A stretch of DNA of 64,000 bases, from positions 62,001-126,000 of the forward strand of contig NZ_FRAV01000010.1 in the NCBI RefSeq assembly GCF_900142445.1, in the 5' to 3' direction. The stretch comes from Chryseobacterium polytrichastri. Lineage in GTDB: Bacteria > Bacteroidota > Bacteroidia > Flavobacteriales > Weeksellaceae. Positions 1 through 64,000 of this stretch are shown in pieces (the stretch's first letter is position 1; every line of letters begins with the position of its first letter). The notes under the pieces were generated by a model, which worked only from the letters and a program-made list of their open reading frames with translations, ran no database searches and was not told where the DNA came from. The position numbers were made by a program, and so were the translations under genes.

Positions 1-408
1 ATCCGAAACGGCTAAAGTAGCGAAATCTTTTATCTTTTTATGATACTTTACAAGATCAGTAATATTTATCTCTGTTAAAATATCCGCATTCATGATTAAA
101 AAATCTTCCCCATGATCAAGGAATCTTCTAGCAAAAATCAAACCACCGCCAGTTTCCAGAAGTTCGTTGGCTTCATCAGAAATCTCAATGTTGCAATTGA
201 AATTGTTATTTTTCTTCAAAAACTCAACAATCTGATCTCCAAAATGATGGACATTGATCACGAAATCAGTGATTCCGAAACTCTTGAGATAATTTATATT
301 TCTTTCTAAAAGAGGAATACCATTAACCTTAGCCAAAGCCTTTGGATGATGATCTGTAAAAGGTTTCAGACGGGTACCTTTTCCCGCAGCGAAAATTAAA
401 GCCTTCAT
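1..408 (-). CDS. Sugar-phosphate nucleotidyltransferase, MurU/RmlA-like (3' end cut by window edge)
   Basis: The reading frame starts at the ATG complementary to 406-408 and stays open to base 1, so only the first 136 residues are present. The N-terminus MKALIFAAGKGTRLKPFT is the GxGTRLxPxT nucleotide-binding loop of sugar-1-phosphate nucleotidyltransferases, followed by HHPKAL, whose Pro-Lys is a conserved family feature. A later FLIMNADILTEI stretch matches the metal-binding Asp region. Such enzymes join NTP and a sugar 1-phosphate into an NDP-sugar. It lies downstream of a RapZ-type domain gene and an AmgK-like kinase on the same strand. In the AmgK/MurU pathway the pair converts MurNAc to UDP-MurNAc, so a MurU-like role is inferred; GDP-mannose or glucose-1-phosphate enzymes share the same fold and cannot be excluded. 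Confidence 0.85.
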   Translation of the reverse strand, partial: MKALIFAAGKGTRLKPFTDHHPKALAKVNGIPLLERNINYLKSFGITDFVINVHHFGDQIVEFLKKNNNFNCNIEISDEANELLETGGGLIFARRFLDHGEDFLIMNADILTEINITDLVKYHKKIKDFATLAVSD

Positions 409-418
409 ATAGTATGGG

Positions 419-514
419 TAATGAGTAATTGGTAATAAGTAATAATGGTGTATAAATAATAATTAATATAATTTAACGAAGTTAAAAATATTACTCATTA
501 CCAATTACTTATCA
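419..514. repeat. Imperfect inverted repeat built of TAAT-rich heptads
   Basis: Arms at 419-443 and 490-514 match at 22 of 25 positions as an inverted repeat, separated by 46 AT-rich bases. Each arm is a run of TAATnnG-like units (TAATGAG, TAATTGG, TAATAAG). The right arm overlaps the stop codon of the RapZ-domain gene. It looks like a dispersed flavobacterial palindromic repeat and may fold in the transcript between the RapZ-domain and nucleotidyltransferase genes. Confidence 0.6.
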
Positions 515-921
515 CTCATGTTAAGTTGGTGTTGTTCATCATGATGCAGCGTTACATTCGTTCCTTCAGGATATTTTTCTTTGATAAATTCTGCAATTTT
601 TATCGCACAGTATACAGATCTGTGTTGTCCGCCTGTACATCCGAAATTAATTTGTAGGTTTTCAAAACCTCTTGATAAATAGTTATCGATGTTGATAGAA
701 ACGATGCTTTTTATAAGCTCTAAAAATTTAGGCATTTCAGTTTTTGTTTCAAGATATTCCTGAACGCCAATGTCATTTCCTGTTTGAATTTTATATTCTT
801 CAATTCTTCCAGGGTTTAAAATTCCTCTACAATCGAAGGCGAAGCCACCTCCGTTTCCTGATTCGTCTTTAGGAATTCCTCCTTTTTTGTATGAAAAACT
901 GTGGATGTCTATGTGTAGCAT
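505..921 (-). CDS. Stand-alone RapZ C-terminal-domain protein
   Basis: This 138-residue protein corresponds to the C-terminal half of RapZ (YvcJ family) and lacks the N-terminal P-loop kinase-like half. The signature is INFGCTGGQHRSVYCA, close to the GCTGGxHRSV motif of RapZ, with an early LHIDIHSFSYKKGGIP segment and a GGFAFDCRGILNPGR segment also typical of the family. In E. coli the RapZ C-terminal domain senses glucosamine-6-phosphate and controls GlmS; whether that holds here is unknown. Its position between an AmgK-like kinase and a MurU-like nucleotidyltransferase points to amino-sugar metabolism. The C-terminus ends in a short NMSDK tail read from the inverted repeat that overlaps its stop codon. 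Confidence 0.85.
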   Translation of the reverse strand: MLHIDIHSFSYKKGGIPKDESGNGGGFAFDCRGILNPGRIEEYKIQTGNDIGVQEYLETKTEMPKFLELIKSIVSINIDNYLSRGFENLQINFGCTGGQHRSVYCAIKIAEFIKEKYPEGTNVTLHHDEQHQLNMSDK

Positions 922-988
922 TTTCTTTTATATTTAATGTTGAACGGTTAAGTTCATTATGTTTATTATTAATTTTTCGGTCTATTTT

Positions 989-1052
989 GTCATTCCGGAG
1001 GAATCTAAACTGAGTTTTTTAAAGAGATCCTTCGACTTCGCTCAGGATGACA
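989..1052. repeat. Small dispersed repeat with TGTCAT...ATGACA ends
   Basis: This 64-bp element in the gap between the kinase and RapZ-domain genes begins TGTCATTCCGGAGGAATCT and ends CTTCGCTCAGGATGACA. Its ends are short inverted repeats (TGTCATTCC against GGATGACA). The right half, CCTTCGACTTCGCTCAGGA, recurs with one substitution as both arms of the perfect palindrome at 26155-26240, which shows it is a dispersed family in this genome. Confidence 0.65.
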
Positions 1053-1104
1053 TTGCTAATACTAATTATTTAAATGAGCATATTCTTAAAAGCTTAAAAG
1101 AATC

Positions 1105-2124
1105 TTAATGGTTTAAAACTTCTTCAATTTTTAAGCTTATTTTCTCTAAACTCAATTGTTGTATCACTTTTTCAAGCTCAGGATAATCTTTCATGTTTTC
1201 CCAAGTTTGAGCAAATTCTGTAATGTTTTCTATTCCTTTTTCAATACTTGCAATGAAATGTTGTTTCCTTTGAATTAGGCCTCTAAAGCCATATGCTCCC
1301 AAAACCTGTAAGAATCTCATCAGTTGAATTGGTTTAACCGATTTTCTTAGTTGAACTTGATTTTTTTCATTTTCAAATTGTTGAATGTAGAATTCCAGCA
1401 TCTCGTTTTTAAAATCTTCAGGAAAATTAGCTTTCGCCTGAAAAAGAAAAGAAATGACATCATACATTAAAGGTCCCTTCATCGCAGACTGATAATCGAT
1501 AAATGAGATATCATTATTTTCATTCACCATAATGTTTCTTGCCTGAAAATCGCGGATCATTAATCCTTTGGGTTCAAGGTTTTCGATGAGGTTCACAATT
1601 TTTTTAAATTCTTTAAGCAGAGTAGATTTATGATATTCCAGCTCAAGAACATCTGCCACAAAGTTTTTAAAATAATATAAATCGTGAATGACGGGAAGCT
1701 CATCATAACTTTCATATTCAAAAGTTTGATGGTAATCTATTTTCCCTTGGGTCTGCCTTTGAAGTTGAAAAAGTTTTTCTAATGTCTGCTTTACCAATGA
1801 TCTTACATTTTCAGATAAGCCTTCTTTTGAAATAACTTCAGAAAGTGTATTTCCTCCTAAAAACTCCTGGATATATATTTTCCGGTCATCAGAAATGGAG
1901 AAAATAGTAGGAGTACTAAGGTTGAGTTGAGAAAATATATCTGAAAAATAAAAAAAACTTTCATTCTCCTGAATGTTTTCATTGTATGTAATGATGTATT
2001 TTTTGTTATCGGATTGGGCCACGAAATTTACCCTCGCAGAACCGCTTTGAGCCAATGTGATGAACTCAGAAGATTTTTTACCAATATAGTTTTCAAAAAA
2101 TCGTTTTGCGTTTTCGGAAGTCAT
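1105..2124 (-). CDS. Aminoglycoside-phosphotransferase-fold sugar kinase, AmgK-like
   Basis: A 339-residue APH-fold kinase. The catalytic loop reads MIRDFQARNIMV and is followed by the metal-binding FIDYQSAMKGPLMYDVISFL, a combination that resembles AmgK (anomeric MurNAc/GlcNAc kinase) more than antibiotic kinases. An N-terminal SGSARVNFV segment fits the nucleotide loop. AmgK phosphorylates the anomeric hydroxyl of MurNAc, and MurU then makes UDP-MurNAc; the MurU-like gene at 1-408 lies two genes downstream. A role in cell-wall sugar recycling is therefore inferred. A TATATTTG promoter element at 2135-2142 lies upstream, back to back with the xrtF promoter. The alternative is a kinase for another sugar. 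Confidence 0.8.
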   Translation of the reverse strand: MTSENAKRFFENYIGKKSSEFITLAQSGSARVNFVAQSDNKKYIITYNENIQENESFFYFSDIFSQLNLSTPTIFSISDDRKIYIQEFLGGNTLSEVISKEGLSENVRSLVKQTLEKLFQLQRQTQGKIDYHQTFEYESYDELPVIHDLYYFKNFVADVLELEYHKSTLLKEFKKIVNLIENLEPKGLMIRDFQARNIMVNENNDISFIDYQSAMKGPLMYDVISFLFQAKANFPEDFKNEMLEFYIQQFENEKNQVQLRKSVKPIQLMRFLQVLGAYGFRGLIQRKQHFIASIEKGIENITEFAQTWENMKDYPELEKVIQQLSLEKISLKIEEVLNH

Positions 2125-2134
2125 AATATGGAAA

Positions 2135-2142
2135 CAAATATA
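2135..2142 (-). promoter_or_regulatory. -7 element TATATTTG for the AmgK-like kinase operon
   Basis: A perfect TAnnTTTG match on the minus strand, 10 nt upstream of the kinase ATG. Only 20 bp separate it from the divergent xrtF element at 2163-2170, so the two promoters share one short regulatory region. No clear -33 TTG was found. Confidence 0.55.
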
Positions 2143-2162
2143 CTAATTATCAGTTGATTTTT

Positions 2163-2170
2163 TATCTTTG
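2163..2170 (+). promoter_or_regulatory. -7 element TATCTTTG for xrtF, predicted leaderless
   Basis: A perfect TAnnTTTG match whose last base lies 4 nt before the chosen ATG of xrtF. Transcription normally starts about 7 nt after this element, which would put the RNA 5' end at the start codon. This also argues against the upstream TTG at 2154 as the start. Confidence 0.55.
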
Positions 2171-2174
2171 CTTT

Positions 2175-2705
2175 ATGCTAAAGGATTTTAAACCAGTTTT
2201 GAGCATTTTATTACGCTTCATCATTATTTATTTGGTGTTGCTTTTTGGGTATCAGTTTTATCTGAATGAATTTAAAGGAACAGGGCTTGATCCTTTTTCA
2301 AGAATGATTGCGGATCAGGTAATGTGGATTCAGAATTTAGTAAGTTTTCCCACAAAACTGTATGATGATATTCGCGGAGAATCTGTTTGGTTTAATGTGA
2401 AGAATTATTATCCAACAAGGATGGTGGAGGGATGTAACGCTATTTCTGTGATGATTCTTTTTGTATCTTTTGTTTTCGCTTTTTATAAAGGAGCAAAAAC
2501 ATTTATTTTTGTTCTCATCGGACTCATTATTCTTTATATTATGAATGTATTGAGAATTGCGGGTTTGAATGTTGTAATGACAGATCATCAGCAATATGGT
2601 AAAATGTCACATGATTATATTTTCCCGGCAGTAATCTACGGAAGTGTGGTTTTACTTTGGCTTGTTTGGATTAAATTCTTTGCTTTAAAAAATGAAAATT
2701 CTTAG
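2175..2705 (+). CDS. xrtF: Exosortase family protein XrtF
   Basis: A 176-residue polytopic membrane protein of the exosortase/archaeosortase family, cysteine transpeptidases that cut C-terminal sorting tails at the membrane. The three conserved catalytic residues are visible: Cys87 in VEGCNAISVM, Arg127 in NVLRIAGLN and His146 in MSHDYIFPA. The length and the neighbour fit the flavobacterial XrtF subtype. I chose the ATG at 2175 over an in-frame TTG at 2154 because the TATCTTTG promoter lies between them. The stop overlaps the next gene by 14 bp, so the two are translationally coupled. No obvious substrate with a matching C-terminal sorting tail is encoded in this window. Confidence 0.9.
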   Translation: MLKDFKPVLSILLRFIIIYLVLLFGYQFYLNEFKGTGLDPFSRMIADQVMWIQNLVSFPTKLYDDIRGESVWFNVKNYYPTRMVEGCNAISVMILFVSFVFAFYKGAKTFIFVLIGLIILYIMNVLRIAGLNVVMTDHQQYGKMSHDYIFPAVIYGSVVLLWLVWIKFFALKNENS

Positions 2706-3129
2706 TTGGCTTCTTGTAATATTAGGCGTTGTTGGACTTGTAAGTGTGAGAGCACTTGAAGACAAAATCTTCTATGATCCTTTTCTCAATTATTTTCATG
2801 AGGCTAATAAAAATATTTCGTTTCCTCCTTTTGAATGGGGAAAACTGATTGTAGGGTACCTTTTCAGATTTATTTTAAACTTATTCTTTTCCTGTGTAAT
2901 CATTCATTTTATATTTAAAAATAAAGAATGGACGATCCAAGGAGCTTTATTAATCACAATAATTTTCGCGATTACGTTTCCGATTTATCTGTATTGTATC
3001 TATGATAGATTTGAGATTGGCTACCTATTTTCTTTTTACATGAGAAGATTTGTAATTCAGCCTTTGATTTTACTTTTGATTGTTCCGATGTTTTATTATA
3101 GAAAGCAAATGGGTAAAGAAGTTCAATAA
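2692..3129 (+). CDS. Exosortase F-associated membrane protein
   Basis: A 145-residue protein with about four hydrophobic helices, encoded directly after xrtF and overlapping it by 14 bp. An N-terminal helix is followed by a conserved-looking loop (DPFLNYFH, FPPFEWGKL) and three further helices, ending with a basic tail. Its place beside xrtF, its size and its topology match the small membrane protein that accompanies XrtF in flavobacteria. Its biochemical role is not known; assistance in substrate recognition or stability of the exosortase is a guess. Confidence 0.8.
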   Translation: MKILSWLLVILGVVGLVSVRALEDKIFYDPFLNYFHEANKNISFPPFEWGKLIVGYLFRFILNLFFSCVIIHFIFKNKEWTIQGALLITIIFAITFPIYLYCIYDRFEIGYLFSFYMRRFVIQPLILLLIVPMFYYRKQMGKEVQ

Positions 3130-3183
3130 ATTTCTAAATACAAATTTCCACTAATATTCTTCACCAATAACACAATTTTGTCA

Positions 3184-3245
3184 TCAATAGGAACGGGTTT
3201 TAACCCGTTTAATTAAGGTAATATTATCAATTGGCTTTAGCCAAA
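3184..3245. repeat. Double-hairpin intergenic repeat
   Basis: Two short perfect palindromes stand in the gap between convergent genes: AACGGGTT-TT-AACCCGTT at 3192-3209 and TTGGCT-TT-AGCCAA at 3231-3244. The layout resembles a dispersed repeat common in Chryseobacterium-type genomes (statement from memory). Placed between two gene ends, it could act as a bidirectional terminator. Confidence 0.6.
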
Positions 3246-3272
3246 ACTTGAAATTTTTTATCTAAATTGAAA

Positions 3273-4271
3273 TTATTCGATGGTATGTTTAACTTCTCTA
3301 GTAACATTCTCAGCTGTCCATTCTACTCGTTTTACAAATTCTTTTTCGCGGACTGGGCAGTCTGCAATCTGGCATACAGGACATGAAACAGTTCTGCAGT
3401 CATCCATATGGAAATTAAATTCTACGGTACGTTTTGTGTTTTTGGCTAAAAGAATAATCACTTTTTCCATTTCTTTATGGGCATCACGCAAGGTGTAATA
3501 CCAAGGAAGAGTGATATGAGCATCGATATGCAGGGAAGCTCCAAATTGCTGGATTTTCATATTATGAATATCAATCCATTCTGTTTTTCTATTATTTTCA
3601 AGAATATGAACAATCTGATTTAATAAATCTGGGTCTTGTTCATCCATTATTCCGCTTAAAGATTTACGGACAATCTTGTATCCCACAAAAATAATATATG
3701 CTCCAAAAACTAGTGCTACGGCTGAATCTATCCAATAAATTTTGGTGAAATAAACAACGACTAAACTAATCACCACACCCAATGTTGTAATGGTATCAGA
3801 CTGAAGGTGTTTTCCGGAAGAAATCAACACTAAAGAGTTTTCTCTTTTTCCTTTGTTGATGGAAATGTAGCCTAAATAATAATTTACAATCGCGGTTGCA
3901 GCAATAATCCAGATTCCCCAATCAAGTTTATTTAATACTTTGCCGATGATTAAACTGTTGATGCCTTCATAGATGATCATGATCCCCGCAATAGCGATCA
4001 AAGCACCCTCTATTCCCGATGTTACGAATTCTACTTTTCCGTGACCGTACGGGTGGTCTTCGTCCTTTGGTTTTGCGGCAAGATGTAAAGAGTAAAGTCC
4101 CATAAATGCACTAATGACATTCACTATACTTTCCATAGCATCAGAAAATACAGCATCGGAATTAGTTAATTTCCAAGCAACGATTTTTCCTATAAATAGA
4201 ATAATTCCAAAAGTGGCAATCCATTTTTGAAAGCCTATTTTATCTTTATTGATATTCTTCTGAACGTTCAT
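3273..4271 (-). CDS. Cation diffusion facilitator (CDF) family metal exporter
   Basis: A 332-residue inner-membrane transporter with about six helices and a cytoplasmic C-terminal domain, expected to export divalent metal by proton antiport. HPYGHGKVEF after helix 2 is the CDF family signature, and helix 5 carries the metal-site HLQSD (HxxxD). Helix 2, however, reads SDAMESIVN where the usual motif is (H/D)xxxD, so one conserved acidic ligand appears to be Asn; this may alter metal choice. The C-terminus is Cys-rich (DDCRTVSCPVCQIADCPV), an unusual extra potential metal-binding site. It follows asd on the same strand, separated by a terminator hairpin, so it is probably expressed on its own. 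Confidence 0.9.
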   Translation of the reverse strand: MNVQKNINKDKIGFQKWIATFGIILFIGKIVAWKLTNSDAVFSDAMESIVNVISAFMGLYSLHLAAKPKDEDHPYGHGKVEFVTSGIEGALIAIAGIMIIYEGINSLIIGKVLNKLDWGIWIIAATAIVNYYLGYISINKGKRENSLVLISSGKHLQSDTITTLGVVISLVVVYFTKIYWIDSAVALVFGAYIIFVGYKIVRKSLSGIMDEQDPDLLNQIVHILENNRKTEWIDIHNMKIQQFGASLHIDAHITLPWYYTLRDAHKEMEKVIILLAKNTKRTVEFNFHMDDCRTVSCPVCQIADCPVREKEFVKRVEWTAENVTREVKHTIE

Positions 4272-4288
4272 AAGTTTGATAAAAAAAA

Positions 4289-4308
4289 GAATCTCAATTT
4301 TGAGACTC
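4289..4308 (-). terminator. Rho-independent terminator after asd
   Basis: A hairpin with GAGTCTCAA pairing TTGAGATTC (one mismatch) is followed, on the minus strand, by a run of T residues. It lies 17 bases beyond the asd stop and before the CDF exporter. Confidence 0.7.
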
Positions 4309-4325
4309 TTTTTTATTTTGTTAGT

Positions 4326-5318
4326 TTATACTAAGTTGTTTGCTACAAGGTATTCTGCGATCTGTACTGCGTTGGTTGCAGCGCCTTTTCGCAGATTATC
4401 TGCTACAATCCAGAGGTTGAGCGTTTTCGGCTGGGAGAGGTCTCGCCTGATTCTTCCGACGAACACTTCATCTTTCCCTTCTGAATATAGTGGCATTGGA
4501 TATTCGTTGTTTTTAACGTTGTCCATTACAATCACTCCCGGAGTTTCAGCTAAGATTTTTCTTACTTCATCAAGTTCAAATTCATTTTCAAACTCAATGT
4601 TTACACTTTCAGAATGTCCTCCCTGAACCGGAACTCTTACTGCTGTTGCTGTTAAATTAAATGTATCATCCCCTAAAATTTTCTTAGGTTCTTTCATTAA
4701 TTTAATCTCTTCTTTTGTATAATCATCATCAGAAAAAACATCACAATGTGGTAATGCATTTTTAAAGATCTGATAAGGATATACTTTTGCAACAGAGTCG
4801 TCTCCGTTTATTTCTCCGTTTAATTGATCTACAGCAGCTTTCCCAGTTCCTGTTACAGATTGGTAGGTAGAAACAATTACTCTTTTTAAATCATATATTT
4901 TGTTTAGTGGGCCTAAAACCATCACCAACTGAATCGTAGAACAGTTTGGATTTGCGATAATCTTATCTTCCTTTGTCAATACATCAGCATTGATCTCTGG
5001 AACCACCAATTTTTTATCAGGATCCATTCTCCAAGCAGAAGAATTGTCGATCACTGTAATGCCTGCTTCTGCAAATTTCGGAGCATATTCAAGCGATGTT
5101 GAACCACCTGCTGAAAAAAGTGCAATATCAGGTTTGGCAGCTATAGCGTCGTCGATGCTTACGATAGTGTAATCTACCTGTTTATACTTCACCTGTTTAC
5201 CAATAGATCTTTCCGAAGCTACCGGAATTAATTCAGTTATAGGGAAATTTCTCTCTTCGAGAACTTTAAGCATCACTTGTCCAACCATTCCTGTTGAACC
5301 TACTACAGCTACTTTCAT
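4326..5318 (-). CDS. asd: Aspartate-semialdehyde dehydrogenase
   Basis: A 330-residue enzyme that reduces L-4-aspartyl phosphate to L-aspartate 4-semialdehyde with NADPH, on the path to lysine/diaminopimelate, threonine and methionine. The N-terminal Rossmann motif is VAVVGSTGMVGQVML. The active-site cysteine lies in IIANPNCSTIQLV, the glycine-rich QSVTGTGKAAVDQL segment follows, and the catalytic His is in VPVQGGHSESV. The C-terminal GRIRRDLSQPKTLNLW is also typical. Length fits the family. It sits 32 bp downstream of a small membrane-protein gene on the same strand and may share its promoter. Confidence 0.97.
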   Translation of the reverse strand: MKVAVVGSTGMVGQVMLKVLEERNFPITELIPVASERSIGKQVKYKQVDYTIVSIDDAIAAKPDIALFSAGGSTSLEYAPKFAEAGITVIDNSSAWRMDPDKKLVVPEINADVLTKEDKIIANPNCSTIQLVMVLGPLNKIYDLKRVIVSTYQSVTGTGKAAVDQLNGEINGDDSVAKVYPYQIFKNALPHCDVFSDDDYTKEEIKLMKEPKKILGDDTFNLTATAVRVPVQGGHSESVNIEFENEFELDEVRKILAETPGVIVMDNVKNNEYPMPLYSEGKDEVFVGRIRRDLSQPKTLNLWIVADNLRKGAATNAVQIAEYLVANNLV

Positions 5319-5350
5319 TGTTTGATTAAAAAATTTAAATTAATATATAA

Positions 5351-5788
5351 TTAAGCTCCAAAGACTCTTGTCCATGGAAACGCGAATGCGAATAAACCAA
5401 CTGCAATTAATCCCATAATTACAATTTTCAAAGAAATACTATCGCTAGATTTTACTTTCTTATTGATGATTGTCATCAAAACGGCTGCAATTAGCATAGA
5501 AAAAGGATGTTCTACAAATGTTTGTCTGCTATAAGCATCACTCATTAATGTTCCAGATGCCATAGCAGCTTTTAAGCCTGGGGAAACAAATAATAAAAAG
5601 ATTCCCATTAAAAATTGCACGTGGAAGAAGATCATTGTGAAAAGGGTAGTCTTCTTTAAAAATTTATTTACTTTCCCACTGAAACCAAACATGGTAGCTA
5701 GTAAAGCGATAATAAATAATGTTACTAATAGAAGCTCTAAATACCCAAATCCCTTATGGGCACTCAATAAAATCTTGTAAAAATCCAT
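5351..5788 (-). CDS. Small four-helix membrane protein with intramembrane histidines
   Basis: A 145-residue protein with four predicted membrane helices. Histidines lie in or near helices (SAHKGFGY, FFHVQF, VEHPFS), the kind of arrangement seen in small b-type cytochromes, so heme binding is possible but not shown. I do not recognise a named family with certainty. A TATATTTG element at 5817-5824 lies about 28 bp upstream of the ATG, just past the terminator of the TonB receptor gene, and the next gene (asd) follows after 32 bp, so this gene likely heads a two-gene unit. Confidence 0.7.
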   Translation of the reverse strand: MDFYKILLSAHKGFGYLELLLVTLFIIALLATMFGFSGKVNKFLKKTTLFTMIFFHVQFLMGIFLLFVSPGLKAAMASGTLMSDAYSRQTFVEHPFSMLIAAVLMTIINKKVKSSDSISLKIVIMGLIAVGLFAFAFPWTRVFGA

Positions 5789-5816
5789 AATCCTATTTTT
5801 TCTTTTTTTCTAGTCA

Positions 5817-5824
5817 CAAATATA
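5817..5824 (-). promoter_or_regulatory. -7 element TATATTTG for the membrane protein / asd unit
   Basis: A perfect TAnnTTTG match on the minus strand. It lies immediately after the terminator hairpin of the upstream TonB receptor gene and 28 bases before the ATG. Confidence 0.55.
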
Positions 5825-5829
5825 GCAAA

Positions 5830-5852
5830 AATCCCGGCGAAAAGCCGGGATT
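5830..5852 (-). terminator. Strong rho-independent terminator of the TonB receptor gene
   Basis: AATCCCGGC pairs perfectly with GCCGGGATT around a GAAAA loop, followed on the minus strand by TTTTTGC. It is one of the few GC-rich stretches in the window. Confidence 0.9.
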
Positions 5853-5883
5853 GATATTTATAAAATCTAATGTTTTTATATGA

Positions 5884-8520
5884 TTAGAAGTTGAATGATA
5901 ATGTTGCAGACCATGTTCTTCCGAATCCGAAATAAACTTGGTTTTGTTGGCTAACTCCATTCCAATTTCCTGCTGCTTGATAAGCTGCATAGTTTGTAGT
6001 AAGTTGCGCAGCAGTAAGATTTGAATTAATGGCTCCATACTCTGCTTTAGTAAGGTTTGCAAGGGTATTGGTATTTGATTCAGAAATATAAATTTTATCC
6101 AATACATTATATACGTTTCCTCTTATAGTAAAGTATTGTTTAGGATCTTTTAATTTAATTTTAAAAGTAACCCCTAAATCTACTAAACCAAATGTAGGAA
6201 GTTTTAGTGCACCTTTCTCTCCAGAAGCTTCATTTTGGAAGCTGATAGGGTTTACGTTAGCATAAAGATTTTTGATCCCTCTATACATCCCATCAAATGA
6301 GAACCAGTTTGTAGGTTTGAATGTAAATCCTGCAGCAGCAGTAAATTGTGCTGAGCTACCAACCTTTACTTTGTCTAGGTATAATGTTGTTGTCGGCGCA
6401 TTATTTAAATTAATAGGATCGTTAGTTTCTGTAAAAAGATTACTTGCAGCATTACCTTTATAATACCAGTCACCCATTGATAACATACCAGTTAAAGATA
6501 ACATTTTGTGTACATTAGCAGTTGCGTCAATTTCAATACCTTGGTGAATTTCAGTAATACCTTGAATGTTAGCATAAGCATTATTGTAAACAGTACCTGA
6601 ATTAGGATCTGTAAAATTAATACCTGTTCTTCTTAAGAACCTATCTTTCCAAGAAGTTCTGTAAAGGTTAACGTTAGCATTGAATATTCCTGATCTGAAA
6701 CCATATCCTAATTCAATTCCAAAGATTTTTTCATTGGTCAAGTTAGGGTTAAGTAAGTTTTTGTTGTTTGGATATACAGAGTTTAAAAACGGCTGTTTAG
6801 AGTAATATCCGATATTAGCAAAAACATTATGGTGCTCATCAATATTATAGTTTGTTCCAGCTTTTATATTGTAACCAAGGATGTTTTTAAATCCTGTTTT
6901 TTCATATAGTACAGGGTTAGTAGCTGTCGGTTGATTTGTAGGGCTTACTAACGTTCCATTAAGAAGAGATTGTCCATCTACGATAAAGTGATCAATTCTT
7001 TGGAAAGCTTGATTAGAAATAGCACCTTGTACGAAAGCTGATAATTTATCATTGGTATATTCTAACTGGCCAAATCCACCATACCATAATACTTCTCCGT
7101 CATTATCAAAAGTAACCATATCATTAATATTGTTCACTTTTCCTCCAAATGGATTCCATGATGGTTTTGGATCAAATGTGTTAGAAACAATATTATAAGG
7201 TAAATTTTTGTTTCCAGTGTCTTTAAATCCGCTAGCTCCTAATAAATTTGAAATTAATTGATAATGATAACCATAATAGTATCTTGCGTCAATACCTACA
7301 GAGAAATTTAAGTTATCATTAATTTTATGGTTGAAACTAGAAATTGCACCAAACCAGTTGTGAGAGTTTACTGATGAAACCTGAGCAATTGTGTTTGCAC
7401 TAGGGGTGGTTGCATTAACAGGTGTTGCTGCATTTCCAGCAAAAATAGGATCCCAGTTAATTTGACCGTCAGCAGTTTTGAAACTAGGATCATTATATGA
7501 TTTTGTACCTAGTTTTCCTACGTTTCCGTTTACACCACCACCTCTACCAAAAGAAGCATAAAATACAGTGTTTAATCTTGATTTTTCAGAAATATTCCAA
7601 TCCCAGTTAAGAGATAAAACAGGTTTGTGGTAGTAGTTACTTCTATTAGATAATTCTTCACCATTTCTGTATCCCCAATCTGGATTGTATTTTCTATTTG
7701 GTTCACCATTTTGGCCTCCATATTTAAAATAATCAGACATTGGAACGAATGTGAATCTGTTGTTGTGCCATTGAGGAGCTCCAGTAATTGTAAATTGGAA
7801 TTCGTGCTTACCTCCTGGTTTCTTATAGCCTAATGCAAAGTAATAGTTGTATGCTTCGAAATCTGTTCCGTTAGCATATGTAGAACCTGCTGTTCTGCTC
7901 ATTAAGAATGAAGAAGACCATCCGTTAGCAGATTTTCCTGTATTATATGCAAAAAGTGTTTTTAAATAATCGTCATTTCCAACTCCAAGAGAAATGGTTC
8001 CTCCTTGTTTTTTATCAGCAGCTCTTGTTAAGATATTTACAGTTCCTCCAACAGAAGCAATAGCTAATTTAGAAGATCCTAAACCTCTCTGTACCTGCAT
8101 AGCAGAAGTCACATCAGACATACCTGCCCAGTTAGACCAATATACAGCTCCTGATTCCATATCGTTCACAGGAACACCATTAATCATCACTGCAATATTT
8201 CTTTGATCAAAACCTCTAATGTTAAGTTTCCCTTCACCGAAACCACCACCTCCTTTAACTGCATAAACAGAAGGTGTAGTATTTAAAATTTCAGGAAATT
8301 CTTGGTTTCCTAATTTTTCAACAATTTGTGCTTCTTTGATTGTCGAAACAGCAACTGGTGTTTTTCTATCTTTTGCGATATCCGCAACACCTGTTAGTAT
8401 CACTTCTTCAATGTCTTTGGATTTTGTTTTAGTAGAATCCTGAACTTGTTGAGCGTAATAGACGCTAGCTGTAGATAAAGTAATTATCGCAGTTAACATC
8501 GATTTGTTGATTAATTTCAT
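5884..8520 (-). CDS. TonB-dependent outer-membrane receptor
   Basis: An 878-residue outer-membrane beta-barrel transporter. A signal peptide (MKLINKSMLTAIITLSTASV, cleavage near YYAQQ) precedes a short TonB-box-like region and a plug domain at about residues 50-175. The plug contains LNIRGFDQRNIAVMINGVPV and VQRGLGSSKLAIASVGGTVN, both typical. The rest is an aromatic-rich barrel ending in WSATLSFNF, a C-terminal beta-signal with a terminal Phe. It lacks the N-terminal carboxypeptidase-like domain and has no SusD partner, so it resembles FecA-type siderophore or metal receptors more than a glycan-uptake SusC. The substrate cannot be read from the sequence. It is a single-gene unit with its own terminator. 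Confidence 0.93.
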   Translation of the reverse strand: MKLINKSMLTAIITLSTASVYYAQQVQDSTKTKSKDIEEVILTGVADIAKDRKTPVAVSTIKEAQIVEKLGNQEFPEILNTTPSVYAVKGGGGFGEGKLNIRGFDQRNIAVMINGVPVNDMESGAVYWSNWAGMSDVTSAMQVQRGLGSSKLAIASVGGTVNILTRAADKKQGGTISLGVGNDDYLKTLFAYNTGKSANGWSSSFLMSRTAGSTYANGTDFEAYNYYFALGYKKPGGKHEFQFTITGAPQWHNNRFTFVPMSDYFKYGGQNGEPNRKYNPDWGYRNGEELSNRSNYYHKPVLSLNWDWNISEKSRLNTVFYASFGRGGGVNGNVGKLGTKSYNDPSFKTADGQINWDPIFAGNAATPVNATTPSANTIAQVSSVNSHNWFGAISSFNHKINDNLNFSVGIDARYYYGYHYQLISNLLGASGFKDTGNKNLPYNIVSNTFDPKPSWNPFGGKVNNINDMVTFDNDGEVLWYGGFGQLEYTNDKLSAFVQGAISNQAFQRIDHFIVDGQSLLNGTLVSPTNQPTATNPVLYEKTGFKNILGYNIKAGTNYNIDEHHNVFANIGYYSKQPFLNSVYPNNKNLLNPNLTNEKIFGIELGYGFRSGIFNANVNLYRTSWKDRFLRRTGINFTDPNSGTVYNNAYANIQGITEIHQGIEIDATANVHKMLSLTGMLSMGDWYYKGNAASNLFTETNDPINLNNAPTTTLYLDKVKVGSSAQFTAAAGFTFKPTNWFSFDGMYRGIKNLYANVNPISFQNEASGEKGALKLPTFGLVDLGVTFKIKLKDPKQYFTIRGNVYNVLDKIYISESNTNTLANLTKAEYGAINSNLTAAQLTTNYAAYQAAGNWNGVSQQNQVYFGFGRTWSATLSFNF

Positions 8521-8684
8521 AATCGTTAGTAATAGTTAGATTTAATTTTCTGCAAAATTGGCGAAATAAATTTTAACTAATATTAACTATATGTTAATTT
8601 TTACTGAATCTTAATAAGTTGTAAATTGTTGATTTTTAGTCGTTTAACTTAAAATTGAATTTTCATATGAAAAAAATCATATTA

Positions 8685-8727
8685 TTGTATTTTTAATAAA
8701 TAGGGGTGCTTTTTATTAAAAATACAA
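8685..8727. terminator. AT-rich perfect hairpin 3 bp beyond nadC stop
   Basis: A 16-bp perfect inverted repeat (8685-8700 against 8712-8727, TTGTATTTTTAATAAA and its complement) with an 11-nt loop. It lies directly after the nadC stop codon. The stem is almost all A/T, so it may stop transcription on either strand or protect the mRNA end rather than be a classic terminator. Confidence 0.55.
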
Positions 8728-8729
8728 CG

Positions 8730-9590
8730 CTATTTCACTGCTTTGAGGCTTAAATCGATATTCTCAGCTGAGTGAGTAAGGGCTCCTACAGAGATATAAG
8801 TCACTCCTGTAGTTGCAATTTCTTTTAACATTTCTCGGGTAATTCCTCCCGATGCTTCAGATTCGCAAGAGCCATTAATCATTTTTACAGCTTGCTTCAT
8901 CATTTTCACATTCATATTATCAAGCATAATTCGGTCAACTTTTGCTTTGATTGCTTCTTCAACCTCTTCAAGATTTCTGGTTTCAACCTCAATCTTTAAT
9001 TTCTTTTTATTTTTTTTGATGTAATCTTTTGCCATTTTCACGGCATTAGTTATGCTTCCATTATAATCGATGTGGTTGTCTTTCAGCATGATCATGTCGT
9101 AAAGACCGTATCTGTGATTGGTTCCTCCACCAATTGCCACTGCCCATTTTTCACAAACTCTGAAATTGGGAGTTGTTTTTCTAGTGTCTAATAATTTAGT
9201 TTTTGTGCCAACCAATCTAGAATCCCAGTCATTGGTAAGGGTTGCGATCCCGCTCATTCTTTGCATGCAATTAAGAATCAATCTTTCTGTAGAAAGTATA
9301 GATCTTGCACTTCCGGTTACAATAAGCGCGATGTCTCCAACTTTTGCGGGAGTTCCATCTTTAATGAAAACCTCAACCTTTAAGTTTTTATCAAAAGTTT
9401 TGAAAATAATTTCAGCCAATTCTACACCCGCCAAAATACAGTTTTGCTTTACTAAAAGTTTTGCACTTTGTTCCAAGTCTTTCGGAATAGTAGAGAGGGT
9501 AGAGTGATCTCCATCCTGAATGTCTTCTTCTAAAGCATTCTTTATGAATTGTTTTAAAACTTTATCTGTAACGTAAGCTGGTCTTTTCAT
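8730..9590 (-). CDS. nadC: Nicotinate-nucleotide pyrophosphorylase (carboxylating)
   Basis: A 286-residue quinolinate phosphoribosyltransferase. It joins quinolinate and PRPP to nicotinate mononucleotide with loss of CO2, in de novo NAD synthesis. Characteristic segments are LDTRKTTPNFR, GGGTNHRYGLYDMIMLKDNH, the acidic EVET, and the C-terminal ASGGI and ISVGALTHS phosphate-binding loops. Length is normal. It follows, after 10 bp, a small gene of unknown function and then nadB upstream, so the three genes form an operon. nadA (quinolinate synthase) is not in this window. Confidence 0.97.
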   Translation of the reverse strand: MKRPAYVTDKVLKQFIKNALEEDIQDGDHSTLSTIPKDLEQSAKLLVKQNCILAGVELAEIIFKTFDKNLKVEVFIKDGTPAKVGDIALIVTGSARSILSTERLILNCMQRMSGIATLTNDWDSRLVGTKTKLLDTRKTTPNFRVCEKWAVAIGGGTNHRYGLYDMIMLKDNHIDYNGSITNAVKMAKDYIKKNKKKLKIEVETRNLEEVEEAIKAKVDRIMLDNMNVKMMKQAVKMINGSCESEASGGITREMLKEIATTGVTYISVGALTHSAENIDLSLKAVK

Positions 9591-9600
9591 ATTTTTAATT

Positions 9601-10242
9601 TTAATAATAAAAGGAAGATCTTTTTCCGAATAATAAGTCGTGGATGATGAAGAGCAAAATTACTTCATTTTCTTTAGCTTTTATTTTTCCGAACTCTATT
9701 TTGTTTTTTATTCTAATATTATCTTGGTTGGGACCTGTAAATTCTATTAAATATTCACCTTGAGCTCTATATGAATTAGGGTTTTCCGAATAGAAAAAAT
9801 ATTTCCAACTAAAATCTTTCCAGTCATATTCCTGATTATGAAAAAGGATTTTGCCTTTGTTAAATTGCAAAATAGGATGCTGAAGATTGTTAATGTAATA
9901 AAAAGTTAAAGGAAGTTTATTGTCATTAATAATTTCATCCAAATCAAATTTATCTTTTCCGAAATAATAAGGTTTTCCTATATCAAGAATATTACATAAT
10001 AAATTCAAAGGAAGCGGATGTTTTGTTTTAGAAATAATTATTTTCTTTAAATAATTAAAAAAATCTCTTCCAAAGCATATAGCAACAATTCCTAATATCC
10101 ATGCTACAAGATCGCTTGAATCTTCAAATTTAAAAACATATAATAGAATACTGAAAATTCCTAAAATCATTAATACAATTAATACTCTTAGAAAATATAA
10201 AAGATTGATAATTGTAAGAATTCTCAGACTGAATATTTCCAT
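9601..10242 (-). CDS. Hypothetical membrane-anchored protein in the NAD operon
   Basis: A 213-residue protein with two hydrophobic helices near the N-terminus (about residues 8-36 and 43-62) and a soluble C-terminal part rich in Lys, Asp, Phe and Tyr. I recognise no family. It sits between nadB (23 bp upstream) and nadC (10 bp downstream) in the same direction, so it is co-transcribed with the NAD genes. The C-terminal domain has the look of a beta-rich fold, with short alternating hydrophobic strands. A link to NAD synthesis rests only on position; it may be an insertion specific to this lineage. Confidence 0.65.
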   Translation of the reverse strand: MEIFSLRILTIINLLYFLRVLIVLMILGIFSILLYVFKFEDSSDLVAWILGIVAICFGRDFFNYLKKIIISKTKHPLPLNLLCNILDIGKPYYFGKDKFDLDEIINDNKLPLTFYYINNLQHPILQFNKGKILFHNQEYDWKDFSWKYFFYSENPNSYRAQGEYLIEFTGPNQDNIRIKNKIEFGKIKAKENEVILLFIIHDLLFGKRSSFYY

Positions 10243-10265
10243 TGATTCTTGCGTTTAAACTCTTT

Positions 10266-11837
10266 TTAAGCTAAATCTTTATTATAAAACGCTCCTTTGT
10301 TCTCCGTCATTTCCATAGATTGGGTGATGATGAGGTGAGCAACGGTTGTTAAATTTCTTAGTTCTGATAATTGTGGCGAAAGAATGGAGTAGTGGTAGAT
10401 TTCATCTACAGCCGCAGCAATTTCCTGATGCTTTTGTAAAGCCATAGCTAAACGTTTGTTGCTTCTTACGATTCCCACAAGGTCGCTCATCATTTCCTGA
10501 AGTTGTTTTCTTAGGTAGCTTACGATTACCATTTCATCCATGATATTCATTCCTTCTTCATCCCATTCAGGGACTGCTTTTAAATCATCAAAGTTGAAAT
10601 TATTTTCATTTAATAGCGTCATTGTTTTCATAGCAGCATTGTGTCCGAAAACTAAACCTTCTAATAAGGAGTTGGAAGCTAGTCTGTTGGCTCCATGTAG
10701 TCCTGAGTTGGTACATTCACCAACTGCAAAAAGATTTTTAATGGATGATTGCCCGTCTTTGTCAACTTCAATTCCGCCCATCAAATAATGGCAAGCCGGA
10801 ACTACGGGAATCAATTGAGTAAAAGGATCAATTGCTTCTTCTCTGCATTTTTTATAAATATTGGGGAAGTGTTCCAAGAATTTTTCATGATCCATATCCC
10901 GGCAATCTAAGCCGACAAATTCATCACCTGAAACTTTCATTTCATTATCAATAGCTCTTGCGACAATATCTCTTGAGGCTAATTCTTCACGTTCATCATA
11001 TTTGTGCATGAATTTTTCCCCTCTTTTAGTTCTTAATTTTGCACCATCTCCACGAACTGCTTCTGAAATTAAAAATAACATTCCATCAATTTTACTATAC
11101 AAAGCTGTGGGATGAAACTGATAATACTGCATATTGGAAACCTGACCTTTCGCACGGGCTACAAATGCAATTCCGTCTCCTGTTGCAATTTTAGGATTGG
11201 TTGTGTTTTTATAAACATGTCCGGCACCGCCTGTTGCTACCAAAGTAATTTTTGAAGTAATTTTTTTGATAGTTTTAGATTTTTCATCTAAAATGTAGGC
11301 TCCGTAGCAATGGATATCTCCTGTATTTAATTCTTTTCCGGGAACGTGGTGTTGCGTAATGATATCAATTACATAATGATGATCTAAGATCTCAATATTC
11401 GGACTTTTATTAGCGGTCTCCAAAAGAGCTCTTTCAATCTCAAAGCCGGTAATATCTTTATGATGAACAATTCTGTTTTCGGTATGGCCGCCTTCTCTTC
11501 CTAAAGCAAATTCACCATTTTTTTTGTCAAAGTTGGCACCCCATTCTACGATCTCGTTGAATCTTGCAGGAGCTTCCCTTACCACCATTTCTACAACATC
11601 ATGTTTGTTTTCTCCGTCTCCGGCACGCATAGTATCCTCGATGTGCTTTTCAAAATTATCATTCTTGGAATCTGTGACTACCGCTAAACCGCCTTGTGCA
11701 TATTTGGTATTGCTTTCATCTTCATCAGATTTCGTTACTATAATTATTTTGGCATCAGGGAGTTGCTCAGAAACTTTTATGGCATAAGAAAGTCCCGAGA
11801 TACCGGAACCAATTACTAATACATCCGCTTTTATCAT
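10266..11837 (-). CDS. nadB: L-aspartate oxidase
   Basis: A 523-residue flavoprotein that oxidises L-aspartate to iminoaspartate, the first step of de novo NAD synthesis. The N-terminal FAD-binding motif is VLVIGSGISGLSYAIKV, followed by SNTKYAQGGLAVV, where the fumarate reductase/aspartate oxidase family binds flavin and substrate. Further family segments are REGGHTENRIVHHKD, QFHPTAL, EAVRGDGAKL and GANRLASNSLLEGLVFG. The C-terminal helical domain is complete. It lies upstream of the unknown gene and nadC in one operon. Confidence 0.97.
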   Translation of the reverse strand: MIKADVLVIGSGISGLSYAIKVSEQLPDAKIIIVTKSDEDESNTKYAQGGLAVVTDSKNDNFEKHIEDTMRAGDGENKHDVVEMVVREAPARFNEIVEWGANFDKKNGEFALGREGGHTENRIVHHKDITGFEIERALLETANKSPNIEILDHHYVIDIITQHHVPGKELNTGDIHCYGAYILDEKSKTIKKITSKITLVATGGAGHVYKNTTNPKIATGDGIAFVARAKGQVSNMQYYQFHPTALYSKIDGMLFLISEAVRGDGAKLRTKRGEKFMHKYDEREELASRDIVARAIDNEMKVSGDEFVGLDCRDMDHEKFLEHFPNIYKKCREEAIDPFTQLIPVVPACHYLMGGIEVDKDGQSSIKNLFAVGECTNSGLHGANRLASNSLLEGLVFGHNAAMKTMTLLNENNFNFDDLKAVPEWDEEGMNIMDEMVIVSYLRKQLQEMMSDLVGIVRSNKRLAMALQKHQEIAAAVDEIYHYSILSPQLSELRNLTTVAHLIITQSMEMTENKGAFYNKDLA

Positions 11838-11868
11838 ATGCTTACTTTAGGTACAATCGTCTAAATAA

Positions 11869-12495
11869 TTAAATAAATTTAAACAATTTTTCGTTTGGTT
11901 TTCTTACTTTTTTCATGTGTTGGAAATGATCTTCCTCAGAACGGTAACCTAATGCTAGGGTAACGGTCACTTTTTCTGTTTCAGGATCGATGTTTAGAAT
12001 TTCTTCAATAACATCCTGACGGTAGCCTTCCATAGGACAGGTGTCAACATTTTCTATAGCAGCAGCGTACATTAAATTCGCTAGCACGATATACGATTGT
12101 TTTTCTGCCCAGTTGAAAATTTCATCATTGTTTTTTTGAGTAATATGCTGATTGATACTTTTTTTGAAAAGGTCAAGGTTCGCTAACGGAACATTTCTTA
12201 CTTCAGAAATATGATTGAAATAACCTTGAATATAGTTTTCTCCGATTGCCTTTTTTGAAATAATAACAATCAAATGAGAGCATGTAGATATTTGTGATGG
12301 ATTATAAAATGCAGGAATTAATTTTTGCTTCATTTCTTCACTTTCCACCACTGTAATTTTGTAGGGTTGAAGGCCAAGCGAACTTGCAGACAGCTTTCCT
12401 GACTCAAGAATGTTATGAAGGGTTTCTTGAGGAATAATTTCGGCATTGAATTTTTTTACAGAATACCTTCTGCTTAAAGCTTCCAAATAATTCAT
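11869..12495 (-). CDS. Nitroreductase-family NAD(P)H-dependent oxidoreductase
   Basis: A 208-residue FMN-dependent reductase of the NfsB type. The N-terminus (EALSRRYSVKKFN) carries the RRSVRxF-like FMN-phosphate motif, and SSLGLQPYKITVVES is the usual SSxNxQPW-type segment. CPMEGYRQDVIEEIL and TVTLALGYRSEED, later in the chain, complete the pattern. Likely substrates are quinones or nitro compounds; the natural one is unknown. A TAAATTTG element ends 4 nt before the ATG, predicting a leaderless mRNA. It lies 31 bp upstream of nadB on the same strand, so read-through into the NAD operon is possible. Confidence 0.92.
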   Translation of the reverse strand: MNYLEALSRRYSVKKFNAEIIPQETLHNILESGKLSASSLGLQPYKITVVESEEMKQKLIPAFYNPSQISTCSHLIVIISKKAIGENYIQGYFNHISEVRNVPLANLDLFKKSINQHITQKNNDEIFNWAEKQSYIVLANLMYAAAIENVDTCPMEGYRQDVIEEILNIDPETEKVTVTLALGYRSEEDHFQHMKKVRKPNEKLFKFI

Positions 12496-12499
12496 ATCA

Positions 12500-12507
12500 C
12501 AAATTTA
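12500..12507 (-). promoter_or_regulatory. -7 element TAAATTTG for the nitroreductase, predicted leaderless
   Basis: A perfect TAnnTTTG match with only 4 nt between its last base and the ATG, so the predicted RNA start falls at the start codon. No convincing -33 element was seen. Confidence 0.55.
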
Positions 12508-12701
12508 AGGATAGAATGTGAATAAAAATGCTTTACAATGAAATATCTGCTCGTTAAAAGGTATAGCTATTTCTAATTTGGAATAAAAATGAATACTTTT
12601 TTTATTAGTAATGAAAAGTTAACAGAAATTTAACAGGGAGTAATATTCCCTATGTGTTGAAAAAAACATATTTTTAGTTAATCATAATACATTTTAAAAA
12701 T

Positions 12702-12989
12702 ATGCAAAAGAAAAAAATCAAAAAACTGGAAATTAAGAAAGAAGATATTCTTAATTTATCTAATGACGAAGCTCAAAGAGTAATAGGAGGAGGTGCTAAT
12801 ACAAATACTCCTTCTAATGACTGCAGTACAGAATGGTGTACTAAAAGTGGTTGTGACGGAGGTGATACCGATCCTTGTAGTGTTGTTATAGGTGATACTG
12901 ACCTTTGTGGTGTGAGTGATAATTGTCAATCAGGATGGTGTCAAACAGGTTTTACACAAGATGTTGCACCTGAATGTAATAGGACCTAG
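12702..12989 (+). CDS. Class I lanthipeptide precursor (double-glycine leader, Cys-rich acidic core)
   Basis: A 95-residue RiPP precursor. The Lys-rich leader ends LNLSNDEAQRVIGGG, which fits the double-glycine consensus read by C39 peptidases (LSxxE..xxIxGG), with cleavage expected after Gly30. The core of about 65 residues has 8 Cys and about 15 Ser/Thr, suited to dehydration by LanB and cyclisation by LanC, both encoded downstream. It contains an internal repeat (GDTDPC and GDTDLC) and is notably acidic with hardly any Lys or Arg, unlike cationic nisin-type lantibiotics. The gene stands first in the locus, separated by 292 bp that include a hairpin. The mature structure and activity cannot be predicted. 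Confidence 0.88.
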   Translation: MQKKKIKKLEIKKEDILNLSNDEAQRVIGGGANTNTPSNDCSTEWCTKSGCDGGDTDPCSVVIGDTDLCGVSDNCQSGWCQTGFTQDVAPECNRT

Positions 12990-13000
12990 AGAATAAATTA

Positions 13001-13045
13001 TTATCCTTAATGATTGTTTAAAGTTAAAATAGTTATTAAGGATAA
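13001..13045 (+). promoter_or_regulatory. Hairpin after the lanthipeptide precursor, possible attenuator
   Basis: An 11-bp perfect inverted repeat: TTATCCTTAAT at 13001-13011 and its complement at 13035-13045, with a 23-nt AT-rich loop. It starts 11 nt after the precursor stop. There is no long T-run behind it, so partial termination or mRNA-end stabilisation is more likely than full termination. Either would raise precursor levels over the enzymes. Confidence 0.5.
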
Positions 13046-13281
13046 AATTTAATATTTTTTAATAAAAGATAAATTTAGGTGTATTGTAATTGGTCGATTG
13101 CCAACTGTTAGAAAAAATAGATAAAAATTTATGTGAGTTGTGGTCGAGTAGTGAAAGGGATGCCTGTACTATATGAGATGGATTTATAAAAACTTGATAA
13201 TAAGATATTCAAATTAGATTATATATTAAGGATGGCATAATTGAATTGTTATCCTTTTTTAGTATGATTAGATAAAAAAAG

Positions 13282-14481
13282 ATGGAAACTATTTTAAAGG
13301 AATTAGAGCATATCAAAGCAAAAACGAGCTTATACATAAATAAAAACCGGTATAAAAGTGGATTATTGGATGATTTAGGAGGATTAAGTTTGTTTTCTTT
13401 TTATTACGGTCGTGAGTTTGATGATGTTGATAGTTTGAATAAAGGTGAAGAATTAACCAATGATATTATTCTAAATATAAATACTAGTCTTAAGCGAGGT
13501 GATTTTAAATATAGTAGCGGAGCCACTGGATTTGCATGGCTTTTAAAATTCTTTAATAAAGAAGGCTTTGTTGATTTTGAGACTGAGGATGTATTGTCTG
13601 ATCTGGATGAAATTATTTACAATTTTGCTATTATAGAATTAGATAAAGGAAAGTTTGATTTTCTTCATGGTGCCATGGGGGTGCTACATTATTTTTTAAC
13701 TGATGCCAAGGACCTGAATGACTATGCAAAAGGTATTATTTCTAAACTACATTCTATTGTAGAATATACTCCTGAAGGAAAAATGTATTGGCCTTTTTTT
13801 GGAATTACTGACCCTAACAAGCTTGAGAAATCTATTAATTTTGGTCTCGCTCATGGTCAACCGGCGGTTGTATCAATCCTGTCAAAAGCATATAGATTAA
13901 GTCCTGACAATACTATACTGAAGGAATTGATTGAGAATACAACAAAAACAATTATAGATTATAAGTATCAAGATAAAAGGAATTCTCTTTATCCATCTAC
14001 AGTACATACGTTGCAAAACTCAAGCTATTACTCTAAAGGCTCAAGAATGGGTTGGTGCTATGGTGATTTGGGCATTGCTGTAGCTTTATGGGATGTGGGA
14101 GAAATATTGGAAAATGATTCTATTCAATTAGAAGCATTAGAATGTATAAAAAAATCAGCTTTACGAAGGGATCTTCAGGACGGATTTGTAAGAGATGCTG
14201 CTATTTGTCATGGCTCAGCAGGTATTATGTATATTTTTAACAAGTTTAGTCTTTTGGATAACGGGAACAAGTATAAAGATGAAGTAGAATACTGGAAAAA
14301 TATCTCTGTTAATTTACTGAATACGAATAATGATAAGTTGGTTACAGGTCATTGTGCCTGGAATAATAATACAGGTCATTATGATGATTTTGGATTTTTG
14401 CAGGGAATAAGTGGTGTGGGACTTTCTTTTTTATCCTTAATCAATCCTGAAATTAAGTGGGGGGAGGTTCTACTTATGTAA
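13282..14481 (+). CDS. Lanthionine synthetase C-like cyclase (LanC)
   Basis: A 399-residue LanC-family zinc enzyme that adds cysteine thiols to dehydrated Ser/Thr, forming the thioether rings of the lanthipeptide. The zinc ligands are visible as Cys259 in GWCYGDLG and Cys309-His310 in CHGSAG. The active-site motif NFGLAHGQ supplies His191. Repeated Gly-rich turns (HGAMGVL, GISGVGLSF) mark the toroidal alpha/alpha barrel. It precedes the lanB gene by 19 bp and follows the precursor after a 292-bp leader region, so lanC, lanB and the transporter gene form one transcription unit. Confidence 0.93.
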   Translation: METILKELEHIKAKTSLYINKNRYKSGLLDDLGGLSLFSFYYGREFDDVDSLNKGEELTNDIILNINTSLKRGDFKYSSGATGFAWLLKFFNKEGFVDFETEDVLSDLDEIIYNFAIIELDKGKFDFLHGAMGVLHYFLTDAKDLNDYAKGIISKLHSIVEYTPEGKMYWPFFGITDPNKLEKSINFGLAHGQPAVVSILSKAYRLSPDNTILKELIENTTKTIIDYKYQDKRNSLYPSTVHTLQNSSYYSKGSRMGWCYGDLGIAVALWDVGEILENDSIQLEALECIKKSALRRDLQDGFVRDAAICHGSAGIMYIFNKFSLLDNGNKYKDEVEYWKNISVNLLNTNNDKLVTGHCAWNNNTGHYDDFGFLQGISGVGLSFLSLINPEIKWGEVLLM

Positions 14482-14500
14482 TTTTAAATTAAATTTAAAT

Positions 14501-17500
14501 ATGTACGAGAGTACTTTTTATGCTACAAGGCAGCCATTATTGCCCGTCAATCAACTTTTTGAGTTTTATAGTATTATAAAATCTCATAATGAACAGTATG
14601 TATTAGATTATCTTATAGAAAAATTTACTGTAAATTATCAACTGGAAGAGGCTCTATATCTTGCTTCTGATACTTTATATCATGAGGTTGTAAAATACAA
14701 ATCAATGTCTTCTGTTTTTTCTGATAAAGATAAAAAGAGGATGCTACATTCTTTGGCAAAATATTATATAAGAGCTTCATCAAGAGCGACTCCGTTCGGG
14801 CTGTTTGCTAATTTTAGAGAAGGTGGTTTTGATTTTGAAAAAGATAATGATTTTACTGATCAATTGGATTATTACCCAAAGCTGGATATGGAAGTATTAT
14901 TTCAGATAGGGGAATGTCTTTCAGGAACTGAGGGGGTAAAGAATCACCTTATCCTCTATAATAATACAAGTTTGTATAAAACTAAAGATGATTTTAGGTA
15001 TATAGAATATAGATTGAGAAAGGGATTAAGAACCCATCATCTGGTTTCTATAGCATCTGATGAACTTCTGAATTTTATTATTAAAATTTCTAAAAAGGGT
15101 ATAAAATATGATACTTTAATTGTTGAAATTCTTAATCAATATGATGTAGTTCAGGAAGATGTTGAAGCGCATGTTGATAATCTGATATCTTGCAAGCTCT
15201 TGGTTACTAACCTTGATGTTAATATCACAGGGCTGGATTACGTTGATGTTTTGTATGACTTCGTTTCAAAAATTTCAGATGAGGTGACTGATGGTAAGAT
15301 TGTGCAGCTAAAAAATATTTTACAAGATATAAAATCTTTATTATTACAGGTTGATAATAAGCAATCTAATATTAGTTCGTATAGAAAGATATATGAATTG
15401 TTAAGGGATGTGCTACCAAATATTCCTGAGAAAAATTTGATACAACTAGATGTTGTAAGCCAACAGATAGACGATACTTTGCATTCGGGGGTAAGAGCTG
15501 ATTTGGGAAAGTTATTATCTGTTTTTTCTACCTTTTCAAAATCATATTCGACTCAATATTCCCAGCTTGAAATCTTTAAGAGAGCCTTTTCAGAACGATA
15601 TGATGATCGGAGGGTGAAGCTGACGGAAGCACTGGATGAAGAAATCGGAATTGGATACAAATCAGCCATAAGCACAAAAGATATTTATGATCCTAAAATA
15701 ACCGGAAAAACTAAGTTTACCAAATTTGTTTTGAAAAAGTATCATGACTATTTAAAACAAAATAAAAAGCAAATAGAAATTACAGATTGGGATATAAAAG
15801 AAAGTTTTGGGAATACCAATATCGACAATTCATGCCCTGGATTTACTTATCTGATTAATGCATATCCTAAAAAAGAAGGTCTATTATTGCATGCGATTTC
15901 ATATTCTCCGGTCATAACAGGTTTGTCAGGCCGTTTCTGCGGAGCTCATCAACAGTTTTATGAAAAGTTAAATAATCTGAATGATCGTATTGAAGATCAA
16001 TATGATAATTATATTTATGCGGAAATAATACATTTACCACAGGCTAGAGTAGGGAATGTCATAGCTAGGCCGTATTTTGGAAAATATGAGATTCCTTTTT
16101 TAGCGAATTCTAGGCTTCCCGAAGAGCAGAAAATTTTTGTTGATGATCTATATATACAGATGATTAACAATGAGTTGTTCTTATTTTCAGAGAAATTGAA
16201 TAAACCAATTCGTCCACGTTTGTCTAATGCCCATAATTACAGAAAAAATGGTATTCCTATCTATCATTTCTTAAGTGATATGCAATTTCAGAATTTTGAT
16301 TCTCAAATGATTTGGGATTGGGGTATTTTGAAAGATGTTGAAGAATATCTTCCCAGAGTTGTTTATAAAGATATTATCATAGAGCAGGCGTACTGGATTA
16401 TAAAAGACCATCATTTTGCAGCTTTAAAAAAAACTAAAAATTTTATTCAGTTTAAAATGAGTCTTGCGGAAATAAAACATAAGCTTCACTTCGATGATTC
16501 CATAGTTTTTAAAGAGAGTGATAACGTTCTTTATATTGATCTTTCAACAGATTTAGGAATTGAATTGTTCCGGAAATATGTTAATAAGAACGAGAAACAG
16601 ATTGTTCTGTACGAAAGCCTAGTGGATAAAACCTATGGTGAATCTCTACCCAGATACAATAAAGAATTGGTGGTCCCATTTGTGAAAAAAACTAACAAAA
16701 AAGCTTTTCCCTTAAAAATAGTAAGCCCAAGTAAAGATACAGTTCCCAGAACTTTTATTCCAGGCTCTGAATGGATATACTTCAAAGTTTATATTGGACA
16801 TAAATTCTCAAATAAACTTTTGGTTGTAATAGGAGATTATATTGAAAACAAACTGGTAAGCAAAGGGTTAGTAGGAAAATGGTTTTTCATAAGATATTCA
16901 GATCCTAAACAACATCTGAGAATCCGTATTTATATCAGGGATACTAGTTTGGTGTCTTCCGTTGTAGTGGGTATAAGTACTATTTTTAGTAAGTATATAA
17001 AATTAGGTAAAATAGCAGGTGTTGTACAGGATACTTATCACAGAGAGCTGGAAAGATACAAAAACAAAAATATAATTGAATCTGAAGCGTTATTCTATCA
17101 CGATTCCAGATTGGTGTATAATCTTTATAAATCTTTCGGTGAAATAAACTACAACCAATTGTTTTTTGCAGCCTATTTTATAGTGGAGGAGTATTTGGAA
17201 ACTTTAAATTTGGATCATCTTGAAAAATTTAAATTTCTTGAAAGGAATTTTAAAAATTTCGCTAAAGAATTTGATTATGAAAGAAATAAGACCTTGAGGA
17301 ATTCTTTGCATGAAGAGCTTAGAAAAATTAAAGATATTACTTTTACGGAGGCCCTTGATACTAAAATGATCAATATTATCAGTAAGTCTGAAATAAAAAA
17401 TATTTTGTTAACTATTAAAGGCAATGTAAAAGATGATTATTTTAGTATGCTAGGAAGCTATATCCATATGTCAGTTAATAGATTGTTTTCTGATAAACAA

Positions 17501-17578
17501 AGGCTGAATGAATTTCGGATATATTTTTTTCTTTATAAAAAATATCAGTCTATTATAGCTAGAGAAGCAAAGTCATGA
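14501..17578 (+). CDS. Lanthipeptide dehydratase (full-length LanB)
   Basis: A 1025-residue class I dehydratase that uses glutamyl-tRNA to glutamylate and then eliminate Ser/Thr in the precursor. The N-terminal glutamylation region begins YESTFYATRQPLLPVNQL and includes SSRATPFGLFANF, the hallmark RxxTPFGLFA of the family. From about residue 755 the elimination (SpaB C-type) domain starts with GSEWIYFKVYIGHKFSNKLL and contains FFIRYSDPKQHLRIRIYI. Both halves are fused in one chain, as in nisin-type LanB and unlike split thiopeptide enzymes. It lies 19 bp after lanC. Confidence 0.93.
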   Translation: MYESTFYATRQPLLPVNQLFEFYSIIKSHNEQYVLDYLIEKFTVNYQLEEALYLASDTLYHEVVKYKSMSSVFSDKDKKRMLHSLAKYYIRASSRATPFGLFANFREGGFDFEKDNDFTDQLDYYPKLDMEVLFQIGECLSGTEGVKNHLILYNNTSLYKTKDDFRYIEYRLRKGLRTHHLVSIASDELLNFIIKISKKGIKYDTLIVEILNQYDVVQEDVEAHVDNLISCKLLVTNLDVNITGLDYVDVLYDFVSKISDEVTDGKIVQLKNILQDIKSLLLQVDNKQSNISSYRKIYELLRDVLPNIPEKNLIQLDVVSQQIDDTLHSGVRADLGKLLSVFSTFSKSYSTQYSQLEIFKRAFSERYDDRRVKLTEALDEEIGIGYKSAISTKDIYDPKITGKTKFTKFVLKKYHDYLKQNKKQIEITDWDIKESFGNTNIDNSCPGFTYLINAYPKKEGLLLHAISYSPVITGLSGRFCGAHQQFYEKLNNLNDRIEDQYDNYIYAEIIHLPQARVGNVIARPYFGKYEIPFLANSRLPEEQKIFVDDLYIQMINNELFLFSEKLNKPIRPRLSNAHNYRKNGIPIYHFLSDMQFQNFDSQMIWDWGILKDVEEYLPRVVYKDIIIEQAYWIIKDHHFAALKKTKNFIQFKMSLAEIKHKLHFDDSIVFKESDNVLYIDLSTDLGIELFRKYVNKNEKQIVLYESLVDKTYGESLPRYNKELVVPFVKKTNKKAFPLKIVSPSKDTVPRTFIPGSEWIYFKVYIGHKFSNKLLVVIGDYIENKLVSKGLVGKWFFIRYSDPKQHLRIRIYIRDTSLVSSVVVGISTIFSKYIKLGKIAGVVQDTYHRELERYKNKNIIESEALFYHDSRLVYNLYKSFGEINYNQLFFAAYFIVEEYLETLNLDHLEKFKFLERNFKNFAKEFDYERNKTLRNSLHEELRKIKDITFTEALDTKMINIISKSEIKNILLTIKGNVKDDYFSMLGSYIHMSVNRLFSDKQRLNEFRIYFFLYKKYQSIIAREAKS

Positions 17579-17607
17579 TATAATAATTAAATCAATTAAC
17601 CTATCTT

Positions 17608-19806
17608 TTGAAGAAGTTTCCTTTTTATAAACAACCTGATGCTAAGGATTGTGGTCCTACCTGTCTGCGAATTGTCAGTAAATATTATGGGAAAACCATA
17701 AATCTACAACAAATAAGAGATCTTGCGCAAACTACCAGAATAGGAAGTAGCTTGTTAAATCTCGGAACTGCTGCTGAAAAACTAGGGTTTAGATCAAGAG
17801 GAGTAAAGGTCAATTTTAGAGTTCTTGCTGAAAGTATTCAACTTCCCTGTATTGTTCATTGGGATAAACGACATTTTGTAGTGGTGTATAATATTAAAAA
17901 ACAGGGCAGAGAAGAAACCGTATACGTTTCTGATCCCAGTTATGGTTTACTGACATTTAAAAAAAAAGAGTTTATTAAGCGCTGGATTGGAAATAATGCC
18001 AATGAAAACTCTCAGGAAGGTATTGCCTTACTATTAGAAACGACACCCTTTTTTTACGAAGTAGAGTGGGATGAGAAAAAGAAGAAATTAGATATTAAAT
18101 TTTTAAGCCGTTATGCATTTAAATATAAAGCATTAATATTTCAACTGGGTGTTGGTCTCTTAACAGGAAGTTTATTGTCTTTAATACTTCCTTTTCTTAC
18201 GCAGAGCATAGTAGATGTAGGGATACAGAATAATGATATCAATTTTATCTATCTCATCCTCATTGCTCAGTTTATGCTTTATTTGGGTCGAATGGGAGTT
18301 GAGATTGTGAGAAGCTGGATTTTACTGCATTTAAGCTCTCGCATTAATATTTCGCTAGTGTCGGATTTTTTTATAAAGCTTATGCGGCTTCCTATCAGTT
18401 ATTTTGATACAAGGATGACAGGAGATTTACTGCAGAGAATAGGGGATCATTCCAGAATACAGCAATTACTGACTTCCTCAACGCTCACCACCCTGTTTTC
18501 AGTTTTCAATTTTTTTATATACAGCATTATATTACTTTTTTATGATTACAGATTATTTTTGGTTTTCTGCATTGGAGCTGTTTTGTATACTGTATGGGTA
18601 CTATTCTTTCTTAAAAAGAGAAAAGAGCTGGATTATAAAAACTTTTCTCAATTATCAGAGACCCAAAGTAAAGTGATTGAGCTCATCAATGGGATGCAGG
18701 AAATTAAAATGAATAATGCAGAACAAAAGAAAAGATGGGCATGGGAGTCTACTCAGGTTCAGATATTCAAACTTAATATTCAAGGTTTAAAATTAGACCA
18801 ATGGCAATCTATAGGGGGTAGTTTTATCAATCAGATGAAAGATATGGTAATCAGCTTTCTGTCTGCAAAATTAGTGGTAGATGGTGATATTACATTGGGT
18901 ATGATGATGTCTATCCAATATATTATAGGTCAGTTAAATGGTCCCATCGGACAGGTTGTATCATTTGTGAAACAATTGCAGGATGCTAGTATTTCTTTGG
19001 AGAGACTTAACGAAATACATGAGAAAGATAATGAAGAAATTGATGCAGAACATTACTTGGATGAGGCTCCACAAGGAGATATTGTTATCAGTAATCTTAC
19101 CTATAAATATGTTGGAGGTTATAAGAATATTTTTGAAAACCTTAATTTAACTATTCCTTACCGGAAAACAACAGCAATTGTTGGGGTAAGTGGTAGCGGG
19201 AAATCAACATTAGTGAAGCTATTGCTGAAATTTTATGAGCCTCAGCAGGGAGGTATAAAAATAGGTAGTGCTGATTTTAAAAGAATTTCTCCGAGAATAT
19301 GGAGAGAAAATGTGGGAATAGTAATGCAGGATGGATATATATTTAATGATACAATAGCAGATAATATAGCGGTAGGTGATGATAATATAGATAAAGCAAA
19401 ACTGCGCCATGCTGTAGAAGTGGCGAACATCAAGGAGTTTATTGATACTATGCCTTTGGGTTATAATACCAAAATAGGAAATGAAGGTATGGGAATCAGC
19501 GGGGGACAAAAACAAAGGCTGTTTATTGCTAGAGCTATTTACAAAGCCCCGGATTTTATTTTTTTTGATGAGGCAACCAGTTCATTAGATGCAAATAATG
19601 AAAAAGCAATCATTGACAATCTAAATCAGTTTTTTAAAGGAAGAACAGCTGTCATTGTAGCGCATCGTCTTTCTACTGTGAAGAATGCAGATAAAATAGT
19701 TGTTCTAGACAATGGTAAGGTGATAGAAGAAGGAAGCCACGCAGAGCTTGTTAAGCTTAAAGGTGCTTATTTTAAATTGATTAAAAACCAGCTTGAGTTG
19801 GATTAA
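17608..19806 (+). CDS. Peptidase C39-ABC transporter (LanT-type)
   Basis: A 732-residue bifunctional exporter that cleaves the double-glycine leader and exports the modified peptide. The N-terminal C39 peptidase has Cys15 in QPDAKDCGPTCLR, a His in KRHFVVVYN and an Asp in VSDPSYG. A membrane domain of about six helices follows (about residues 165-460). The ATPase carries Walker A GVSGSGKSTLVKLL, signature GISGGQKQRL, Walker B FIFFDEATSSLD and a final H-loop AHRLST. The start is a TTG: no in-frame ATG lies between it and the upstream stop, and MKKFPFYKQPDAKDCG is the usual C39 N-terminus. No HlyD or TolC partner is encoded nearby. The stop overlaps that of a convergent gene. Confidence 0.94.
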   Translation: MKKFPFYKQPDAKDCGPTCLRIVSKYYGKTINLQQIRDLAQTTRIGSSLLNLGTAAEKLGFRSRGVKVNFRVLAESIQLPCIVHWDKRHFVVVYNIKKQGREETVYVSDPSYGLLTFKKKEFIKRWIGNNANENSQEGIALLLETTPFFYEVEWDEKKKKLDIKFLSRYAFKYKALIFQLGVGLLTGSLLSLILPFLTQSIVDVGIQNNDINFIYLILIAQFMLYLGRMGVEIVRSWILLHLSSRINISLVSDFFIKLMRLPISYFDTRMTGDLLQRIGDHSRIQQLLTSSTLTTLFSVFNFFIYSIILLFYDYRLFLVFCIGAVLYTVWVLFFLKKRKELDYKNFSQLSETQSKVIELINGMQEIKMNNAEQKKRWAWESTQVQIFKLNIQGLKLDQWQSIGGSFINQMKDMVISFLSAKLVVDGDITLGMMMSIQYIIGQLNGPIGQVVSFVKQLQDASISLERLNEIHEKDNEEIDAEHYLDEAPQGDIVISNLTYKYVGGYKNIFENLNLTIPYRKTTAIVGVSGSGKSTLVKLLLKFYEPQQGGIKIGSADFKRISPRIWRENVGIVMQDGYIFNDTIADNIAVGDDNIDKAKLRHAVEVANIKEFIDTMPLGYNTKIGNEGMGISGGQKQRLFIARAIYKAPDFIFFDEATSSLDANNEKAIIDNLNQFFKGRTAVIVAHRLSTVKNADKIVVLDNGKVIEEGSHAELVKLKGAYFKLIKNQLELD

Positions 19807-20546
19807 TCTCTATATACGACCTCAAAATCTTTTTCTTCTATAACTAGGGTTTTAGTTTGAATGTATTTATATATGACCTCCATGTTCTTTGGATTGATTT
19901 CAGTAATGCTTTTTATCCATAATTCAACGAAAGTGGAATCTGGGAAATCTTTCCATAAATTCTTTTCACGGTAAGAACTGTTTGATAATATTTTATCCGG
20001 CTTAATGTCAATCACCATCTCAGAATTAAGAATAAGTGAATAGGTGATCAAAATGGCCTTCATTAAAGAAATATAGTTGTAAATATAAATAGGATCTGAA
20101 ATAGATGTATGCAATAAAGACTGGTAGCGTATATGTAAGGAGTACATTTTCAGGATAATATCATCCTGTGTTGTTTTTTTTTGAAACGTATTTTCCATGA
20201 AAATCTTTGCATACTGAATAAGTTCTTCTACATATCCATTTTTATCATATAAAATCTTGCCTAAAGTAAATAATCTTGCTTCAAAACGACTATTTCTGGA
20301 AAAATCAATAGACATTCTTCTCTTTACCATATCTATATTTTCTCCAAAATAGGATAATTTATATCCATCAATATATTTTACACCTTTTATAGTGTGCTTT
20401 ATATTTTTATCAAAGATAATCCTGATATCAATATCAGACTTTTCAGTTTGGGTTTGGGTAGCATAGCTTCCGGTGAGTAGAATCCCATTTACGTCATCTT
20501 TTTTTAAATAAGAGATAATTTTTTCTTCAAAATTTTTCATATTCAT
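19803..20546 (-). CDS. Nucleotidyltransferase-fold protein (MNT/aminoglycoside type)
   Basis: A 247-residue protein with an N-terminal polymerase-beta-like nucleotidyltransferase domain: GILLTGSYATQTQTEKSDID supplies the GS motif and the paired Asp residues, followed by IRIIF. The rest is helical, as in kanamycin or lincosamide nucleotidyltransferases. It would transfer a nucleotide to an unknown acceptor. The start was set at the ATG of MNMKNFEEK because the longer frame adds a hydrophobic stretch without family likeness; the ATG two codons later is also possible. The gene is convergent with the lanthipeptide transporter and shares 4 bp with its end. A role in self-protection is possible but unsupported. 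Confidence 0.75.
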   Translation of the reverse strand: MNMKNFEEKIISYLKKDDVNGILLTGSYATQTQTEKSDIDIRIIFDKNIKHTIKGVKYIDGYKLSYFGENIDMVKRRMSIDFSRNSRFEARLFTLGKILYDKNGYVEELIQYAKIFMENTFQKKTTQDDIILKMYSLHIRYQSLLHTSISDPIYIYNYISLMKAILITYSLILNSEMVIDIKPDKILSNSSYREKNLWKDFPDSTFVELWIKSITEINPKNMEVIYKYIQTKTLVIEEKDFEVVYRD

Positions 20547-20622
20547 ATAAAATTCTTTATTATAACTTAGTAAGCTAAAAATACCTATTTTAACTATTAT
20601 GGACAAAGATTTATTAAAAAAT

Positions 20623-20652
20623 AAGCCATACACTGGTTAATATGTATGGCTT
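20623..20652 (-). terminator. Terminator of the first T9SS lectin-type gene
   Basis: AAGCCATACA pairs with TGTATGGCTT around a 10-nt loop, and the minus-strand product continues into T-rich sequence. It lies 24 bp beyond the stop of the 20677-22941 gene. Confidence 0.75.
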
Positions 20653-20676
20653 GTTTTAATTCTTTAAAGATTCTTA

Positions 20677-22941
20677 CTATTCTCTGTTTTTTACCAATAT
20701 CCATCCTGAATATTTGAAAGGGGTATTGTGTTTGTCATTTTCATTCCATGTTACAGAATACCAGTAGCTTCCTGTAGGAACTTTTCTTCCTGAAATGGTT
20801 CCGTCCCATCTGTATCTTGTGGATTTGTCACCTTGATGTATCTTGGCTCCATATCTGTCGAATACATTGAATACTAGGTTTTGTTTATTGGCTAATGAGG
20901 AATAATCGATGGCGTCATTCACTCCGTCTCCGTTCGGAGTAATTACGTTAATAAGATTAGGAACGACAACTGTGATGGTAATAGGTTCGCAGTCATAAGC
21001 ATCTTTTACATATATTTTGTTGTCGCCTCTCGGTACGTTTTTAAATTGATTAGAATCCTGCCATGTAATATCATCCATTGAATATTTATAAGGCTGAGTA
21101 CCTCCTATTACATTGATGCTGATTGTATTGTTTGAAATATCAACATTCGTAATAACCGGTTGCTCAGAAGGGAAAATGGTTACTTTTTGAGTTGCTGTAC
21201 AGTCTCCTGTTTTCAGTTTTACCCAATACGTTCCAACACCTACATTGGTTATTGCTTGGGTTGTAGCTCCTGTACTCCACAGGTATGTGCTAAATCCAGG
21301 GCCGGCATCCAATGTAGTTTTATCTTCCATGCAAATTGTTTTGTCTTTTAAAACAGCAGATAAAACTGGGGCAATTACGGTTAATGTTACTTTAGCTACA
21401 GCATAGCATCCGTTTCCATTTGATACTTTGATATAAATGACTCCATTAGGAGCCGTATATGTTAAAGGATTAGTAATTTCATTGGTTCCATTTACAGCAT
21501 CTGTTAAAGATGGATAGTATTTTTTTGTTGTTCCTCCCTGTGTTGTTACGGATGCTGTACTAAGGTTAAATAAGCCTGTTGAAGGATTTGTTTCGATGAA
21601 GCATGTTCTTAAGGTAGCATCATTTACTGTAACTACGGCAAAATGATTTAATGTAATTTTTGCTGTAGACACACAACCTTGAGGGGTTGTTACTTTTACA
21701 TATACAAAACCTACTGGAGACGGATAAGCGGCTGGGTTTAGAATTTCATTAGTCCCGTTGTTAAGGTCTGCAAGTGTAGGATAGTATTTTTTTGTTACTC
21801 CAAGAACTGTTGTTACAGCAGCTGTTGTAAGATCAAATATCGCTACTCCGGCGTTGTTGTTATTACAACCTGTTAATGTTACGTCAACGGCAGCAAAAGG
21901 AGTAGGGGTTAATTTAATTACACCATCGCCGTTGTCACATAGAGTAGACGATGGGTCTTTAACAACCACGGTTATGTTGATGTTCCCTGAATAGGTATAA
22001 TTGGTAGGGTTGATAATAGGTGTTCCGCCAGGCCCAAAATAGGAAATAATGTAATTAGCAGGGTTTGCTACAAACTGAGTATTGTATGAAGTTAAATCTA
22101 TAGTTCCTGTTCCTGTTGCTGGATTTACACATACAAAAGGAGTAATTGTGTTGGTAAGAATCGGAACTTTGTCGATATAGATTTTCGCATTTTTAATAGA
22201 GTGTCTTGCACTGGCGCCTCCTGTAGCTGCCGAAAATCCGAAATATCCGGTGGTCATTCCTATTGCTCCTCCAGATGGTGCAAAAGATTGGTCAACAAGC
22301 AGTACTCCGTCAATCCTTATTTTTATAAGCCAGCTTGTAGGATTGGTGGGATCAGTCTCTCCGTTTACTTCAACGTGTTTGTAAGTTGCGCCTACAAATG
22401 GTTGGGTTGGATTAAGGTCTGGGGTATGGTAGGTGCTTCCCGGAGTATTGTTATATTCGATATTGAAGTTCCCTGCCGGTAAATTGTTGGTGCCATATAA
22501 AACATGCACTTTGCTCATTTGCCCTTCAGTAGAGTTGTTGAAGATATCAAATCCTACCATTAGTCCATTGGCGTTTGCCGGAATTCCAAGTCCACCACCT
22601 GATACAAATCCTGTAGGAGGGTTGGCAAGGTACCAGAAGGTAAAGCCATCTCCTCTCCCAAATTGCGTGGTTCCATTTCCATCGATTCTGAAATCAAATT
22701 CCACTTTCCATTTGTCGCAATATTTTAAGTTGATAGGAGCTGCTAATTTTACAGCACCATAAAGACCTCCTTGGTCTGCGGTGAGCTGTACAAAATCTCC
22801 ACCGCTAACGTTTGCACTAGAAACGAGGTCCCATCCTGTGGTCACGATAGGGTTTCCTGTGAGCTGATAAGTCTGAGAAAATAGCTTTCCAGACAAGCAG
22901 CATAAAATGATAAAGAAATAAGTGAGTAAAGTTTTTTTCAT
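20677..22941 (-). CDS. T9SS type B sorted surface protein with L-type lectin head (paralogue 1, tail class A)
   Basis: A 754-residue exported protein. A signal peptide ends near SGKLFSQ. Residues about 25-260 form an L-type (legume-like) lectin head: YQLTGNP, KWKVEFDFRIDG, GDGFTFWYLANPP, LMVGFDIFNN. Two modules of about 80 residues follow, each with a CNNNN or CFIET start and a TKKYYPSLTDAVNGTNE motif, then an LDAGPGFSTYLWSTGATTQ domain. The C-terminus (NVITPNGDGVNDAIDY to WILVKNRE) is the type B (CHU_C) sorting domain that routes proteins through the type IX system to the cell surface. It probably binds glycans; the ligand is unknown. Three paralogues lie upstream at 23184, 28019 and 30251. 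Confidence 0.9.
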   Translation of the reverse strand: MKKTLLTYFFIILCCLSGKLFSQTYQLTGNPIVTTGWDLVSSANVSGGDFVQLTADQGGLYGAVKLAAPINLKYCDKWKVEFDFRIDGNGTTQFGRGDGFTFWYLANPPTGFVSGGGLGIPANANGLMVGFDIFNNSTEGQMSKVHVLYGTNNLPAGNFNIEYNNTPGSTYHTPDLNPTQPFVGATYKHVEVNGETDPTNPTSWLIKIRIDGVLLVDQSFAPSGGAIGMTTGYFGFSAATGGASARHSIKNAKIYIDKVPILTNTITPFVCVNPATGTGTIDLTSYNTQFVANPANYIISYFGPGGTPIINPTNYTYSGNINITVVVKDPSSTLCDNGDGVIKLTPTPFAAVDVTLTGCNNNNAGVAIFDLTTAAVTTVLGVTKKYYPTLADLNNGTNEILNPAAYPSPVGFVYVKVTTPQGCVSTAKITLNHFAVVTVNDATLRTCFIETNPSTGLFNLSTASVTTQGGTTKKYYPSLTDAVNGTNEITNPLTYTAPNGVIYIKVSNGNGCYAVAKVTLTVIAPVLSAVLKDKTICMEDKTTLDAGPGFSTYLWSTGATTQAITNVGVGTYWVKLKTGDCTATQKVTIFPSEQPVITNVDISNNTISINVIGGTQPYKYSMDDITWQDSNQFKNVPRGDNKIYVKDAYDCEPITITVVVPNLINVITPNGDGVNDAIDYSSLANKQNLVFNVFDRYGAKIHQGDKSTRYRWDGTISGRKVPTGSYWYSVTWNENDKHNTPFKYSGWILVKNRE

Positions 22942-23148
22942 GTGAAGTAAGTTGGTTAGGTATTTACTATTATAAATGTATTGATTTTATATTATTTCGT
23001 ATTGTTTAAGTGTTAATTATGTAATTTAAACTAATGAAATTGTAATAAAATTTACATTATGTGGATGAATGTATAATTTTGTTTACACGTATAAACAGTA
23101 TAAAATAATAAATTAAGTTTTTTTGGTGGGTTAAGGTGTGATTTATAA

Positions 23149-23178
23149 AAAACTCACTCCAATTTTGGAGTGAGTTTT
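23149..23178 (-). terminator. Terminator of the second T9SS lectin-type gene
   Basis: A 14-bp perfect stem, AAAACTCACTCCAA with its complement, closed by a 2-nt loop. It lies 6 bp past the stop of the 23184-25439 gene, with T residues following on the minus strand. Confidence 0.85.
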
Positions 23179-23183
23179 ACATA

Positions 23184-25439
23184 TTATTCTCGGTTTTTTA
23201 CAAGTACCCATGCATTGTATTTTGTTTGGGTATTATTTTTATCGTTTTCATTCCAAGTGATCGTGTACCAGTAAGTCCCGGTTAAGATCTTCTTGCCTCC
23301 AGAAGTTCCGTCCCATCTGTAAGCTTTTGATTTATCAGCCGTGAAAAGCTTGTTTCCATATCTATCGTAAACAATAAATTCTAAGTTCTTCTTGTAAGCT
23401 AATGCAGAATAATCTATATAATCATTAATGTTATCTCCGTTTGGAGTAATTGCATTAATTAAATTAGGAACTGTGATTTGAACCTGAATAGGAGTACAGT
23501 TATAGAAATCTATAACATATACTTTCACTTCTCCTCTTGCAAGGTTGTTGAAGTAATTAGAATCCTGCCAAGTAATACCATCCAAAGAGTATTTATAAGG
23601 AGGTGTTCCTCCATTTACATTTACAGTGATTGTATTATTGTTGATATCAATGCTTGAGATAACAGGTTGAGCAGAAGGAATAACTTTTACAATTTGAGTT
23701 GTTATGCAGCTTCCTGTTTTTAATTTTACCCAATAAAGCCCTGCTGAAATATTTTGTATAGCCTGAGTTGTAGCTCCTGTGCTCCATTCGTATCCGTCAA
23801 AACCGGGTCCTGCATCAAGCGTAGTTTTAGCGTCTATACAGATAATCTTATCTTTTAAAACCGCGGATGTTACCGGAGTTAAAACAACCAAGGTTATTTT
23901 AGCTGTATTATAGCATCCGTTTGCAGCGGTAACTTTTACATATACGGTTGTGTTACCTGTAATAAACGTTGTAGGATTCATGATCTCATTAGTTCCTGCT
24001 AGTGCATCAGCTGCTGTTGGGTAATATCTTTTTGTAGTACCAGTTAATGATGTTACATTGGCTGTTGTTAAATTGAATAAAGCTGTTGTAGGAGCACTTT
24101 CAATAAAACATGAACGTAAAGTAGCATCGTTTACAGTTACAAGAGGTTGGAAGGCGAGAGTAATTTGCGCGCTGCCGGTACATCCTTGTGGGGTTGTAAC
24201 TTTTACAAAAACAACTCCTGGTACAGAAATATACGCTGCAGGATTTGGGATTTCATTAATCCCTGCATTAAGATCAGCCATTGTTTTGTAATACTTCTTT
24301 GTAACTCCTAAAACACCTGTTACGTTGGCTGTAGTAAGATTAAATGTAGCTGTTCCTATATTGTTATTATTACATTCCGTTAAAGTAACATTATTGGCGC
24401 TGAATGGTGAGAGTGATAATACAATCTTTCCATCGGCGTTATCACATAGAACCCCTGCATTATCCTTAATAACAACGGTTATCGTAGTATTTGCATTGTA
24501 CTGATAGTTTGTAGGAGTAGCAATTGGAGTAGAACTTCCTAAAACATAGTAAGTAAAGGTGTAGTTAAAGGGATTAGCTACAAATTGATTATTATAAGAA
24601 GTTAAATTTACACTTGCTGATCCTGTAGTTGGATTAGGGCAAAAAGATTGGGTCACGCTATTTTGTAAAATAGGAACTTTATCGGTGTAGATTTTTACAT
24701 TTTTAATAGAATGCCTTGATCTGTTCCCTCCTGTAGAAGCAGAGAATCCAAAATATCCAATGGTCATTGCAGCAGCAGCACCTGAAGGAGCGAAAGACTG
24801 ATTGCAAATTAAATTCCCATCAATTGTTATTTTGATAATCCAGCTGGTAGGAGCGGCCGGATTAACCTCAGCAGTTACTTCAACATGTTTGTACGTAGCT
24901 CCTTGAAAAGGTTGCGTTGTGTTCAGATCAGGGGAGTGAAAAGAACTTCCTGCAACATTGAAAAATTCTACGTTGTTGGTATCGGTAGTGTTCGCTACCT
25001 GCCCGTAAGCAACGTGTACTTTGCTCATAACAGCGGTAGTAGTATTGTTGTAAGTATCAAGTCCTACAATAAGTCCTACGGCATTTTGGGAAACTCCAAG
25101 ACCAGAGCCTAATACACTGGCTACCGGTGGGTTGGCTAGGTACCAAAACGCAAGACCATCTCCGTTGGCGGTTTGGTTAGAATCCATTCTGAAATCAAAT
25201 TCAACCCTCCACTTATCACAGTATTTTAAGTTGATGGGATCATTTAGTCTTATGGATCCGGATTGGTTGTTGGTGTCAGGAGTGAGCTGAATAAAATCAG
25301 TGTTAACCTGTGTAGGAGAAACCATTGTCCAGCCGGTAGTAGTTACAGGATTTCCTGTGAGCTGATAGGTTTGGGCCAAGATTTTTCCGAAGAAACTAGA
25401 AAAAATAATGGCAAAATAAACGAGTAGTTTTTTAATCAT
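23184..25439 (-). CDS. T9SS type B sorted surface protein with L-type lectin head (paralogue 2, tail class B)
   Basis: A 751-residue paralogue of the neighbouring lectin-type protein. A signal peptide ends near GKILAQ. The lectin head is at about 25-260 (WRVEFDFRMDSN, GDGLAFWYLANPP, LIVGLDTYNN), followed by two 80-residue modules with CNNNN and CFIES starts and TKKYYKTMADLNAGINE or TKRYYPTAADALAGTNE. The central domain reads GPGFDGYEWSTGATTQ. The T9SS sorting tail (ITPNGDNINDYIDY to WVLVKNRE) differs from that of the 28019 gene at only 2 of 93 residues, although the two heads are unrelated. It probably acts as a surface glycan-binding protein or adhesin. Confidence 0.9.
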   Translation of the reverse strand: MIKKLLVYFAIIFSSFFGKILAQTYQLTGNPVTTTGWTMVSPTQVNTDFIQLTPDTNNQSGSIRLNDPINLKYCDKWRVEFDFRMDSNQTANGDGLAFWYLANPPVASVLGSGLGVSQNAVGLIVGLDTYNNTTTAVMSKVHVAYGQVANTTDTNNVEFFNVAGSSFHSPDLNTTQPFQGATYKHVEVTAEVNPAAPTSWIIKITIDGNLICNQSFAPSGAAAAMTIGYFGFSASTGGNRSRHSIKNVKIYTDKVPILQNSVTQSFCPNPTTGSASVNLTSYNNQFVANPFNYTFTYYVLGSSTPIATPTNYQYNANTTITVVIKDNAGVLCDNADGKIVLSLSPFSANNVTLTECNNNNIGTATFNLTTANVTGVLGVTKKYYKTMADLNAGINEIPNPAAYISVPGVVFVKVTTPQGCTGSAQITLAFQPLVTVNDATLRSCFIESAPTTALFNLTTANVTSLTGTTKRYYPTAADALAGTNEIMNPTTFITGNTTVYVKVTAANGCYNTAKITLVVLTPVTSAVLKDKIICIDAKTTLDAGPGFDGYEWSTGATTQAIQNISAGLYWVKLKTGSCITTQIVKVIPSAQPVISSIDINNNTITVNVNGGTPPYKYSLDGITWQDSNYFNNLARGEVKVYVIDFYNCTPIQVQITVPNLINAITPNGDNINDYIDYSALAYKKNLEFIVYDRYGNKLFTADKSKAYRWDGTSGGKKILTGTYWYTITWNENDKNNTQTKYNAWVLVKNRE

Positions 25440-25606
25440 TTAGTAACGCACTTTAAATTAGACGTGTAAATATATTAAATCCGAATCAATAAATATGTAT
25501 TTACTGTTAATTTTGCGGAATATAATAGGTATTTAATAAAGAAATCTAATTTGAATAGCGAAATGATTAATAGATGACATCTATAATTGGTTTAAATAAA
25601 ATTGAG

Positions 25607-26083
25607 TTAAAAAAGAGAGTTATTTTCAAGAGACTCAAAATATGCATCAATTTCAAGGTTGTCTGAAGCAGCTGCAGCAACGGCTAATTTATCACAAAGT
25701 TCATTTTCAAAATGTCCTGCGTGTCCCTTTATCCAATGCATTTTAGGTTTATGTATATTATACAGTTCAATGAATTTTTTCCAGAGATCCGGGTTTTTTA
25801 CATTTTTCCAGCCTCGTTTTATCCATCCGGTAATCCAGTTTTGGTTAATGGCATCTGATACGTACTTACTGTCCGTAAAAACATGAATATCATTGTCTGG
25901 AGATTTTAGTTTTTCCAATGCTGTAATGACGGCTAAAAGTTCCATTCTGTTATTCGTGGTTTTGCGAAAACCTTTCGAGAATGTTTTTTGGTAATTTTTT
26001 TCAGGCACGCGCATAACGATTCCGTATCCTCCTTTTCCGGGGTTTCCGCTGCAAGCGCCGTCTGTATATATTTCGATTCTCAA
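25607..26083 (-). CDS. rnhA: Ribonuclease HI
   Basis: A 158-residue RNase H1 that degrades RNA in RNA:DNA hybrids during replication. The catalytic acidic residues are visible: Asp8 in IYTDGACSGNPGKGGYG, Glu in TTNNRMELLAVITAL, Asp in HVFTDSKYVSDAI, and Asp in ENELCDKLA. WIKGHAGHFEN supplies the flexible-loop His. The start codon is TTG, required because the family begins right at this point (RIEIYTDG). A short acidic C-terminal tail extends past the core fold. It sits, with dnaB, between two pairs of T9SS surface-protein genes. Confidence 0.96.
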   Translation of the reverse strand: MRIEIYTDGACSGNPGKGGYGIVMRVPEKNYQKTFSKGFRKTTNNRMELLAVITALEKLKSPDNDIHVFTDSKYVSDAINQNWITGWIKRGWKNVKNPDLWKKFIELYNIHKPKMHWIKGHAGHFENELCDKLAVAAAASDNLEIDAYFESLENNSLF

Positions 26084-26154
26084 AATTTTATTGAATTGTT
26101 TTAGCTTAAGATTAAACCAAGAAGTGATAAAAGATGTATTAATTTTTATACTTG

Positions 26155-26240
26155 AGCTCCTTCGACTCCGCTCAGGATGACAACGCTACAAAATGACAGT
26201 TAGTATTAGAGATATCATCCTGAGCGGAGTCGAAGGAGCT
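26155..26240. repeat. Perfect 26-bp inverted repeat between dnaB and rnhA
   Basis: Arms at 26155-26180 and 26215-26240 are perfect complements (each has CCTTCGACTCCGCTCAGGA in it) with a 34-nt loop. The arm sequence matches the right half of the repeat at 989-1052 with one change (CTTCG against CTCCG). It is GC-rich against an AT-rich background, as expected of a mobile or REP-like unit. Confidence 0.85.
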
Positions 26241-26281
26241 GATTATATTTAAATTTTATTATTTAAAATTATCCTTAAACA

Positions 26282-27862
26282 CTAAAAAGGAAAATCGTCT
26301 TCATCATCAAAATCATTCATTGAAGAGCCTGAAAGTTTAGAACTATCGGGTAAATCAAATGCGGCTCCCGGTTGAATTGTTGTTTTTATTTTATCAAAAC
26401 CACTTGGTTCAGGTGTACCGAAATCAGAAGGAAAACCTCCGCCTGTTGCGTGTTCTATATCTCCAAATTTTGCAAAATGTTTCAAGAAAGATAATCTTAC
26501 ATCTGCTGTGGCACCATTCCTGTGTTTTGCGATAATAAGTTCGGCTTGGTTTTCTGTTGTAGTTTCCTGTCCTTCTTCATCATTATCCCAAACACCAATT
26601 TTATAATATTCCGGTCTAAAGATGAAAGACACAATATCCGCATCCTGCTCAATTGCTCCGGATTCCCTTAGATCTGAAAGTTGAGGTCTTTTTCCTGGGC
26701 GGGTTTCCACACTTCTTGAAAGCTGTGAAAGTGCAATTACAGGAACGTTCAATTCTTTTGCAATCGCTTTTAGTGAACGTGAGATCATCGAGATTTCCTG
26801 TTCACGGTTTCCAACTCCTTTTCCGCCACTACCGGCTGTCATCAACTGAAGATAATCGACCATTATTAGTCTAACGCCATGCTGCATTACTAATCTTCTG
26901 CATTTTGCACGGAAGTCGAAGATAGAAAGGGAAGGAGTTTCATCAATAAAAAGAGGAGCATTTTCCAACTCAGATACATTGGAGAATAGACGTTGCCATT
27001 CTTCATCATCTAAGGTTCCTTTTCTCAGTTTTTCAGATGAGATTCTTGTTTCAGAGGCAATCATCCTTGTGATCAACTGTACCGATGCCATCTCCAGAGA
27101 GAAAAGTACCATCGGAATTTTATGTCCAACAGCAATATTTCTTGCCATGGAAAGAAGGAAGGCTGTTTTTCCCATTGCGGGACGGGCAGCGATAATAATA
27201 AGGTCAGAATTTTGCCAACCTCCGGTTTCTTTATCGATATCTCTAAATCCTGAAGGTACTCCTGAAATACCTTCTTTGTCTTTTAAAGATTTAATAGTTT
27301 CAATAGCTTGTTTTACTAATGAGTTTGCGGTGTCGAAACCTTTTTTAATAGTTCCGTTAGTGATCTCAAAGAACGACTGTTCGGCTTTATCTAAAAGTTC
27401 AAAAACGTCTGTTGACTCTTTGTAAGATGAGTCAATAACGTTGGCCGAAACATTAATTAAACTTCTTAAAATGTATTTTTCAAGAATAACACGAACGTGA
27501 TATTCAATATGGGCAGATGAACTTACTCCCATCGTAAGATCAACAATATAATGATCTCCACCAGCCAAAGGAAGTTTTTCTTCTTTCTTAAGCTCCTGAA
27601 TAATGGTCATTAAATCAACAGGATGGTTTCCTTCGTATAATTTCAAAATGGTTGTGAAAATTACCTGATGTCTTGGGTCGTAAAATACATCAGGAGTAAG
27701 AAGATCAATAGAATGGTCTAGCCCTTTTTTATCAATTAAAAAAGTTCCGATAACCAATCTTTCAAAATCTACTGCATTAGGAGGCATCTTTCCATCAGCA
27801 ATTGACAACTCTTTTGCGAAGTTTCCGTGGGTAAGAGATGATAATGTTTCTTTCTGCGCCAT
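26282..27862 (-). CDS. dnaB: Replicative DNA helicase
   Basis: A 526-residue hexameric helicase that unwinds DNA at the replication fork. The N-terminal domain begins PPNAVDFERLVIGTFLID, close to the DnaB consensus (PxxxEAExxVLG). The RecA-like core has Walker A ARPAMGKTAFLLSMA, then PMVLFSLEMAS, and a Walker B region MVDYLQLM followed by VPVIALSQLSRSVETRP. The C-terminus is a Gly/Ser/Asp-rich tail ending in DDEDDFPF, resembling the acidic tip of SSB proteins. A TATCTTTG element ends 4 nt before the ATG, predicting a leaderless mRNA. Confidence 0.97.
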   Translation of the reverse strand: MAQKETLSSLTHGNFAKELSIADGKMPPNAVDFERLVIGTFLIDKKGLDHSIDLLTPDVFYDPRHQVIFTTILKLYEGNHPVDLMTIIQELKKEEKLPLAGGDHYIVDLTMGVSSSAHIEYHVRVILEKYILRSLINVSANVIDSSYKESTDVFELLDKAEQSFFEITNGTIKKGFDTANSLVKQAIETIKSLKDKEGISGVPSGFRDIDKETGGWQNSDLIIIAARPAMGKTAFLLSMARNIAVGHKIPMVLFSLEMASVQLITRMIASETRISSEKLRKGTLDDEEWQRLFSNVSELENAPLFIDETPSLSIFDFRAKCRRLVMQHGVRLIMVDYLQLMTAGSGGKGVGNREQEISMISRSLKAIAKELNVPVIALSQLSRSVETRPGKRPQLSDLRESGAIEQDADIVSFIFRPEYYKIGVWDNDEEGQETTTENQAELIIAKHRNGATADVRLSFLKHFAKFGDIEHATGGGFPSDFGTPEPSGFDKIKTTIQPGAAFDLPDSSKLSGSSMNDFDDEDDFPF

Positions 27863-27866
27863 TGTG

Positions 27867-27874
27867 CAAAGATA
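27867..27874 (-). promoter_or_regulatory. -7 element TATCTTTG for dnaB, predicted leaderless
   Basis: A perfect TAnnTTTG match with 4 nt (CACA) to the ATG. The same element and spacing occur before xrtF. No clear -33 TTG is visible. Confidence 0.6.
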
Positions 27875-27965
27875 GTTTATTTAGAAAATAATTTGAAAAT
27901 AGTAACTAACATTTTACTGCTGATTTGTTTTAAAATACCACCAATAAAAGAGGGAGTCTGTGAAT

Positions 27966-27998
27966 AAAAAAATCACCCCATAATTGAGGTGATTTTTT
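27966..27998 (-). terminator. Terminator of the third T9SS gene
   Basis: AAAAAATCACC pairs with GGTGATTTTTT around an AT-rich loop, giving a T-run on the minus strand. It lies 20 bp past the stop of the 28019-30136 gene. Confidence 0.8.
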
Positions 27999-28018
27999 AA
28001 ATGTATGAAAGAATTAAA

Positions 28019-30136
28019 TTATTCTCTATTTTTTACTAGTACCCATCCATTGTATTTTGTTTGAGTATTATTTTTATCATTTTCATTCCATGTGATAGTG
28101 TACCAGTAAGTTCCAGTTAAGATCTTCTTACCTCCGGAAGTTCCGTCCCATCTGTAAGCTTTGGTTTTATCAGCTGTGAAAAGCTTATTTCCATATCTGT
28201 CGTAAACAATAAACTCTAAGTTCTTTTTGTAAGCGAGTGCAGAATAATCAATGTAATCATTAATGTTATCTCCATTTGGAGTAATTGCATTAATAAGATT
28301 AGGAACGGTTACCTGTACATCAATAGGATTACAATTATAAGTATCCTTTACATATACTTTTACTTCTCCTCTTGGAAGATCTGTAAATACGTTAGAGTCT
28401 TGCCAAGTAATACCGTCTAAAGAGTATTTGTAAGGAGGTGTTCCACCGTTTACGTTTATTGTAATAGTATTGTTTGTGATGTCAATACTGCTTACAACAG
28501 GTTGCTGAGTGGCATATACATTCACGTTTTGTAGCGTGAAGCATTTTCCTGTTTTTAGTTTTACCCAATAAGCTCCAACTCCTACATTTGAAATTGTTTG
28601 TGTTGTTGCTCCTGTGCTCCATTCGTATCCGTCAAATCCTGCACCTGCATCTAAAGTTGTTTTATTTTCAAGACAGATTGTTTTGTCTTTTAGAACATTT
28701 GATTTTACAGGAGGTAAAACTTTAAGGTTAATTTTAGCAATAGAATAACAATTATCAGCACTATAAACTCTTACGTATGCAGTGCCGGTTGTAGTGATAT
28801 AGATCGCTGGATTTCCTATTTCATTTGTTCCACTTGTTGCATTAGCTAATGTAGCATAGAATTTTTTAGGAGGAGTTGGAAGTGCCGAAACATTTGCTGA
28901 GGTTAAGTCAAAAACAGCTGTTGTGATATCGGTAGGGATATAACAAGATTCGAGACTGGCTTCTTTTACGATAACAAGAGCGTAGAATTTTAATGTAATT
29001 TCAGCATTTGCAGTACAATTGTCAGTTGTAGTTATTTTTACGTATACCTTCTTCTCTATAGAAGTGTAGTTTGTAGGGTTTGTAATTTCGTTTGTTCCTG
29101 CGTTTAAGTCATTAAGCGTAGGGTAATATTTTTTTGTGATGTTACCACCGGTATAAACATCTGCAGCTGTTAAGTCGAATAATCCTGTGCCTATATTATT
29201 GTTATTACATGCAAATAATGTAGCATTTTTAGGGATAATATTTCCCTGTTTAAATTTAAACTTCCCTGTTTGGAAGCATTGGTTGATAGGATTGGCTGGA
29301 TTGGCTGGATCTGTATATTTTATTCTGTAATAGTAAATATCTGTTGCGTTTACCATTATTGGTGTTGTGATTGGAGCATTCCCTGTAATCGCATCATTGT
29401 TGGTTAAATGATAAGTAACAGAGAAGTTCGGATTACCATTTAAAATTCCAGGAGATAAAGTGCTGAAATCAAACAATGAAGGTAGGGCGCATTTTAAAAT
29501 TTCGTTTGGTGATGTAGGTGTTGGCCCAGGAACTCCAGGAGTTACAAATGGGTGCGGGGTCAGTACAGGGTCGTTAAATGCAGAAGCTAAAGTCGCTGTT
29601 CCTCCCCATGTTAATGAAAATCCTAATGCATTATGACTGTAATTATCAACTAATAAAACATAAGTTTCACCAGCTAATACATTCATTGGAGGGTTGTATC
29701 CTGTGTTTGGGGCATTTGGTGGGTTTGCTGATAGTCCTGTAGGATAGGGCCATGCTCCTGTTTTCCCAGCATAATTACATGTTACAGGTGTACCTAAATT
29801 ACCACACGTAGGGCTAGGTCCCCACACTGCCCAATCATAATCTGCTTGATTGTTTATATCGGATTGAGGTAATAAAGGGTTTGTATTTGGAGTGACTTCA
29901 AAAGTTAATGTGCCAGAAGTAGCAATAGTAAATGTGTACCAAACGGAATAGTGCTCTCCAGTTTTAAGACAAAGGTCGTTCGGAGCAGGGTTGGGGATGT
30001 CCGCAACATTTCCGGGACCTGTAGGGTCATAGGAAATATCTGAGTTTCCACATACAGGAATTGCCGTAATACAGTCTGATTGTGAAAAATATAGTTGCGA
30101 AAACAATAAGATTAAAAGAAGTAGATATTTTTTCAT
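28019..30136 (-). CDS. T9SS type B sorted surface protein, non-lectin head (paralogue 3, tail class B)
   Basis: A 705-residue exported protein. A signal peptide (MKKYLLLLILLFSQLYFSQ) precedes a beta-rich head of a kind common in flavobacterial surface proteins: SVWYTFTIATSGTLTFEV, DYDWAVWGPSPTCGNL, and ETYVLLVDNYSHN. Two 80-residue modules follow (ACNNNNIGTGLFDLT, TKKYYPTLNDLNAGTNE; SCYIPT, KKFYATLANATSGTNE). The central GAGFDGYEWSTGATTQ domain and the sorting tail are nearly the same as in the 23184 gene. Its job is unknown; surface attachment or binding is likely. A TATTTTTG promoter element lies at 30157-30164. Confidence 0.88.
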   Translation of the reverse strand: MKKYLLLLILLFSQLYFSQSDCITAIPVCGNSDISYDPTGPGNVADIPNPAPNDLCLKTGEHYSVWYTFTIATSGTLTFEVTPNTNPLLPQSDINNQADYDWAVWGPSPTCGNLGTPVTCNYAGKTGAWPYPTGLSANPPNAPNTGYNPPMNVLAGETYVLLVDNYSHNALGFSLTWGGTATLASAFNDPVLTPHPFVTPGVPGPTPTSPNEILKCALPSLFDFSTLSPGILNGNPNFSVTYHLTNNDAITGNAPITTPIMVNATDIYYYRIKYTDPANPANPINQCFQTGKFKFKQGNIIPKNATLFACNNNNIGTGLFDLTAADVYTGGNITKKYYPTLNDLNAGTNEITNPTNYTSIEKKVYVKITTTDNCTANAEITLKFYALVIVKEASLESCYIPTDITTAVFDLTSANVSALPTPPKKFYATLANATSGTNEIGNPAIYITTTGTAYVRVYSADNCYSIAKINLKVLPPVKSNVLKDKTICLENKTTLDAGAGFDGYEWSTGATTQTISNVGVGAYWVKLKTGKCFTLQNVNVYATQQPVVSSIDITNNTITINVNGGTPPYKYSLDGITWQDSNVFTDLPRGEVKVYVKDTYNCNPIDVQVTVPNLINAITPNGDNINDYIDYSALAYKKNLEFIVYDRYGNKLFTADKTKAYRWDGTSGGKKILTGTYWYTITWNENDKNNTQTKYNGWVLVKNRE

Positions 30137-30156
30137 TTTAACTGACTTTTATTAAA

Positions 30157-30164
30157 CAAAAATA
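30157..30164 (-). promoter_or_regulatory. -7 element TATTTTTG for the third T9SS gene
   Basis: A perfect TAnnTTTG match, 20 nt upstream of the ATG. It gives a 5' leader of about a dozen bases. Confidence 0.5.
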
Positions 30165-30207
30165 ATGAAAATATTAACAATAATTTAATATTGTATTGAT
30201 TGTATAT

Positions 30208-30236
30208 AAAAAACCGCTTAAAAGAAAGCGGTTTTT
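30208..30236 (-). terminator. Terminator of the fourth T9SS gene
   Basis: AAAAACCGCTT pairs with AAGCGGTTTTT around a 6-nt loop, followed by T residues on the minus strand. It lies just past the stop of the 30251-32332 gene. Confidence 0.85.
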
Positions 30237-30250
30237 ATATGTATTATTAA

Positions 30251-32332
30251 TTATTCTCTGTTTTTTACCAATATCCATCCTGAATATTTGAAAGGAGTAC
30301 TTTTTTTATCGTTCTCATTCCACGTTACAGAATACCAGTAATTTCCTGTGGATAGTTTTTTGCCATCTATTGTAGTACCACCCCATTTGTATCCATTACT
30401 CTTATCAGCTTGGAAAATTTTTGCTCCATATCTGTCAAAAATACTGAATATAAGATTCTTTTTACTTGCTAATGCAGAATAATCAATCACATCATTTACA
30501 CCATCTCCGTTTGGAGTAATTACATTGATGATATTAGGTACAACCACTTCCACTTCAATAGGAGTGCAGTTGTAAGAGTCTTTTACATAGACGGTTGTGT
30601 TTCCTCTTGGGATATTGCTGAACACATTAGAGTCTTGCCAGTTGATATTGTCTATCGAGTATTTATAAGGAGCTGTTCCTGCTATAACATATACTGTAAG
30701 GGTATTGGTTGAAATATCAACATTTGAAATTACAGGTTGCTCAGATGGATAAATTTTTACTGTCTGAGTTGCTGTACAATCTCCTGTTTTCAATTTTACC
30801 CAATAGGTACCAACTCCAGCATTTGTAATAGATTGAGTTGTTGCTCCAGTACTCCATAGGTATGTGCTGAATCCTGGACCGGCATCTAAAGTTGTTTTAT
30901 CTTCAAGACAGATGATCTTGTCTTTTAAAACGGTAGAATAAACCGGAGCAATTACCGTTAATGTTACTTTTGCTATTGTATAACATCCGTTTCCATTGGT
31001 TACTCTTACGTAGATAAATCCATTTGGAGCGATGTAGGATATTGCTGCTGTTGGAGGAATTTCATTGGTTCCACCTACTGCATCAGTTAAAGAAGGATAA
31101 TATTTTTTAGTAGTACCTCCTTGTGTTGTTACAGAGACAGTCGTAAGATTAAATAATGCTGTTGATGGATTAGTTTCAATAAAACAAGATCTTAAAGTAG
31201 CATCATTTACTACCACTACAGGGAAGAATGCTAATGTGATTTTTCCAATAGCAGTACATCCTGCGGTTGAAGTTATCAAAACAAACACAGTACCTCCTGC
31301 AGAAGTATATTGATAAGGATTTGTAATTTCATTGGTTCCCGCATTAAGATCGAACATTGAAGGGTAATATTTTTTTATTACCGTAGGATCTCCAATCACG
31401 TTGGCAGTTGTAAGGTCGAATACAGCGGTACCGGTATTGTTATTATTACAAGCCGTTAAAGTAACGTCTGTAGCTTTAATAGCCTTTTGTATAAATTTAA
31501 AATTACCAGGAATTCTACATCTGTTAATAGCGCCAATTGGTGCGCTTGGGTTTGAATAAGTGATTGCGTAATAGTAGGTATTGGTAGTATTAACAGTTGT
31601 TGGTGCTATTATCGGACTATTACCAGATATAGCATCATTTGAGTTGTTGTAATACGATACGGAAAAATTAGGATTATTATTTACAATTCCTGCGGTTAAA
31701 CTGCTGAAATTAAAAACTGCTGGATCTGTACAGATGATAACTTCTCTAGGAGAGTTAGGTGTTGGTCCAGGGCTTCCTGGTTCTATGAAAGGATAGGGTT
31801 GGTTTGCACTGTTGAAAGGAGAGACCAAATCGGCAGTTCCCCCCCATGATAATACAAAACCGTTAGCACTAGAAGAAAAATTATCTACAATAAGATAATA
31901 GGTCTCCCCAGCTATTACATTCATAAAAGAACAGAATTGTGAACCTCCAGCATTCGATGTAGTGTTTGTTGCAGTCATATTTAAACCTGTAGGGCCGGAA
32001 GTTGCAGAATAGTTACATCTGATAGGAGTTCCTAAATTAGCACAGGTAACATTGGGTCCATATACTGCCCAGTCATAATCGTTAGCAGCTACATTCGGAT
32101 TAATCATAAAGGTTAATGTACCAGATGTAGCAGCAGTAAACGTATACCAAATAGAGAAATGTTCATTACTAAGACATCCTCCTAAAGTTTCAAGAACATC
32201 TCCAGGACCTGTAGGAGTAAAAGAAATAGGAGTATTTCCACACACTTGAACATTTCCGCCACAATCAGAACTAGATTGAGCAAAATTCATTTGAGATATG
32301 ATTATAAGAAAAATAAGTAGAAATTTTTTCAT
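30251..32332 (-). CDS. T9SS type B sorted surface protein, non-lectin head (paralogue 4, tail class A)
   Basis: A 693-residue paralogue. A signal peptide (MKKFLLIFLIIISQMNFAQ) is followed by the same type of head as the 28019 protein (FSIWYTFTAATSGTLTFMI, NDYDWAVYGPNVTCANL, ETYYLIVDNFSS). Two 80-residue modules carry CNNNN and CFIET starts; the second (SVTTQGGTTKKYYPSLTDAV) is nearly the same as in the 20677 lectin-type protein, as are GPGFSTYLWSTGATTQ and the sorting tail ending WILVKNRE. The gene follows a small TPR-like secreted protein after 28 bp, with which it is probably co-transcribed. Confidence 0.88.
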   Translation of the reverse strand: MKKFLLIFLIIISQMNFAQSSSDCGGNVQVCGNTPISFTPTGPGDVLETLGGCLSNEHFSIWYTFTAATSGTLTFMINPNVAANDYDWAVYGPNVTCANLGTPIRCNYSATSGPTGLNMTATNTTSNAGGSQFCSFMNVIAGETYYLIVDNFSSSANGFVLSWGGTADLVSPFNSANQPYPFIEPGSPGPTPNSPREVIICTDPAVFNFSSLTAGIVNNNPNFSVSYYNNSNDAISGNSPIIAPTTVNTTNTYYYAITYSNPSAPIGAINRCRIPGNFKFIQKAIKATDVTLTACNNNNTGTAVFDLTTANVIGDPTVIKKYYPSMFDLNAGTNEITNPYQYTSAGGTVFVLITSTAGCTAIGKITLAFFPVVVVNDATLRSCFIETNPSTALFNLTTVSVTTQGGTTKKYYPSLTDAVGGTNEIPPTAAISYIAPNGFIYVRVTNGNGCYTIAKVTLTVIAPVYSTVLKDKIICLEDKTTLDAGPGFSTYLWSTGATTQSITNAGVGTYWVKLKTGDCTATQTVKIYPSEQPVISNVDISTNTLTVYVIAGTAPYKYSIDNINWQDSNVFSNIPRGNTTVYVKDSYNCTPIEVEVVVPNIINVITPNGDGVNDVIDYSALASKKNLIFSIFDRYGAKIFQADKSNGYKWGGTTIDGKKLSTGNYWYSVTWNENDKKSTPFKYSGWILVKNRE

Positions 32333-32360
32333 TTTGATCAGTTTAAGATTTTCTAATTCT

Positions 32361-32981
32361 TTATTTGTTTACTTGGGTTAATTGCTTACCCCACATTGGT
32401 AGTGTACTGCTCGTAGAATTCTTACCCTCAAATCCGCTTGCTGCTTTTTTTAATAATATTTCGGCTGCTGTTTTATCACCTGATTTTTCCTTCATTCTGG
32501 CTTTTAGAATTGCCAACCTTGGATTGTTTGGTGAAGCTGCTTCGGCTTTTGCTATTATTTTTGAAATGATATCTAAATCTTTTTGTACATCAGTAGATTC
32601 ATTGATTTGTATTTTTTGAAAGTATATCAGCCCAATCAGAATGTTAATTTCTGCATTATCTTGCTGAGAGCTTAATGCTCCATTTGCAAATTTTACTGCA
32701 AGGGCATTAGATGCTGAAAGGTCCTCATGAGTCGTTTGATTTATCTGAACCTCTGTTTTAAGATACATTGAAACAGCTGCATAATAATATGCTAGCCATC
32801 TTTCTGAAGTTTTGGTACTGGTGAATTTAGAAAACTTTTGAAAAAGATTATCATAATCACTTTTTGTTTTAGCGGTATTTGTTTGTAAAACAGATTGTTG
32901 GAAGTCTTTTTCTGTGTAGGATTGAGCATTTGCTGAAATGCCAGCCACGAAAAAGCTTAAAATTAGTAGAAGTTTTTTCAT
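32361..32981 (-). CDS. Small secreted helical (TPR-like) protein
   Basis: A 206-residue protein with a signal peptide (MKKLLLILSFFVAGISANAQ). The mature part is helical and contains repeat-like segments (YDNLFQKFSKFTS, WLAYYYAAVSMYL, NNPRLAILKARMKEKSGDKTAAEILLKKA) that resemble tetratricopeptide repeats; the last one is the clearest. It precedes the fourth T9SS gene by 28 bp, so the two share a transcript from the TATATTTG element at 33002-33009. A periplasmic adaptor or partner for the surface protein is a guess. Confidence 0.75.
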   Translation of the reverse strand: MKKLLLILSFFVAGISANAQSYTEKDFQQSVLQTNTAKTKSDYDNLFQKFSKFTSTKTSERWLAYYYAAVSMYLKTEVQINQTTHEDLSASNALAVKFANGALSSQQDNAEINILIGLIYFQKIQINESTDVQKDLDIISKIIAKAEAASPNNPRLAILKARMKEKSGDKTAAEILLKKAASGFEGKNSTSSTLPMWGKQLTQVNK

Positions 32982-33001
32982 AAAGGGGGATTTTTATAAA
33001 G

Positions 33002-33009
33002 CAAATATA
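33002..33009 (-). promoter_or_regulatory. -7 element TATATTTG for the TPR-like / fourth T9SS gene unit
   Basis: A perfect TAnnTTTG match on the minus strand, 20 nt before the ATG. The leader between them contains AATCCCCCTT, also found in the leader of the lipoprotein gene at 44695. Confidence 0.55.
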
Positions 33010-33071
33010 AATAATTATTAACGTTGAATTGAAGTTTTTGTGATTTATTTAATAAATCACACTTATAAGTC

Positions 33072-34307
33072 TTAATATTGCATTTTTCTTAGCTTGGGAT
33101 TTGTGCTTGCTACAAGCAAAGCAACCAATACAGTCATTGTTCCTCCAAATACTACAGAGCGCACTACTCCTAGTAATTTTGCCATAACGCCACTTTCAAA
33201 TTGTCCCATTTCGTTGCTAGACATAATAAAAATGGAATTCACACTTAAAACACGTCCTCTTATATGATCTGGTGTTTTCAGTTGAACAATGGTTCCTCTT
33301 ATTACTACAGAGATTCCATCAAGCATTCCGCTTAATACCAAAAACATAAATGAAAGCCAATAAATATGAGATAATCCAAAACCTATAATACATAACCCAA
33401 ATCCGGTTACTACACCAAGCAATACTTTTCCTTGGTTTTTCCTTAACGGAATAATAGATAACATTATTATAATACACATTGAACCAATGTCTGAAGCAGC
33501 ATTTAGTAGCCCAAAACCTTCGGCGCCTACTTTTAGGATGTCAGTGGCAAATACAGGAATCATGGCAACAGCTCCTCCAAATAAAACAGCAAACATATCG
33601 AGGCATAGTGCACCTAAGATCTCTTTGGTTTTAAAGATGTAAGAAATTCCCTCACGCATACTTTCAACCACATTTACCTCTTCTTTTTTATGTTCAGAAT
33701 ATTGTTTTTTTAACTGCCAGAAAAATAATGAAGCGAAAAATATTAATGAAATGATAACAACTAAGGTCCATTTTACTCCAAAATAACCAATAAGGAATCC
33801 TCCAACTGCGTGCCCGCAAACAGACGATATCAGGAAAGTAGCCTGATTTAAAGTGACAGCATTGGGTAGATTTTCTTTTTTAACGATTTTTGGAATCATA
33901 GAAGGGACAATAGGACCAATGAAGGCCCGAGCAATTCCTGTGAAAAAAATAACAGCGTAGATGAAATAGGTAATTTGATGTCCAGTAAAATGCATTTCTA
34001 CATTAAGAAAAGCGGGAATCAATAATAAACCAATAAGGAAAACATAGGTGTAATTACAAATGAGTAGGAGCCTCTTTTTTTCATTCATATCAATAACATG
34101 GCCTGCGTATAAAGCACAGCTTACTGCGGGAATTACTTCCGAAAGACCAATCAAGCCAATTGAAAAAGGATCTTTTGTTAATTGATACACCCACCATCCA
34201 AGTAAAGTAGCGAGCATTCTAAAGGCTAAAACTATAAAAAATCTTCCTGTAAGAAGATTTCTGAATTCAACATTTTGCAATGTTTTTAGCGGGGTAAACG
34301 AAATCAT
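33072..34307 (-). CDS. Major facilitator superfamily transporter
   Basis: A 411-residue inner-membrane transporter with about 12 hydrophobic helices. The start (NVEFRNLLTGRFFIVLAFRMLATLLGWWVYQLTKDPFSIGLIGLSEVIPA) matches the EntS/MFS-3 type of exporter family, which includes siderophore and drug exporters. The loop after helix 2 (GHVIDMNEKKRLLL) is the MFS motif-A region, slightly atypical. The substrate is unknown. A TATTTTTG element ends 3 nt before the ATG, predicting a leaderless mRNA, and a near-perfect palindrome at 34317-34342 abuts it. Confidence 0.88.
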   Translation of the reverse strand: MISFTPLKTLQNVEFRNLLTGRFFIVLAFRMLATLLGWWVYQLTKDPFSIGLIGLSEVIPAVSCALYAGHVIDMNEKKRLLLICNYTYVFLIGLLLIPAFLNVEMHFTGHQITYFIYAVIFFTGIARAFIGPIVPSMIPKIVKKENLPNAVTLNQATFLISSVCGHAVGGFLIGYFGVKWTLVVIISLIFFASLFFWQLKKQYSEHKKEEVNVVESMREGISYIFKTKEILGALCLDMFAVLFGGAVAMIPVFATDILKVGAEGFGLLNAASDIGSMCIIIMLSIIPLRKNQGKVLLGVVTGFGLCIIGFGLSHIYWLSFMFLVLSGMLDGISVVIRGTIVQLKTPDHIRGRVLSVNSIFIMSSNEMGQFESGVMAKLLGVVRSVVFGGTMTVLVALLVASTNPKLRKMQY

Positions 34308-34310
34308 TCA

Positions 34311-34342
34311 CAAAAATAGCCCTAAATATTCATTTAAGGCTA
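34311..34342 (-). promoter_or_regulatory. Leaderless-type promoter of the MFS gene with abutting palindrome
   Basis: A TATTTTTG element at 34311-34318 ends 3 nt before the ATG. Upstream of it TAGCCCTAAAT and ATTTAAGGCTA (34317-34327 and 34332-34342) form an 11-bp dyad with one mismatch and a 4-nt centre. Its place between the -7 and the expected -33 region suits a repressor operator, though no regulator gene is adjacent. Confidence 0.45.
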
Positions 34343-34400
34343 GTGATATTATGATTTTTTAAATGATAAATCAAATGGAAGCTGAAAGATAAAATCTATT

Positions 34401-34763
34401 TTAGTCAGCTCTTGAAGAGCTTAAAACTAATGCTGCAACACCGGCTGCTCCAATAACAACAGCTCCTGCAGTAATTCTTGCTTTTCTGCTGTCTCTTACA
34501 GAGGCTACATTAGATTTTGGAATAATAACTTCTGTACTGTCTTTTTTTCCGGCTGTACCAACAAGATTATTGCCATCTACATTACGGAATAACATTTTTT
34601 GTTTTTTAGAACCGTCTTTCATTTTAACCACATACATTTTTCCTGCTTCAAGGTTAGAATAATTATTCTTAGAAATGTCTTCAGTATATTTTGTAGTTGC
34701 ACAAGATGAAATTACAAATAAAGACGTTAACAAAGATGATTTTAAAAGTACAGATGCTTTCAT
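34401..34763 (-). CDS. Small lipoprotein of unknown function
   Basis: A 120-residue protein with an N-terminal hydrophobic stretch and lipobox-like VISSCATTKY, so Cys21 would be lipidated. A small beta-rich domain follows (GKMYVVKMKDGSKKQKMLFRNVDGNNLVGTAGKKDST), and a second hydrophobic stretch lies near the C-terminus (AGAVVIGAAGVAALVLSS), which could cross or insert in a membrane. No family recognised. A TAAATTTG element at 34782-34789 lies about 18 nt upstream. Confidence 0.75.
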   Translation of the reverse strand: MKASVLLKSSLLTSLFVISSCATTKYTEDISKNNYSNLEAGKMYVVKMKDGSKKQKMLFRNVDGNNLVGTAGKKDSTEVIIPKSNVASVRDSRKARITAGAVVIGAAGVAALVLSSSRAD

Positions 34764-34781
34764 TCTTATTTTTTAGTTTTC

Positions 34782-34789
34782 CAAATTTA
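34782..34789 (-). promoter_or_regulatory. -7 element TAAATTTG for the small lipoprotein
   Basis: A perfect TAnnTTTG match on the minus strand, 18 nt before the ATG of the 34401-34763 gene. Confidence 0.55.
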
Positions 34790-34832
34790 TAATTTTTTTC
34801 GAATAAACGTTTCCTGAATTAAAAAAATGTGT

Positions 34833-36332
34833 TTAAAATTTATAGATTTCTAATAAATCTGCTATTTTTCTATCATTTGCCAGTCTTGGAGTTTTATTTT
34901 GTCCTCCCAATTTTCCCTGAGATTTTGCATATTCATGAAAAGCATTCTTTTTTAATTTACTGATATGAAGTTTCTGGAGAATATTTCCAGAGATCAAATC
35001 ATCATAATAGGTGTTGCGATTTCTGAGTTGTTCGTCCAGTTCATTTTTAAAGATTTCCAAATTTTCTGGCTCTTTATCAAATTCTATGAACCATTCGTGA
35101 TAGGGAAGTCCTTCTGTAGGATTAACCTGTGGCGCAAGATGGAACTCAGTAATTTGAGCAGGATGTTTTTCTAAGGTTGCTTTAAGCGCTTCTTCCACTT
35201 CAAAGGCAATAACGTGTTCTCCGAAAGCTGAAGTGAAATGTTTTGTTCTTCCGCTTACTAAAATTCGGTACGGATTTTTATCAATAAATCTTACAACATC
35301 ACCAATTGAATATGCCCACAAACCCGAATTTGTTGTTAAGATTAATGCATAATCTTTATTCAGCTCAACTTCTTTTAAGGTTAATCTTCTTGCATTTGGT
35401 TTTCCATATTCTTCTAAAGGAATAAATTCATAGAAAATTCCATGATTGGTTAAAAGCAAAAGTCCTTCTTTTGTATAATCATCTTGAAAAGCGAAAAAAC
35501 CTTCTGAAGCAGGAAATGTTTGAATAATATCAACTTTTCCACCTAATAATTCTTCCATCTTATCGCGGTAAGGTTCGTAATTTACTCCGCCCGTAACAAT
35601 TAGTTGAAGGTTAGGAAAAATTTGCTTGATCTTTTTACCATTCTTTTCAATTAATTTTTCAAAATACATAATCAGCCAAGGTGGGATCCCTGAAATCAAT
35701 GTCATGTTTTCTTTTTCGGTCTCCTCGACGATTTTTTCTACTTTGGCTTCCCAATCATCAATCATATTGGTTTCCCAACTTGGTAAACGGTTTTTTTGTA
35801 GATAATTAGGAATGTGATGAGCAACAATTCCTGAAAGACGTCCTGTTTTTATTCCAAATACTTCTTCCAATTCAGGGCTTCCCTGTAAAAAGATCATTTT
35901 ACCTTTTACAAATTCAGCGCTGTTTTTCTGTGCTATATAATGAAATAATGCACTTTGAGCTCCGGCAATTTGGTAGGGCATTGCTTCTTTAGAAATCGGA
36001 ATGTATTTTGATCCCGAGGTGGTGCCAGAAGTTTTGGCAAAATATTCCGGAGTTTCTGTCCATAGAATATTGGCCTGTCCTTTTTTTACTCTTTCAATAT
36101 AAGGTTTAAGATCTTCATAGTCTGCAATAGAAACTCTTTCCTGAAATTCTTTAATGGAATGAATATTTTCAAAATCATGTTCTCTTCCAAACAATGTTTT
36201 TTTAGCTGTTTCTACTAAAGATAAAAGTAGTTCTTCTTGATTTTTTTCTGGGTTTTGCTTGAATTCTTCAGCTTTTTGAACATGCTTTTTTGCCCAAACA
36301 AGTGCTATATTTTTCTTGAGAAAGTTTAACAT
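34833..36332 (-). CDS. GH3 auxin-responsive promoter family protein (acyl-adenylating)
   Basis: A 499-residue member of the GH3 family of ANL-type acyl-adenylating enzymes. The family P-loop-like motif is AKTSGTTSGSKYIP near residue 105. Further ANL-like segments are LIVTGGVNYEPYRDKM, YSIGDVVRFIDKNPYRILVSGRTKHFTSAFGEHV, and a C-terminal domain with YHEWFIEF. Plant GH3 proteins join amino acids to acyl acids; bacterial homologues are common in Bacteroidetes and their substrates are mostly unknown. A TAAATTTG element ends 4 nt before the ATG, predicting a leaderless mRNA. Confidence 0.92.
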   Translation of the reverse strand: MLNFLKKNIALVWAKKHVQKAEEFKQNPEKNQEELLLSLVETAKKTLFGREHDFENIHSIKEFQERVSIADYEDLKPYIERVKKGQANILWTETPEYFAKTSGTTSGSKYIPISKEAMPYQIAGAQSALFHYIAQKNSAEFVKGKMIFLQGSPELEEVFGIKTGRLSGIVAHHIPNYLQKNRLPSWETNMIDDWEAKVEKIVEETEKENMTLISGIPPWLIMYFEKLIEKNGKKIKQIFPNLQLIVTGGVNYEPYRDKMEELLGGKVDIIQTFPASEGFFAFQDDYTKEGLLLLTNHGIFYEFIPLEEYGKPNARRLTLKEVELNKDYALILTTNSGLWAYSIGDVVRFIDKNPYRILVSGRTKHFTSAFGEHVIAFEVEEALKATLEKHPAQITEFHLAPQVNPTEGLPYHEWFIEFDKEPENLEIFKNELDEQLRNRNTYYDDLISGNILQKLHISKLKKNAFHEYAKSQGKLGGQNKTPRLANDRKIADLLEIYKF

Positions 36333-36336
36333 GGTT

Positions 36337-36344
36337 CAAATTTA
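36337..36344 (-). promoter_or_regulatory. -7 element TAAATTTG for the GH3 gene, predicted leaderless
   Basis: A perfect TAnnTTTG match with AACC between it and the ATG, so only 4 nt of spacing. Confidence 0.55.
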
Positions 36345-36394
36345 TAAATAACTAAATAATTTGATGGCATTTTAATGAAATATGAAATAAAAAA

Positions 36395-36419
36395 AACCGA
36401 TGAATGAGTCTCATCGGTT
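36395..36419 (-). terminator. Terminator of the KKDGTPDKRYKE-repeat gene
   Basis: AACCGATGA pairs with TCATCGGTT around a 7-nt loop and is followed by a long T-run on the minus strand. It isolates the small gene from the GH3 gene. Confidence 0.9.
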
Positions 36420-36460
36420 CTTCGAAATTTGATTATGAAAATAACAACTATAAGTTGAGT

Positions 36461-36751
36461 TTATTTGTTTTCTTTATACCTTTTATCTGGGGTACCATCT
36501 TTTTTCAGATGCTGACTTTCTTTATATCTTTTGTCTGGTGTTCCGTCTTTTTTCATTTTAACAGCCGGAGTTGAGGGTGTTGCAGGCTTAGCTACTTTAG
36601 TGTCTGCAACTTTAGCTGCTTTTGTATCTACTGCTTTAGCTGTTTTTGTTACCTGTTGATGAGCTTTAGTAGCTGTTGCCGGAGCAACTTGTTGAGCCGT
36701 TGCAAATCCTAGTCCTAATACTAGTGACATTGCAGTTATTAATTTTTTCAT
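36461..36751 (-). CDS. Small secreted Lys/Thr/Ala-rich protein with KKDGTPDKRYKE repeats
   Basis: A 96-residue exported protein. A signal peptide (MKKLITAMSLVLGLGFATA) is followed by an Ala/Lys/Thr/Val low-complexity region with short repeats (KAVDTKAAKVADTKVA) and two copies of a KKDGTPDKRYKE motif at the C-terminus. Small proteins with this motif occur widely in flavobacteria (from memory); no function is known. The mature part is very basic and probably unfolded. It has its own TAACTTTG promoter element and a strong terminator, so it is a single-gene unit, possibly highly expressed. Confidence 0.75.
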   Translation of the reverse strand: MKKLITAMSLVLGLGFATAQQVAPATATKAHQQVTKTAKAVDTKAAKVADTKVAKPATPSTPAVKMKKDGTPDKRYKESQHLKKDGTPDKRYKENK

Positions 36752-36779
36752 AATAATTGTATTATTTGTTTTGTTGAAT

Positions 36780-36787
36780 CAAAGTTA
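36780..36787 (-). promoter_or_regulatory. -7 element TAACTTTG for the KKDGTPDKRYKE-repeat gene
   Basis: A perfect TAnnTTTG match on the minus strand, 28 nt upstream of the ATG. Confidence 0.5.
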
Positions 36788-36950
36788 AGCAAAAATTGGG
36801 CTGAAAAATCTAACACATAGAAACTTAACTAAAGTTTATTACAGCTTAAAAAAAAATTAAAGCTGTTTAATAATCTATCAAAGCTTTCTACGATATAGGA
36901 GCATTTAAAATATTTTTTTAAAATTTAAAATTTTGGATTGCTTTAAAATA

Positions 36951-36983
36951 AAAACCTGCTTTCAAAAAAAGGAAGCAGGTTTT
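36951..36983 (-). terminator. Terminator of the small lipoprotein gene at 37006
   Basis: AAAACCTGCTT pairs with AAGCAGGTTTT around an 11-nt loop, with T-rich sequence after it on the minus strand. Confidence 0.85.
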
Positions 36984-37005
36984 ACTGTATATCTAAATAA
37001 TTAGT

Positions 37006-37401
37006 TTAACGTTTACAATCGGCAGTCCAATTCTTGCCATCTTTGGTGTATAAAATTCTCACATGGTTGTTTTCAACTCTTATGTAAGCTGTCGTATTCG
37101 AACCTACCATTACTATAGTATTTTCTCCTGTTTTTTCAACATCAATCCCGTTAAGAGGCGGAATGTCGTTGGAGAATGCAAAGTTGTATTTTGTTCCGCT
37201 TACGACTTTGGTTATAAATATACTTCCTTCGGTTGTACTGATGTTTTTCTCGGTATCATTGTAAGATACACTTCCTTTATAAATTCCTGCGAAAGCATCG
37301 TCTTTTGTTACATCTTCTTCGCTGCTGCAAGATGAAAAAGAGATTGCTGTAAAAAGTACCAGCATGAAAATTCCTAAAGTTTTAATTGTTTTTAGCATCA
37401 T
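37006..37401 (-). CDS. Small lipoprotein of unknown function
   Basis: A 131-residue protein with a lipoprotein signal: a hydrophobic core (LGIFMLVLFTAI) and the lipobox-like SFSSCSSEEDV. The mature part is beta-rich with alternating polar and hydrophobic residues (YKGSVSYNDTEKNISTTEG, TTAYIRVENNHVRILYTKDG), suggesting a small beta-barrel or lipocalin-like fold. No family recognised. A second Met follows the first, so the start is uncertain by one codon. It is flanked by its own terminator and diverges from mfd. Confidence 0.75.
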   Translation of the reverse strand: MMLKTIKTLGIFMLVLFTAISFSSCSSEEDVTKDDAFAGIYKGSVSYNDTEKNISTTEGSIFITKVVSGTKYNFAFSNDIPPLNGIDVEKTGENTIVMVGSNTTAYIRVENNHVRILYTKDGKNWTADCKR

Positions 37402-37578
37402 TTTTCGTTTAAATGTTAGGTGGCGTAACTTCCAAACATTATGCCGTGAATAGGTTTTATTGGTGTTTTAACTTTTAATTAAACCTTTTGGCAATTATTG
37501 TGATTTAGCGGTTTTTTAATGTTCTAGCTTAAATTTTGTACACATCATAATCATCATTTTAAAGAAAAAAAATATCCC

Positions 37579-37623
37579 TACCTTTGTTTTGTCTTAAACG
37601 ATTTCGGAAAACTCCCGAAATCG
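37579..37623 (+). promoter_or_regulatory. Promoter and leader hairpin of mfd
   Basis: TACCTTTG at 37579-37586 is a perfect TAnnTTTG match. The leader that follows contains a 9-bp perfect hairpin, CGATTTCGG at 37599-37607 against CCGAAATCG at 37615-37623, with a 7-nt loop. The hairpin would lie near the RNA 5' end, 27 nt before the mfd ATG, and could affect stability or translation. Confidence 0.55.
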
Positions 37624-37650
37624 CTTTTGGCGTTTATACCGTTACTATTT

Positions 37651-40600
37651 ATGCAGTTAAAAACAATCAACGAAAAGTTTCTTCCGGATTTATTACAAAA
37701 GGAATTTGGAAAAGAAATTTTTACACAGCTGGAAAATAATCAACATATTTCTGTAAGAGGAAGTGCAGGCTCTTCGGCTTCTATTTTTGTTGCCGAGCTT
37801 TTTTTAACCCGGAAACATACCGTTCTTTATATTATAGATGATAAAGAAGATGCTCTTTATGTAAATACAGAAATGGAAGATTTGTTGGGAAAAGAGAAAG
37901 TCTTGTATTTCCCGGCAACACATCTTGAGCCTTATCAGGTTGAGAAAACACAGAATGCCAATTTGGTGTTGAGAACTGAGGTTTTAAATAAAATAAATTC
38001 AAGTAAGTCTCCAAAGGTAATTGTTGCCTATTCGGGGGCTTTATCGGAAAAGGTTCTAAAGAAAGAAGATTTTAAAGCCATTTCCCATCAAATTAAAGTA
38101 GGTGATCAACTTGACTTTGATTTTGTGGATGAACTGCTTACGCATTATAATTTTCAGCAGACGGATTTTGTTTCCGAGCCGGGAGAGTTTTCGGTAAGAG
38201 GGGGAATTGTAGACGTATTTTCTTATTCTTATGAGAAGCCTTACCGTATTACCTTTTTTGGAAATGAAGTTGAGAGCATAAAAACATTTGATATTGAAAC
38301 GCAGCTTTCTATTGAAAAAGTAAAAGAACTGCAATTGGTTTCAAATATGAACTTTTCAGTTGCGGGAACCAGAGTTTCTTTGCTGCAATTATTACCGAAA
38401 GAGAGTTTTATTGTTTCTAAAAATGGGGTTGTTGGGATTCAAAGAATTAAAACATTTTACGAAAAGTCTTTAGAGAAATTTGAAACATTAAGTAAAGATA
38501 TTGCCCACAGAGCGCCACAGGAATTATTTATTTCTGACCAAGAGTTTTTATTTGATTATAAAAAATTTAAAACTATTGATTTTAGCAGTGTTCCAATCGA
38601 TGGATTAAAAGATAATACTGAGATTAAAATTGAACAAACTTCACAGCCTTCTTTTCATAAAAACTTTGAACTTTTAATTGAAGATTTAGAAGAAAAGCAG
38701 GAGGAAGGTTTTGATACTTGGATCTCTTTTTCTACAGAAAAACAAAGGGAAAGACTCCAGTCAATTTTTGAAGAACTGGAACATGAAGTACCGTTTAAAA
38801 GCTTTAAATCTGAACTTCATGAAGGATTTGTAGATAATGATCACAAAATTTTGGTATATACAGACCATCAGATCTTTGACCGTTATCAACGATATAAAGC
38901 AAAAAACAATTTTGCGAAATCAGAGCAGCTTACCTTAAAGGATTTAATGTCTCTGAAAATAGGAGATTATATTGCCCACATTGATCATGGGATTGGAAAA
39001 TTCATGGGATTGGTGAAGGTGAATAATGACGGTAAAATTCAGGAATGTTTTAAACTGACCTATAAAAATGGAGACTTATTGTATGTAAGTATTCATTCGC
39101 TTCATAAAATTTCGAAGTTCAACGGTCCGGACGGAAAAGAAATTGTTCTAAGCAAATTGGGATCGCCGACTTGGAAATCATTGAAGCAAAAAACAAAAGC
39201 TAAAGTAAAACAGATTGCTTTTGATCTTATCAGATTATATGCTCAAAGAAAAACAGCTAAAGGTTTTGCTTTTACACCAGATTCTTACCTTCAGAATGAA
39301 TTGGAAGCCAGTTTTATTTATGAAGATACTCCAGATCAGGAAAAGGCAACCATTGATGTGAAAAAAGATATGGAAGCTGATACGGTGATGGATAGGCTTG
39401 TATGTGGAGATGTAGGTTTCGGTAAAACCGAAGTAGCTGTTCGTGCTGCATTCAAAGCGGCAACAGATGGTAAACAGGTGGCTATTCTAGTTCCAACTAC
39501 AATCTTGGCTTTCCAACATTACAGAAGTTTTAAAGAAAGGTTAAAAGATTTTCCTGTAACGGTTTCTTATGTGAACCGATTCAGAACAGCCAAGCAGAAA
39601 TCTGAAACTTTGGCTGATCTAAAGAATGGAAAAGTTGATATTATTATAGGAACGCATCAGCTGGCAAGCGCAAGTGTTAAGTTTAAAGATTTAGGTTTAT
39701 TGATTATTGATGAAGAACATAAGTTTGGAGTTTCAGTAAAAGATAAATTAAAGACACTTAAAAGCAATGTGGATACCTTGACTTTAACGGCAACGCCAAT
39801 TCCGAGAACATTGCAGTTTTCATTAATGGCAGCGCGAGATTTATCAGTTATTAAAACACCACCACCAAACAGACAACCTGTGGAAACGCAGCTTGTGGGA
39901 TTTAATGAAGAAACAATTCGTGATGCGGTGTCTTACGAGTTACAAAGAGACGGACAGGTCTATTTTATTAATAATAGAATTGAAAACCTTAAGGATATTG
40001 CAGGATTAATTCAGCGACTGGTTCCTGATGCGCGAGTGATCACTGGTCACGGACAAATGGAAGGAAAGCAGCTTGAGAAAAACGTTCTTGATTTTATGGA
40101 AGGTAAATATGACGTTTTAGTTTCTACAACGATTATAGAAAGTGGAGTAGATGTTCCTAATGCCAATACCATTTTTATTAATGATGCTCAAAGATTTGGT
40201 ATGGCAGATCTTCACCAAATGCGTGGAAGAGTAGGACGAAGCAATAGAAAAGCTTTTTGTTATTTAATCACTCCGCCGTATGATATGATGACTTCAGATG
40301 CGAGAAAGCGTCTGGAAGCAATTGAGCAGTTTTCTGATCTTGGAAGTGGTTTCCAGATTGCTATGAAAGATTTGGAAATCCGTGGTGCAGGAGATTTACT
40401 AGGAGCGGAACAGAGTGGATTTATCAATGAAATGGGTTTTGAAACCTATCAAAAGTTGATGCAGGAAGCGCTTGAAGAACTAAAAGATGATAAGGATTTT
40501 GAGAACTTATTTGATAATGAAGAAGACCGAAATAAGCTCTTTAAATCTGTGAAAGATGTTAATATTGATACTGATTTAGAGTTAATGCTTCCTGATTTTT

Positions 40601-41019
40601 ATATATCAAATACAGAAGAACGATTATTGCTTTATCAAACGCTTGCGGAGATTAATAATGAGGCAGATTTACAAAAATTCGAGTTTGAATTGATTGATCG
40701 CTTTGGAAATTTACCAAAAGAAGCAATTAATTTATTAAAAAGTGTTTCGTTAAAATGGCTCGCTTCCGACATCGGTTTTGAGAAAATTGTCATGAAAAAT
40801 GGGGTGTTTTTAGGCTACTTTCCAAGCAACCCTCAAGACAAATTTTACCAAACAAGCAAGTTTAAAAACATTATTAGTTACCTCACATCAAATCCTGCAG
40901 AAGCCCAACTGAAGGAGAAAGTAAGCAAGGATGGAAATCACCTTATGATGAGAAAAGATAACATAATAAATGTCGATGAGGTGAATAATCTTCTAAAATC
41001 TATCCTTAAAAATGACTAA
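37651..41019 (+). CDS. mfd: Transcription-repair coupling factor
   Basis: A 1122-residue SF2 translocase that removes stalled RNA polymerase and recruits the UvrABC excision machinery. The N-terminal UvrB-like part contains FVSEPGEFSVRGGIVDVFSY. The RNA-polymerase-interacting domain is around IGDYIAHIDHGIGKFMGLVKV. The motor has Walker A CGDVGFGKTEVAVRAAF, Walker B LLIIDEEHKFGV, and ATPIPRTLQFSLMAARDLSVI. Motif VI is HQMRGRVGRSNRKAFCYL. A C-terminal TRCF domain completes it. I took the ATG at 37651 (MQLKTINEKF) instead of a TTG 24 bp upstream, since the extra residues add nothing family-like. Confidence 0.97.
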   Translation: MQLKTINEKFLPDLLQKEFGKEIFTQLENNQHISVRGSAGSSASIFVAELFLTRKHTVLYIIDDKEDALYVNTEMEDLLGKEKVLYFPATHLEPYQVEKTQNANLVLRTEVLNKINSSKSPKVIVAYSGALSEKVLKKEDFKAISHQIKVGDQLDFDFVDELLTHYNFQQTDFVSEPGEFSVRGGIVDVFSYSYEKPYRITFFGNEVESIKTFDIETQLSIEKVKELQLVSNMNFSVAGTRVSLLQLLPKESFIVSKNGVVGIQRIKTFYEKSLEKFETLSKDIAHRAPQELFISDQEFLFDYKKFKTIDFSSVPIDGLKDNTEIKIEQTSQPSFHKNFELLIEDLEEKQEEGFDTWISFSTEKQRERLQSIFEELEHEVPFKSFKSELHEGFVDNDHKILVYTDHQIFDRYQRYKAKNNFAKSEQLTLKDLMSLKIGDYIAHIDHGIGKFMGLVKVNNDGKIQECFKLTYKNGDLLYVSIHSLHKISKFNGPDGKEIVLSKLGSPTWKSLKQKTKAKVKQIAFDLIRLYAQRKTAKGFAFTPDSYLQNELEASFIYEDTPDQEKATIDVKKDMEADTVMDRLVCGDVGFGKTEVAVRAAFKAATDGKQVAILVPTTILAFQHYRSFKERLKDFPVTVSYVNRFRTAKQKSETLADLKNGKVDIIIGTHQLASASVKFKDLGLLIIDEEHKFGVSVKDKLKTLKSNVDTLTLTATPIPRTLQFSLMAARDLSVIKTPPPNRQPVETQLVGFNEETIRDAVSYELQRDGQVYFINNRIENLKDIAGLIQRLVPDARVITGHGQMEGKQLEKNVLDFMEGKYDVLVSTTIIESGVDVPNANTIFINDAQRFGMADLHQMRGRVGRSNRKAFCYLITPPYDMMTSDARKRLEAIEQFSDLGSGFQIAMKDLEIRGAGDLLGAEQSGFINEMGFETYQKLMQEALEELKDDKDFENLFDNEEDRNKLFKSVKDVNIDTDLELMLPDFYISNTEERLLLYQTLAEINNEADLQKFEFELIDRFGNLPKEAINLLKSVSLKWLASDIGFEKIVMKNGVFLGYFPSNPQDKFYQTSKFKNIISYLTSNPAEAQLKEKVSKDGNHLMMRKDNIINVDEVNNLLKSILKND

Positions 41020-41135
41020 ATAATTCGCCAAAAGTAGAAATAATTCTACTTTTGTATGTTATTAATTCTATGCCGTAATTAACTTATTTCTATGAACTTA
41101 TGATAAGTTAATTCTACTTTTCGCATAATATTTTA

Positions 41136-41143
41136 TACCTTTG
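41136..41143 (+). promoter_or_regulatory. -7 element TACCTTTG for the three-gene secreted-protein operon
   Basis: A perfect TAnnTTTG match ending 11 nt before the ATG of the first gene. It uses the same variant as the mfd promoter. Confidence 0.55.
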
Positions 41144-41154
41144 CAGCCCTTATT

Positions 41155-41976
41155 ATGAAAAAAACTATGTATTTATGCGTGGTCGGGCTGTTTTCGGTCT
41201 ATACTCACGCGCAGGTGGGCGTTGGGATAAGCATCCCTCAAACTACTCTCGATGTAAACGGGAAGACTACCTTAAGAAGAGAACTTAGAGTGGGTGGTAA
41301 TTCTACCCAAGTTGGTATTGCCGGTTTAAACGGTCAAGTTTTGGTTTCCCAGGGAGATGGAATGTCTCCTCAATGGAAAACTCTGAATGTCACCTTTATG
41401 GAGGAAGGACAGTACAAATTAATCAATTCATATTTATCATCAGATCAAGTAGGTGTTACCTCTCTTTCTAACGGGATTTTGGGAGATAGTGTTTACAAAA
41501 ACAGTATCGGAGATGATATCACTGATGCAACCAAAGGAACATGGGTGAAAATTGCGGGTCTTGAGAATAATTTTACGATTAAAAACGGGCTTAACAGACT
41601 TACTTATCAGTTCCAGACCGGAGTTGAAATGAAAGCCTCAACAGCAAGTGCATCTCAGAATGTAAGCTTTACGTGTGGGATTTTCCGAAATGGTAAACTT
41701 GTAGCGGTACGTCCGGACAAAATTTCTTCAAACAATAATTCTGAAAAGAACGGAATCCAAGATTATATTTTCACATTAAATTACACGGAACCAGACGTTC
41801 CGGTAGGGGTACAAAAGGTTGAAGTAGCATGCAGGAAAATTAATGTATCTAATAATGATGCTCAGTTTGCTATTGGACGTAATGTTGCGGGCAACGGCAA
41901 TCTTTCTAATGCTTTTACTTTAGAATCTGCATTCAAGATCGATCTTATTGAATTTGTAACCTACCAAGTAAATTAA
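41155..41976 (+). CDS. Secreted protein, VGIxxxxPxxxLDVNG family (tandem paralogue 1)
   Basis: A 273-residue exported protein. A signal peptide (MKKTMYLCVVGLFSVYTHAQ) is followed at once by VGVGISIPQTTLDVNGKTTL, an N-terminal motif widespread in Bacteroidetes surface proteins and reminiscent of phage-tail-spike starts. A short Gly/Gln turn (GLNGQVLVSQGDGMSPQWKTL) follows, then a beta-rich C-terminal domain with VSFTCGIFRNGKLVAVRP and KVEVACRKI. Two paralogues follow with 3-bp spacing. The paired Cys residues (CGIF and VACR) are shared by all three and may form a disulfide. Function unknown; a structural surface or adhesion role is a guess. Confidence 0.8.
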   Translation: MKKTMYLCVVGLFSVYTHAQVGVGISIPQTTLDVNGKTTLRRELRVGGNSTQVGIAGLNGQVLVSQGDGMSPQWKTLNVTFMEEGQYKLINSYLSSDQVGVTSLSNGILGDSVYKNSIGDDITDATKGTWVKIAGLENNFTIKNGLNRLTYQFQTGVEMKASTASASQNVSFTCGIFRNGKLVAVRPDKISSNNNSEKNGIQDYIFTLNYTEPDVPVGVQKVEVACRKINVSNNDAQFAIGRNVAGNGNLSNAFTLESAFKIDLIEFVTYQVN

Positions 41977-41979
41977 TCA

Positions 41980-42798
41980 ATGAAAAATATATTATTTATC
42001 CTATTCTCTGTATTAGGATTATCACTCTCTGCTCAAGTTGGAATCAATACACCAACACCTAGAGCAATGCTGGATGTGAATGGAAACTATAACCTTAGAG
42101 GTAAGTTAGTGGTTCAAGATGCTAATAACAAGCTTTCGGAAGGAAGAGATGATCAACTTTTAGTTTCACAAGGAGAAGGAAATGCGCCTACATGGAAAAC
42201 ACTTCGTATTCCTGATTATGAAGCCAATAAATTTTATTTAATTTTTAATAACTCATTTTCCGACAGGGAAGGGGTGAAATTTACGGCTTCTGAAGAGTCT
42301 TCTCCTACTTCACGTTCTGCTTCTTTTACAAAAAATAATACGTTCAGTACTTTTGCACAATTTAAGAAAATACCTGGGCTGACTAAAATTTTCAAAGTAT
42401 TCAGTACACAAAGCAAGACCTATTTTCAGTTTGAAACCGTTGTTCATGCCAATTTTGGAACAGTAGGAAATACAGATACTTCCATTGATTATGGTTGTGG
42501 GATTTTTGTAGATGATAAACTGGTGAATTTAAGACAGGGAAATATTAAGGCAAGTAGTGCATCCAATCCTTTCCTTACGCACAACCAAATTGGTCTTGTG
42601 GAAAATCTTTCAAAAGGAGATCATACCGTAAGTGTGGCTTGTTCAAGATTGGAATCTTATAACATAAATAATAATAATCCAATAACATTAGGAATAGGAA
42701 CTAGTGTTGCGTCTAATATTGATTCTTTCATCTCTCAGTCATCACTTAAAGTAGATGTTTATGAGGTTCCTCAGGTGTTTAATACAGTAACAAACTAA
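41980..42798 (+). CDS. Secreted protein, VGIxxxxPxxxLDVNG family (tandem paralogue 2)
   Basis: A 272-residue paralogue of the preceding protein. A signal peptide (MKNILFILFSVLGLSLSAQ) leads into VGINTPTPRAMLDVNGNYNL and DDQLLVSQGEGNAPTWKTL. The C-terminal domain keeps the paired cysteines (DYGCGIFVDDKLVNLR and VSVACSRLES) and a late GIGTSVASN segment matching GRNVAGNGN of paralogue 1. Only 3 bp separate it from each neighbour, so all three are translated from one mRNA. Confidence 0.8.
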   Translation: MKNILFILFSVLGLSLSAQVGINTPTPRAMLDVNGNYNLRGKLVVQDANNKLSEGRDDQLLVSQGEGNAPTWKTLRIPDYEANKFYLIFNNSFSDREGVKFTASEESSPTSRSASFTKNNTFSTFAQFKKIPGLTKIFKVFSTQSKTYFQFETVVHANFGTVGNTDTSIDYGCGIFVDDKLVNLRQGNIKASSASNPFLTHNQIGLVENLSKGDHTVSVACSRLESYNINNNNPITLGIGTSVASNIDSFISQSSLKVDVYEVPQVFNTVTN

Positions 42799-42801
42799 AT
42801 C

Positions 42802-43566
42802 ATGAAACAAATATTATTAATAAGCTTGCTATTCTTTTGTGCTTTATTAAATGCTCAAGTGGGTATTAATACAGCTACACCAGTAAATAGATTAGATATA
42901 AATGGAGATTTGAATGTAGGAAAAGAAATAAGAATAGGCGCTTCTGCTGCTACGAAAGGTTCTTCGGGACCAAAAGGAACACTCTTTCATAATAATGCAA
43001 ATTTGAATGTTAATGATTGGAAAGATGTAAAAGTTGCTGATGGGATGGGAAGTATGTCTCTTTTTTCTATGACTACAGTTTTTGATAAAGTGGGTGCACG
43101 TTTTACCGGTGATAATGGCTCTACAAGTCCATATGCAGAAAACTTAGATTATAATACAAACTGGACAGTTTTGACTGGAACCGTAGGTAAATTCTCTATT
43201 ACAAATGGAGAAAATAAAGTAACCTTTACTTTTCAAACGACTGCTCAAAAAACAATTAATCCTAATTCAAATACTACCAATGCTAATGCATCAATAAGTT
43301 TTGCCTGCGGAATTTTTGTAGACGATAAACTAAAGGCAGTGAGAACTGATGTAATATTAGGTGGGGATGGAACAAATAAGATTTTTAATCTTAATGCAAC
43401 TCTTACTAATCTTCTTCCAAAAAAGGATTACAATGTAAAAGCGGCCTGTGTAAAAAGAAATTTGAATTCAGGTACTTTAGGAATTGGAAGAGCCGTAAAT
43501 ACTACTTTTCTTAATGAAGATATGTCACAATCGGTATTAACAACATCGGTATTGCAACCATTTTAA
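42802..43566 (+). CDS. Secreted protein, VGIxxxxPxxxLDVNG family (tandem paralogue 3)
   Basis: A 254-residue paralogue with a signal peptide (MKQILLISLLFFCALLNAQ) and the N-terminal VGINTATPVNRLDINGDLNV. The middle is altered: KGSSGPKGTLFHNNANLNVNDW replaces the usual QVLVSQG turn, and the chain is shorter. The C-terminal domain is kept (SFACGIFVDDKLKAVR, VKAACVKRN, LGIGRAVN). It is the last gene of the operon and is followed by a terminator. Confidence 0.8.
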   Translation: MKQILLISLLFFCALLNAQVGINTATPVNRLDINGDLNVGKEIRIGASAATKGSSGPKGTLFHNNANLNVNDWKDVKVADGMGSMSLFSMTTVFDKVGARFTGDNGSTSPYAENLDYNTNWTVLTGTVGKFSITNGENKVTFTFQTTAQKTINPNSNTTNANASISFACGIFVDDKLKAVRTDVILGGDGTNKIFNLNATLTNLLPKKDYNVKAACVKRNLNSGTLGIGRAVNTTFLNEDMSQSVLTTSVLQPF

Positions 43567-43589
43567 TTTTTCAAAATAAATAATAGTTG

Positions 43590-43624
43590 AAAAGGTTTAA
43601 AAGTATAAATTTTTAGACCTTTTT
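43590..43624 (+). terminator. Terminator of the three-gene secreted-protein operon
   Basis: AAAAGGTTTAAAA pairs with TTTTAGACCTTTT (one G:T-type mismatch), followed by a T-run on the plus strand. Confidence 0.75.
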
Positions 43625-43677
43625 TTATTTTAGCACTAATGTTTATGATGGTTTGGTTTTTATTTGGGAAAATAAAT

Positions 43678-43685
43678 TATATTTG
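43678..43685 (+). promoter_or_regulatory. Promoter of the lipoprotein gene at 43708 (TTTG, 22 nt, TATATTTG)
   Basis: A perfect TAnnTTTG element at 43678-43685 with a possible -33 TTTG at 43652-43655, a spacing of 22 nt. It is one of the few promoters here with both parts visible. Confidence 0.55.
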
Positions 43686-43707
43686 GCACCATTAAAAATC
43701 ATTAACC

Positions 43708-44592
43708 ATGAAAAAAAATATTCCATTGAAAGGCCTTTTAGGGCTGGCTTTCGTATTTCTGTTGTCGTGTGACAATACAACGGACGACCCTATTAACCAA
43801 AATAAAACAACCAACCCGAATAATAATGGAGGTGGCACAACGATTACCGGACCAAGAATTTTAAGCAAAACAACAGGTAATGGGGCTACAGTAGAAGAGT
43901 TTATTACCAATGCGGGTGTTCTTGATAAGGGAATATTTACCGATGCAAGTGCTCCTAACTCTTTTTTTACGGGTACTGCAACTTATACAGGAAATAAAAT
44001 TTCGAAAATAAAGTTTGTGGGTAGCAATGGTGCAGGATATGATTTTGATATCAGCTATGATGCAAATGGCAAAATTTCCGGGACAACCTCTAATTTACTT
44101 ACGGGAACTATTATCACAGGTAAAAGTGATTTCTTTTACACCTATGATTCTGCAGGAAAGATCACAAAGATTATAGAAAAGAAAAAAATGGGAGCTGGAG
44201 GTGTAATACCTACTGCATATAGTCAGTTTACAGAAAACACGCTAACCTATACCGGAGATAATATTACTAAAGTGGTTTCTGTAATGGGAGCAACTGATAA
44301 TAGTGGAAATCCGCAAGCAGGCGGATCATTGGCAACAACTTTCAATTTTACCAATTATGATTCTAAAATTAATCCGTATACAACGCTTCCAAAAACATTC
44401 TTTTTGGTATATAGCTTAATACACCCTGCTAATTTTTATAGACTATCTTCAAATAATGTTGGAAATCTGAGCTTTGCGTATCCGGCTCCAGCCCCATCTA
44501 TATCAGTAGATATGACGTATCAGTATGATACTCAGAATTATCCTATTTCAAGCCAGAACCAGACGGGAAAATATATCTATAAAGCTTTATAA
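43708..44592 (+). CDS. Lipoprotein of unknown function (paralogue of the next gene)
   Basis: A 294-residue protein with a lipoprotein signal: MKKNIPLKGLLGLAFVFL followed by LLSCDNTTDDP, so Cys would be the first mature residue. An Asn/Thr/Gly-rich linker leads to a repetitive beta domain with recurring short units (GNKISKIKFVG, YDANGKISGTTSN, YDSAGKITKIIEK, YTGDNITKVVSV), like the YD or RHS-type repeats. It ends with TYQYDTQNYPISSQ and GKYIYKAL, which match the end of the downstream lipoprotein. Function unknown. Confidence 0.8.
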   Translation: MKKNIPLKGLLGLAFVFLLSCDNTTDDPINQNKTTNPNNNGGGTTITGPRILSKTTGNGATVEEFITNAGVLDKGIFTDASAPNSFFTGTATYTGNKISKIKFVGSNGAGYDFDISYDANGKISGTTSNLLTGTIITGKSDFFYTYDSAGKITKIIEKKKMGAGGVIPTAYSQFTENTLTYTGDNITKVVSVMGATDNSGNPQAGGSLATTFNFTNYDSKINPYTTLPKTFFLVYSLIHPANFYRLSSNNVGNLSFAYPAPAPSISVDMTYQYDTQNYPISSQNQTGKYIYKAL

Positions 44593-44660
44593 TGAAAAAC
44601 TTAATTACTAAGTTTGCTATAATATGAATAATTATATACTTTTTATTCAAAAAAAAATTA

Positions 44661-44668
44661 TATTTTTG
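44661..44668 (+). promoter_or_regulatory. -7 element TATTTTTG for the lipoprotein gene at 44695
   Basis: A perfect TAnnTTTG match, 26 nt upstream of the ATG. The leader contains AATCCCCCTT, shared with the leader of the gene at 32361-32981. Confidence 0.5.
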
Positions 44669-44694
44669 AAAAAATAAATAATCCCCCTTAAGGA

Positions 44695-45627
44695 ATGAAA
44701 AGACTTTTATATTTTGTTTTACTATTGGCAGGTTTTTCTGCAATACATTCTTGTAAAGATTTATTGGATGAAGATGGAAATCCATTGGTAGATTTGAATA
44801 ATAACAGCGGTTTAATAGGCCCAAGAGCGTTATATAGAGAAATTACGGATGCTGATACAATAGCAGAATATCATTATAACGGTTTGCTTTTATCAAGAGT
44901 AATTAGAAATCATGCATCTATTACTGATGTTACTTTCAGTGGTGACAAAGTAAGTACAATTAATTTTCGTGGTTTTCTTGATATGGATGGAGACGGAATT
45001 TTAGATAAAGACAGTACATCATTCACTCAGTTGTTTACCTATGGTAACACTGGAAGATTAGAGTCTATATCAGAAAACCGTTCTGTATTTAAAAGAGGAG
45101 CTCCTACTCCTCAGGTACCTTTAGGCCCATTTGCTCTTTTAAAAAAGACGAAAAGTTTGTTTAATTTAGAGTATGATGCATCTACGGCTAAATATAAGGC
45201 AATTACTATGAGAACCGGAACAGAGGTGTCAGGAACTCAATTTGCCTACACAGCGTATTCAAAAACGAATTATGATTATGTAGGAGATAATGTATCGAAT
45301 GTTGTAAAACAGTCTGGTCTTATAGGAGCTGGTGATGTATTTGGGACACCAACTGAGAAACTAGGATATGCATATTCAAGTTATGATGCTCAAATAAGTG
45401 CATATACATTATTGCCTTTTGCTTATAAAGTGTCTGTTCTTATATCTACAAGTAAAAATGATTTAAAAAGTTTAATACTTTCTCCAAACAGTCCTAAGAG
45501 GATGTCTACATCAGATCTTATGTTGTCAATTCCGGCTCCTGTTGTGTTCTCTACAGATTATCGTTATGATCCTCAGACGTATGTGACAAAAGGATTTGGG
45601 ACAAACTTTATTTATAAACCATTATAA
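44695..45627 (+). CDS. Lipoprotein of unknown function (paralogue of the preceding gene)
   Basis: A 310-residue protein. The signal region MKRLLYFVLLLAGFSAIHSC gives a lipobox Cys20 followed by KDLLDEDGNPLV. The mature part repeats the pattern of the upstream protein: LIGPRALYREI near the start (compare GPRILSKTT), then segments such as FSGDKVSTINFRG and YGNTGRLESISEN, and the closing TDYRYDPQTYVTKG and NFIYKPL. It has its own promoter element and a terminator behind it, so it can be expressed apart from its paralogue. Confidence 0.8.
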   Translation: MKRLLYFVLLLAGFSAIHSCKDLLDEDGNPLVDLNNNSGLIGPRALYREITDADTIAEYHYNGLLLSRVIRNHASITDVTFSGDKVSTINFRGFLDMDGDGILDKDSTSFTQLFTYGNTGRLESISENRSVFKRGAPTPQVPLGPFALLKKTKSLFNLEYDASTAKYKAITMRTGTEVSGTQFAYTAYSKTNYDYVGDNVSNVVKQSGLIGAGDVFGTPTEKLGYAYSSYDAQISAYTLLPFAYKVSVLISTSKNDLKSLILSPNSPKRMSTSDLMLSIPAPVVFSTDYRYDPQTYVTKGFGTNFIYKPL

Positions 45628-45652
45628 GAAATAATTATTTTTAATAATATTT

Positions 45653-45680
45653 AAACTCAATTCTTCACCGGATTGAGTTT
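45653..45680 (+). terminator. Terminator of the lipoprotein gene at 44695
   Basis: AAACTCAAT pairs with ATTGAGTTT around a 10-nt loop, with a T-run following on the plus strand. Confidence 0.85.
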
Positions 45681-45696
45681 TTTATTTTTTATCTCT

Positions 45697-45704
45697 TAAT
45701 TTTG
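45697..45704 (+). promoter_or_regulatory. -7 element TAATTTTG for pth
   Basis: A perfect TAnnTTTG match ending 13 nt before the ATG and immediately after the upstream terminator. Confidence 0.55.
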
Positions 45705-45717
45705 CAAAAAATTTCTC

Positions 45718-46281
45718 ATGAAATATTTAATCGTCGGTCTCGGAAATAAAGGCCCGGAATATGAAAATACACGTCACAATATAGGATTTAAAGTAGCTGA
45801 AAAAATAGCTGAAACACTTGAAGCATCATTTAATACCACCAACTTCGGATGGATGGCGGAAGGAAAATACAAAGGCAGAAAAGTTTTGATTTTAAAGCCT
45901 GATACTTATATGAACCTTTCCGGAAATGCAGTGAAATTTTGGATGCAGAAAGAAAATATTCCTTTAGAAAATGTAATGATTGTTACTGATGATCTCGCAT
46001 TGCCTTTTGGGACGTTAAGAATGAAAATGAAAGGTTCTGATGCGGGTCATAACGGGCTTAAAAATATTAATGAAGTACTTCAGACACAAAATTATGCAAG
46101 GCTTCGTTTTGGAATCTCTGCAGAGTTTTCTGAAGGCAGGCAGGTAGATTATGTTCTTGGAACCTGGAATGAAGAAGAAGCAGAAAAGCTTCCTGAAAGA
46201 ATAGAGAAATTTACCAAAGCTTGTTTGTCATTTGTTTTTGCAGGTATTAATAATACAATGTCTGCTTTTAACGGGAAATAA
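45718..46281 (+). CDS. pth: Peptidyl-tRNA hydrolase
   Basis: A 187-residue essential enzyme that frees tRNA from peptidyl-tRNA dropped by stalled ribosomes. The N-terminus MKYLIVGLGNKGPEYENTRHNIGF carries Asn10 and the catalytic His20. Other conserved segments are KPDTYMNLSG, VTDDLALPFGTLRMKMKGSDAGHNGLKNI and YARLRFGI. Length is typical. It is a single-gene unit with a promoter element in front and a strong terminator behind. Confidence 0.97.
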   Translation: MKYLIVGLGNKGPEYENTRHNIGFKVAEKIAETLEASFNTTNFGWMAEGKYKGRKVLILKPDTYMNLSGNAVKFWMQKENIPLENVMIVTDDLALPFGTLRMKMKGSDAGHNGLKNINEVLQTQNYARLRFGISAEFSEGRQVDYVLGTWNEEEAEKLPERIEKFTKACLSFVFAGINNTMSAFNGK

Positions 46282-46306
46282 ATAATCTAAGTTTTTATTA
46301 AAAAGC

Positions 46307-46335
46307 AAAGACCATCGATACAATCGATGGTCTTT
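46307..46335 (+). terminator. Terminator of pth
   Basis: A 13-bp perfect stem, AAAGACCATCGAT with its complement, closed by a 3-nt loop and followed by T residues. As it is symmetrical it may also stop transcription from the convergent carbonic anhydrase gene. Confidence 0.9.
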
Positions 46336-46427
46336 TTATATACTTTAGAAATTAATTTCCAATCTAACTAACTATAGTATTATTTCTTTTTTATGTGTGT
46401 GTAATAGAGATGTGTAAATTGTATCTA

Positions 46428-47063
46428 TTACAACCAAGTTACAACTCCGGTTTCAACGTCATAGTTGGCTCCAACTATTTTGATTTTACCTTCGTCTTCA
46501 AGCTTTTTAAGCGTTGAACTTTGTGTACGAATGTCTTCGATGGCACTTTTGACATTTTGTTGATTTAATCTTTCCAAAAGATCACCGTTTTTAGAAGAAC
46601 GCTCTTCACCTTCTTCAATGATGTCATTAATAATCGGATCAAAATGGTTGATTAGGTGGTTCAGGTTATCCATTCCCATCCCTTGTATTTGTGCTGCATC
46701 CAAACCGCCTTTTAAAGCGCCACATTTTGTGTGCCCTAAAACTACAACAAGCTTTGAACCCGCAACGTTACAACCAAATTCCATTGAGCCTAAGATATCC
46801 TGATTTACAAAGTTACCAGCAATTCTAACGCTGAAAACATCTCCTAATCCCTGATCGAAGATAAGTTCTGCAGAAGTACGGCTGTCTATACAGCTTAAGA
46901 TTACGGCAAAAGGCCATTGCCCTTCACGGGTAGCATTTACTTGTCCTAAAAGATCTCTGTTTGCCTTTAGATTGTTTACAAATCTTTGGTTTCCTTCTGT
47001 TAAAATTTCTAATGCTTTTTCGGGAGTAATTGTCGATTGAGTTTCGTGTGTATGTGCTTTCAT
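46428..47063 (-). CDS. Beta-carbonic anhydrase
   Basis: A 211-residue zinc enzyme that interconverts CO2 and bicarbonate. The zinc ligands are Cys and Asp of SCIDSRTS and His and Cys of HTKCGALKGG. FAVILSCIDSRTSAELIFDQGLGDVFSVRIAGN is a classical beta-class core. The His-containing N-terminal start (MKAHTHETQ) has no signal peptide, so the enzyme is probably cytoplasmic. It lies 47 bp downstream of the SulP transporter gene and is likely co-transcribed with it. Confidence 0.95.
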   Translation of the reverse strand: MKAHTHETQSTITPEKALEILTEGNQRFVNNLKANRDLLGQVNATREGQWPFAVILSCIDSRTSAELIFDQGLGDVFSVRIAGNFVNQDILGSMEFGCNVAGSKLVVVLGHTKCGALKGGLDAAQIQGMGMDNLNHLINHFDPIINDIIEEGEERSSKNGDLLERLNQQNVKSAIEDIRTQSSTLKKLEDEGKIKIVGANYDVETGVVTWL

Positions 47064-47110
47064 ATGATGTATTTATTCTTTTTAAAGTTAAAAAAATTAT
47101 TGGAATGAGC

Positions 47111-48703
47111 TTACATTGCTCTTTTGTGAGTAATCAAGATATGAGAATCCTGATTGGTTTCATAATCTCGATATGAAGTTTTGAAACCTAGAAGTTCAAC
47201 ATTAATATCTTCTTCTTTGGCTCTTATATTGGCGAAATCCTGAATCATTTCTAGTACATCTGTAGTGATGTATGAAGTTTCTCTTGCGTCAATAGTTACT
47301 GTAGAATTAGACTTAATGTTTTTTAATGTTTTCTTGATGGCTGCTTTATTTAAGAAAGAAACTTCTTCAGCCAATTTAATAGTGATTTCATCTGCATCGT
47401 CTAGCTTTTCTCTGCTTAAATAATAAGCACGTTTCATATTCCCTTGAAGAATGTAGAAAACAGAAATAGCTAAACCAATTCCTACACCTTTCAACAAGTC
47501 TGTAGCTACTATCGCAACGACAGTTGCAACAAATGGAATGAATTGAAATTTCCCCAAATGCCAGAAATGCATAAAAGTAGCAGGTTTTGCTAATTTATAT
47601 CCTACCAAAATCAATACAGCAGCAAGCGTTGCAAGCGGTATTAAATTTAAAATGAATGGAATGGTAAGAACGCAAACTAATAGAAGAACACCATGAATCA
47701 TAGCTGAGGTTTTAGAAGTAGCTCCCGCATTGGCGTTGGCTGAACTTCTTACCACAACGGAAGTCATTGGAAGTCCGCCGATGAATGAGCTTATCAGGTT
47801 TCCGATTCCTTGAGCTTTAAGTTCCAGGTTGGTATCAGTAATTCTTCTTTGTTTATCTAATCTGTCTGATGCTTCAATACAAAGTAATGTTTCGATAGAA
47901 GCTACAATGGCAATGGTTGCTCCTACGATCCAAACTTTAGGATTGGTTAATCCACCGAAATCAGGCAGAGTGATCAAATTTTTAAAATCTTCAACAGATT
48001 TTGGCACAGGTAAAGAAACTAAATGTTCTGTCCCAATTGCTAATCCGCTTCCTGATATTTTAAAAAGTTCATTAAGTACAATACCTAAAACTACCGCAAC
48101 TAATGCTCCTGGAAGCATTTTCATTCTTTTTAAAGCAGGTACTTTATCCCAAATTAAAAGAACAGATATTGATACCAAAGTAACTAGAATGGCTCCTATG
48201 TGAACTGCTACTAATAATTCAGTAAAATAATTAAAATTGAGTCCTTTATCAAATATTGATTCATGACCTTCATAATCTTTATCAAACCCTAATGCATGTG
48301 GAATTTGTTTTAAAATAATGATGATACCAATGGCGGCAAGCATCCCTTCAATAACGTTATTGGGAAAGTAGTTTGAAATACTTCCGGCTCTTACGAAGCC
48401 TAAAATTAATTGAATGAGACCCGCCACGATTCCTGCGCAAAGGAAAAGGTCAAAGGCACCAAGATCTGTGATTGCCGTTAAGACAATCGCTGTTAAGCCT
48501 GCAGCAGGACCGGATACTGAAATGTTAGAGTTACTTAAAAACCCCACTACTAATCCACCAACGATCCCTGAAATAACTCCAGATAATGGTGGTGCTCCAG
48601 ATGCTAAAGCAATTCCTAAACAGAGCGGAAGTGCTACTAAAAATACAACGAGGCCTGAAGGAAAATTTTCCTTAATTCCTCCTATTAAAGATGTCTTTTT
48701 CAT
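47111..48703 (-). CDS. SulP family inorganic anion (probably bicarbonate) transporter
   Basis: A 530-residue inner-membrane transporter. The start GLVVFLVALPLCLGIALASGAPPLSGVISGIVGG is the conserved first SulP segment; NISVSGPAAGLTAIV and LPMTSVVVRSSANANAGATSK are further family motifs. About 10-12 helices are followed by a cytoplasmic STAS domain (about residues 440-525, TVTIDARETSYITTDVLEMI). SulP proteins move sulfate or bicarbonate with Na+ or H+. The flanking carbonic anhydrase genes argue for bicarbonate, as in BicA-like systems; sulfate remains possible. Confidence 0.92.
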   Translation of the reverse strand: MKKTSLIGGIKENFPSGLVVFLVALPLCLGIALASGAPPLSGVISGIVGGLVVGFLSNSNISVSGPAAGLTAIVLTAITDLGAFDLFLCAGIVAGLIQLILGFVRAGSISNYFPNNVIEGMLAAIGIIIILKQIPHALGFDKDYEGHESIFDKGLNFNYFTELLVAVHIGAILVTLVSISVLLIWDKVPALKRMKMLPGALVAVVLGIVLNELFKISGSGLAIGTEHLVSLPVPKSVEDFKNLITLPDFGGLTNPKVWIVGATIAIVASIETLLCIEASDRLDKQRRITDTNLELKAQGIGNLISSFIGGLPMTSVVVRSSANANAGATSKTSAMIHGVLLLVCVLTIPFILNLIPLATLAAVLILVGYKLAKPATFMHFWHLGKFQFIPFVATVVAIVATDLLKGVGIGLAISVFYILQGNMKRAYYLSREKLDDADEITIKLAEEVSFLNKAAIKKTLKNIKSNSTVTIDARETSYITTDVLEMIQDFANIRAKEEDINVELLGFKTSYRDYETNQDSHILITHKRAM

Positions 48704-48848
48704 GATGTGAAAACTGCTGTGAATGTATAATTGAGCTATTTGTCTTTAAATAAATCAATTATAAAAGATTGGAAATTTAATTTTAAAGCATGTGTATTCG
48801 ATATCAAATTTGATATGAATAATTGGAAATATGAATCTGACTTTAAAA

Positions 48849-49148
48849 TTAAGCTTCCGGAGGAGGCGAAAATATAGTAAGTAGGGGTGACAGATGAAAA
48901 GAATCATCTATCAAAACAAAAGATCTACCTGAAAGATCAGGTTCGAAAAATTTTAGATAATCGAATACATCCAAGGTCTTTGGAATTGTCTTTTCGTAAA
49001 TGATTAAAGAGGTGGGATGAGAATGGGGTTCTTCTTCATTGATTATTATATTGGTTCTCTGTAGATCCCATCCAAAAACAGCAGCAATGCTTGGCAGCGC
49101 TGTAAAGTTTAGGAAAAACGTTAATATAATAATACTCCAGAATTTCAT
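48849..49148 (-). CDS. Small exported His-containing protein of unknown function
   Basis: A 99-residue protein with a hydrophobic signal-like N-terminus (MKFWSIIILTFFLNFTALPS) and a mature part of about 75 residues containing EEEPHSHPTSLIIYEK and a Pro-rich C-terminus IFSPPPEA. The two His near acidic residues could bind a metal such as zinc, which carbonic anhydrase needs, but that is inference. It sits between a carbonic anhydrase gene (20 bp upstream) and the SulP gene (145 bp downstream) on the same strand. No family recognised. Confidence 0.65.
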   Translation of the reverse strand: MKFWSIIILTFFLNFTALPSIAAVFGWDLQRTNIIINEEEPHSHPTSLIIYEKTIPKTLDVFDYLKFFEPDLSGRSFVLIDDSFHLSPLLTIFSPPPEA

Positions 49149-49168
49149 TTTATATTCTTTTAAAAAAA

Positions 49169-49837
49169 CTATTTCGTTTTTTTACTCATTACCCAATCTG
49201 AACCAGTAAGGTTATAGATTTTTTGGATGTCTTTTAATGTTTTTTCAAAATCAATCTCCAAATCAATAATTCTACCTGTTCTAAGGTCAAAAACCCAGCC
49301 GTGAACAATAGGATATTCTTCTAAAATATATCTTTCTTGTACACAAGCCATTTTAATTACGTTGATACATTGCTCTTGAACATTCAGCTCTACAAGCCTG
49401 TCATAACGTTTACCTTCATCACTAATAGCATCTAGTTCTGCTTGGTGCAATCTATACACATCACGGATGTTTCTCAACCATGGATTTAATAATCCTAAAT
49501 CCTGAGGAGTCATCGCTGCTTTTACACCACCGCAGTTGTAATGTCCACAGACAATAATGTGTTTTACTTTTAGGTGTTCTACAGCATACTGTATGACAGC
49601 TGTTGAACTCATATCTAAAGTATTAATCACATTCGCAATGTTTCTGGTTACAAAAACTTCACCTGGCTGTGTGCCCATTAATTCTTCTGCCGTTACTCTG
49701 CTGTCTGAACATCCAATGTATAGATAATCAGGATTTTGAGTTTTAGCTAGTTCTTCGAAGAATTTTGGATCTTGTGAGATTTTAGACTCTACCCATTTTC
49801 TATTGTTTTCAAAAATAACTTCGTACGATTGTGACAT
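49169..49837 (-). CDS. Beta-carbonic anhydrase (second copy)
   Basis: A 222-residue beta-class enzyme of the Can type. The zinc ligands are Cys and Asp in IGCSDSRVTAEEL and His and Cys in CGHYNCGGVKAAM. The start FENNRKWVESKISQDPKFFEELAKTQNPDYLYIGCSDSR matches the Can subfamily closely and has no signal peptide. Sequence likeness to the copy at 46428 is limited to the core, so these are different subfamilies and not a recent duplication. It is the first gene of the unit; a TATTTTTG element lies at 49917-49924. Confidence 0.96.
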   Translation of the reverse strand: MSQSYEVIFENNRKWVESKISQDPKFFEELAKTQNPDYLYIGCSDSRVTAEELMGTQPGEVFVTRNIANVINTLDMSSTAVIQYAVEHLKVKHIIVCGHYNCGGVKAAMTPQDLGLLNPWLRNIRDVYRLHQAELDAISDEGKRYDRLVELNVQEQCINVIKMACVQERYILEEYPIVHGWVFDLRTGRIIDLEIDFEKTLKDIQKIYNLTGSDWVMSKKTK

Positions 49838-49916
49838 AAATTTAAAATTTGAAGGTGTAATTATTTATTTCGTTTAAATTATTTTGAAAATCAATAGACT
49901 AAATCAATAATGATGC

Positions 49917-49924
49917 AAAAATAT
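49917..49924 (-). promoter_or_regulatory. -7 element TATTTTTG for the carbonic anhydrase / SulP unit
   Basis: A perfect TAnnTTTG match on the minus strand, giving a leader of about 70 nt before the carbonic anhydrase ATG. Confidence 0.45.
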
Positions 49925-50144
49925 AATTTTTGTCTAAATAGCAATCACTTTTAACAAAGTTTAATATTAAAATATGCTTAAAATCATACGGAATCTATGT
50001 ATTGGATAGGTTTTCCTTTGTTTTAGATCAATATTTTATGTTTTTAATAATTCAAACAGCCTAGCAAAACAGATATAAAATTACAAACTATTTAGAATAA
50101 AAAGAAATTTGAATATTAAAAGATTCTTAAATGTACATAAAAAA

Positions 50145-50165
50145 AGCTTCCAAAATAAGGAAGCT
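50145..50165 (-). terminator. Terminator of the minus-strand glycan operon
   Basis: AGCTTCC pairs with GGAAGCT around a 7-nt loop, followed by TTTTTT on the minus strand. It lies 45 bp beyond the last gene of the operon. Confidence 0.85.
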
Positions 50166-50210
50166 ATTATATATGTTAAAGGTTTATCTGTTTGGAATGC
50201 AGTGTGTTAT

Positions 50211-50765
50211 TTATATTTTACTGTTGATATATCCTTCTGTCGCTCTTTTTATGGGATATATTTTCCCCGGATTTCCAACAACTACAGAATTAGATGGGAT
50301 ATCAAAGTTTACATAGGAGTTAGGGGCAATTAAAATATTGTTTCCAACGGAAACTCCACCTACAATTACAGCATTGGTTCCAATCCAGACTTCATCTCCA
50401 ATGGTTGGGAAGCCTTGATACTTTCCACGGTTTTGCTGTCCGATCGTTACGCCTTGTGCAATATTACAGTTTTTACCAATTTTAGCTTTAGGATTAATCA
50501 CCAAACTTCCCCAATGGCCTAAATACAATCCTTCTCCAATCTCAGTTTCAGGATAAATCTGGTAGCCATATTTTATTTGGTAATGTCTCAAAACAAGTCT
50601 CCAGAAAATTCCTAAGACAGGTTTTTTCATGTGTTTCTGAGTTTTTCTAAAAATATAGATAAAGTGTAAATTAGGGTTGATGCATTTTGCCCAAATTTCA
50701 AATTTTGAAAGCCATTTTCCGCTTTCACGATAAAAATCTTTCTGTATGATGGAATAATTTGACAT
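50211..50765 (-). CDS. Left-handed beta-helix acyltransferase (serine acetyltransferase-like)
   Basis: A 184-residue acetyltransferase of the hexapeptide-repeat superfamily. The C-terminal half is a beta-helix of [LIV]-G-x4 units (AKIGKNCNIAQGVTIGQQN, TIGDEVWIGTNAVIVGGVSVGNN), with the catalytic-type His in LGHWGSLVI. The N-terminal half is helical (LHFIYIFRKTQKHMKKPVLGIFWRLVLRHYQ), as in capsule or colanic-acid-type acetyltransferases. It is the last gene of a five-gene glycan operon, 13 bp after a glycosyltransferase, so a surface glycan sugar is the likely acceptor. Confidence 0.88.
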   Translation of the reverse strand: MSNYSIIQKDFYRESGKWLSKFEIWAKCINPNLHFIYIFRKTQKHMKKPVLGIFWRLVLRHYQIKYGYQIYPETEIGEGLYLGHWGSLVINPKAKIGKNCNIAQGVTIGQQNRGKYQGFPTIGDEVWIGTNAVIVGGVSVGNNILIAPNSYVNFDIPSNSVVVGNPGKIYPIKRATEGYINSKI

Positions 50766-50778
50766 AGCTTGTTACGGT

Positions 50779-51930
50779 TTATATTTCATCAATTATTTTT
50801 TGAAGTTTTTGTACAGATTTTTCTAAAACAAAAGGTAAATCTGTTTCAGCAACCTGTTTTTTATATTGTTCAGCAAGGTCTTTATTGGTAAGAAACTTTT
50901 TCATTCCGTCATAAATCCCATCTTCGGAATTGGGTGTTATCGTTCCTAGTTTTCCGTCTTGTAAAAGGTCTTTAATTCCTGAGATATCTGTTGCTGAAAT
51001 AGGTTTGTTGAGAATAAGTGCTTCTGCTATAATCGTAGGAAACCCCTCATGTCTTGAGGACATAATATAATAATCTGCTTTTTTTAAATAAGGATAAGGG
51101 TTGCTTTTAAAGCCTAACATTTTCGCTGTTTCCTGTAATTTTAATTGATCAAGCAATGCTTGGATATTATTTAGATCATAACCGTCACCAATGATTAAAA
51201 GCTGATGTTTTAAACCTTCATCTAATAATCTTTTATGAACTTCCAGTAGTCTGTCATATCCTTTTTGAGGGTAAACGGTTCCAACGCTTACAAAAGTAGG
51301 AATATTATTGTCGAAAGGGTAATCATCAATAATAATATTTGCTTTTTTCAGCGTATCTTCTTTATCTATAGGATTGAAAATTTTAATGACAGCCTTTTTT
51401 TCTGAGTCATTTTGAGCCAGTTTATGCATTTCCTCTTGTAGTTTATTGGAAATAACTAATATTTTGTCAAACTTAAAAAACTGTCTTATAACATCCGGAG
51501 TATATTCTTTTAGATTGAAAATATCATTCTGTACCCAGATTATTTTTTTTGAATCTTTCTGTGGGCTGGATAAAATTTCTTTATACATTCCATGAATAGC
51601 AGCCAGCTCTACGTCATATTGTTTATTCTTTAAAACAAATTTATAAAGTAGGGAAGGAAACCAAAGAAACATCTTTTGGTAAAGGACCCGATACACTTTT
51701 ACAGGAATATCCTGAGGTCTATTGGTTGTGATCATTTCTCCTTTCAGTAAATAATAAACATTTACCCAAGAAGGCACTTCTTTAATATAGATCCCCGAAT
51801 AAAGATTGATTAATAAATCTACTTCATATTTGTCTGGTGAGATGTTTTTTAAAAAAGTAACCAAAACTTTTTCTGCACCACCATGACGAAGGGAGCCTAT
51901 GCGAATGAGGATTTTCTTTTTTTTCGGCAT
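50779..51930 (-). CDS. Family 4 glycosyltransferase
   Basis: A 383-residue GT-B-fold enzyme. The N-terminus ILIRIGSLRHGGAEKVLVTFL is the GGxE acceptor-loop start of GT4 enzymes. The C-terminal donor domain has VSVGTVYPQKGYDRLLEVHKRL, LLIIGDGYDLNNIQALL and YIMSSRHEGFPTIIAEALILNKPI, the EGFxxxxxEA motif. It transfers an activated sugar to a lipid- or protein-linked glycan on the cytoplasmic side. It abuts the upstream acyltransferase gene with no gap and resembles the second GT4 gene at 52491. Confidence 0.93.
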   Translation of the reverse strand: MPKKKKILIRIGSLRHGGAEKVLVTFLKNISPDKYEVDLLINLYSGIYIKEVPSWVNVYYLLKGEMITTNRPQDIPVKVYRVLYQKMFLWFPSLLYKFVLKNKQYDVELAAIHGMYKEILSSPQKDSKKIIWVQNDIFNLKEYTPDVIRQFFKFDKILVISNKLQEEMHKLAQNDSEKKAVIKIFNPIDKEDTLKKANIIIDDYPFDNNIPTFVSVGTVYPQKGYDRLLEVHKRLLDEGLKHQLLIIGDGYDLNNIQALLDQLKLQETAKMLGFKSNPYPYLKKADYYIMSSRHEGFPTIIAEALILNKPISATDISGIKDLLQDGKLGTITPNSEDGIYDGMKKFLTNKDLAEQYKKQVAETDLPFVLEKSVQKLQKIIDEI

Positions 51931-52494
51931 TTATTTTTTTACGGGTTTATAGGTGTGAGGGAGGTTTTTGATAAGATATTCTTCTAATTTTGCGCGGTCT
52001 GCTTCTAGCTCGAGAGGGTATATTGTGCTATTTGCGATTAATTTTTCTCCGTATTGTTCAATGGTGCAAATGAATTTGGCAGGTGCACCCCCATAAATTG
52101 TATTGTCGGGAACAGAACTGCTTACCACACTCATGGAACCCACAATACAGTTGCTTCCAATGGAAACTCCGGGGAGTAAAACGGCTCCTTTACCAATAAA
52201 GGTATTGTTGCCGATTTTTATTCTGCCAAAGGTTCTTCCGTCTTTATATTTTTCAATTCTTTTTGTAACTCGCCCATCTCCTCCATGATTAATAAAAGAG
52301 ACCCCTTCGGCGATGGTTACATTGTCTCCCATCTCAATAAGAAAAGGCTCTGAACCAAAGTTGGGAACTCCTTGTACATATAAATTTTCACCCACTTTCA
52401 TTCCTTGGTTGGTGGCGACTTTGATAATAACAGACTTAATCATATCTTGATACAGGGAACGTATCTTTAGTATGATTCTGAATAATAACATCAT
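51931..52494 (-). CDS. Left-handed beta-helix acyltransferase (second, WbbJ/WcaF-like)
   Basis: A 187-residue hexapeptide-repeat O-acyltransferase. The beta-helix includes MGDNVTIAEGVSFINHGGDG, where the His is in the catalytic position, and KIGNNTFIGKGAVLLPGVSIGSNCIVGSMSVVSSSVPDN. The closing YGGAPAKFI is the usual family ending. A helical C-terminal tail follows. It overlaps the upstream GT4 gene by 4 bp (ATGA) and abuts the downstream one, so it belongs to the same operon and probably acetylates a sugar of the same glycan. Confidence 0.9.
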   Translation of the reverse strand: MMLLFRIILKIRSLYQDMIKSVIIKVATNQGMKVGENLYVQGVPNFGSEPFLIEMGDNVTIAEGVSFINHGGDGRVTKRIEKYKDGRTFGRIKIGNNTFIGKGAVLLPGVSIGSNCIVGSMSVVSSSVPDNTIYGGAPAKFICTIEQYGEKLIANSTIYPLELEADRAKLEEYLIKNLPHTYKPVKK

Positions 52495-53648
52495 TTTTGT
52501 GTTAGTTTTAAGATTATATTTTCTACAGCATTAAATATTTTCTGATTGTCAAATTGTTCTTCAATCGTTTCAAGATTTTTTTTAATATTGGAAACAAGTT
52601 CAGGTTCAGTTAAAAACTTTTTCATGGCAGCGTACATATCGTCAACATTATAATCAATAAGAATACCGGTTTCCTTATTTTTAATCATAATTCCCACATC
52701 TCCGGTATCTGTTGAAATAATGGGTTTTTGAAGAATTAATGCTTCTGCAATTACTAATGGCCATGCTTCAGACTCAGACGGAAGAATGAAAAAATCTGCA
52801 TTTTTAATGTATGGATAAGGATTCATCTTGTTTCCTTTGAGAATGAATGACTTTTGGAGGCTATTTTTATTGATTTGTTCAGTAAGATTTTTAAATTCCT
52901 CACCATTTCCTATTATGATGATACTATGATGGAATCCTTCATTAATAAGTCTTTTATGTGCTTCAATAAGCTTGTGGAATCCTTTTCTTGTATGCAGCCT
53001 GCCAACAGAAACAAAAACGGGCCCTGTTGGAAGATCTTCAATTTTTTCCTTTGCTTTTTTCTTGATTTCCTCAATCGGAATTGCGTTAATGATTACACTT
53101 TCTGACGGATAATTTAAATCAGGATGATATTGATGCATTGTATCCTTAATTTTTTCCGAACAATACACCATATGATCAAACTGTGGAAAATGCTTTAAAA
53201 TATTAGGAACTAAAGGCTGCATTTTAAAAACATTAATCTCAGAATGGAACCACCCTATTTTTTTTGAATCTTTATTGGAGGAATTTAAAACTGATGAAAA
53301 GGTAGCGTAAGAAGGTGCAATTTCTACATCATACTTTTCATTTAAAAGTTGATCTGCTATTTTGGGGCTTTTTTCCGCCTTGTTTAATTTTAATCTTCTA
53401 TTAACAAGTTGAATTTTTTGGATTACTGAATTTTCAGAAAAATTTTCTTTTCCTTCTGTGATATATACTTTCCGGATATGTTTTGGGATCTCATTTCGTA
53501 ATTCTCCCTGATTCATATTTAGGCATATCGTTATTTCAAATTTATCTTTGTCGAGATTATTAAGCAGGCTCAAGATTACCTTTTCTACACCCCCCATTTC
53601 CATGGAGCGGTGTCTGAAAAGTACTTTTATTTTTTTATTTATCATCAT
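52491..53648 (-). CDS. Family 4 glycosyltransferase
   Basis: A 385-residue GT-B-fold enzyme. VLFRHRSMEMGGVEKVILSLL is the GGxE start, and the donor domain carries FVSVGRLHTRKGFHKLIEAHKRL, SIIIIGNGEEFKNLTEQI and FFILPSESEAWPLVIAEALILQKPI. It has the same layout as the GT4 at 50779, so the two look like products of duplication. A second Met follows the first. The stop overlaps the next gene by 4 bp. Confidence 0.93.
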   Translation of the reverse strand: MMINKKIKVLFRHRSMEMGGVEKVILSLLNNLDKDKFEITICLNMNQGELRNEIPKHIRKVYITEGKENFSENSVIQKIQLVNRRLKLNKAEKSPKIADQLLNEKYDVEIAPSYATFSSVLNSSNKDSKKIGWFHSEINVFKMQPLVPNILKHFPQFDHMVYCSEKIKDTMHQYHPDLNYPSESVIINAIPIEEIKKKAKEKIEDLPTGPVFVSVGRLHTRKGFHKLIEAHKRLINEGFHHSIIIIGNGEEFKNLTEQINKNSLQKSFILKGNKMNPYPYIKNADFFILPSESEAWPLVIAEALILQKPIISTDTGDVGIMIKNKETGILIDYNVDDMYAAMKKFLTEPELVSNIKKNLETIEEQFDNQKIFNAVENIILKLTQK

Positions 53649-53651
53649 TTA

Positions 53652-54491
53652 CTAACTGAAGATTTGTTGTGCAAATATTTTTAGTTTTTTCTTAATTCTA
53701 TATGTAATCGAAGTTTGATACTCTAATAAACTGTAAATTTCACTAGAGTTACTATATTCATCAGGAACAGGTTGCCCATTTATTGTTTTTAAATTTCTGC
53801 GTTTCATTGCATTAAAAATCACTTTTGAAAAATATTCACGGGATTTTGGTCTGTTATTATTTTGAGAAATTCCTCCCGCATGCGTTCTGTAAAGGTAATT
53901 AGCTTCGTTGATAAATGCTACTTTTCCTTTTTCATACATTTTCAAATACAGATCCTGATCTTCTGCAATTCTCATCATTGTATCCATCTTTTCGGTTTGA
54001 TCATAAATTTTTTTTCTAAAATTGACAAAATGAACAATGTGAACCGGGCAGTTAAAGAAGTAAGGATCATTATTGAGAACCTGCATTGCTAATTTAGGGA
54101 TTTCTATGAAGTGAAGGTGCTCATCACACTTTATATATTTTGAATAAGTGAGAACTACTTCTTTATTTTTTTTGAAAACTGCAATACTGGAAAATAATGC
54201 ATTAGGAGTAATGGCGTCATCCGGGTCTACAAATCCGCAGATGTCGGTATCTGCCAGTTCTATTAATTTACTTTTTGTAATCCCAACACCACTATTGTTT
54301 TCATTTTGATAAATCTTAAAACGATCATCATCTCCTATTATTTTTTTTATAATCTCCAAAGAATCGTCTGTAGAAGCATCATCAAGAATGATAGCTTCCC
54401 AATTGTCATAAGTTTGTGCAATAATAGAATCGTAACAATTTTTGAAAAAATTGCCATTATTATAATTGGCGATAAGGATAGAGAACTTCAT
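53652..54491 (-). CDS. Family 2 glycosyltransferase
   Basis: A 279-residue GT-A-fold enzyme. The start KFSILIANYNNGNFFKNCYDSIIAQTY and WEAIILDDASTDDSLEII are the nucleotide-binding segments. The DxD motif lies in DICGFVDPDDAITP, and AEDQDLYLKMYEKGKVAFI is the catalytic-base region. It is the first gene of the five-gene minus-strand glycan operon, with 3 bp to the next gene, and diverges from the acyl-modification operon at 54585. Confidence 0.93.
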   Translation of the reverse strand: MKFSILIANYNNGNFFKNCYDSIIAQTYDNWEAIILDDASTDDSLEIIKKIIGDDDRFKIYQNENNSGVGITKSKLIELADTDICGFVDPDDAITPNALFSSIAVFKKNKEVVLTYSKYIKCDEHLHFIEIPKLAMQVLNNDPYFFNCPVHIVHFVNFRKKIYDQTEKMDTMMRIAEDQDLYLKMYEKGKVAFINEANYLYRTHAGGISQNNNRPKSREYFSKVIFNAMKRRNLKTINGQPVPDEYSNSSEIYSLLEYQTSITYRIKKKLKIFAQQIFS

Positions 54492-54559
54492 TTGTGGTGT
54501 TTAAGTTTTTTTTAATAAATTTTTGTAAAGATAAAAATTAAATATTACAGAAAAATCTT

Positions 54560-54567
54560 TATTTTTG
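54560..54567 (+). promoter_or_regulatory. -7 element TATTTTTG for the plus-strand glycan-modification operon
   Basis: A perfect TAnnTTTG match ending 17 nt before the chosen ATG. It lies in the short region between the divergent glycan operons; on the other strand only a weak TATCTTTA is seen. Confidence 0.55.
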
Positions 54568-54584
54568 TGACTCACACAAATATA

Positions 54585-55355
54585 ATGAACGAATTACTAA
54601 GGGTTTCCAAAACATTTTTAGCCTATCTTAAACGTCCGGATCTTTATCCTGAATTAGGCAGAAAAATCATAAAAAATACTTTTAATAGAGGTAATGCTTT
54701 TAAAGGTAAAGAGAAAACCAACTCTTGGGCAGCCTCAAAATCAATTTCTCAAAAAGAAGCAATTTCCCAGCTTTTTGAAATTGATATGAGTTCTTTTAAA
54801 CAAGATTTTCTGGAAGTTTTAAGAAAATCTGAACAAAGAGAAATATCTTGTCCCGTAAAAATGGGTGGTGCAGGCGCAATGGAGTTGATCTATTTCGCAT
54901 GTGAGTTTACAAAAGCACAGGATGCTATAGAAACCGGAGTCGCTTACGGTTGGTCTTCTTTGGCTGCATTACTTTCTCTTCAAAAACGAGACGGAGCTTT
55001 ATATAGTTCCGATATGCCTTATTTAGCACAAGATGGAGATCAATATGTAGGAGTTGTAGTTCCTGATGATTTAAAGAAATATTGGAAGCTATTCCGTTTT
55101 GCAGATAAAGAATCTTTACCTAAAATCTTCACAGAAAATCAATCTTTTGATGTTGTGCATTATGACTCAGATAAAAGTTATAATGGAAGAATGTGGGCTT
55201 ATGAGGAATTGTATAAACACCTTAGAAAAGGAGGCGTATTTATAAGTGATGATATTGGAGATAATTCTGCATATCAGGATTTTTGTGAAAAAGGAGCTAT
55301 CAATACAACTGTAATCGAGTTTGAAGGAAAATACATTGGTGTGTTTGTAAAGTAG
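54585..55355 (+). CDS. Class I SAM-dependent methyltransferase
   Basis: A 256-residue Rossmann-fold methyltransferase of the Methyltransf_24 type. The SAM-binding motif I is AIETGVAYGWSSLAAL, with SSDMPYLAQ as the acidic motif II region, SFDVVHYDSDKSYNGR as motif III and LRKGGVFISDDI as motif IV. Such enzymes O-methylate sugars or small acceptors. I chose the ATG at 54585, not the upstream GTG at 54567, because the promoter element ends at 54567. It leads an operon with two MBOAT genes and an FkbH-like enzyme, so the target may be a glycan sugar or the acyl donor. Confidence 0.85.
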   Translation: MNELLRVSKTFLAYLKRPDLYPELGRKIIKNTFNRGNAFKGKEKTNSWAASKSISQKEAISQLFEIDMSSFKQDFLEVLRKSEQREISCPVKMGGAGAMELIYFACEFTKAQDAIETGVAYGWSSLAALLSLQKRDGALYSSDMPYLAQDGDQYVGVVVPDDLKKYWKLFRFADKESLPKIFTENQSFDVVHYDSDKSYNGRMWAYEELYKHLRKGGVFISDDIGDNSAYQDFCEKGAINTTVIEFEGKYIGVFVK

Positions 55356-55376
55356 TTTTTATTTTAAATAAAGTTT

Positions 55377-56810
55377 ATGCTTTTTAACTCTATTGCCTTT
55401 TTAATTTTTCTTCCCATCGTTTTTATATTATACTGGAAGGTATTTAATAAAAACTATAAATATCAAAATATGCTTTTATTGGCAGCCAGTTTTTATTTTT
55501 ACGGCTGTTGGGATTGGCGTTTTCTATTTCTTTTGATATTTTCTATCGGGCTAGATTATTTTTCAGGAATTCAAATTGAAAACAGCAAGACAAAAAAAAT
55601 GGCAACTTTTTGGTTGACATTAAGTATTGCGATTAATCTTGGGTTTCTTGGTTTTTTCAAATATTATAATTTCTTTATAGAAAATTTTGCAGAACTTTTA
55701 CATTCGTTTGGGTTTGGTGTAAACATGTGGGTGTTAAAAGTTATTTTACCCGTTGGTATTTCTTTTTATACCTTCCATGGTCTATCTTATGTGATTGATG
55801 TTTACAAAAAAAGAATTCCGGCCGAAAGAAACTATGTAGATTATGCGGTATTTGTAAGTTATTTTCCTTTGCTGGTTGCAGGACCTATTGAAAGAGCAAC
55901 GCACCTTCTTCCTCAAATTCAGCGGAAAAGATCTTTTGATTACGAAAAAGCTAAAGATGGAATGGCCCAGATTTTCTGGGGCTTTTTCAAGAAGATGGTG
56001 ATTGCAGATAATTGCGCGCCTATTGTTAATGAGATATTTACAAACTATCATACAGAAAGCGCCAGCAACTTAGTATTGGGAGCTGTGCTTTTTGCCTTTC
56101 AGATTTATGGAGATTTTTCCGGATACTCAGATATTGCGTTAGGAACATCCAGATTGTTTGGTCTGGAGTTACTTAAAAATTTTTCATACCCATATTTTTC
56201 AAGAGATATTGCTGAATTCTGGAGAAGATGGCATATTTCACTTTCATCATGGTTTAGAGATTATCTCTATATTCCTTTAGGGGGAAGTAAAGGTGGGTTG
56301 TGGATGAAAATTAGGAATACTTTTATTATTTTTCTGGTCAGTGGTTTTTGGCATGGAGCCAATTGGACGTTCATTATTTGGGGTGGACTTAATGCCTTAT
56401 TTTTCCTCCCATTATTAATTGCTGAAAAGAACAGGCATCACCTGGAAGTTGTTGCAATGGGAAAAATTATTCCTTCGCTAAGAGAAGTTTTCAGTATTTT
56501 AATGACATTTACGCTGACTTGTTTTGCGTGGATTTTTTTCCGTTCAGAAAGTGTTTCCGATGCTATTGGATATATCAAAAGGATCTTTAACGAAAGTCTA
56601 TTTTCTTTCCCGACAGAGTTTAGATTTGTTTTGTTTGGGTTGATTATTTTTATGTTTGTCATAGAATGGTGGAATAGAACACAGGATTACGGATTAAAAA
56701 TTCAAGACAAAAAACCTTGGTTGCAAAGTGTTATTTATATTGTAGTAGCCTATTTGATATTGAATTTTGCCAATTTTGGCAGTAATGAATTTATTTATTT
56801 TCAATTTTAA
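55377..56810 (+). CDS. MBOAT family O-acyltransferase (first)
   Basis: A 477-residue polytopic membrane-bound O-acyltransferase of the AlgI/DltB/PatA group, which moves acyl groups across the membrane for addition to surface polymers. The catalytic His326 is in SGFWHGANWTF, and FQIYGDFSGYSDIALGTSRL, FWRRWHISLSSWFRDYLYIPLGGS and ISFYTFHGLSYVIDVY are standard segments. The next gene starts at the base after its stop and encodes an SGNH-type partner. The acyl donor is probably acyl-CoA or the acyl-ACP made by the linked FkbH/ACP genes. Confidence 0.95.
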   Translation: MLFNSIAFLIFLPIVFILYWKVFNKNYKYQNMLLLAASFYFYGCWDWRFLFLLIFSIGLDYFSGIQIENSKTKKMATFWLTLSIAINLGFLGFFKYYNFFIENFAELLHSFGFGVNMWVLKVILPVGISFYTFHGLSYVIDVYKKRIPAERNYVDYAVFVSYFPLLVAGPIERATHLLPQIQRKRSFDYEKAKDGMAQIFWGFFKKMVIADNCAPIVNEIFTNYHTESASNLVLGAVLFAFQIYGDFSGYSDIALGTSRLFGLELLKNFSYPYFSRDIAEFWRRWHISLSSWFRDYLYIPLGGSKGGLWMKIRNTFIIFLVSGFWHGANWTFIIWGGLNALFFLPLLIAEKNRHHLEVVAMGKIIPSLREVFSILMTFTLTCFAWIFFRSESVSDAIGYIKRIFNESLFSFPTEFRFVLFGLIIFMFVIEWWNRTQDYGLKIQDKKPWLQSVIYIVVAYLILNFANFGSNEFIYFQF

Positions 56811-57776
56811 ATGAAGAAATTTTTCTCAAGATTAGCAATATTTATAGCCATCATATTTATTATTGGCTTGGTGAAACTTGCTGTTAGCCCAAATACGAAT
56901 TATTCATATCCGTTTTTAAATGCAAAACTGGAGTTTCTGGAAAAACATCCAGAATACAATATGTATTTCATTGGAAGTTCAAAAATAAATAATCAGGTTG
57001 ATTGTAAAATTATCGATCAGAATATTGAAGGTGTAAAATCTTATAACTTAGGAGCCAACGCAGGTTTTGATTTGGAAAGCTTTCAAACCTTAGATTATAT
57101 ATTAAGTAATCCTAATTTTAAACCTAAATATATCATCGTTGAATTGCAGGATAAAATAAAGGTTACCAAAATCAATATTAAAACGGAAAGAAGTTTCGGA
57201 TCCTTCAATTATGCAAATACTGATTTTGCTGTAAAGTATCATCAAGAGAATAAAGATTATAAGCAAATAGGAATGTCGTTGGCGTCTTTTGTTTTAAATG
57301 TTTTTCACTTTAATAAATACTCTGATGAAAGCTCAATTCAAAAAGCGCATAATGGTTTTATAGATAATAATCAGGGTTTTTCTGCATTAGAGTTTAGCTC
57401 GGTTCCCAGGACTGAAGAAAATAAACTTAAAACTGTGATTAAAGAAAGGCTTGAACGTTATCATGCAGATCAAAATAAGTACACACCAAATAAAGCTTTA
57501 GTTAATAGAATTAATGAATTCTCAGAAAGGTGTAAGAAAAAAAATATTCAATTGATACTCTATATTCCAGGGCCAGCGGAACCGGATGCAAAAAAGCTGG
57601 AAGCATATCAAAATGCGTTCAATGTACCAGTTATAAGTCTAGTAAATCCAGATGCATATCCTGAGTTTTATCAATATGAAAATAGATGGGATTATGGTCA
57701 CCTTAATGAAAAAGGATCAAAAATTCTTTCAGAAAAAACGGCTCCTCTTTTAGAAAAAGTTTTACATAATAAATAA
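56811..57776 (+). CDS. Membrane-anchored SGNH-like acyltransferase partner (first)
   Basis: A 321-residue protein with one N-terminal membrane helix (about residues 7-25) and an extracytoplasmic domain. The serine block reads YFIGSSKINNQVD and a final Asp-x-x-His lies in WDYGHLNEKGSKIL, the dyad typical of DltD/AlgJ/AlgX-type SGNH proteins. Such proteins take the acyl group from the MBOAT partner and load it on the polymer. It starts immediately after the MBOAT stop, so the two are coupled. Sequence likeness to the second partner at 62538 is slight. Confidence 0.8.
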   Translation: MKKFFSRLAIFIAIIFIIGLVKLAVSPNTNYSYPFLNAKLEFLEKHPEYNMYFIGSSKINNQVDCKIIDQNIEGVKSYNLGANAGFDLESFQTLDYILSNPNFKPKYIIVELQDKIKVTKINIKTERSFGSFNYANTDFAVKYHQENKDYKQIGMSLASFVLNVFHFNKYSDESSIQKAHNGFIDNNQGFSALEFSSVPRTEENKLKTVIKERLERYHADQNKYTPNKALVNRINEFSERCKKKNIQLILYIPGPAEPDAKKLEAYQNAFNVPVISLVNPDAYPEFYQYENRWDYGHLNEKGSKILSEKTAPLLEKVLHNK

Positions 57777-57852
57777 TCAAATATTACATTTAATTAAAGC
57801 TTAAACTGAGGTTTGTAAATAAATGAGATTAGTTGTATTTTGCAAATCCCAA

Positions 57853-59583
57853 ATGAAACCTATGATGAAAACGTTTACACAATTAAAGAAAAATTTAAGT
57901 AAAAAAGAAGAAGGCTTAAAAAAGATAAAAGTTGCCTTGTTGGGAGATACAGCAACTCAGTTTTTAAATGTAGCCTTGAAAGGTTCTGCTATTGATGAAG
58001 GCTTTGATTTGGAGGTTTTTGAAGCAGATTTTGGTCAGATTTCCCGTCAGATTTTAGATCCTACTTCAGAATATTATGAGTTTAATGCTGATTATACGAT
58101 CATCTTTGAATCTTCACATAAATTACTTTCTCAATATTATAAATCATATAATTCTCAACTGAATTTTGCTCAGGATAAAATCAATTATATAGAAGAATTA
58201 TACACTACCATTCAAAACCGAACAAAAAGCAAAGTTATTTATTGCAATTTCGCAGGAATTGATAATCAGGTTTTCGGGAATTTTGCCAATAAAGTAGAAT
58301 CATCTTTTGTTTTCCAGCAAAATAAACTTAACTATTTACTGTCAGAATTAGCGGTTAAAAAGAACAATCTTTTTATTTCAGATTTACTTTCTATTCAAAA
58401 TAAATGGGGAAGAAATTTTATGTTTTCGCCCAATATTTATGTGAATACAGAGATGGTATTGTCTTTAGATGTACTGCCAATTGTTTCCCATCATATCGTT
58501 AGTATTTTATCTTCCGTAGAAGGTAAGTTCAAGAAGTGTCTGATCTTAGATCTGGATAATACAACATGGGGAGGAATTATTGGTGATGATGGCCTTGAAA
58601 AAATACAGATCGGTAGCTTAGGAATCGGGAAAGCTTTTACAGAACTTCAATATTGGGCTAAAGCGTTGCAGAAAAGAGGCATTATTCTAGCGGTCTGCAG
58701 TAAAAATGATGAAGATAAAGCGAAGGAGCCTTTTGAAAAACATCCCGATATGGTTCTTAAATTGGACGATATTGCTGTGTTTGTAGCCAATTGGGAGAAT
58801 AAAGCAGATAATATCAGAAAAATTCAAAGCATATTAAATATTGGTTTCGATTCTATGGTTTTCCTGGATGACAATCCTTTTGAAAGAAATATTGTAAGAG
58901 AAAATCTTCCAGATGTTTGCGTTCCCGAATTACCCGAAGATCCTGCAGAATATTTGGAATATTTATATAGTTTAAATCTTTTTGAAACCGCAAGCTTCTC
59001 TGAAAATGATGCTGAAAGAACGAAGCAATATCAGGTTGAAGCCGAAAGAGCAATTGCGTTAGACAGTTTTACCAATGTAGAAGACTTTCTTAAAAGTATG
59101 AATATGAAGTCTGATGTTCAGACATTCAATAACTTTTCAAAACCGAGGGTTTCTCAATTAACACAACGTTCTAATCAATTTAATTTAAGAACCGTAAGAT
59201 ATACTGAACAAGATGTTGAAAGCCTTATGAATTCGGAGGATCACCATACCATGTCTTTTACTTTGGTAGATAAATATGGTGACAACGGATTGATTTGTGT
59301 GATTGTCCTGGAAAAGAAAAATGAAGAAACGCTTTTCATTGAAACATGGCTGATGAGCTGCCGAGTGTTGAAAAGAGGGATGGAGGAATTTACGCTTAAT
59401 ACAGTTGTTGAGACAGCAAAAAAGAATGGTTTTAAATATGTTGCAGGAGAATATCTTCCAACAGCAAAAAACCAAATGGTGAAAGATCATTACCAAAAGT
59501 TAGGGTTTATAGAAAATGAAGGAGAATGGATATTAAATGTGGATAACTATGAGCCAAAAGAAGTTTTTATAAGCACAAAATAA
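57853..59583 (+). CDS. FkbH-like HAD-IIIC enzyme (glyceryl-ACP synthase type)
   Basis: A 576-residue multidomain protein. An N-terminal SGNH-like part (KVALLGDTATQFLNVAL) is followed by a HAD-IIIC domain: DLDNTTWGGIIGDDG near residue 233, AVCSKNDEDKA near 282 and FLDDNPFERNIV near 338. The C-terminus is GNAT-like (MSCRVLKRGMEEFTLNTVV, HYQKLGFIENEGEW). FkbH proteins of polyketide pathways dephosphorylate 1,3-bisphosphoglycerate while loading glyceryl on an ACP; an ACP gene lies 0.9 kb downstream. I set the start at an ATG 30 bp inside the longest frame because TTTG, 20 nt, TATTTTG, a promoter-like pair, lies upstream. An ATG 12 bp later is also possible. Confidence 0.88.
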   Translation: MKPMMKTFTQLKKNLSKKEEGLKKIKVALLGDTATQFLNVALKGSAIDEGFDLEVFEADFGQISRQILDPTSEYYEFNADYTIIFESSHKLLSQYYKSYNSQLNFAQDKINYIEELYTTIQNRTKSKVIYCNFAGIDNQVFGNFANKVESSFVFQQNKLNYLLSELAVKKNNLFISDLLSIQNKWGRNFMFSPNIYVNTEMVLSLDVLPIVSHHIVSILSSVEGKFKKCLILDLDNTTWGGIIGDDGLEKIQIGSLGIGKAFTELQYWAKALQKRGIILAVCSKNDEDKAKEPFEKHPDMVLKLDDIAVFVANWENKADNIRKIQSILNIGFDSMVFLDDNPFERNIVRENLPDVCVPELPEDPAEYLEYLYSLNLFETASFSENDAERTKQYQVEAERAIALDSFTNVEDFLKSMNMKSDVQTFNNFSKPRVSQLTQRSNQFNLRTVRYTEQDVESLMNSEDHHTMSFTLVDKYGDNGLICVIVLEKKNEETLFIETWLMSCRVLKRGMEEFTLNTVVETAKKNGFKYVAGEYLPTAKNQMVKDHYQKLGFIENEGEWILNVDNYEPKEVFISTK

Positions 59584-59586
59584 AAT

Positions 59587-60492
59587 ATGGAAATTGAACA
59601 CTTAATTGAACACATTGCGACTAAAAATGCTATTCATGGCAAAAAGTTGCAAAAGAATTTTTCTTCTTTAAAGGAAGAAGAACATTATATTAATGACTAT
59701 AATGTTTTCATCAATAAATACAAAGATATTCTTGAAAAGAACAGCCTTACATTTGATGATTCAATTAACTATTATCTTAAAATGATTGGGGATTTTAATG
59801 AAGAAATGCTGGATTTTATAAGAACAGGGAAATACAGAAATACTTCATTTGATGCAGTAAACAAAGCAATGTATAATAATCCTGATGTTATGGTTTCTCA
59901 TATGCACGGATTATTGCTTTCTCAGTTTCTTTGGAAGCATCACTACGATGTTTATCAATATTTTAAAAATGGGATTCAAAACTATTTACCAATACAATCT
60001 TATCTTGAAATAGGAGCAGGGCATGGCTTATATTTTGAAGCCGCAATGGAAAAAATTGGGGATGATTGTACTTTTGAAGCGCTGGATATTAGTGAATCTT
60101 CTCTTGAACTCACAAAAAGTTTAATCAAAAGTGACAAGGTTATCTATCATCTTAAAAATGTATTTGATTATAATGATGATGACGAAAAGAAAGATTTCAT
60201 AACCATGGGAGAGGTGCTAGAGCATATGGAAGATCCTTTAGCGTTATTAAAGAAAATCAAAAACCTTATAAAACCAGAAGGAACTATTTTTATTACAACT
60301 CCTACCAATGCCCCTTCCATAGATCATATTTATCTCTTTAACAATGTTCAGGAAATCCGAGATTTAATTAATAAGGCTGGATTGGAGATTGTGGATGAAA
60401 GGTATTTTGTAAGTGAAGATATAGATTTAGAAAAAGCAGAAAAAAGAAAGATTGCAACCATGTATGCATCTTTTTTAAAAATAAATAATTAA
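59587..60492 (+). CDS. Class I SAM-dependent methyltransferase (second)
   Basis: A 301-residue enzyme with a helical N-terminal region and a Rossmann methyltransferase domain: [16 protein letters not shown] (motif I), [18 protein letters not shown] (motif II), [23 protein letters not shown] and [14 protein letters not shown]. It lies 3 bp after the FkbH-like gene and 5 bp before the ACP gene. In the FK520 and related pathways an FkbG methyltransferase acts on glyceryl-derived groups bound to an ACP, so an O-methylglyceryl product is a reasonable but unproven inference. It could instead methylate a sugar. Confidence 0.85.
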
Positions 60493-60497
60493 ATATT

Positions 60498-60737
60498 ATG
60501 AATAAAGAAGAAATTTTATCAAAACTATCAGAAATTTTCCGTGAAGAATTGGATAATGAAGATATTACCTTAACAGAAGAAACGACAGCAAATGATGTAG
60601 AAGAATGGGATTCACTTTCTCATATTCAACTTATCGTAGCTGTAGAAAAGGCTTTTAAAGTACGTTTCACTTCTTCAGAAATTCAAAGCTGGAACACTGT
60701 AGGTGAAATGGCAAGTTCTATTGCTTCAAAATTGTAA
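60498..60737 (+). CDS. Acyl carrier protein
   Basis: A 79-residue carrier protein, acidic, four-helix type. The phosphopantetheine attachment site is Ser39 in [13 protein letters not shown], the DSL motif. It stands in a glycan locus, not beside fatty-acid genes, so it is a specialised carrier, most likely the acceptor for the FkbH-like enzyme upstream. Its stop codon overlaps the start of the next gene by one base. Confidence 0.93.
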
Positions 60738-61117
60738 TGAAATTTCATCACGTAGGAGTTGCCTGTAAGGATATACAGGCAGAACTCCAAAGCATAAGAC
60801 AACTCCACAAAATCATAGAAGAAACGCCTGTTGTTTTCGATGAAAATCAGCAAGCAGAATTATGTATGATTACGGTAGAAGACGGATTGAATATTGAGCT
60901 TGTTTCAGGAAAGCCGGTGGAGAATCTTTTGAAAAAAAGAATTTCATACTACCATATTTGTTATGAAGTGGATGATATTGATAAAACAATAGAATATCTT
61001 ACCGAAAAAGGAGGAATGCTAATCTCCCCACCTAAAGAAGCGATACTTTTCAATAACAGGAAAGTGGCTTTCTTAATGCTTTCTTATGGAATTGTTGAAC
61101 TTTTAAATAGCAACTGA
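60737..61117 (+). CDS. VOC-fold (glyoxalase / methylmalonyl-CoA epimerase-like) protein
   Basis: A 126-residue vicinal-oxygen-chelate protein. Metal ligands are visible in FHHVGVAC, the middle Glu of GLNIELVSG, YYHICYEVDD and the final GIVELLNS, which matches the epimerase subfamily of the fold. It would act on a small acyl substrate, perhaps the ACP-bound three-carbon unit, by epimerisation or a related proton transfer. It overlaps the ACP gene by one base and precedes the second MBOAT gene by 2 bp, so it belongs to the module. Confidence 0.85.
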   Translation: MKFHHVGVACKDIQAELQSIRQLHKIIEETPVVFDENQQAELCMITVEDGLNIELVSGKPVENLLKKRISYYHICYEVDDIDKTIEYLTEKGGMLISPPKEAILFNNRKVAFLMLSYGIVELLNSN

Positions 61118-61119
61118 TA

Positions 61120-62538
61120 ATGCAGTTTACCTCATTAGTATTTATCCTTTTTTTTCCGGTTGTTTTTGCCATATACTGGTGGGTTTTAGGAAAAAATCTT
61201 AAGGCTCAGAATGTATTTTTATTATTGGCCAGTTATGTGTTTTATGCAAGCTGGGACTGGAGGTTTCTTATACTTTTGGTGGTAAGTTCAGCAGTATGTT
61301 ATTATTTAGGCTTGAAAATTTCTGAAACTCAAGATTCCAAGAAGAAAAAGCTTTGGGTAAATTTGGGATTACTATTTTCTGTAGGAACATTATTTTATTT
61401 TAAATATTTCAATTTCTTTATTGAGTCTTTTGCAGATTTATTTGGAATTAAAAATGATTTGACGTTAAAAATAATTTTACCACTGGGAATTAGTTTTTAT
61501 ACTTTCAGGATGATAAGTTATATTCTTGATATTAAGAATAATAAACTAAAAGCTGAAACTGATACTTTAGCTTTTTTCAACTATATTTCTTTTTTTCCAA
61601 GTATGACTTCAGGTCCTATTGACAAAGGAGGGCTGCTACTTCCTCAACTGAAAAAAGAAAGAGTTTTTACCGTTGAAAATGGATCTGATGCAGCAAGGCA
61701 GATTCTTTTGGGAGCATTCAAAAAGCTGGTTGTTTCTAATAGTATTTCACCCATTACTCAGAATATATTCCAGAACTACGAACATCTTTCGGGAAGTACA
61801 ATTGCTTTTGGGGCGGTTCTTTTCCTATTCCAGATGTATGCAGATTTTTCAGGATATTCGGATATGGCTATTGGTATTGCAAAACTGTTAGGTTTTAAAA
61901 CAACTAAAAACTTTGCTTTCCCTCTTTTCGCTCAAAATATTGCAGATTATTGGAGGAAATGGCATATTTCATTAACTTCTTGGTTAACAGAATATGTCTT
62001 TACCCCATTAGTAATACAATTCAGAGATTACGATAAAAAGGGATTAATGCTTGCCGTTTTTCTGAATTTTGTGATCATAGGTTTCTGGCATGGAGCCAAC
62101 TGGACTTTCATTGTTTATGGAGCTTTGCAAGGACTATACTATGTTCCTTTAGTGGTTAATAATCAAATTAATAAAAAGAAGAAGTTATCTAAAACAATTC
62201 CCACATTTAAAGAACTTGGAAATATAGTTTGTACAATGGCTATGGTTTGTTTTGCATTGGTTCTTTTCGTGGCGCCGAGTTTAAAAGAAGCTTTCGGTAT
62301 GTATGGAAGAATTTTTAGTCTTTCGCTTTTCTCAGTTCCTCAGTTTATTAAAATTAAAATTTTAGGTTTAATTGCCATTGTCGTTTTAATTGACTGGATT
62401 AATAAAGAGCAAGAGCATGGTTTAGAAATTAGCAGATTTAAACCAATCGTAAGAAGGAGTATGTATGTTTTCCTTATTTTTCTGATTATGTATTACGGCG
62501 TTTTTGGCAACGGAAGTTTCATCTATGAACAGTTCTAA
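61120..62538 (+). CDS. MBOAT family O-acyltransferase (second)
   Basis: A 472-residue polytopic membrane-bound O-acyltransferase, similar in layout to the one at 55377. His324 in GFWHGANWTF is catalytic; FQMYADFSGYSDMAIGIAKLL, YWRKWHISLTSWLTEYVFTPLVI and ISFYTFRMISYILDI are standard segments. A difference is SMTSGPIDKGGLLLPQL in place of the LLVAGPIERATHLLPQI of the first, hinting at a different donor or partner. Its stop overlaps the start of an SGNH-like gene by one base, as a second acyl-transfer pair. Confidence 0.95.
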   Translation: MQFTSLVFILFFPVVFAIYWWVLGKNLKAQNVFLLLASYVFYASWDWRFLILLVVSSAVCYYLGLKISETQDSKKKKLWVNLGLLFSVGTLFYFKYFNFFIESFADLFGIKNDLTLKIILPLGISFYTFRMISYILDIKNNKLKAETDTLAFFNYISFFPSMTSGPIDKGGLLLPQLKKERVFTVENGSDAARQILLGAFKKLVVSNSISPITQNIFQNYEHLSGSTIAFGAVLFLFQMYADFSGYSDMAIGIAKLLGFKTTKNFAFPLFAQNIADYWRKWHISLTSWLTEYVFTPLVIQFRDYDKKGLMLAVFLNFVIIGFWHGANWTFIVYGALQGLYYVPLVVNNQINKKKKLSKTIPTFKELGNIVCTMAMVCFALVLFVAPSLKEAFGMYGRIFSLSLFSVPQFIKIKILGLIAIVVLIDWINKEQEHGLEISRFKPIVRRSMYVFLIFLIMYYGVFGNGSFIYEQF

Positions 62539-63464
62539 TGAAAAAGTTTTTATTTAAAATATCATTCTATATTATTGGTGTTATTGGTGTTATGCTGTTC
62601 TTAGGGACTTATGCAGATGGTAATACTGATGATAATTACAGGCATTATACAGGCCCTAAACCCTCTGATATGATTTTGGGTGATTCTCGTGGCGGACAGG
62701 CGGTCATTCCCTATGTTCTGGATGAAAAACTAAAAGGAACAAAGTTTAATAACTTTGCTCTTAATATTGGGGATTCTCCTTATGGGCAAGTCTATCTTGA
62801 GGCGGTAAAGAGAAGAATGAATCCTGATACTAAAAATGGAATTTTCATTTTAACCGTTGATCCTTGGTGCTTGTCAATAGATAAAAGTTTAGAACATTCA
62901 ACAGAAGATTTAGATCAGAATTCTCCTCTGGCTGATATGCATTTTTATGATATGAGCCCCAACTATGAATATCTTTTAAAGCACTATTCAAGAAGTTGGT
63001 TTAACATTTATAAGGAAAGGGAAGAACTTGCAAAATCGGTAACTTTTTTACATAAAAATGGATGGATGGAAGTTAATGTAAATGTACATCCAGATAGCGT
63101 TAGAGTAAGGGAAGTTAAAAAGATTGAAGGGTATACTGATATGATGAAAAATCAGAAAATTTCAGAATACAGAATCAATGCCTTTCAAGATATGATACAA
63201 TATCTTAAAGATAAAGGAACGGTTTATATTGTAAGGATTCCTGCCTTCAAAGGGATGATGGAACTGGAAGATAAATACGCTCCTGATTTCAATAAGAAAA
63301 TAGAAAATATAGCAAAACAAAATGGAGTGAAGTTTTTTAATTTATCATCAAAACCGGAGGATTACATTTACACAGACGGAAATCATATGTATAAAGAATC
63401 TGGGAAAATCTTCACTGCTCAAATTGCTGATTCTATTATTGCAGATAAAAAAGGAAAAAAATAA
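62538..63464 (+). CDS. Membrane-anchored SGNH-like acyltransferase partner (second)
   Basis: A 308-residue protein with one N-terminal helix (about residues 5-23) and an extracytoplasmic domain. The serine block is MILGDSRGGQAVI (GDSR) and the late Asp-x-x-His is YTDGNHMYKESGKIF, so the expected catalytic residues are present. It overlaps the second MBOAT gene by one base and probably completes the acyl transfer to the polymer. It is the last gene of the plus-strand operon and is only 2 bp from the end of a convergent glycosyltransferase gene. Confidence 0.8.
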   Translation: MKKFLFKISFYIIGVIGVMLFLGTYADGNTDDNYRHYTGPKPSDMILGDSRGGQAVIPYVLDEKLKGTKFNNFALNIGDSPYGQVYLEAVKRRMNPDTKNGIFILTVDPWCLSIDKSLEHSTEDLDQNSPLADMHFYDMSPNYEYLLKHYSRSWFNIYKEREELAKSVTFLHKNGWMEVNVNVHPDSVRVREVKKIEGYTDMMKNQKISEYRINAFQDMIQYLKDKGTVYIVRIPAFKGMMELEDKYAPDFNKKIENIAKQNGVKFFNLSSKPEDYIYTDGNHMYKESGKIFTAQIADSIIADKKGKK

Positions 63465-63466
63465 TT

Positions 63467-64000
63467 CTAAAATAAGCCTTTTCTAAAATTGATATTAAAT
63501 AATCCCGAGCGGATGCTGGGATAATCTGTGATCATATATTTTGTAATCATTCCCCATTTCTTAAAACGAGGGGCAACAGCAATTTCAAAACTGCGATGCA
63601 TTCTTTTGATATGAACTTTGGCTTCTTCGGGAACAGTTTCTTCATTTTCAGCCCATTTATTGAGTTCTCTCCAAAGTAGAACCCTTGTGGTGGCAGGATT
63701 TATCTTGCCTGAATTTACTTGCGTGATTCTATTATCTTCATGAATGCCCCTCATCGCCACAGCCTTGTCTATAGTGCCTGTATGCAAATTGAGGTAGTAA
63801 GAGAGTCTCAATAAGAATTCAGTGTCCTGATGAAGCCTTAAATGCGTTTTAAAGAATGTACTCATCTTCTTTAATGATTCTCTTCTTATGGTAAGCGCAT
63901 CCAGACTAAATTGGCCAAAAGCTCCTCTCATATGGATTTGCCCTGGAAATACATCTTTTGGGTGATGCTTTTTATACACGGTCGTTAGTCGATCTCCATA
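63467..64000 (-). CDS. Family 2 glycosyltransferase (5' end cut by window edge)
   Basis: The frame is open to the last base, so the N-terminal part lies outside the window; 177 codons are seen. The visible part includes GAFGQFSLDALTIRRESLKKM and LRLHQDTEFLLRLSYYLNL, the latter matching the (E/Q)DxE catalytic-base region of GT2 enzymes. The C-terminal VDYP-like MITDYPSIRSGLFNI closes it. A GT2 enzyme adding a sugar to the glycan built by this locus is the best reading, with the DxD motif expected beyond the edge. Confidence 0.75.
   Translation of the reverse strand, partial: YGDRLTTVYKKHHPKDVFPGQIHMRGAFGQFSLDALTIRRESLKKMSTFFKTHLRLHQDTEFLLRLSYYLNLHTGTIDKAVAMRGIHEDNRITQVNSGKINPATTRVLLWRELNKWAENEETVPEEAKVHIKRMHRSFEIAVAPRFKKWGMITKYMITDYPSIRSGLFNINFRKGLF

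Follow-up and report, generated by a model that had tools for sequence, protein, structure and literature searches.

The window (the whole stretch of DNA that was analysed, 64,000 nucleotides) contains a cassette of six adjoining genes at 57823-63464 on the forward strand. In order, these encode an FkbH-like acyl loader, a methyltransferase (MT), a carrier protein (ACP), a VOC protein, an MBOAT acyltransferase (MBOAT2) and an SGNH protein (SGNH2) (Table 1). The joints between the genes range from −1 to 5 bp (FkbH/MT 3 bp, MT/ACP 5 bp, ACP/VOC −1 bp, VOC/MBOAT2 2 bp), and SGNH2 starts with the last base of MBOAT2 (62538). The first five genes had been recognized in this order in an earlier sequence-only reading, and their coordinates, family matches and joints of 3, 5, −1 and 2 bp confirm it; SGNH2, directly after MBOAT2, and a further MBOAT-SGNH pair upstream (55377-57776) had been overlooked.

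Table 1 Genes of the operon and the features supporting their assignment
Gene	Product	Coordinates	Strand	Support
MT0	Class I methyltransferase at operon start	54567..55355	+	Methyltransf_24
MBOAT1	MBOAT protein, C-terminus FIYFQF	55377..56810	+	MBOAT profile
SGNH1	Partner of MBOAT1	56811..57776	+	GSS and DYGH motifs; one N-terminal hydrophobic segment
FkbH	FkbH-like HAD-IIIC acyl loader, predicted glyceryl-ACP maker	57823..59583	+	FkbH_N, NCBIfam FkbH domain
MT	Class I SAM methyltransferase with N-terminal helical part	59587..60492	+	Methyltransf_23
ACP	Carrier protein	60498..60737	+	PP-binding, 31 bits (cut-off 20.8)
VOC	VOC protein	60737..61117	+	Glyoxalase_4, 56 bits
MBOAT2	MBOAT acyltransferase	61120..62538	+	MBOAT, 63 bits; DltB-chain matches
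SGNH2	Membrane-anchored periplasmic-type acyl transferase partner	62538..63464	+	Model, motif residues

The operon is surrounded by a glycosyltransferase-rich locus which ends at nusA and looks like an O-polysaccharide locus of the ABC-transporter type. Outside the cassette, this locus also contains genes for a DegT aminotransferase, FdtA and a hexapeptide acetyltransferase; the aminotransferase and the acetyltransferase suggest that an N-acylated sugar is made there as well. The cassette FkbH is the single FkbH match in the whole genome, and no PKS or NRPS gene adjoins it. Family profiles found neither an AMP-binding (DltA-type) enzyme nor the family of the glyceryl-ACP-oxidising dehydrogenases, two of which would be expected in an FK520-type pathway, among the nine operon genes scanned, and no N-acyltransferase within the cassette. 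Promoter-like sites (55 vs 41 in shuffled sequences) and terminator-like sites (6 vs 3.8) were uninformative.

The upstream pair MBOAT1-SGNH1 was considered as a part of the cassette and rejected: it falls on a separate tree branch, is absent from many cassette loci and has no adjoining ACP gene. It is likely to be a second, separate pair of the acyl-CoA type. MT0 is conserved at the locus independently of the cassette type.

Proteins of the cassette

The assignment of the loader is clear from the profile scores (FkbH_N, 239 bits; FkbH domain TIGR01686, 315 bits vs the curated cut-off of 146.65), and its N-terminal and HAD parts match BF1531 of Bacteroides fragilis (PDB 3slr) with an E value of 3e-150. 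In the numbering from 57823, D243 and D245 are encoded at about 58549-58557 and C292 at 58696-58698; these HAD aspartates and the conserved cysteine are presumably catalytic, and together with D349 and D350 they are kept in 81 of 81 related loci. The start at 57853 chosen in the sequence-only reading, an in-frame ATG, is probably the correct one, since most of the 120 relatives among the matches listed are 572-578 aa long. The DSL serine reported for the carrier was found within the motif WDSLSH as residue 39 (60612-60614), and Ser39 is present in all 80 relatives. The match of the ACP to the DltC profile was weak and under the cut-off.

MT is a predicted O-methyltransferase of the acyl group on the carrier. 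Its model (pLDDT 93) matched mostly O-methyltransferases in the PDB, e.g. DnrK, with an FPP methyltransferase at rank 1 and the C-methyltransferase MrsA also among the matches; the modelled fold thus appears compatible with O- and C-methylation alike. The VOC protein is a predicted C2 epimerase of the acyl-ACP. Its candidate ligands H5, E54, H73 and E121, previously read as epimerase-type, are indeed kept in 20 of 20 relatives, but they do not single out epimerases, since the same set fits glyoxalase I as well. VOC was discarded as proof of an epimerase: its score against the methylmalonyl-CoA epimerase model TIGR03081 was far under the cut-off (33.5 vs 114.95 bits), and the nearest solved chains are named glyoxalases. 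The four strongest VOC relatives in the phylum sample all lie within three genes of an FkbH gene; the three other than the cassette protein itself belong to FkbH clusters without an MBOAT label.

MBOAT2, whose gene lies two genes downstream of that of the ACP, matched the DltB chains 8jem and 6bug with an E value near 2e-28 and remained under the cut-off of the DltB equivalog (174 vs 375 bits). The catalytic-type His324 was found in 65 of 65 relatives and Tyr469 (62524-62526) in 63. The latter lies in the C-terminus FIYEQF (62518-62535), which fits FXYXXF, the acyl-shuttle motif of PatA and DltX, which PMC12148441 ties to acyl-Tyr transfer. The terminus [FY]XYXXF occurs in 63/65 MBOATs, those of loci L128 and L179 having no shuttle motif, and no separate DltX was seen, the motif being fused to MBOAT2. 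The residue after the shuttle tyrosine was rejected as a marker of ACP-fed enzymes: most MBOATs of the Chryseobacterium group have E or A there, yet F is frequent in FkbH-linked MBOATs outside this group. Family profile searches gave no match for SGNH1 or SGNH2. SGNH2 has the motif residues G48-D-S50, D280 and H283 and a hydrophobic segment at 3-26, and PatB and DltD were at ranks 3 and 11 of the PDB matches of its model (pLDDT 85). S50, D280 and H283 were kept in all 43 labelled relatives, D280 in less than 90% of a wider set of 32. The predicted transfer unit is an MBOAT-SGNH pair with a tyrosine shuttle motif at the MBOAT C-terminus rather than a lone MBOAT.

Cassette variants and joint exchange among relatives

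The frame FkbH-ACP-[X]-MBOAT recurred over 81 related loci, X being nothing, MaoC+SDR, VOC or MT+VOC. The ACP gene was found within the FkbH gene run in 80 loci, and a separate scan of the exception (L170) revealed an ACP match directly after FkbH. An MBOAT gene was found downstream of FkbH in 66 loci; among the other 15, it was upstream in the run in 6, the run was at a contig end in 3, and no MBOAT was seen in 6, which include a B. fragilis capsule locus (L177). VOC occurred in 20 loci and MaoC+SDR in 35, never both together. MT occurred in 17 (14 with VOC and 3 without), VOC was without MT in 6 of its 20, and a sole locus (L160) joined MT with MaoC+SDR. MT and VOC make up one of several interchangeable modules, and FkbH, ACP and MBOAT stay together in relatives across families. 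In the phylum sample, an MBOAT gene was within 6 kb of FkbH in only 5 of 28 FkbH genomes, and one genome without an FkbH match (G317) had MT beside ACP-MBOAT pairs.

Within the Chryseobacterium group, X is tracked by MBOAT, ACP and SGNH but not by FkbH or the flanking MT0. The number of cassette-type changes on the gene trees was 5 for MBOAT2 (minimum 4), 7 for SGNH2, 9 for MT0 and 12 for FkbH. A single clade of the MT+VOC loci was rejected by the FkbH data (p 3e-6), and the MBOAT2 data rejected the FkbH clade of the window (p 2e-31). When pairs of loci at a matched FkbH identity of 85-90% were compared, identities for the same vs different cassettes were 87 vs 65% for MBOAT2, 93 vs 78% for ACP and 70 vs 51% for SGNH2, but 87 vs 87% for MT0. 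Locus L102 has one FkbH with two ACP-MBOAT-SGNH sets around it, and the MBOAT of its bare set shares 79-82% identity with three further bare MBOATs and 47% with its neighbour. None of the best-scoring 30 Bacteroidota MBOAT control loci had an ACP-like ORF beside the MBOAT gene. The earlier suggestion that an MBOAT takes over the acyl-ACP gains from this coupling, as the MBOAT tracks the tailoring genes and the controls have no ACP, although the handover to an MBOAT alone did not stand.

Proposed acylation route and its alternatives

We consider it probable that the six genes form a carrier-fed, Dlt-like glycan acylation system, in which (O-methyl)glyceryl-ACP is passed to MBOAT-SGNH and on to a surface polysaccharide. 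Judging from the protein families, FkbH would take the place of DltA and load glyceryl from 1,3-bisphosphoglycerate on the ACP, MT would O-methylate and VOC would epimerise it at C2 while ACP-bound, and MBOAT-SGNH would relay the acyl group via the C-terminal tyrosine as acyl-Tyr, with ester transfer onto the surface O-polysaccharide as the acceptor. Sister cassettes without X would give glyceryl and those with VOC epimerised glyceryl. With MaoC+SDR, glyceryl-ACP may be dehydrated by MaoC to pyruvyl-ACP, which SDR may reduce to lactyl; the mutual exclusion of VOC and MaoC+SDR fits this, as lactyl would need no epimerase.

The cassette shares a DltB-like MBOAT, an SGNH protein and the Tyr shuttle motif with the Dlt pathway of teichoic acid D-alanylation (DltA-DltC-DltB-DltX-DltD), and its carrier, which is exchanged together with the MBOAT, may likewise be dedicated to feeding it. 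It differs in having FkbH instead of the AMP-forming DltA, the motif fused to the MBOAT, predicted tailoring enzymes between loading and transfer, and a location in a Gram-negative glycan locus. Like PatA/PatB-type pairs, it has an MBOAT with the conserved His and C-terminal FXYXXF and an SGNH gene directly after it. MBOAT-SGNH pairs with a fused motif are described as acyl-CoA-using and without a carrier protein (PMC12148441), whereas the cassette operon holds carrier and loader genes. An FkbH-like protein, a stand-alone ACP and a methyltransferase are also found in the methoxymalonyl-ACP and tetronate pathways; the cassette has VOC and MBOAT-SGNH instead of oxidising dehydrogenases or a PKS. 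The FkbH-OMT-PCP modules of suomilide, banyaside and varlaxin similarly load glycerate on a carrier and then O-methylate it, but there the acyl group becomes part of a peptide. An MBOAT acylates the sugar on the suomilide peptide, and an A domain, a PCP and an MBOAT (AerO, AerP, AerQ) are proposed to act on another acyl group of varlaxin; the latter is the nearest carrier-MBOAT pairing met in the literature searched. For BF1531 (3slr) and the capsule-type locus L177 of B. fragilis, the resemblance lies in a close FkbH with an ACP after it among polysaccharide genes, but what follows there is a flippase-like gene (named from sequence) and no MBOAT.

A Campylobacter-like route is unlikely, though the likeliest of the alternatives: an amino-sugar nucleotide would be N-acylated in the cytoplasm with (methyl)glyceryl from the ACP, and MBOAT-SGNH would be an independent O-acetyltransferase in the operon by chance. 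Published descriptions of C. jejuni report pseudaminic acid with N-linked 2,3-di-O-methylglyceroyl on flagellin, a methylated glyceroyl on a bacterial glycan as proposed here, and a glycan locus containing cj1302 (fkbH-domain) and cj1301 (annotated epimerase). The protein tied to the dimethylglyceroyl group in one of these papers is Cj1295; we infer that cj1301 and cj1302 may be linked to the glyceroyl group too. N-linked D-glyceroyl sugars are also found elsewhere, the DegT aminotransferase, FdtA and hexapeptide acetyltransferase are present in the glycan locus of the window, and two congeners have another type of FkbH, in a gene run with an SDR and an aminotransferase-like gene. Compared with the proposed ester route, the C. 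jejuni glyceroyl differs in being amide-linked to the sugar, and no MBOAT was met in these descriptions. Against a Campylobacter-like route, the cassette is without an N-acyltransferase. With FkbH identity matched, the identities of ACP and MBOAT vary with the tailoring genes and that of MT0 does not, and both the two sets of L102 and the ACP-free control loci argue against a chance association.

It is still less likely that the carrier-fed MBOAT-SGNH route delivers another acyl group, for instance a hydroxy acid that is C-methylated or modified in some other way, or that MT acts on the sugar instead of the acyl-ACP. The sequence gives no reading of the specificity of FkbH, O- and C-methyltransferases both match the MT fold, and VOC and MT also occur apart (VOC without MT in 6/20 loci, MT without VOC in 3/17). 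Nevertheless, the FkbH domain is far above its curated cut-off with its residues kept in 81/81 loci, and FkbH-OMT-carrier modules lead to O-methylglycerate in the suomilide and varlaxin proposals. That the ACP serves a PKS or NRPS encoded at another place in the genome, with a small molecule as the product, is highly improbable. PKS and NRPS are the clients of FkbH in known pathways, and the genome encodes a KS-AT-ACP-KR megasynthase and its partner on contig C5, an AMP-binding/PCP/LbH protein on C32 and two small ACPs on C79 (L006, L007). Against this, the only FkbH match is in this operon, inside the glycosyltransferase-rich locus, and across families of relatives the association of FkbH, ACP and MBOAT is maintained. 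The megasynthases on C5 and C32 are not beside an FkbH and are unlikely users of the cassette ACP, in line with the earlier suggestion that the acyl-ACP is not fed to a PKS.

Novelty and biological meaning

N-linked D-glyceroyl and 2,3-di-O-methylglyceroyl sugars on bacterial glycans have already been published, so a glyceroyl decoration is not new as chemistry; novelty lies in the proposed export route with its carrier-bound donor. No description of FkbH-fed MBOAT-SGNH transfer or of such glycans was found among the matches listed from the open-licence literature without preprints, which is a weak absence, and FkbH and MBOAT appeared together in that literature for aeruginosins or suomilide only. 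Where FkbH-like proteins and polysaccharide were mentioned together, the publications were, judging by title, a review of natural products and a software description. If the proposed route is true, it joins two well-studied kinds of chemistry, the antibiotic-type formation of glyceryl-ACP by FkbH and acyl export by MBOAT-SGNH, for which an acyl-CoA supply is described outside the Dlt pathway; this combination was not found in the literature searched.

There is about an even chance that Bacteroidota have a modular family of such carrier-fed MBOAT-SGNH systems, with a constant FkbH-ACP core that provides a glycolysis-derived C3 acid and exchangeable kits through which the surface polysaccharide is esterified with glyceryl, epimerised glyceryl, O-methylglyceryl or lactyl groups, and with the MBOAT following the acyl group and the SGNH protein partly the acceptor. 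The ester type would consequently be an evolvable surface trait readable from the gene content. Alkaline work-up removes esters of this kind, and those on Bacteroidota glycans may be overlooked. The proposal suggests that the choice of donor (ACP and MBOAT) and of acceptor (SGNH) is separable, which related strains allow to be tested directly. If the proposal is true, it would provide a gene-content code for predicting the acyl group (glyceryl, lactyl or methylglyceryl) on Bacteroidota glycans.

Operon, cassette and surrounding glycan locus

The window lies within contig C49 of a host genome of 5.14 Mb in 99 contigs, and the closest named relatives of its FkbH are from Chryseobacterium. The sequence-only reading had placed the five genes FkbH-MT-ACP-VOC-MBOAT in a row, and both their presence and their order were confirmed. 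SGNH2, a further cassette member, was absent from that list; the last six genes of the operon (FkbH to SGNH2) are spaced by 3, 5, −1, 2 and −1 bp. The operon is bordered on both sides by glycosyltransferase genes on the opposite strand, and we infer that the surrounding locus is an ABC-transporter-type O-polysaccharide locus. Upstream of FkbH, relatives have the MBOAT1-SGNH1 pair, an acyltransferase of the AT3 type, or the two together, a second and apparently carrier-free acylation site of the same locus.

Features of the operon, its surroundings and the other loci discussed
Feature	Coordinates	Strand	Content
Operon	window 54567-63464	+	MT0, MBOAT1, SGNH1, FkbH, MT, ACP, VOC, MBOAT2, SGNH2
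Upstream acylation pair	window 55377-57776		MBOAT1-SGNH1, upstream of FkbH
Downstream of operon			more glycosyltransferases, FkbM-type methyltransferase, asparagine-synthase-like gene
Downstream, next			DegT aminotransferase, FdtA gene, hexapeptide acetyltransferase, GT61
Downstream, next			ABC ATPase (Wzt_C match under its cut-off), ABC-2 membrane gene
Downstream, last			nucleotidyltransferase, GDP_Man_Dehyd-family dehydratase, UDP-glucose-dehydrogenase-family gene; then nusA
Carbonic anhydrase-SulP set	window 46428-49837		SulP-family transporter between two carbonic anhydrase genes; possible bicarbonate uptake set
FkbH locus L113	L113:7803-8831		likewise an upstream acylation site
C. defluvii L102	FkbH 9001-10725, sets to ~14480		FkbH flanked by two ACP-MBOAT-SGNH sets, one bare (no tailoring genes), one MaoC+SDR
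FkbH locus L141	L141:4756-6627		AMP-binding domain fused with VOC domain, adjoining FkbH and ACP
Bacteroides fragilis Q1F2, L177	L177:5988-12541		capsule-type locus with FkbH and ACP, MBOAT absent from locus
Own genome, L004	G000:C5:78000-96000		KS-AT-ACP-KR megasynthase and KS/AT/PPTase partner, PUFA-type synthase-like
Own genome, L005	G000:C32:26000-40000		AMP-binding/PCP/hexapeptide protein
Genome G317, L215	L215:11884-18693		MT and two ACP-MBOAT pairs with GDSL/SGNH genes; contig end just past MT

MBOAT2, SGNH2 and their relation to known systems

Against the PDB, MBOAT2 matched chains of DltB (E 2e-28); on the DltB equivalog it scored 174 bits, far under the 375-bit cut-off. Its final six residues are FIYEQF; FXYXXF is described by Anderson et al. 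(2025, PMC12148441) as an acyl-shuttle motif, whose Tyr is acylated within the MBOAT before handing the acyl group to the SGNH serine. An acyl-Tyr intermediate has reportedly been trapped on PatA with acetyl-CoA, and the corresponding residue of MBOAT2 would be Tyr469. Among the 65 FkbH-linked downstream MBOATs, 63 end in [FY]XYXXF (strict FXYXXF in 52), the exceptions being those of loci L128 and L179, and H324 of MBOAT2 is conserved in 65/65.

Searches of Pfam and NCBIfam with SGNH2 gave zero matches. The protein has a single hydrophobic segment, which is N-terminal, and the motif residues GDS at 48-50, D280 and H283. G48, S50, D280 and H283 were conserved in 43/43 labelled relatives; in a wider alignment (n=32), G48, S50 and H283 were invariant and D280 was below 90%. 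The AlphaFold model (pLDDT 85) resembles SGNH enzymes, with C. jejuni PatB at rank 3 (E 6e-4) and DltD at rank 11 (E 3e-3), the TM scores being modest.

The cassette is similar to the Dlt system in having a carrier protein, predicted to feed the MBOAT, together with an SGNH protein. However, the operon has no DltA, MBOAT2 is under the DltB cut-off and the motif is fused to the MBOAT, and the cassette was therefore not filed as a Dlt system. Its motif and partner place it in the fused-motif MBOAT-SGNH group. Anderson et al. (PMC12148441) state that non-Dlt MBOAT/SGNH pathways lack a similar carrier protein; while that group is said to be without carrier and loader, the cassette has genes for both. 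In the open-licence literature, we found no paper tying FkbH to MBOAT-SGNH glycan acylation, and an MBOAT beside a PCP is proposed for varlaxin.

Cassette types and joint exchange

The best 80 of 155 confirmed FkbH relatives (named loci) and the window made up a set of 81 loci, with L100-L134 belonging to Chryseobacterium or closely related genera. Neighbours were labelled with HMMs from the window's own proteins and from the MaoC and SDR of L113, the latter two checked against Pfam. The labelled tailoring genes lying between FkbH and the MBOAT at the 65 usable downstream-MBOAT loci (the fragment L144 being left out) were MaoC+SDR in 27, none in 18, MT+VOC in 13, VOC in four, MT in two and MT+MaoC+SDR in one, where "none" means without these labels; e.g. 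L169 holds two unlabelled genes there. The 15 of the 81 loci without a downstream MBOAT comprise six with an upstream one in the run, three cut by a contig end and six with none seen. VOC was found in 20 of the 81 loci and MaoC+SDR in 35, never together, and VOC accompanied MT in 14 of its 17 loci; Fisher p values for these patterns were 2e-6 and 1e-8, which are descriptive as the loci are related. MaoC D29/N31/H34 and SDR Y147/K151 were conserved in 35/35.

In the Chryseobacterium group (36 rows), the fewest cassette-type changes were five for MBOAT2 (minimum 4), seven for SGNH2 and 12 for FkbH, and nine for MT0 (32 rows). A single clade for the ten MT+VOC loci was rejected by the FkbH data (AU p 3e-6), and the window's FkbH clade, a group chosen after viewing the FkbH tree, by the MBOAT2 data (p 2e-31). 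At FkbH identities of 85-90%, pairs with the same vs different cassettes (34 and 107 pairs by FkbH, with rows shared between pairs) showed mean identities of 87 vs 65% for MBOAT2, 93 vs 78% for ACP, 70 vs 51% for SGNH2 and 87 vs 87% for MT0. C. elymi (MaoC+SDR) and C. lathyri (VOC) share 96% identity in MT0 and 95% in FkbH, 79% in ACP, 78% in MBOAT and 60% in SGNH, and their tailoring genes are unlike; the native polysaccharides of the two are predicted to bear lactyl and glyceryl groups, respectively. The window and locus L121 share 84% in FkbH, 89% in ACP, 89% in MT, 94% in VOC, 89% in MBOAT and just 54% in SGNH. In C. defluvii, the MBOAT of the bare set shares 79-82% identity with three MBOATs of other bare sets vs 47% with the neighbouring MBOAT. 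The identity and tree patterns thus indicate that tailoring genes, ACP and MBOAT were exchanged together, and that SGNH tracks them less well. We infer that the donor is read by the MBOAT and the acceptor by the SGNH protein.

Proposed chemistry and wider distribution

The glyceryl loading of ACPs by FkbH reportedly rests on in vitro work. Methylmalonyl-CoA epimerase works through an enolate, and a similar epimerisation at C2 is predicted for the VOC protein, in which four ligand candidates are kept. With the MaoC+SDR kits, glyceryl-ACP would undergo beta-dehydration to pyruvyl-ACP, and SDR reduction would give lactyl-ACP. As the SDR would set the lactyl stereocentre, an epimerase would be unnecessary, which fits the zero overlap of VOC and MaoC+SDR in the 81 loci (best 80 of 155 and the window). 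For MT, O-methylation is predicted by analogy with the FkbH-OMT-PCP and C. jejuni precedents. According to the respective papers, FkbH-like proteins are taken to load ACPs with glyceryl from 1,3-bisphosphoglycerate (PMC7489565), O-methylglycerate is a proposed product of the FkbH-OMT-PCP modules for suomilide and varlaxin (PMC13122637, PMC10143770), and C. jejuni makes 2,3-di-O-methylglyceroyl pseudaminic acid (PMC3068675), its genes including cj1302, which has an fkbH domain, and cj1301, annotated as an epimerase (PMC7099621). The two genes are presumably connected to the 2,3-di-O-methylglyceroyl group. The acyl group by itself is not new, since N-linked glyceroyl sugars are already known from Pragia fontium (D-glyceroyl on Qui4N; PMC10609480) and Tannerella (7-N-glyceroyl pseudaminic acid; PMC9912281).

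Two congeners (L039 in G006, L040 in G005) carry a second FkbH type of ~35% identity, next to genes named from their sequences as VOC, two ACPs, KAS III-like, SDR and aminotransferase-like; this cluster is likely an N-acyl sugar pathway. The FkbH of the B. fragilis locus matches the structural-genomics protein BF1531 (3slr), and the genes before its FkbH and ACP are presumably UpxY/UpxZ-like.

An MBOAT match was found in 149 of 395 Bacteroidota genomes. None of the 30 best-matching loci, picked by score and not at random, had an ACP-like ORF within flanks of 1.5 kb past the match; the shuttle motif occurred in 26 of their 33 MBOAT ORF calls, one of which looks spurious. The window VOC had matches in 85 genomes, four of them with E <1e-9 (own, G195, G415 and G252), all with an FkbH at most three genes away; two weaker matches (G290 and G128) are likewise near an FkbH, and the clusters around the three strong non-own matches carry no MBOAT label. 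With no more than five candidates scored per genome, MT matches at E up to 1e-20 came from three of the 395 genomes: the window's, G148, where one gene separates it from FkbH, and G317. In the latter, which gave no FkbH match in the genome, MT adjoins an ACP-MBOAT pair and a second such pair is nearby; carrier-fed MBOATs may extend beyond the FkbH-linked ones. Within the genus, 14 of 36 genomes (own counted) have an FkbH of at least 77% identity. Of the 395 genomes of the phylum sample, 28 have an FkbH scoring above the cut-off, with an MBOAT within 6 kb in five of the 28; FkbH linked to an MBOAT is thus one branch among the uses of this enzyme.
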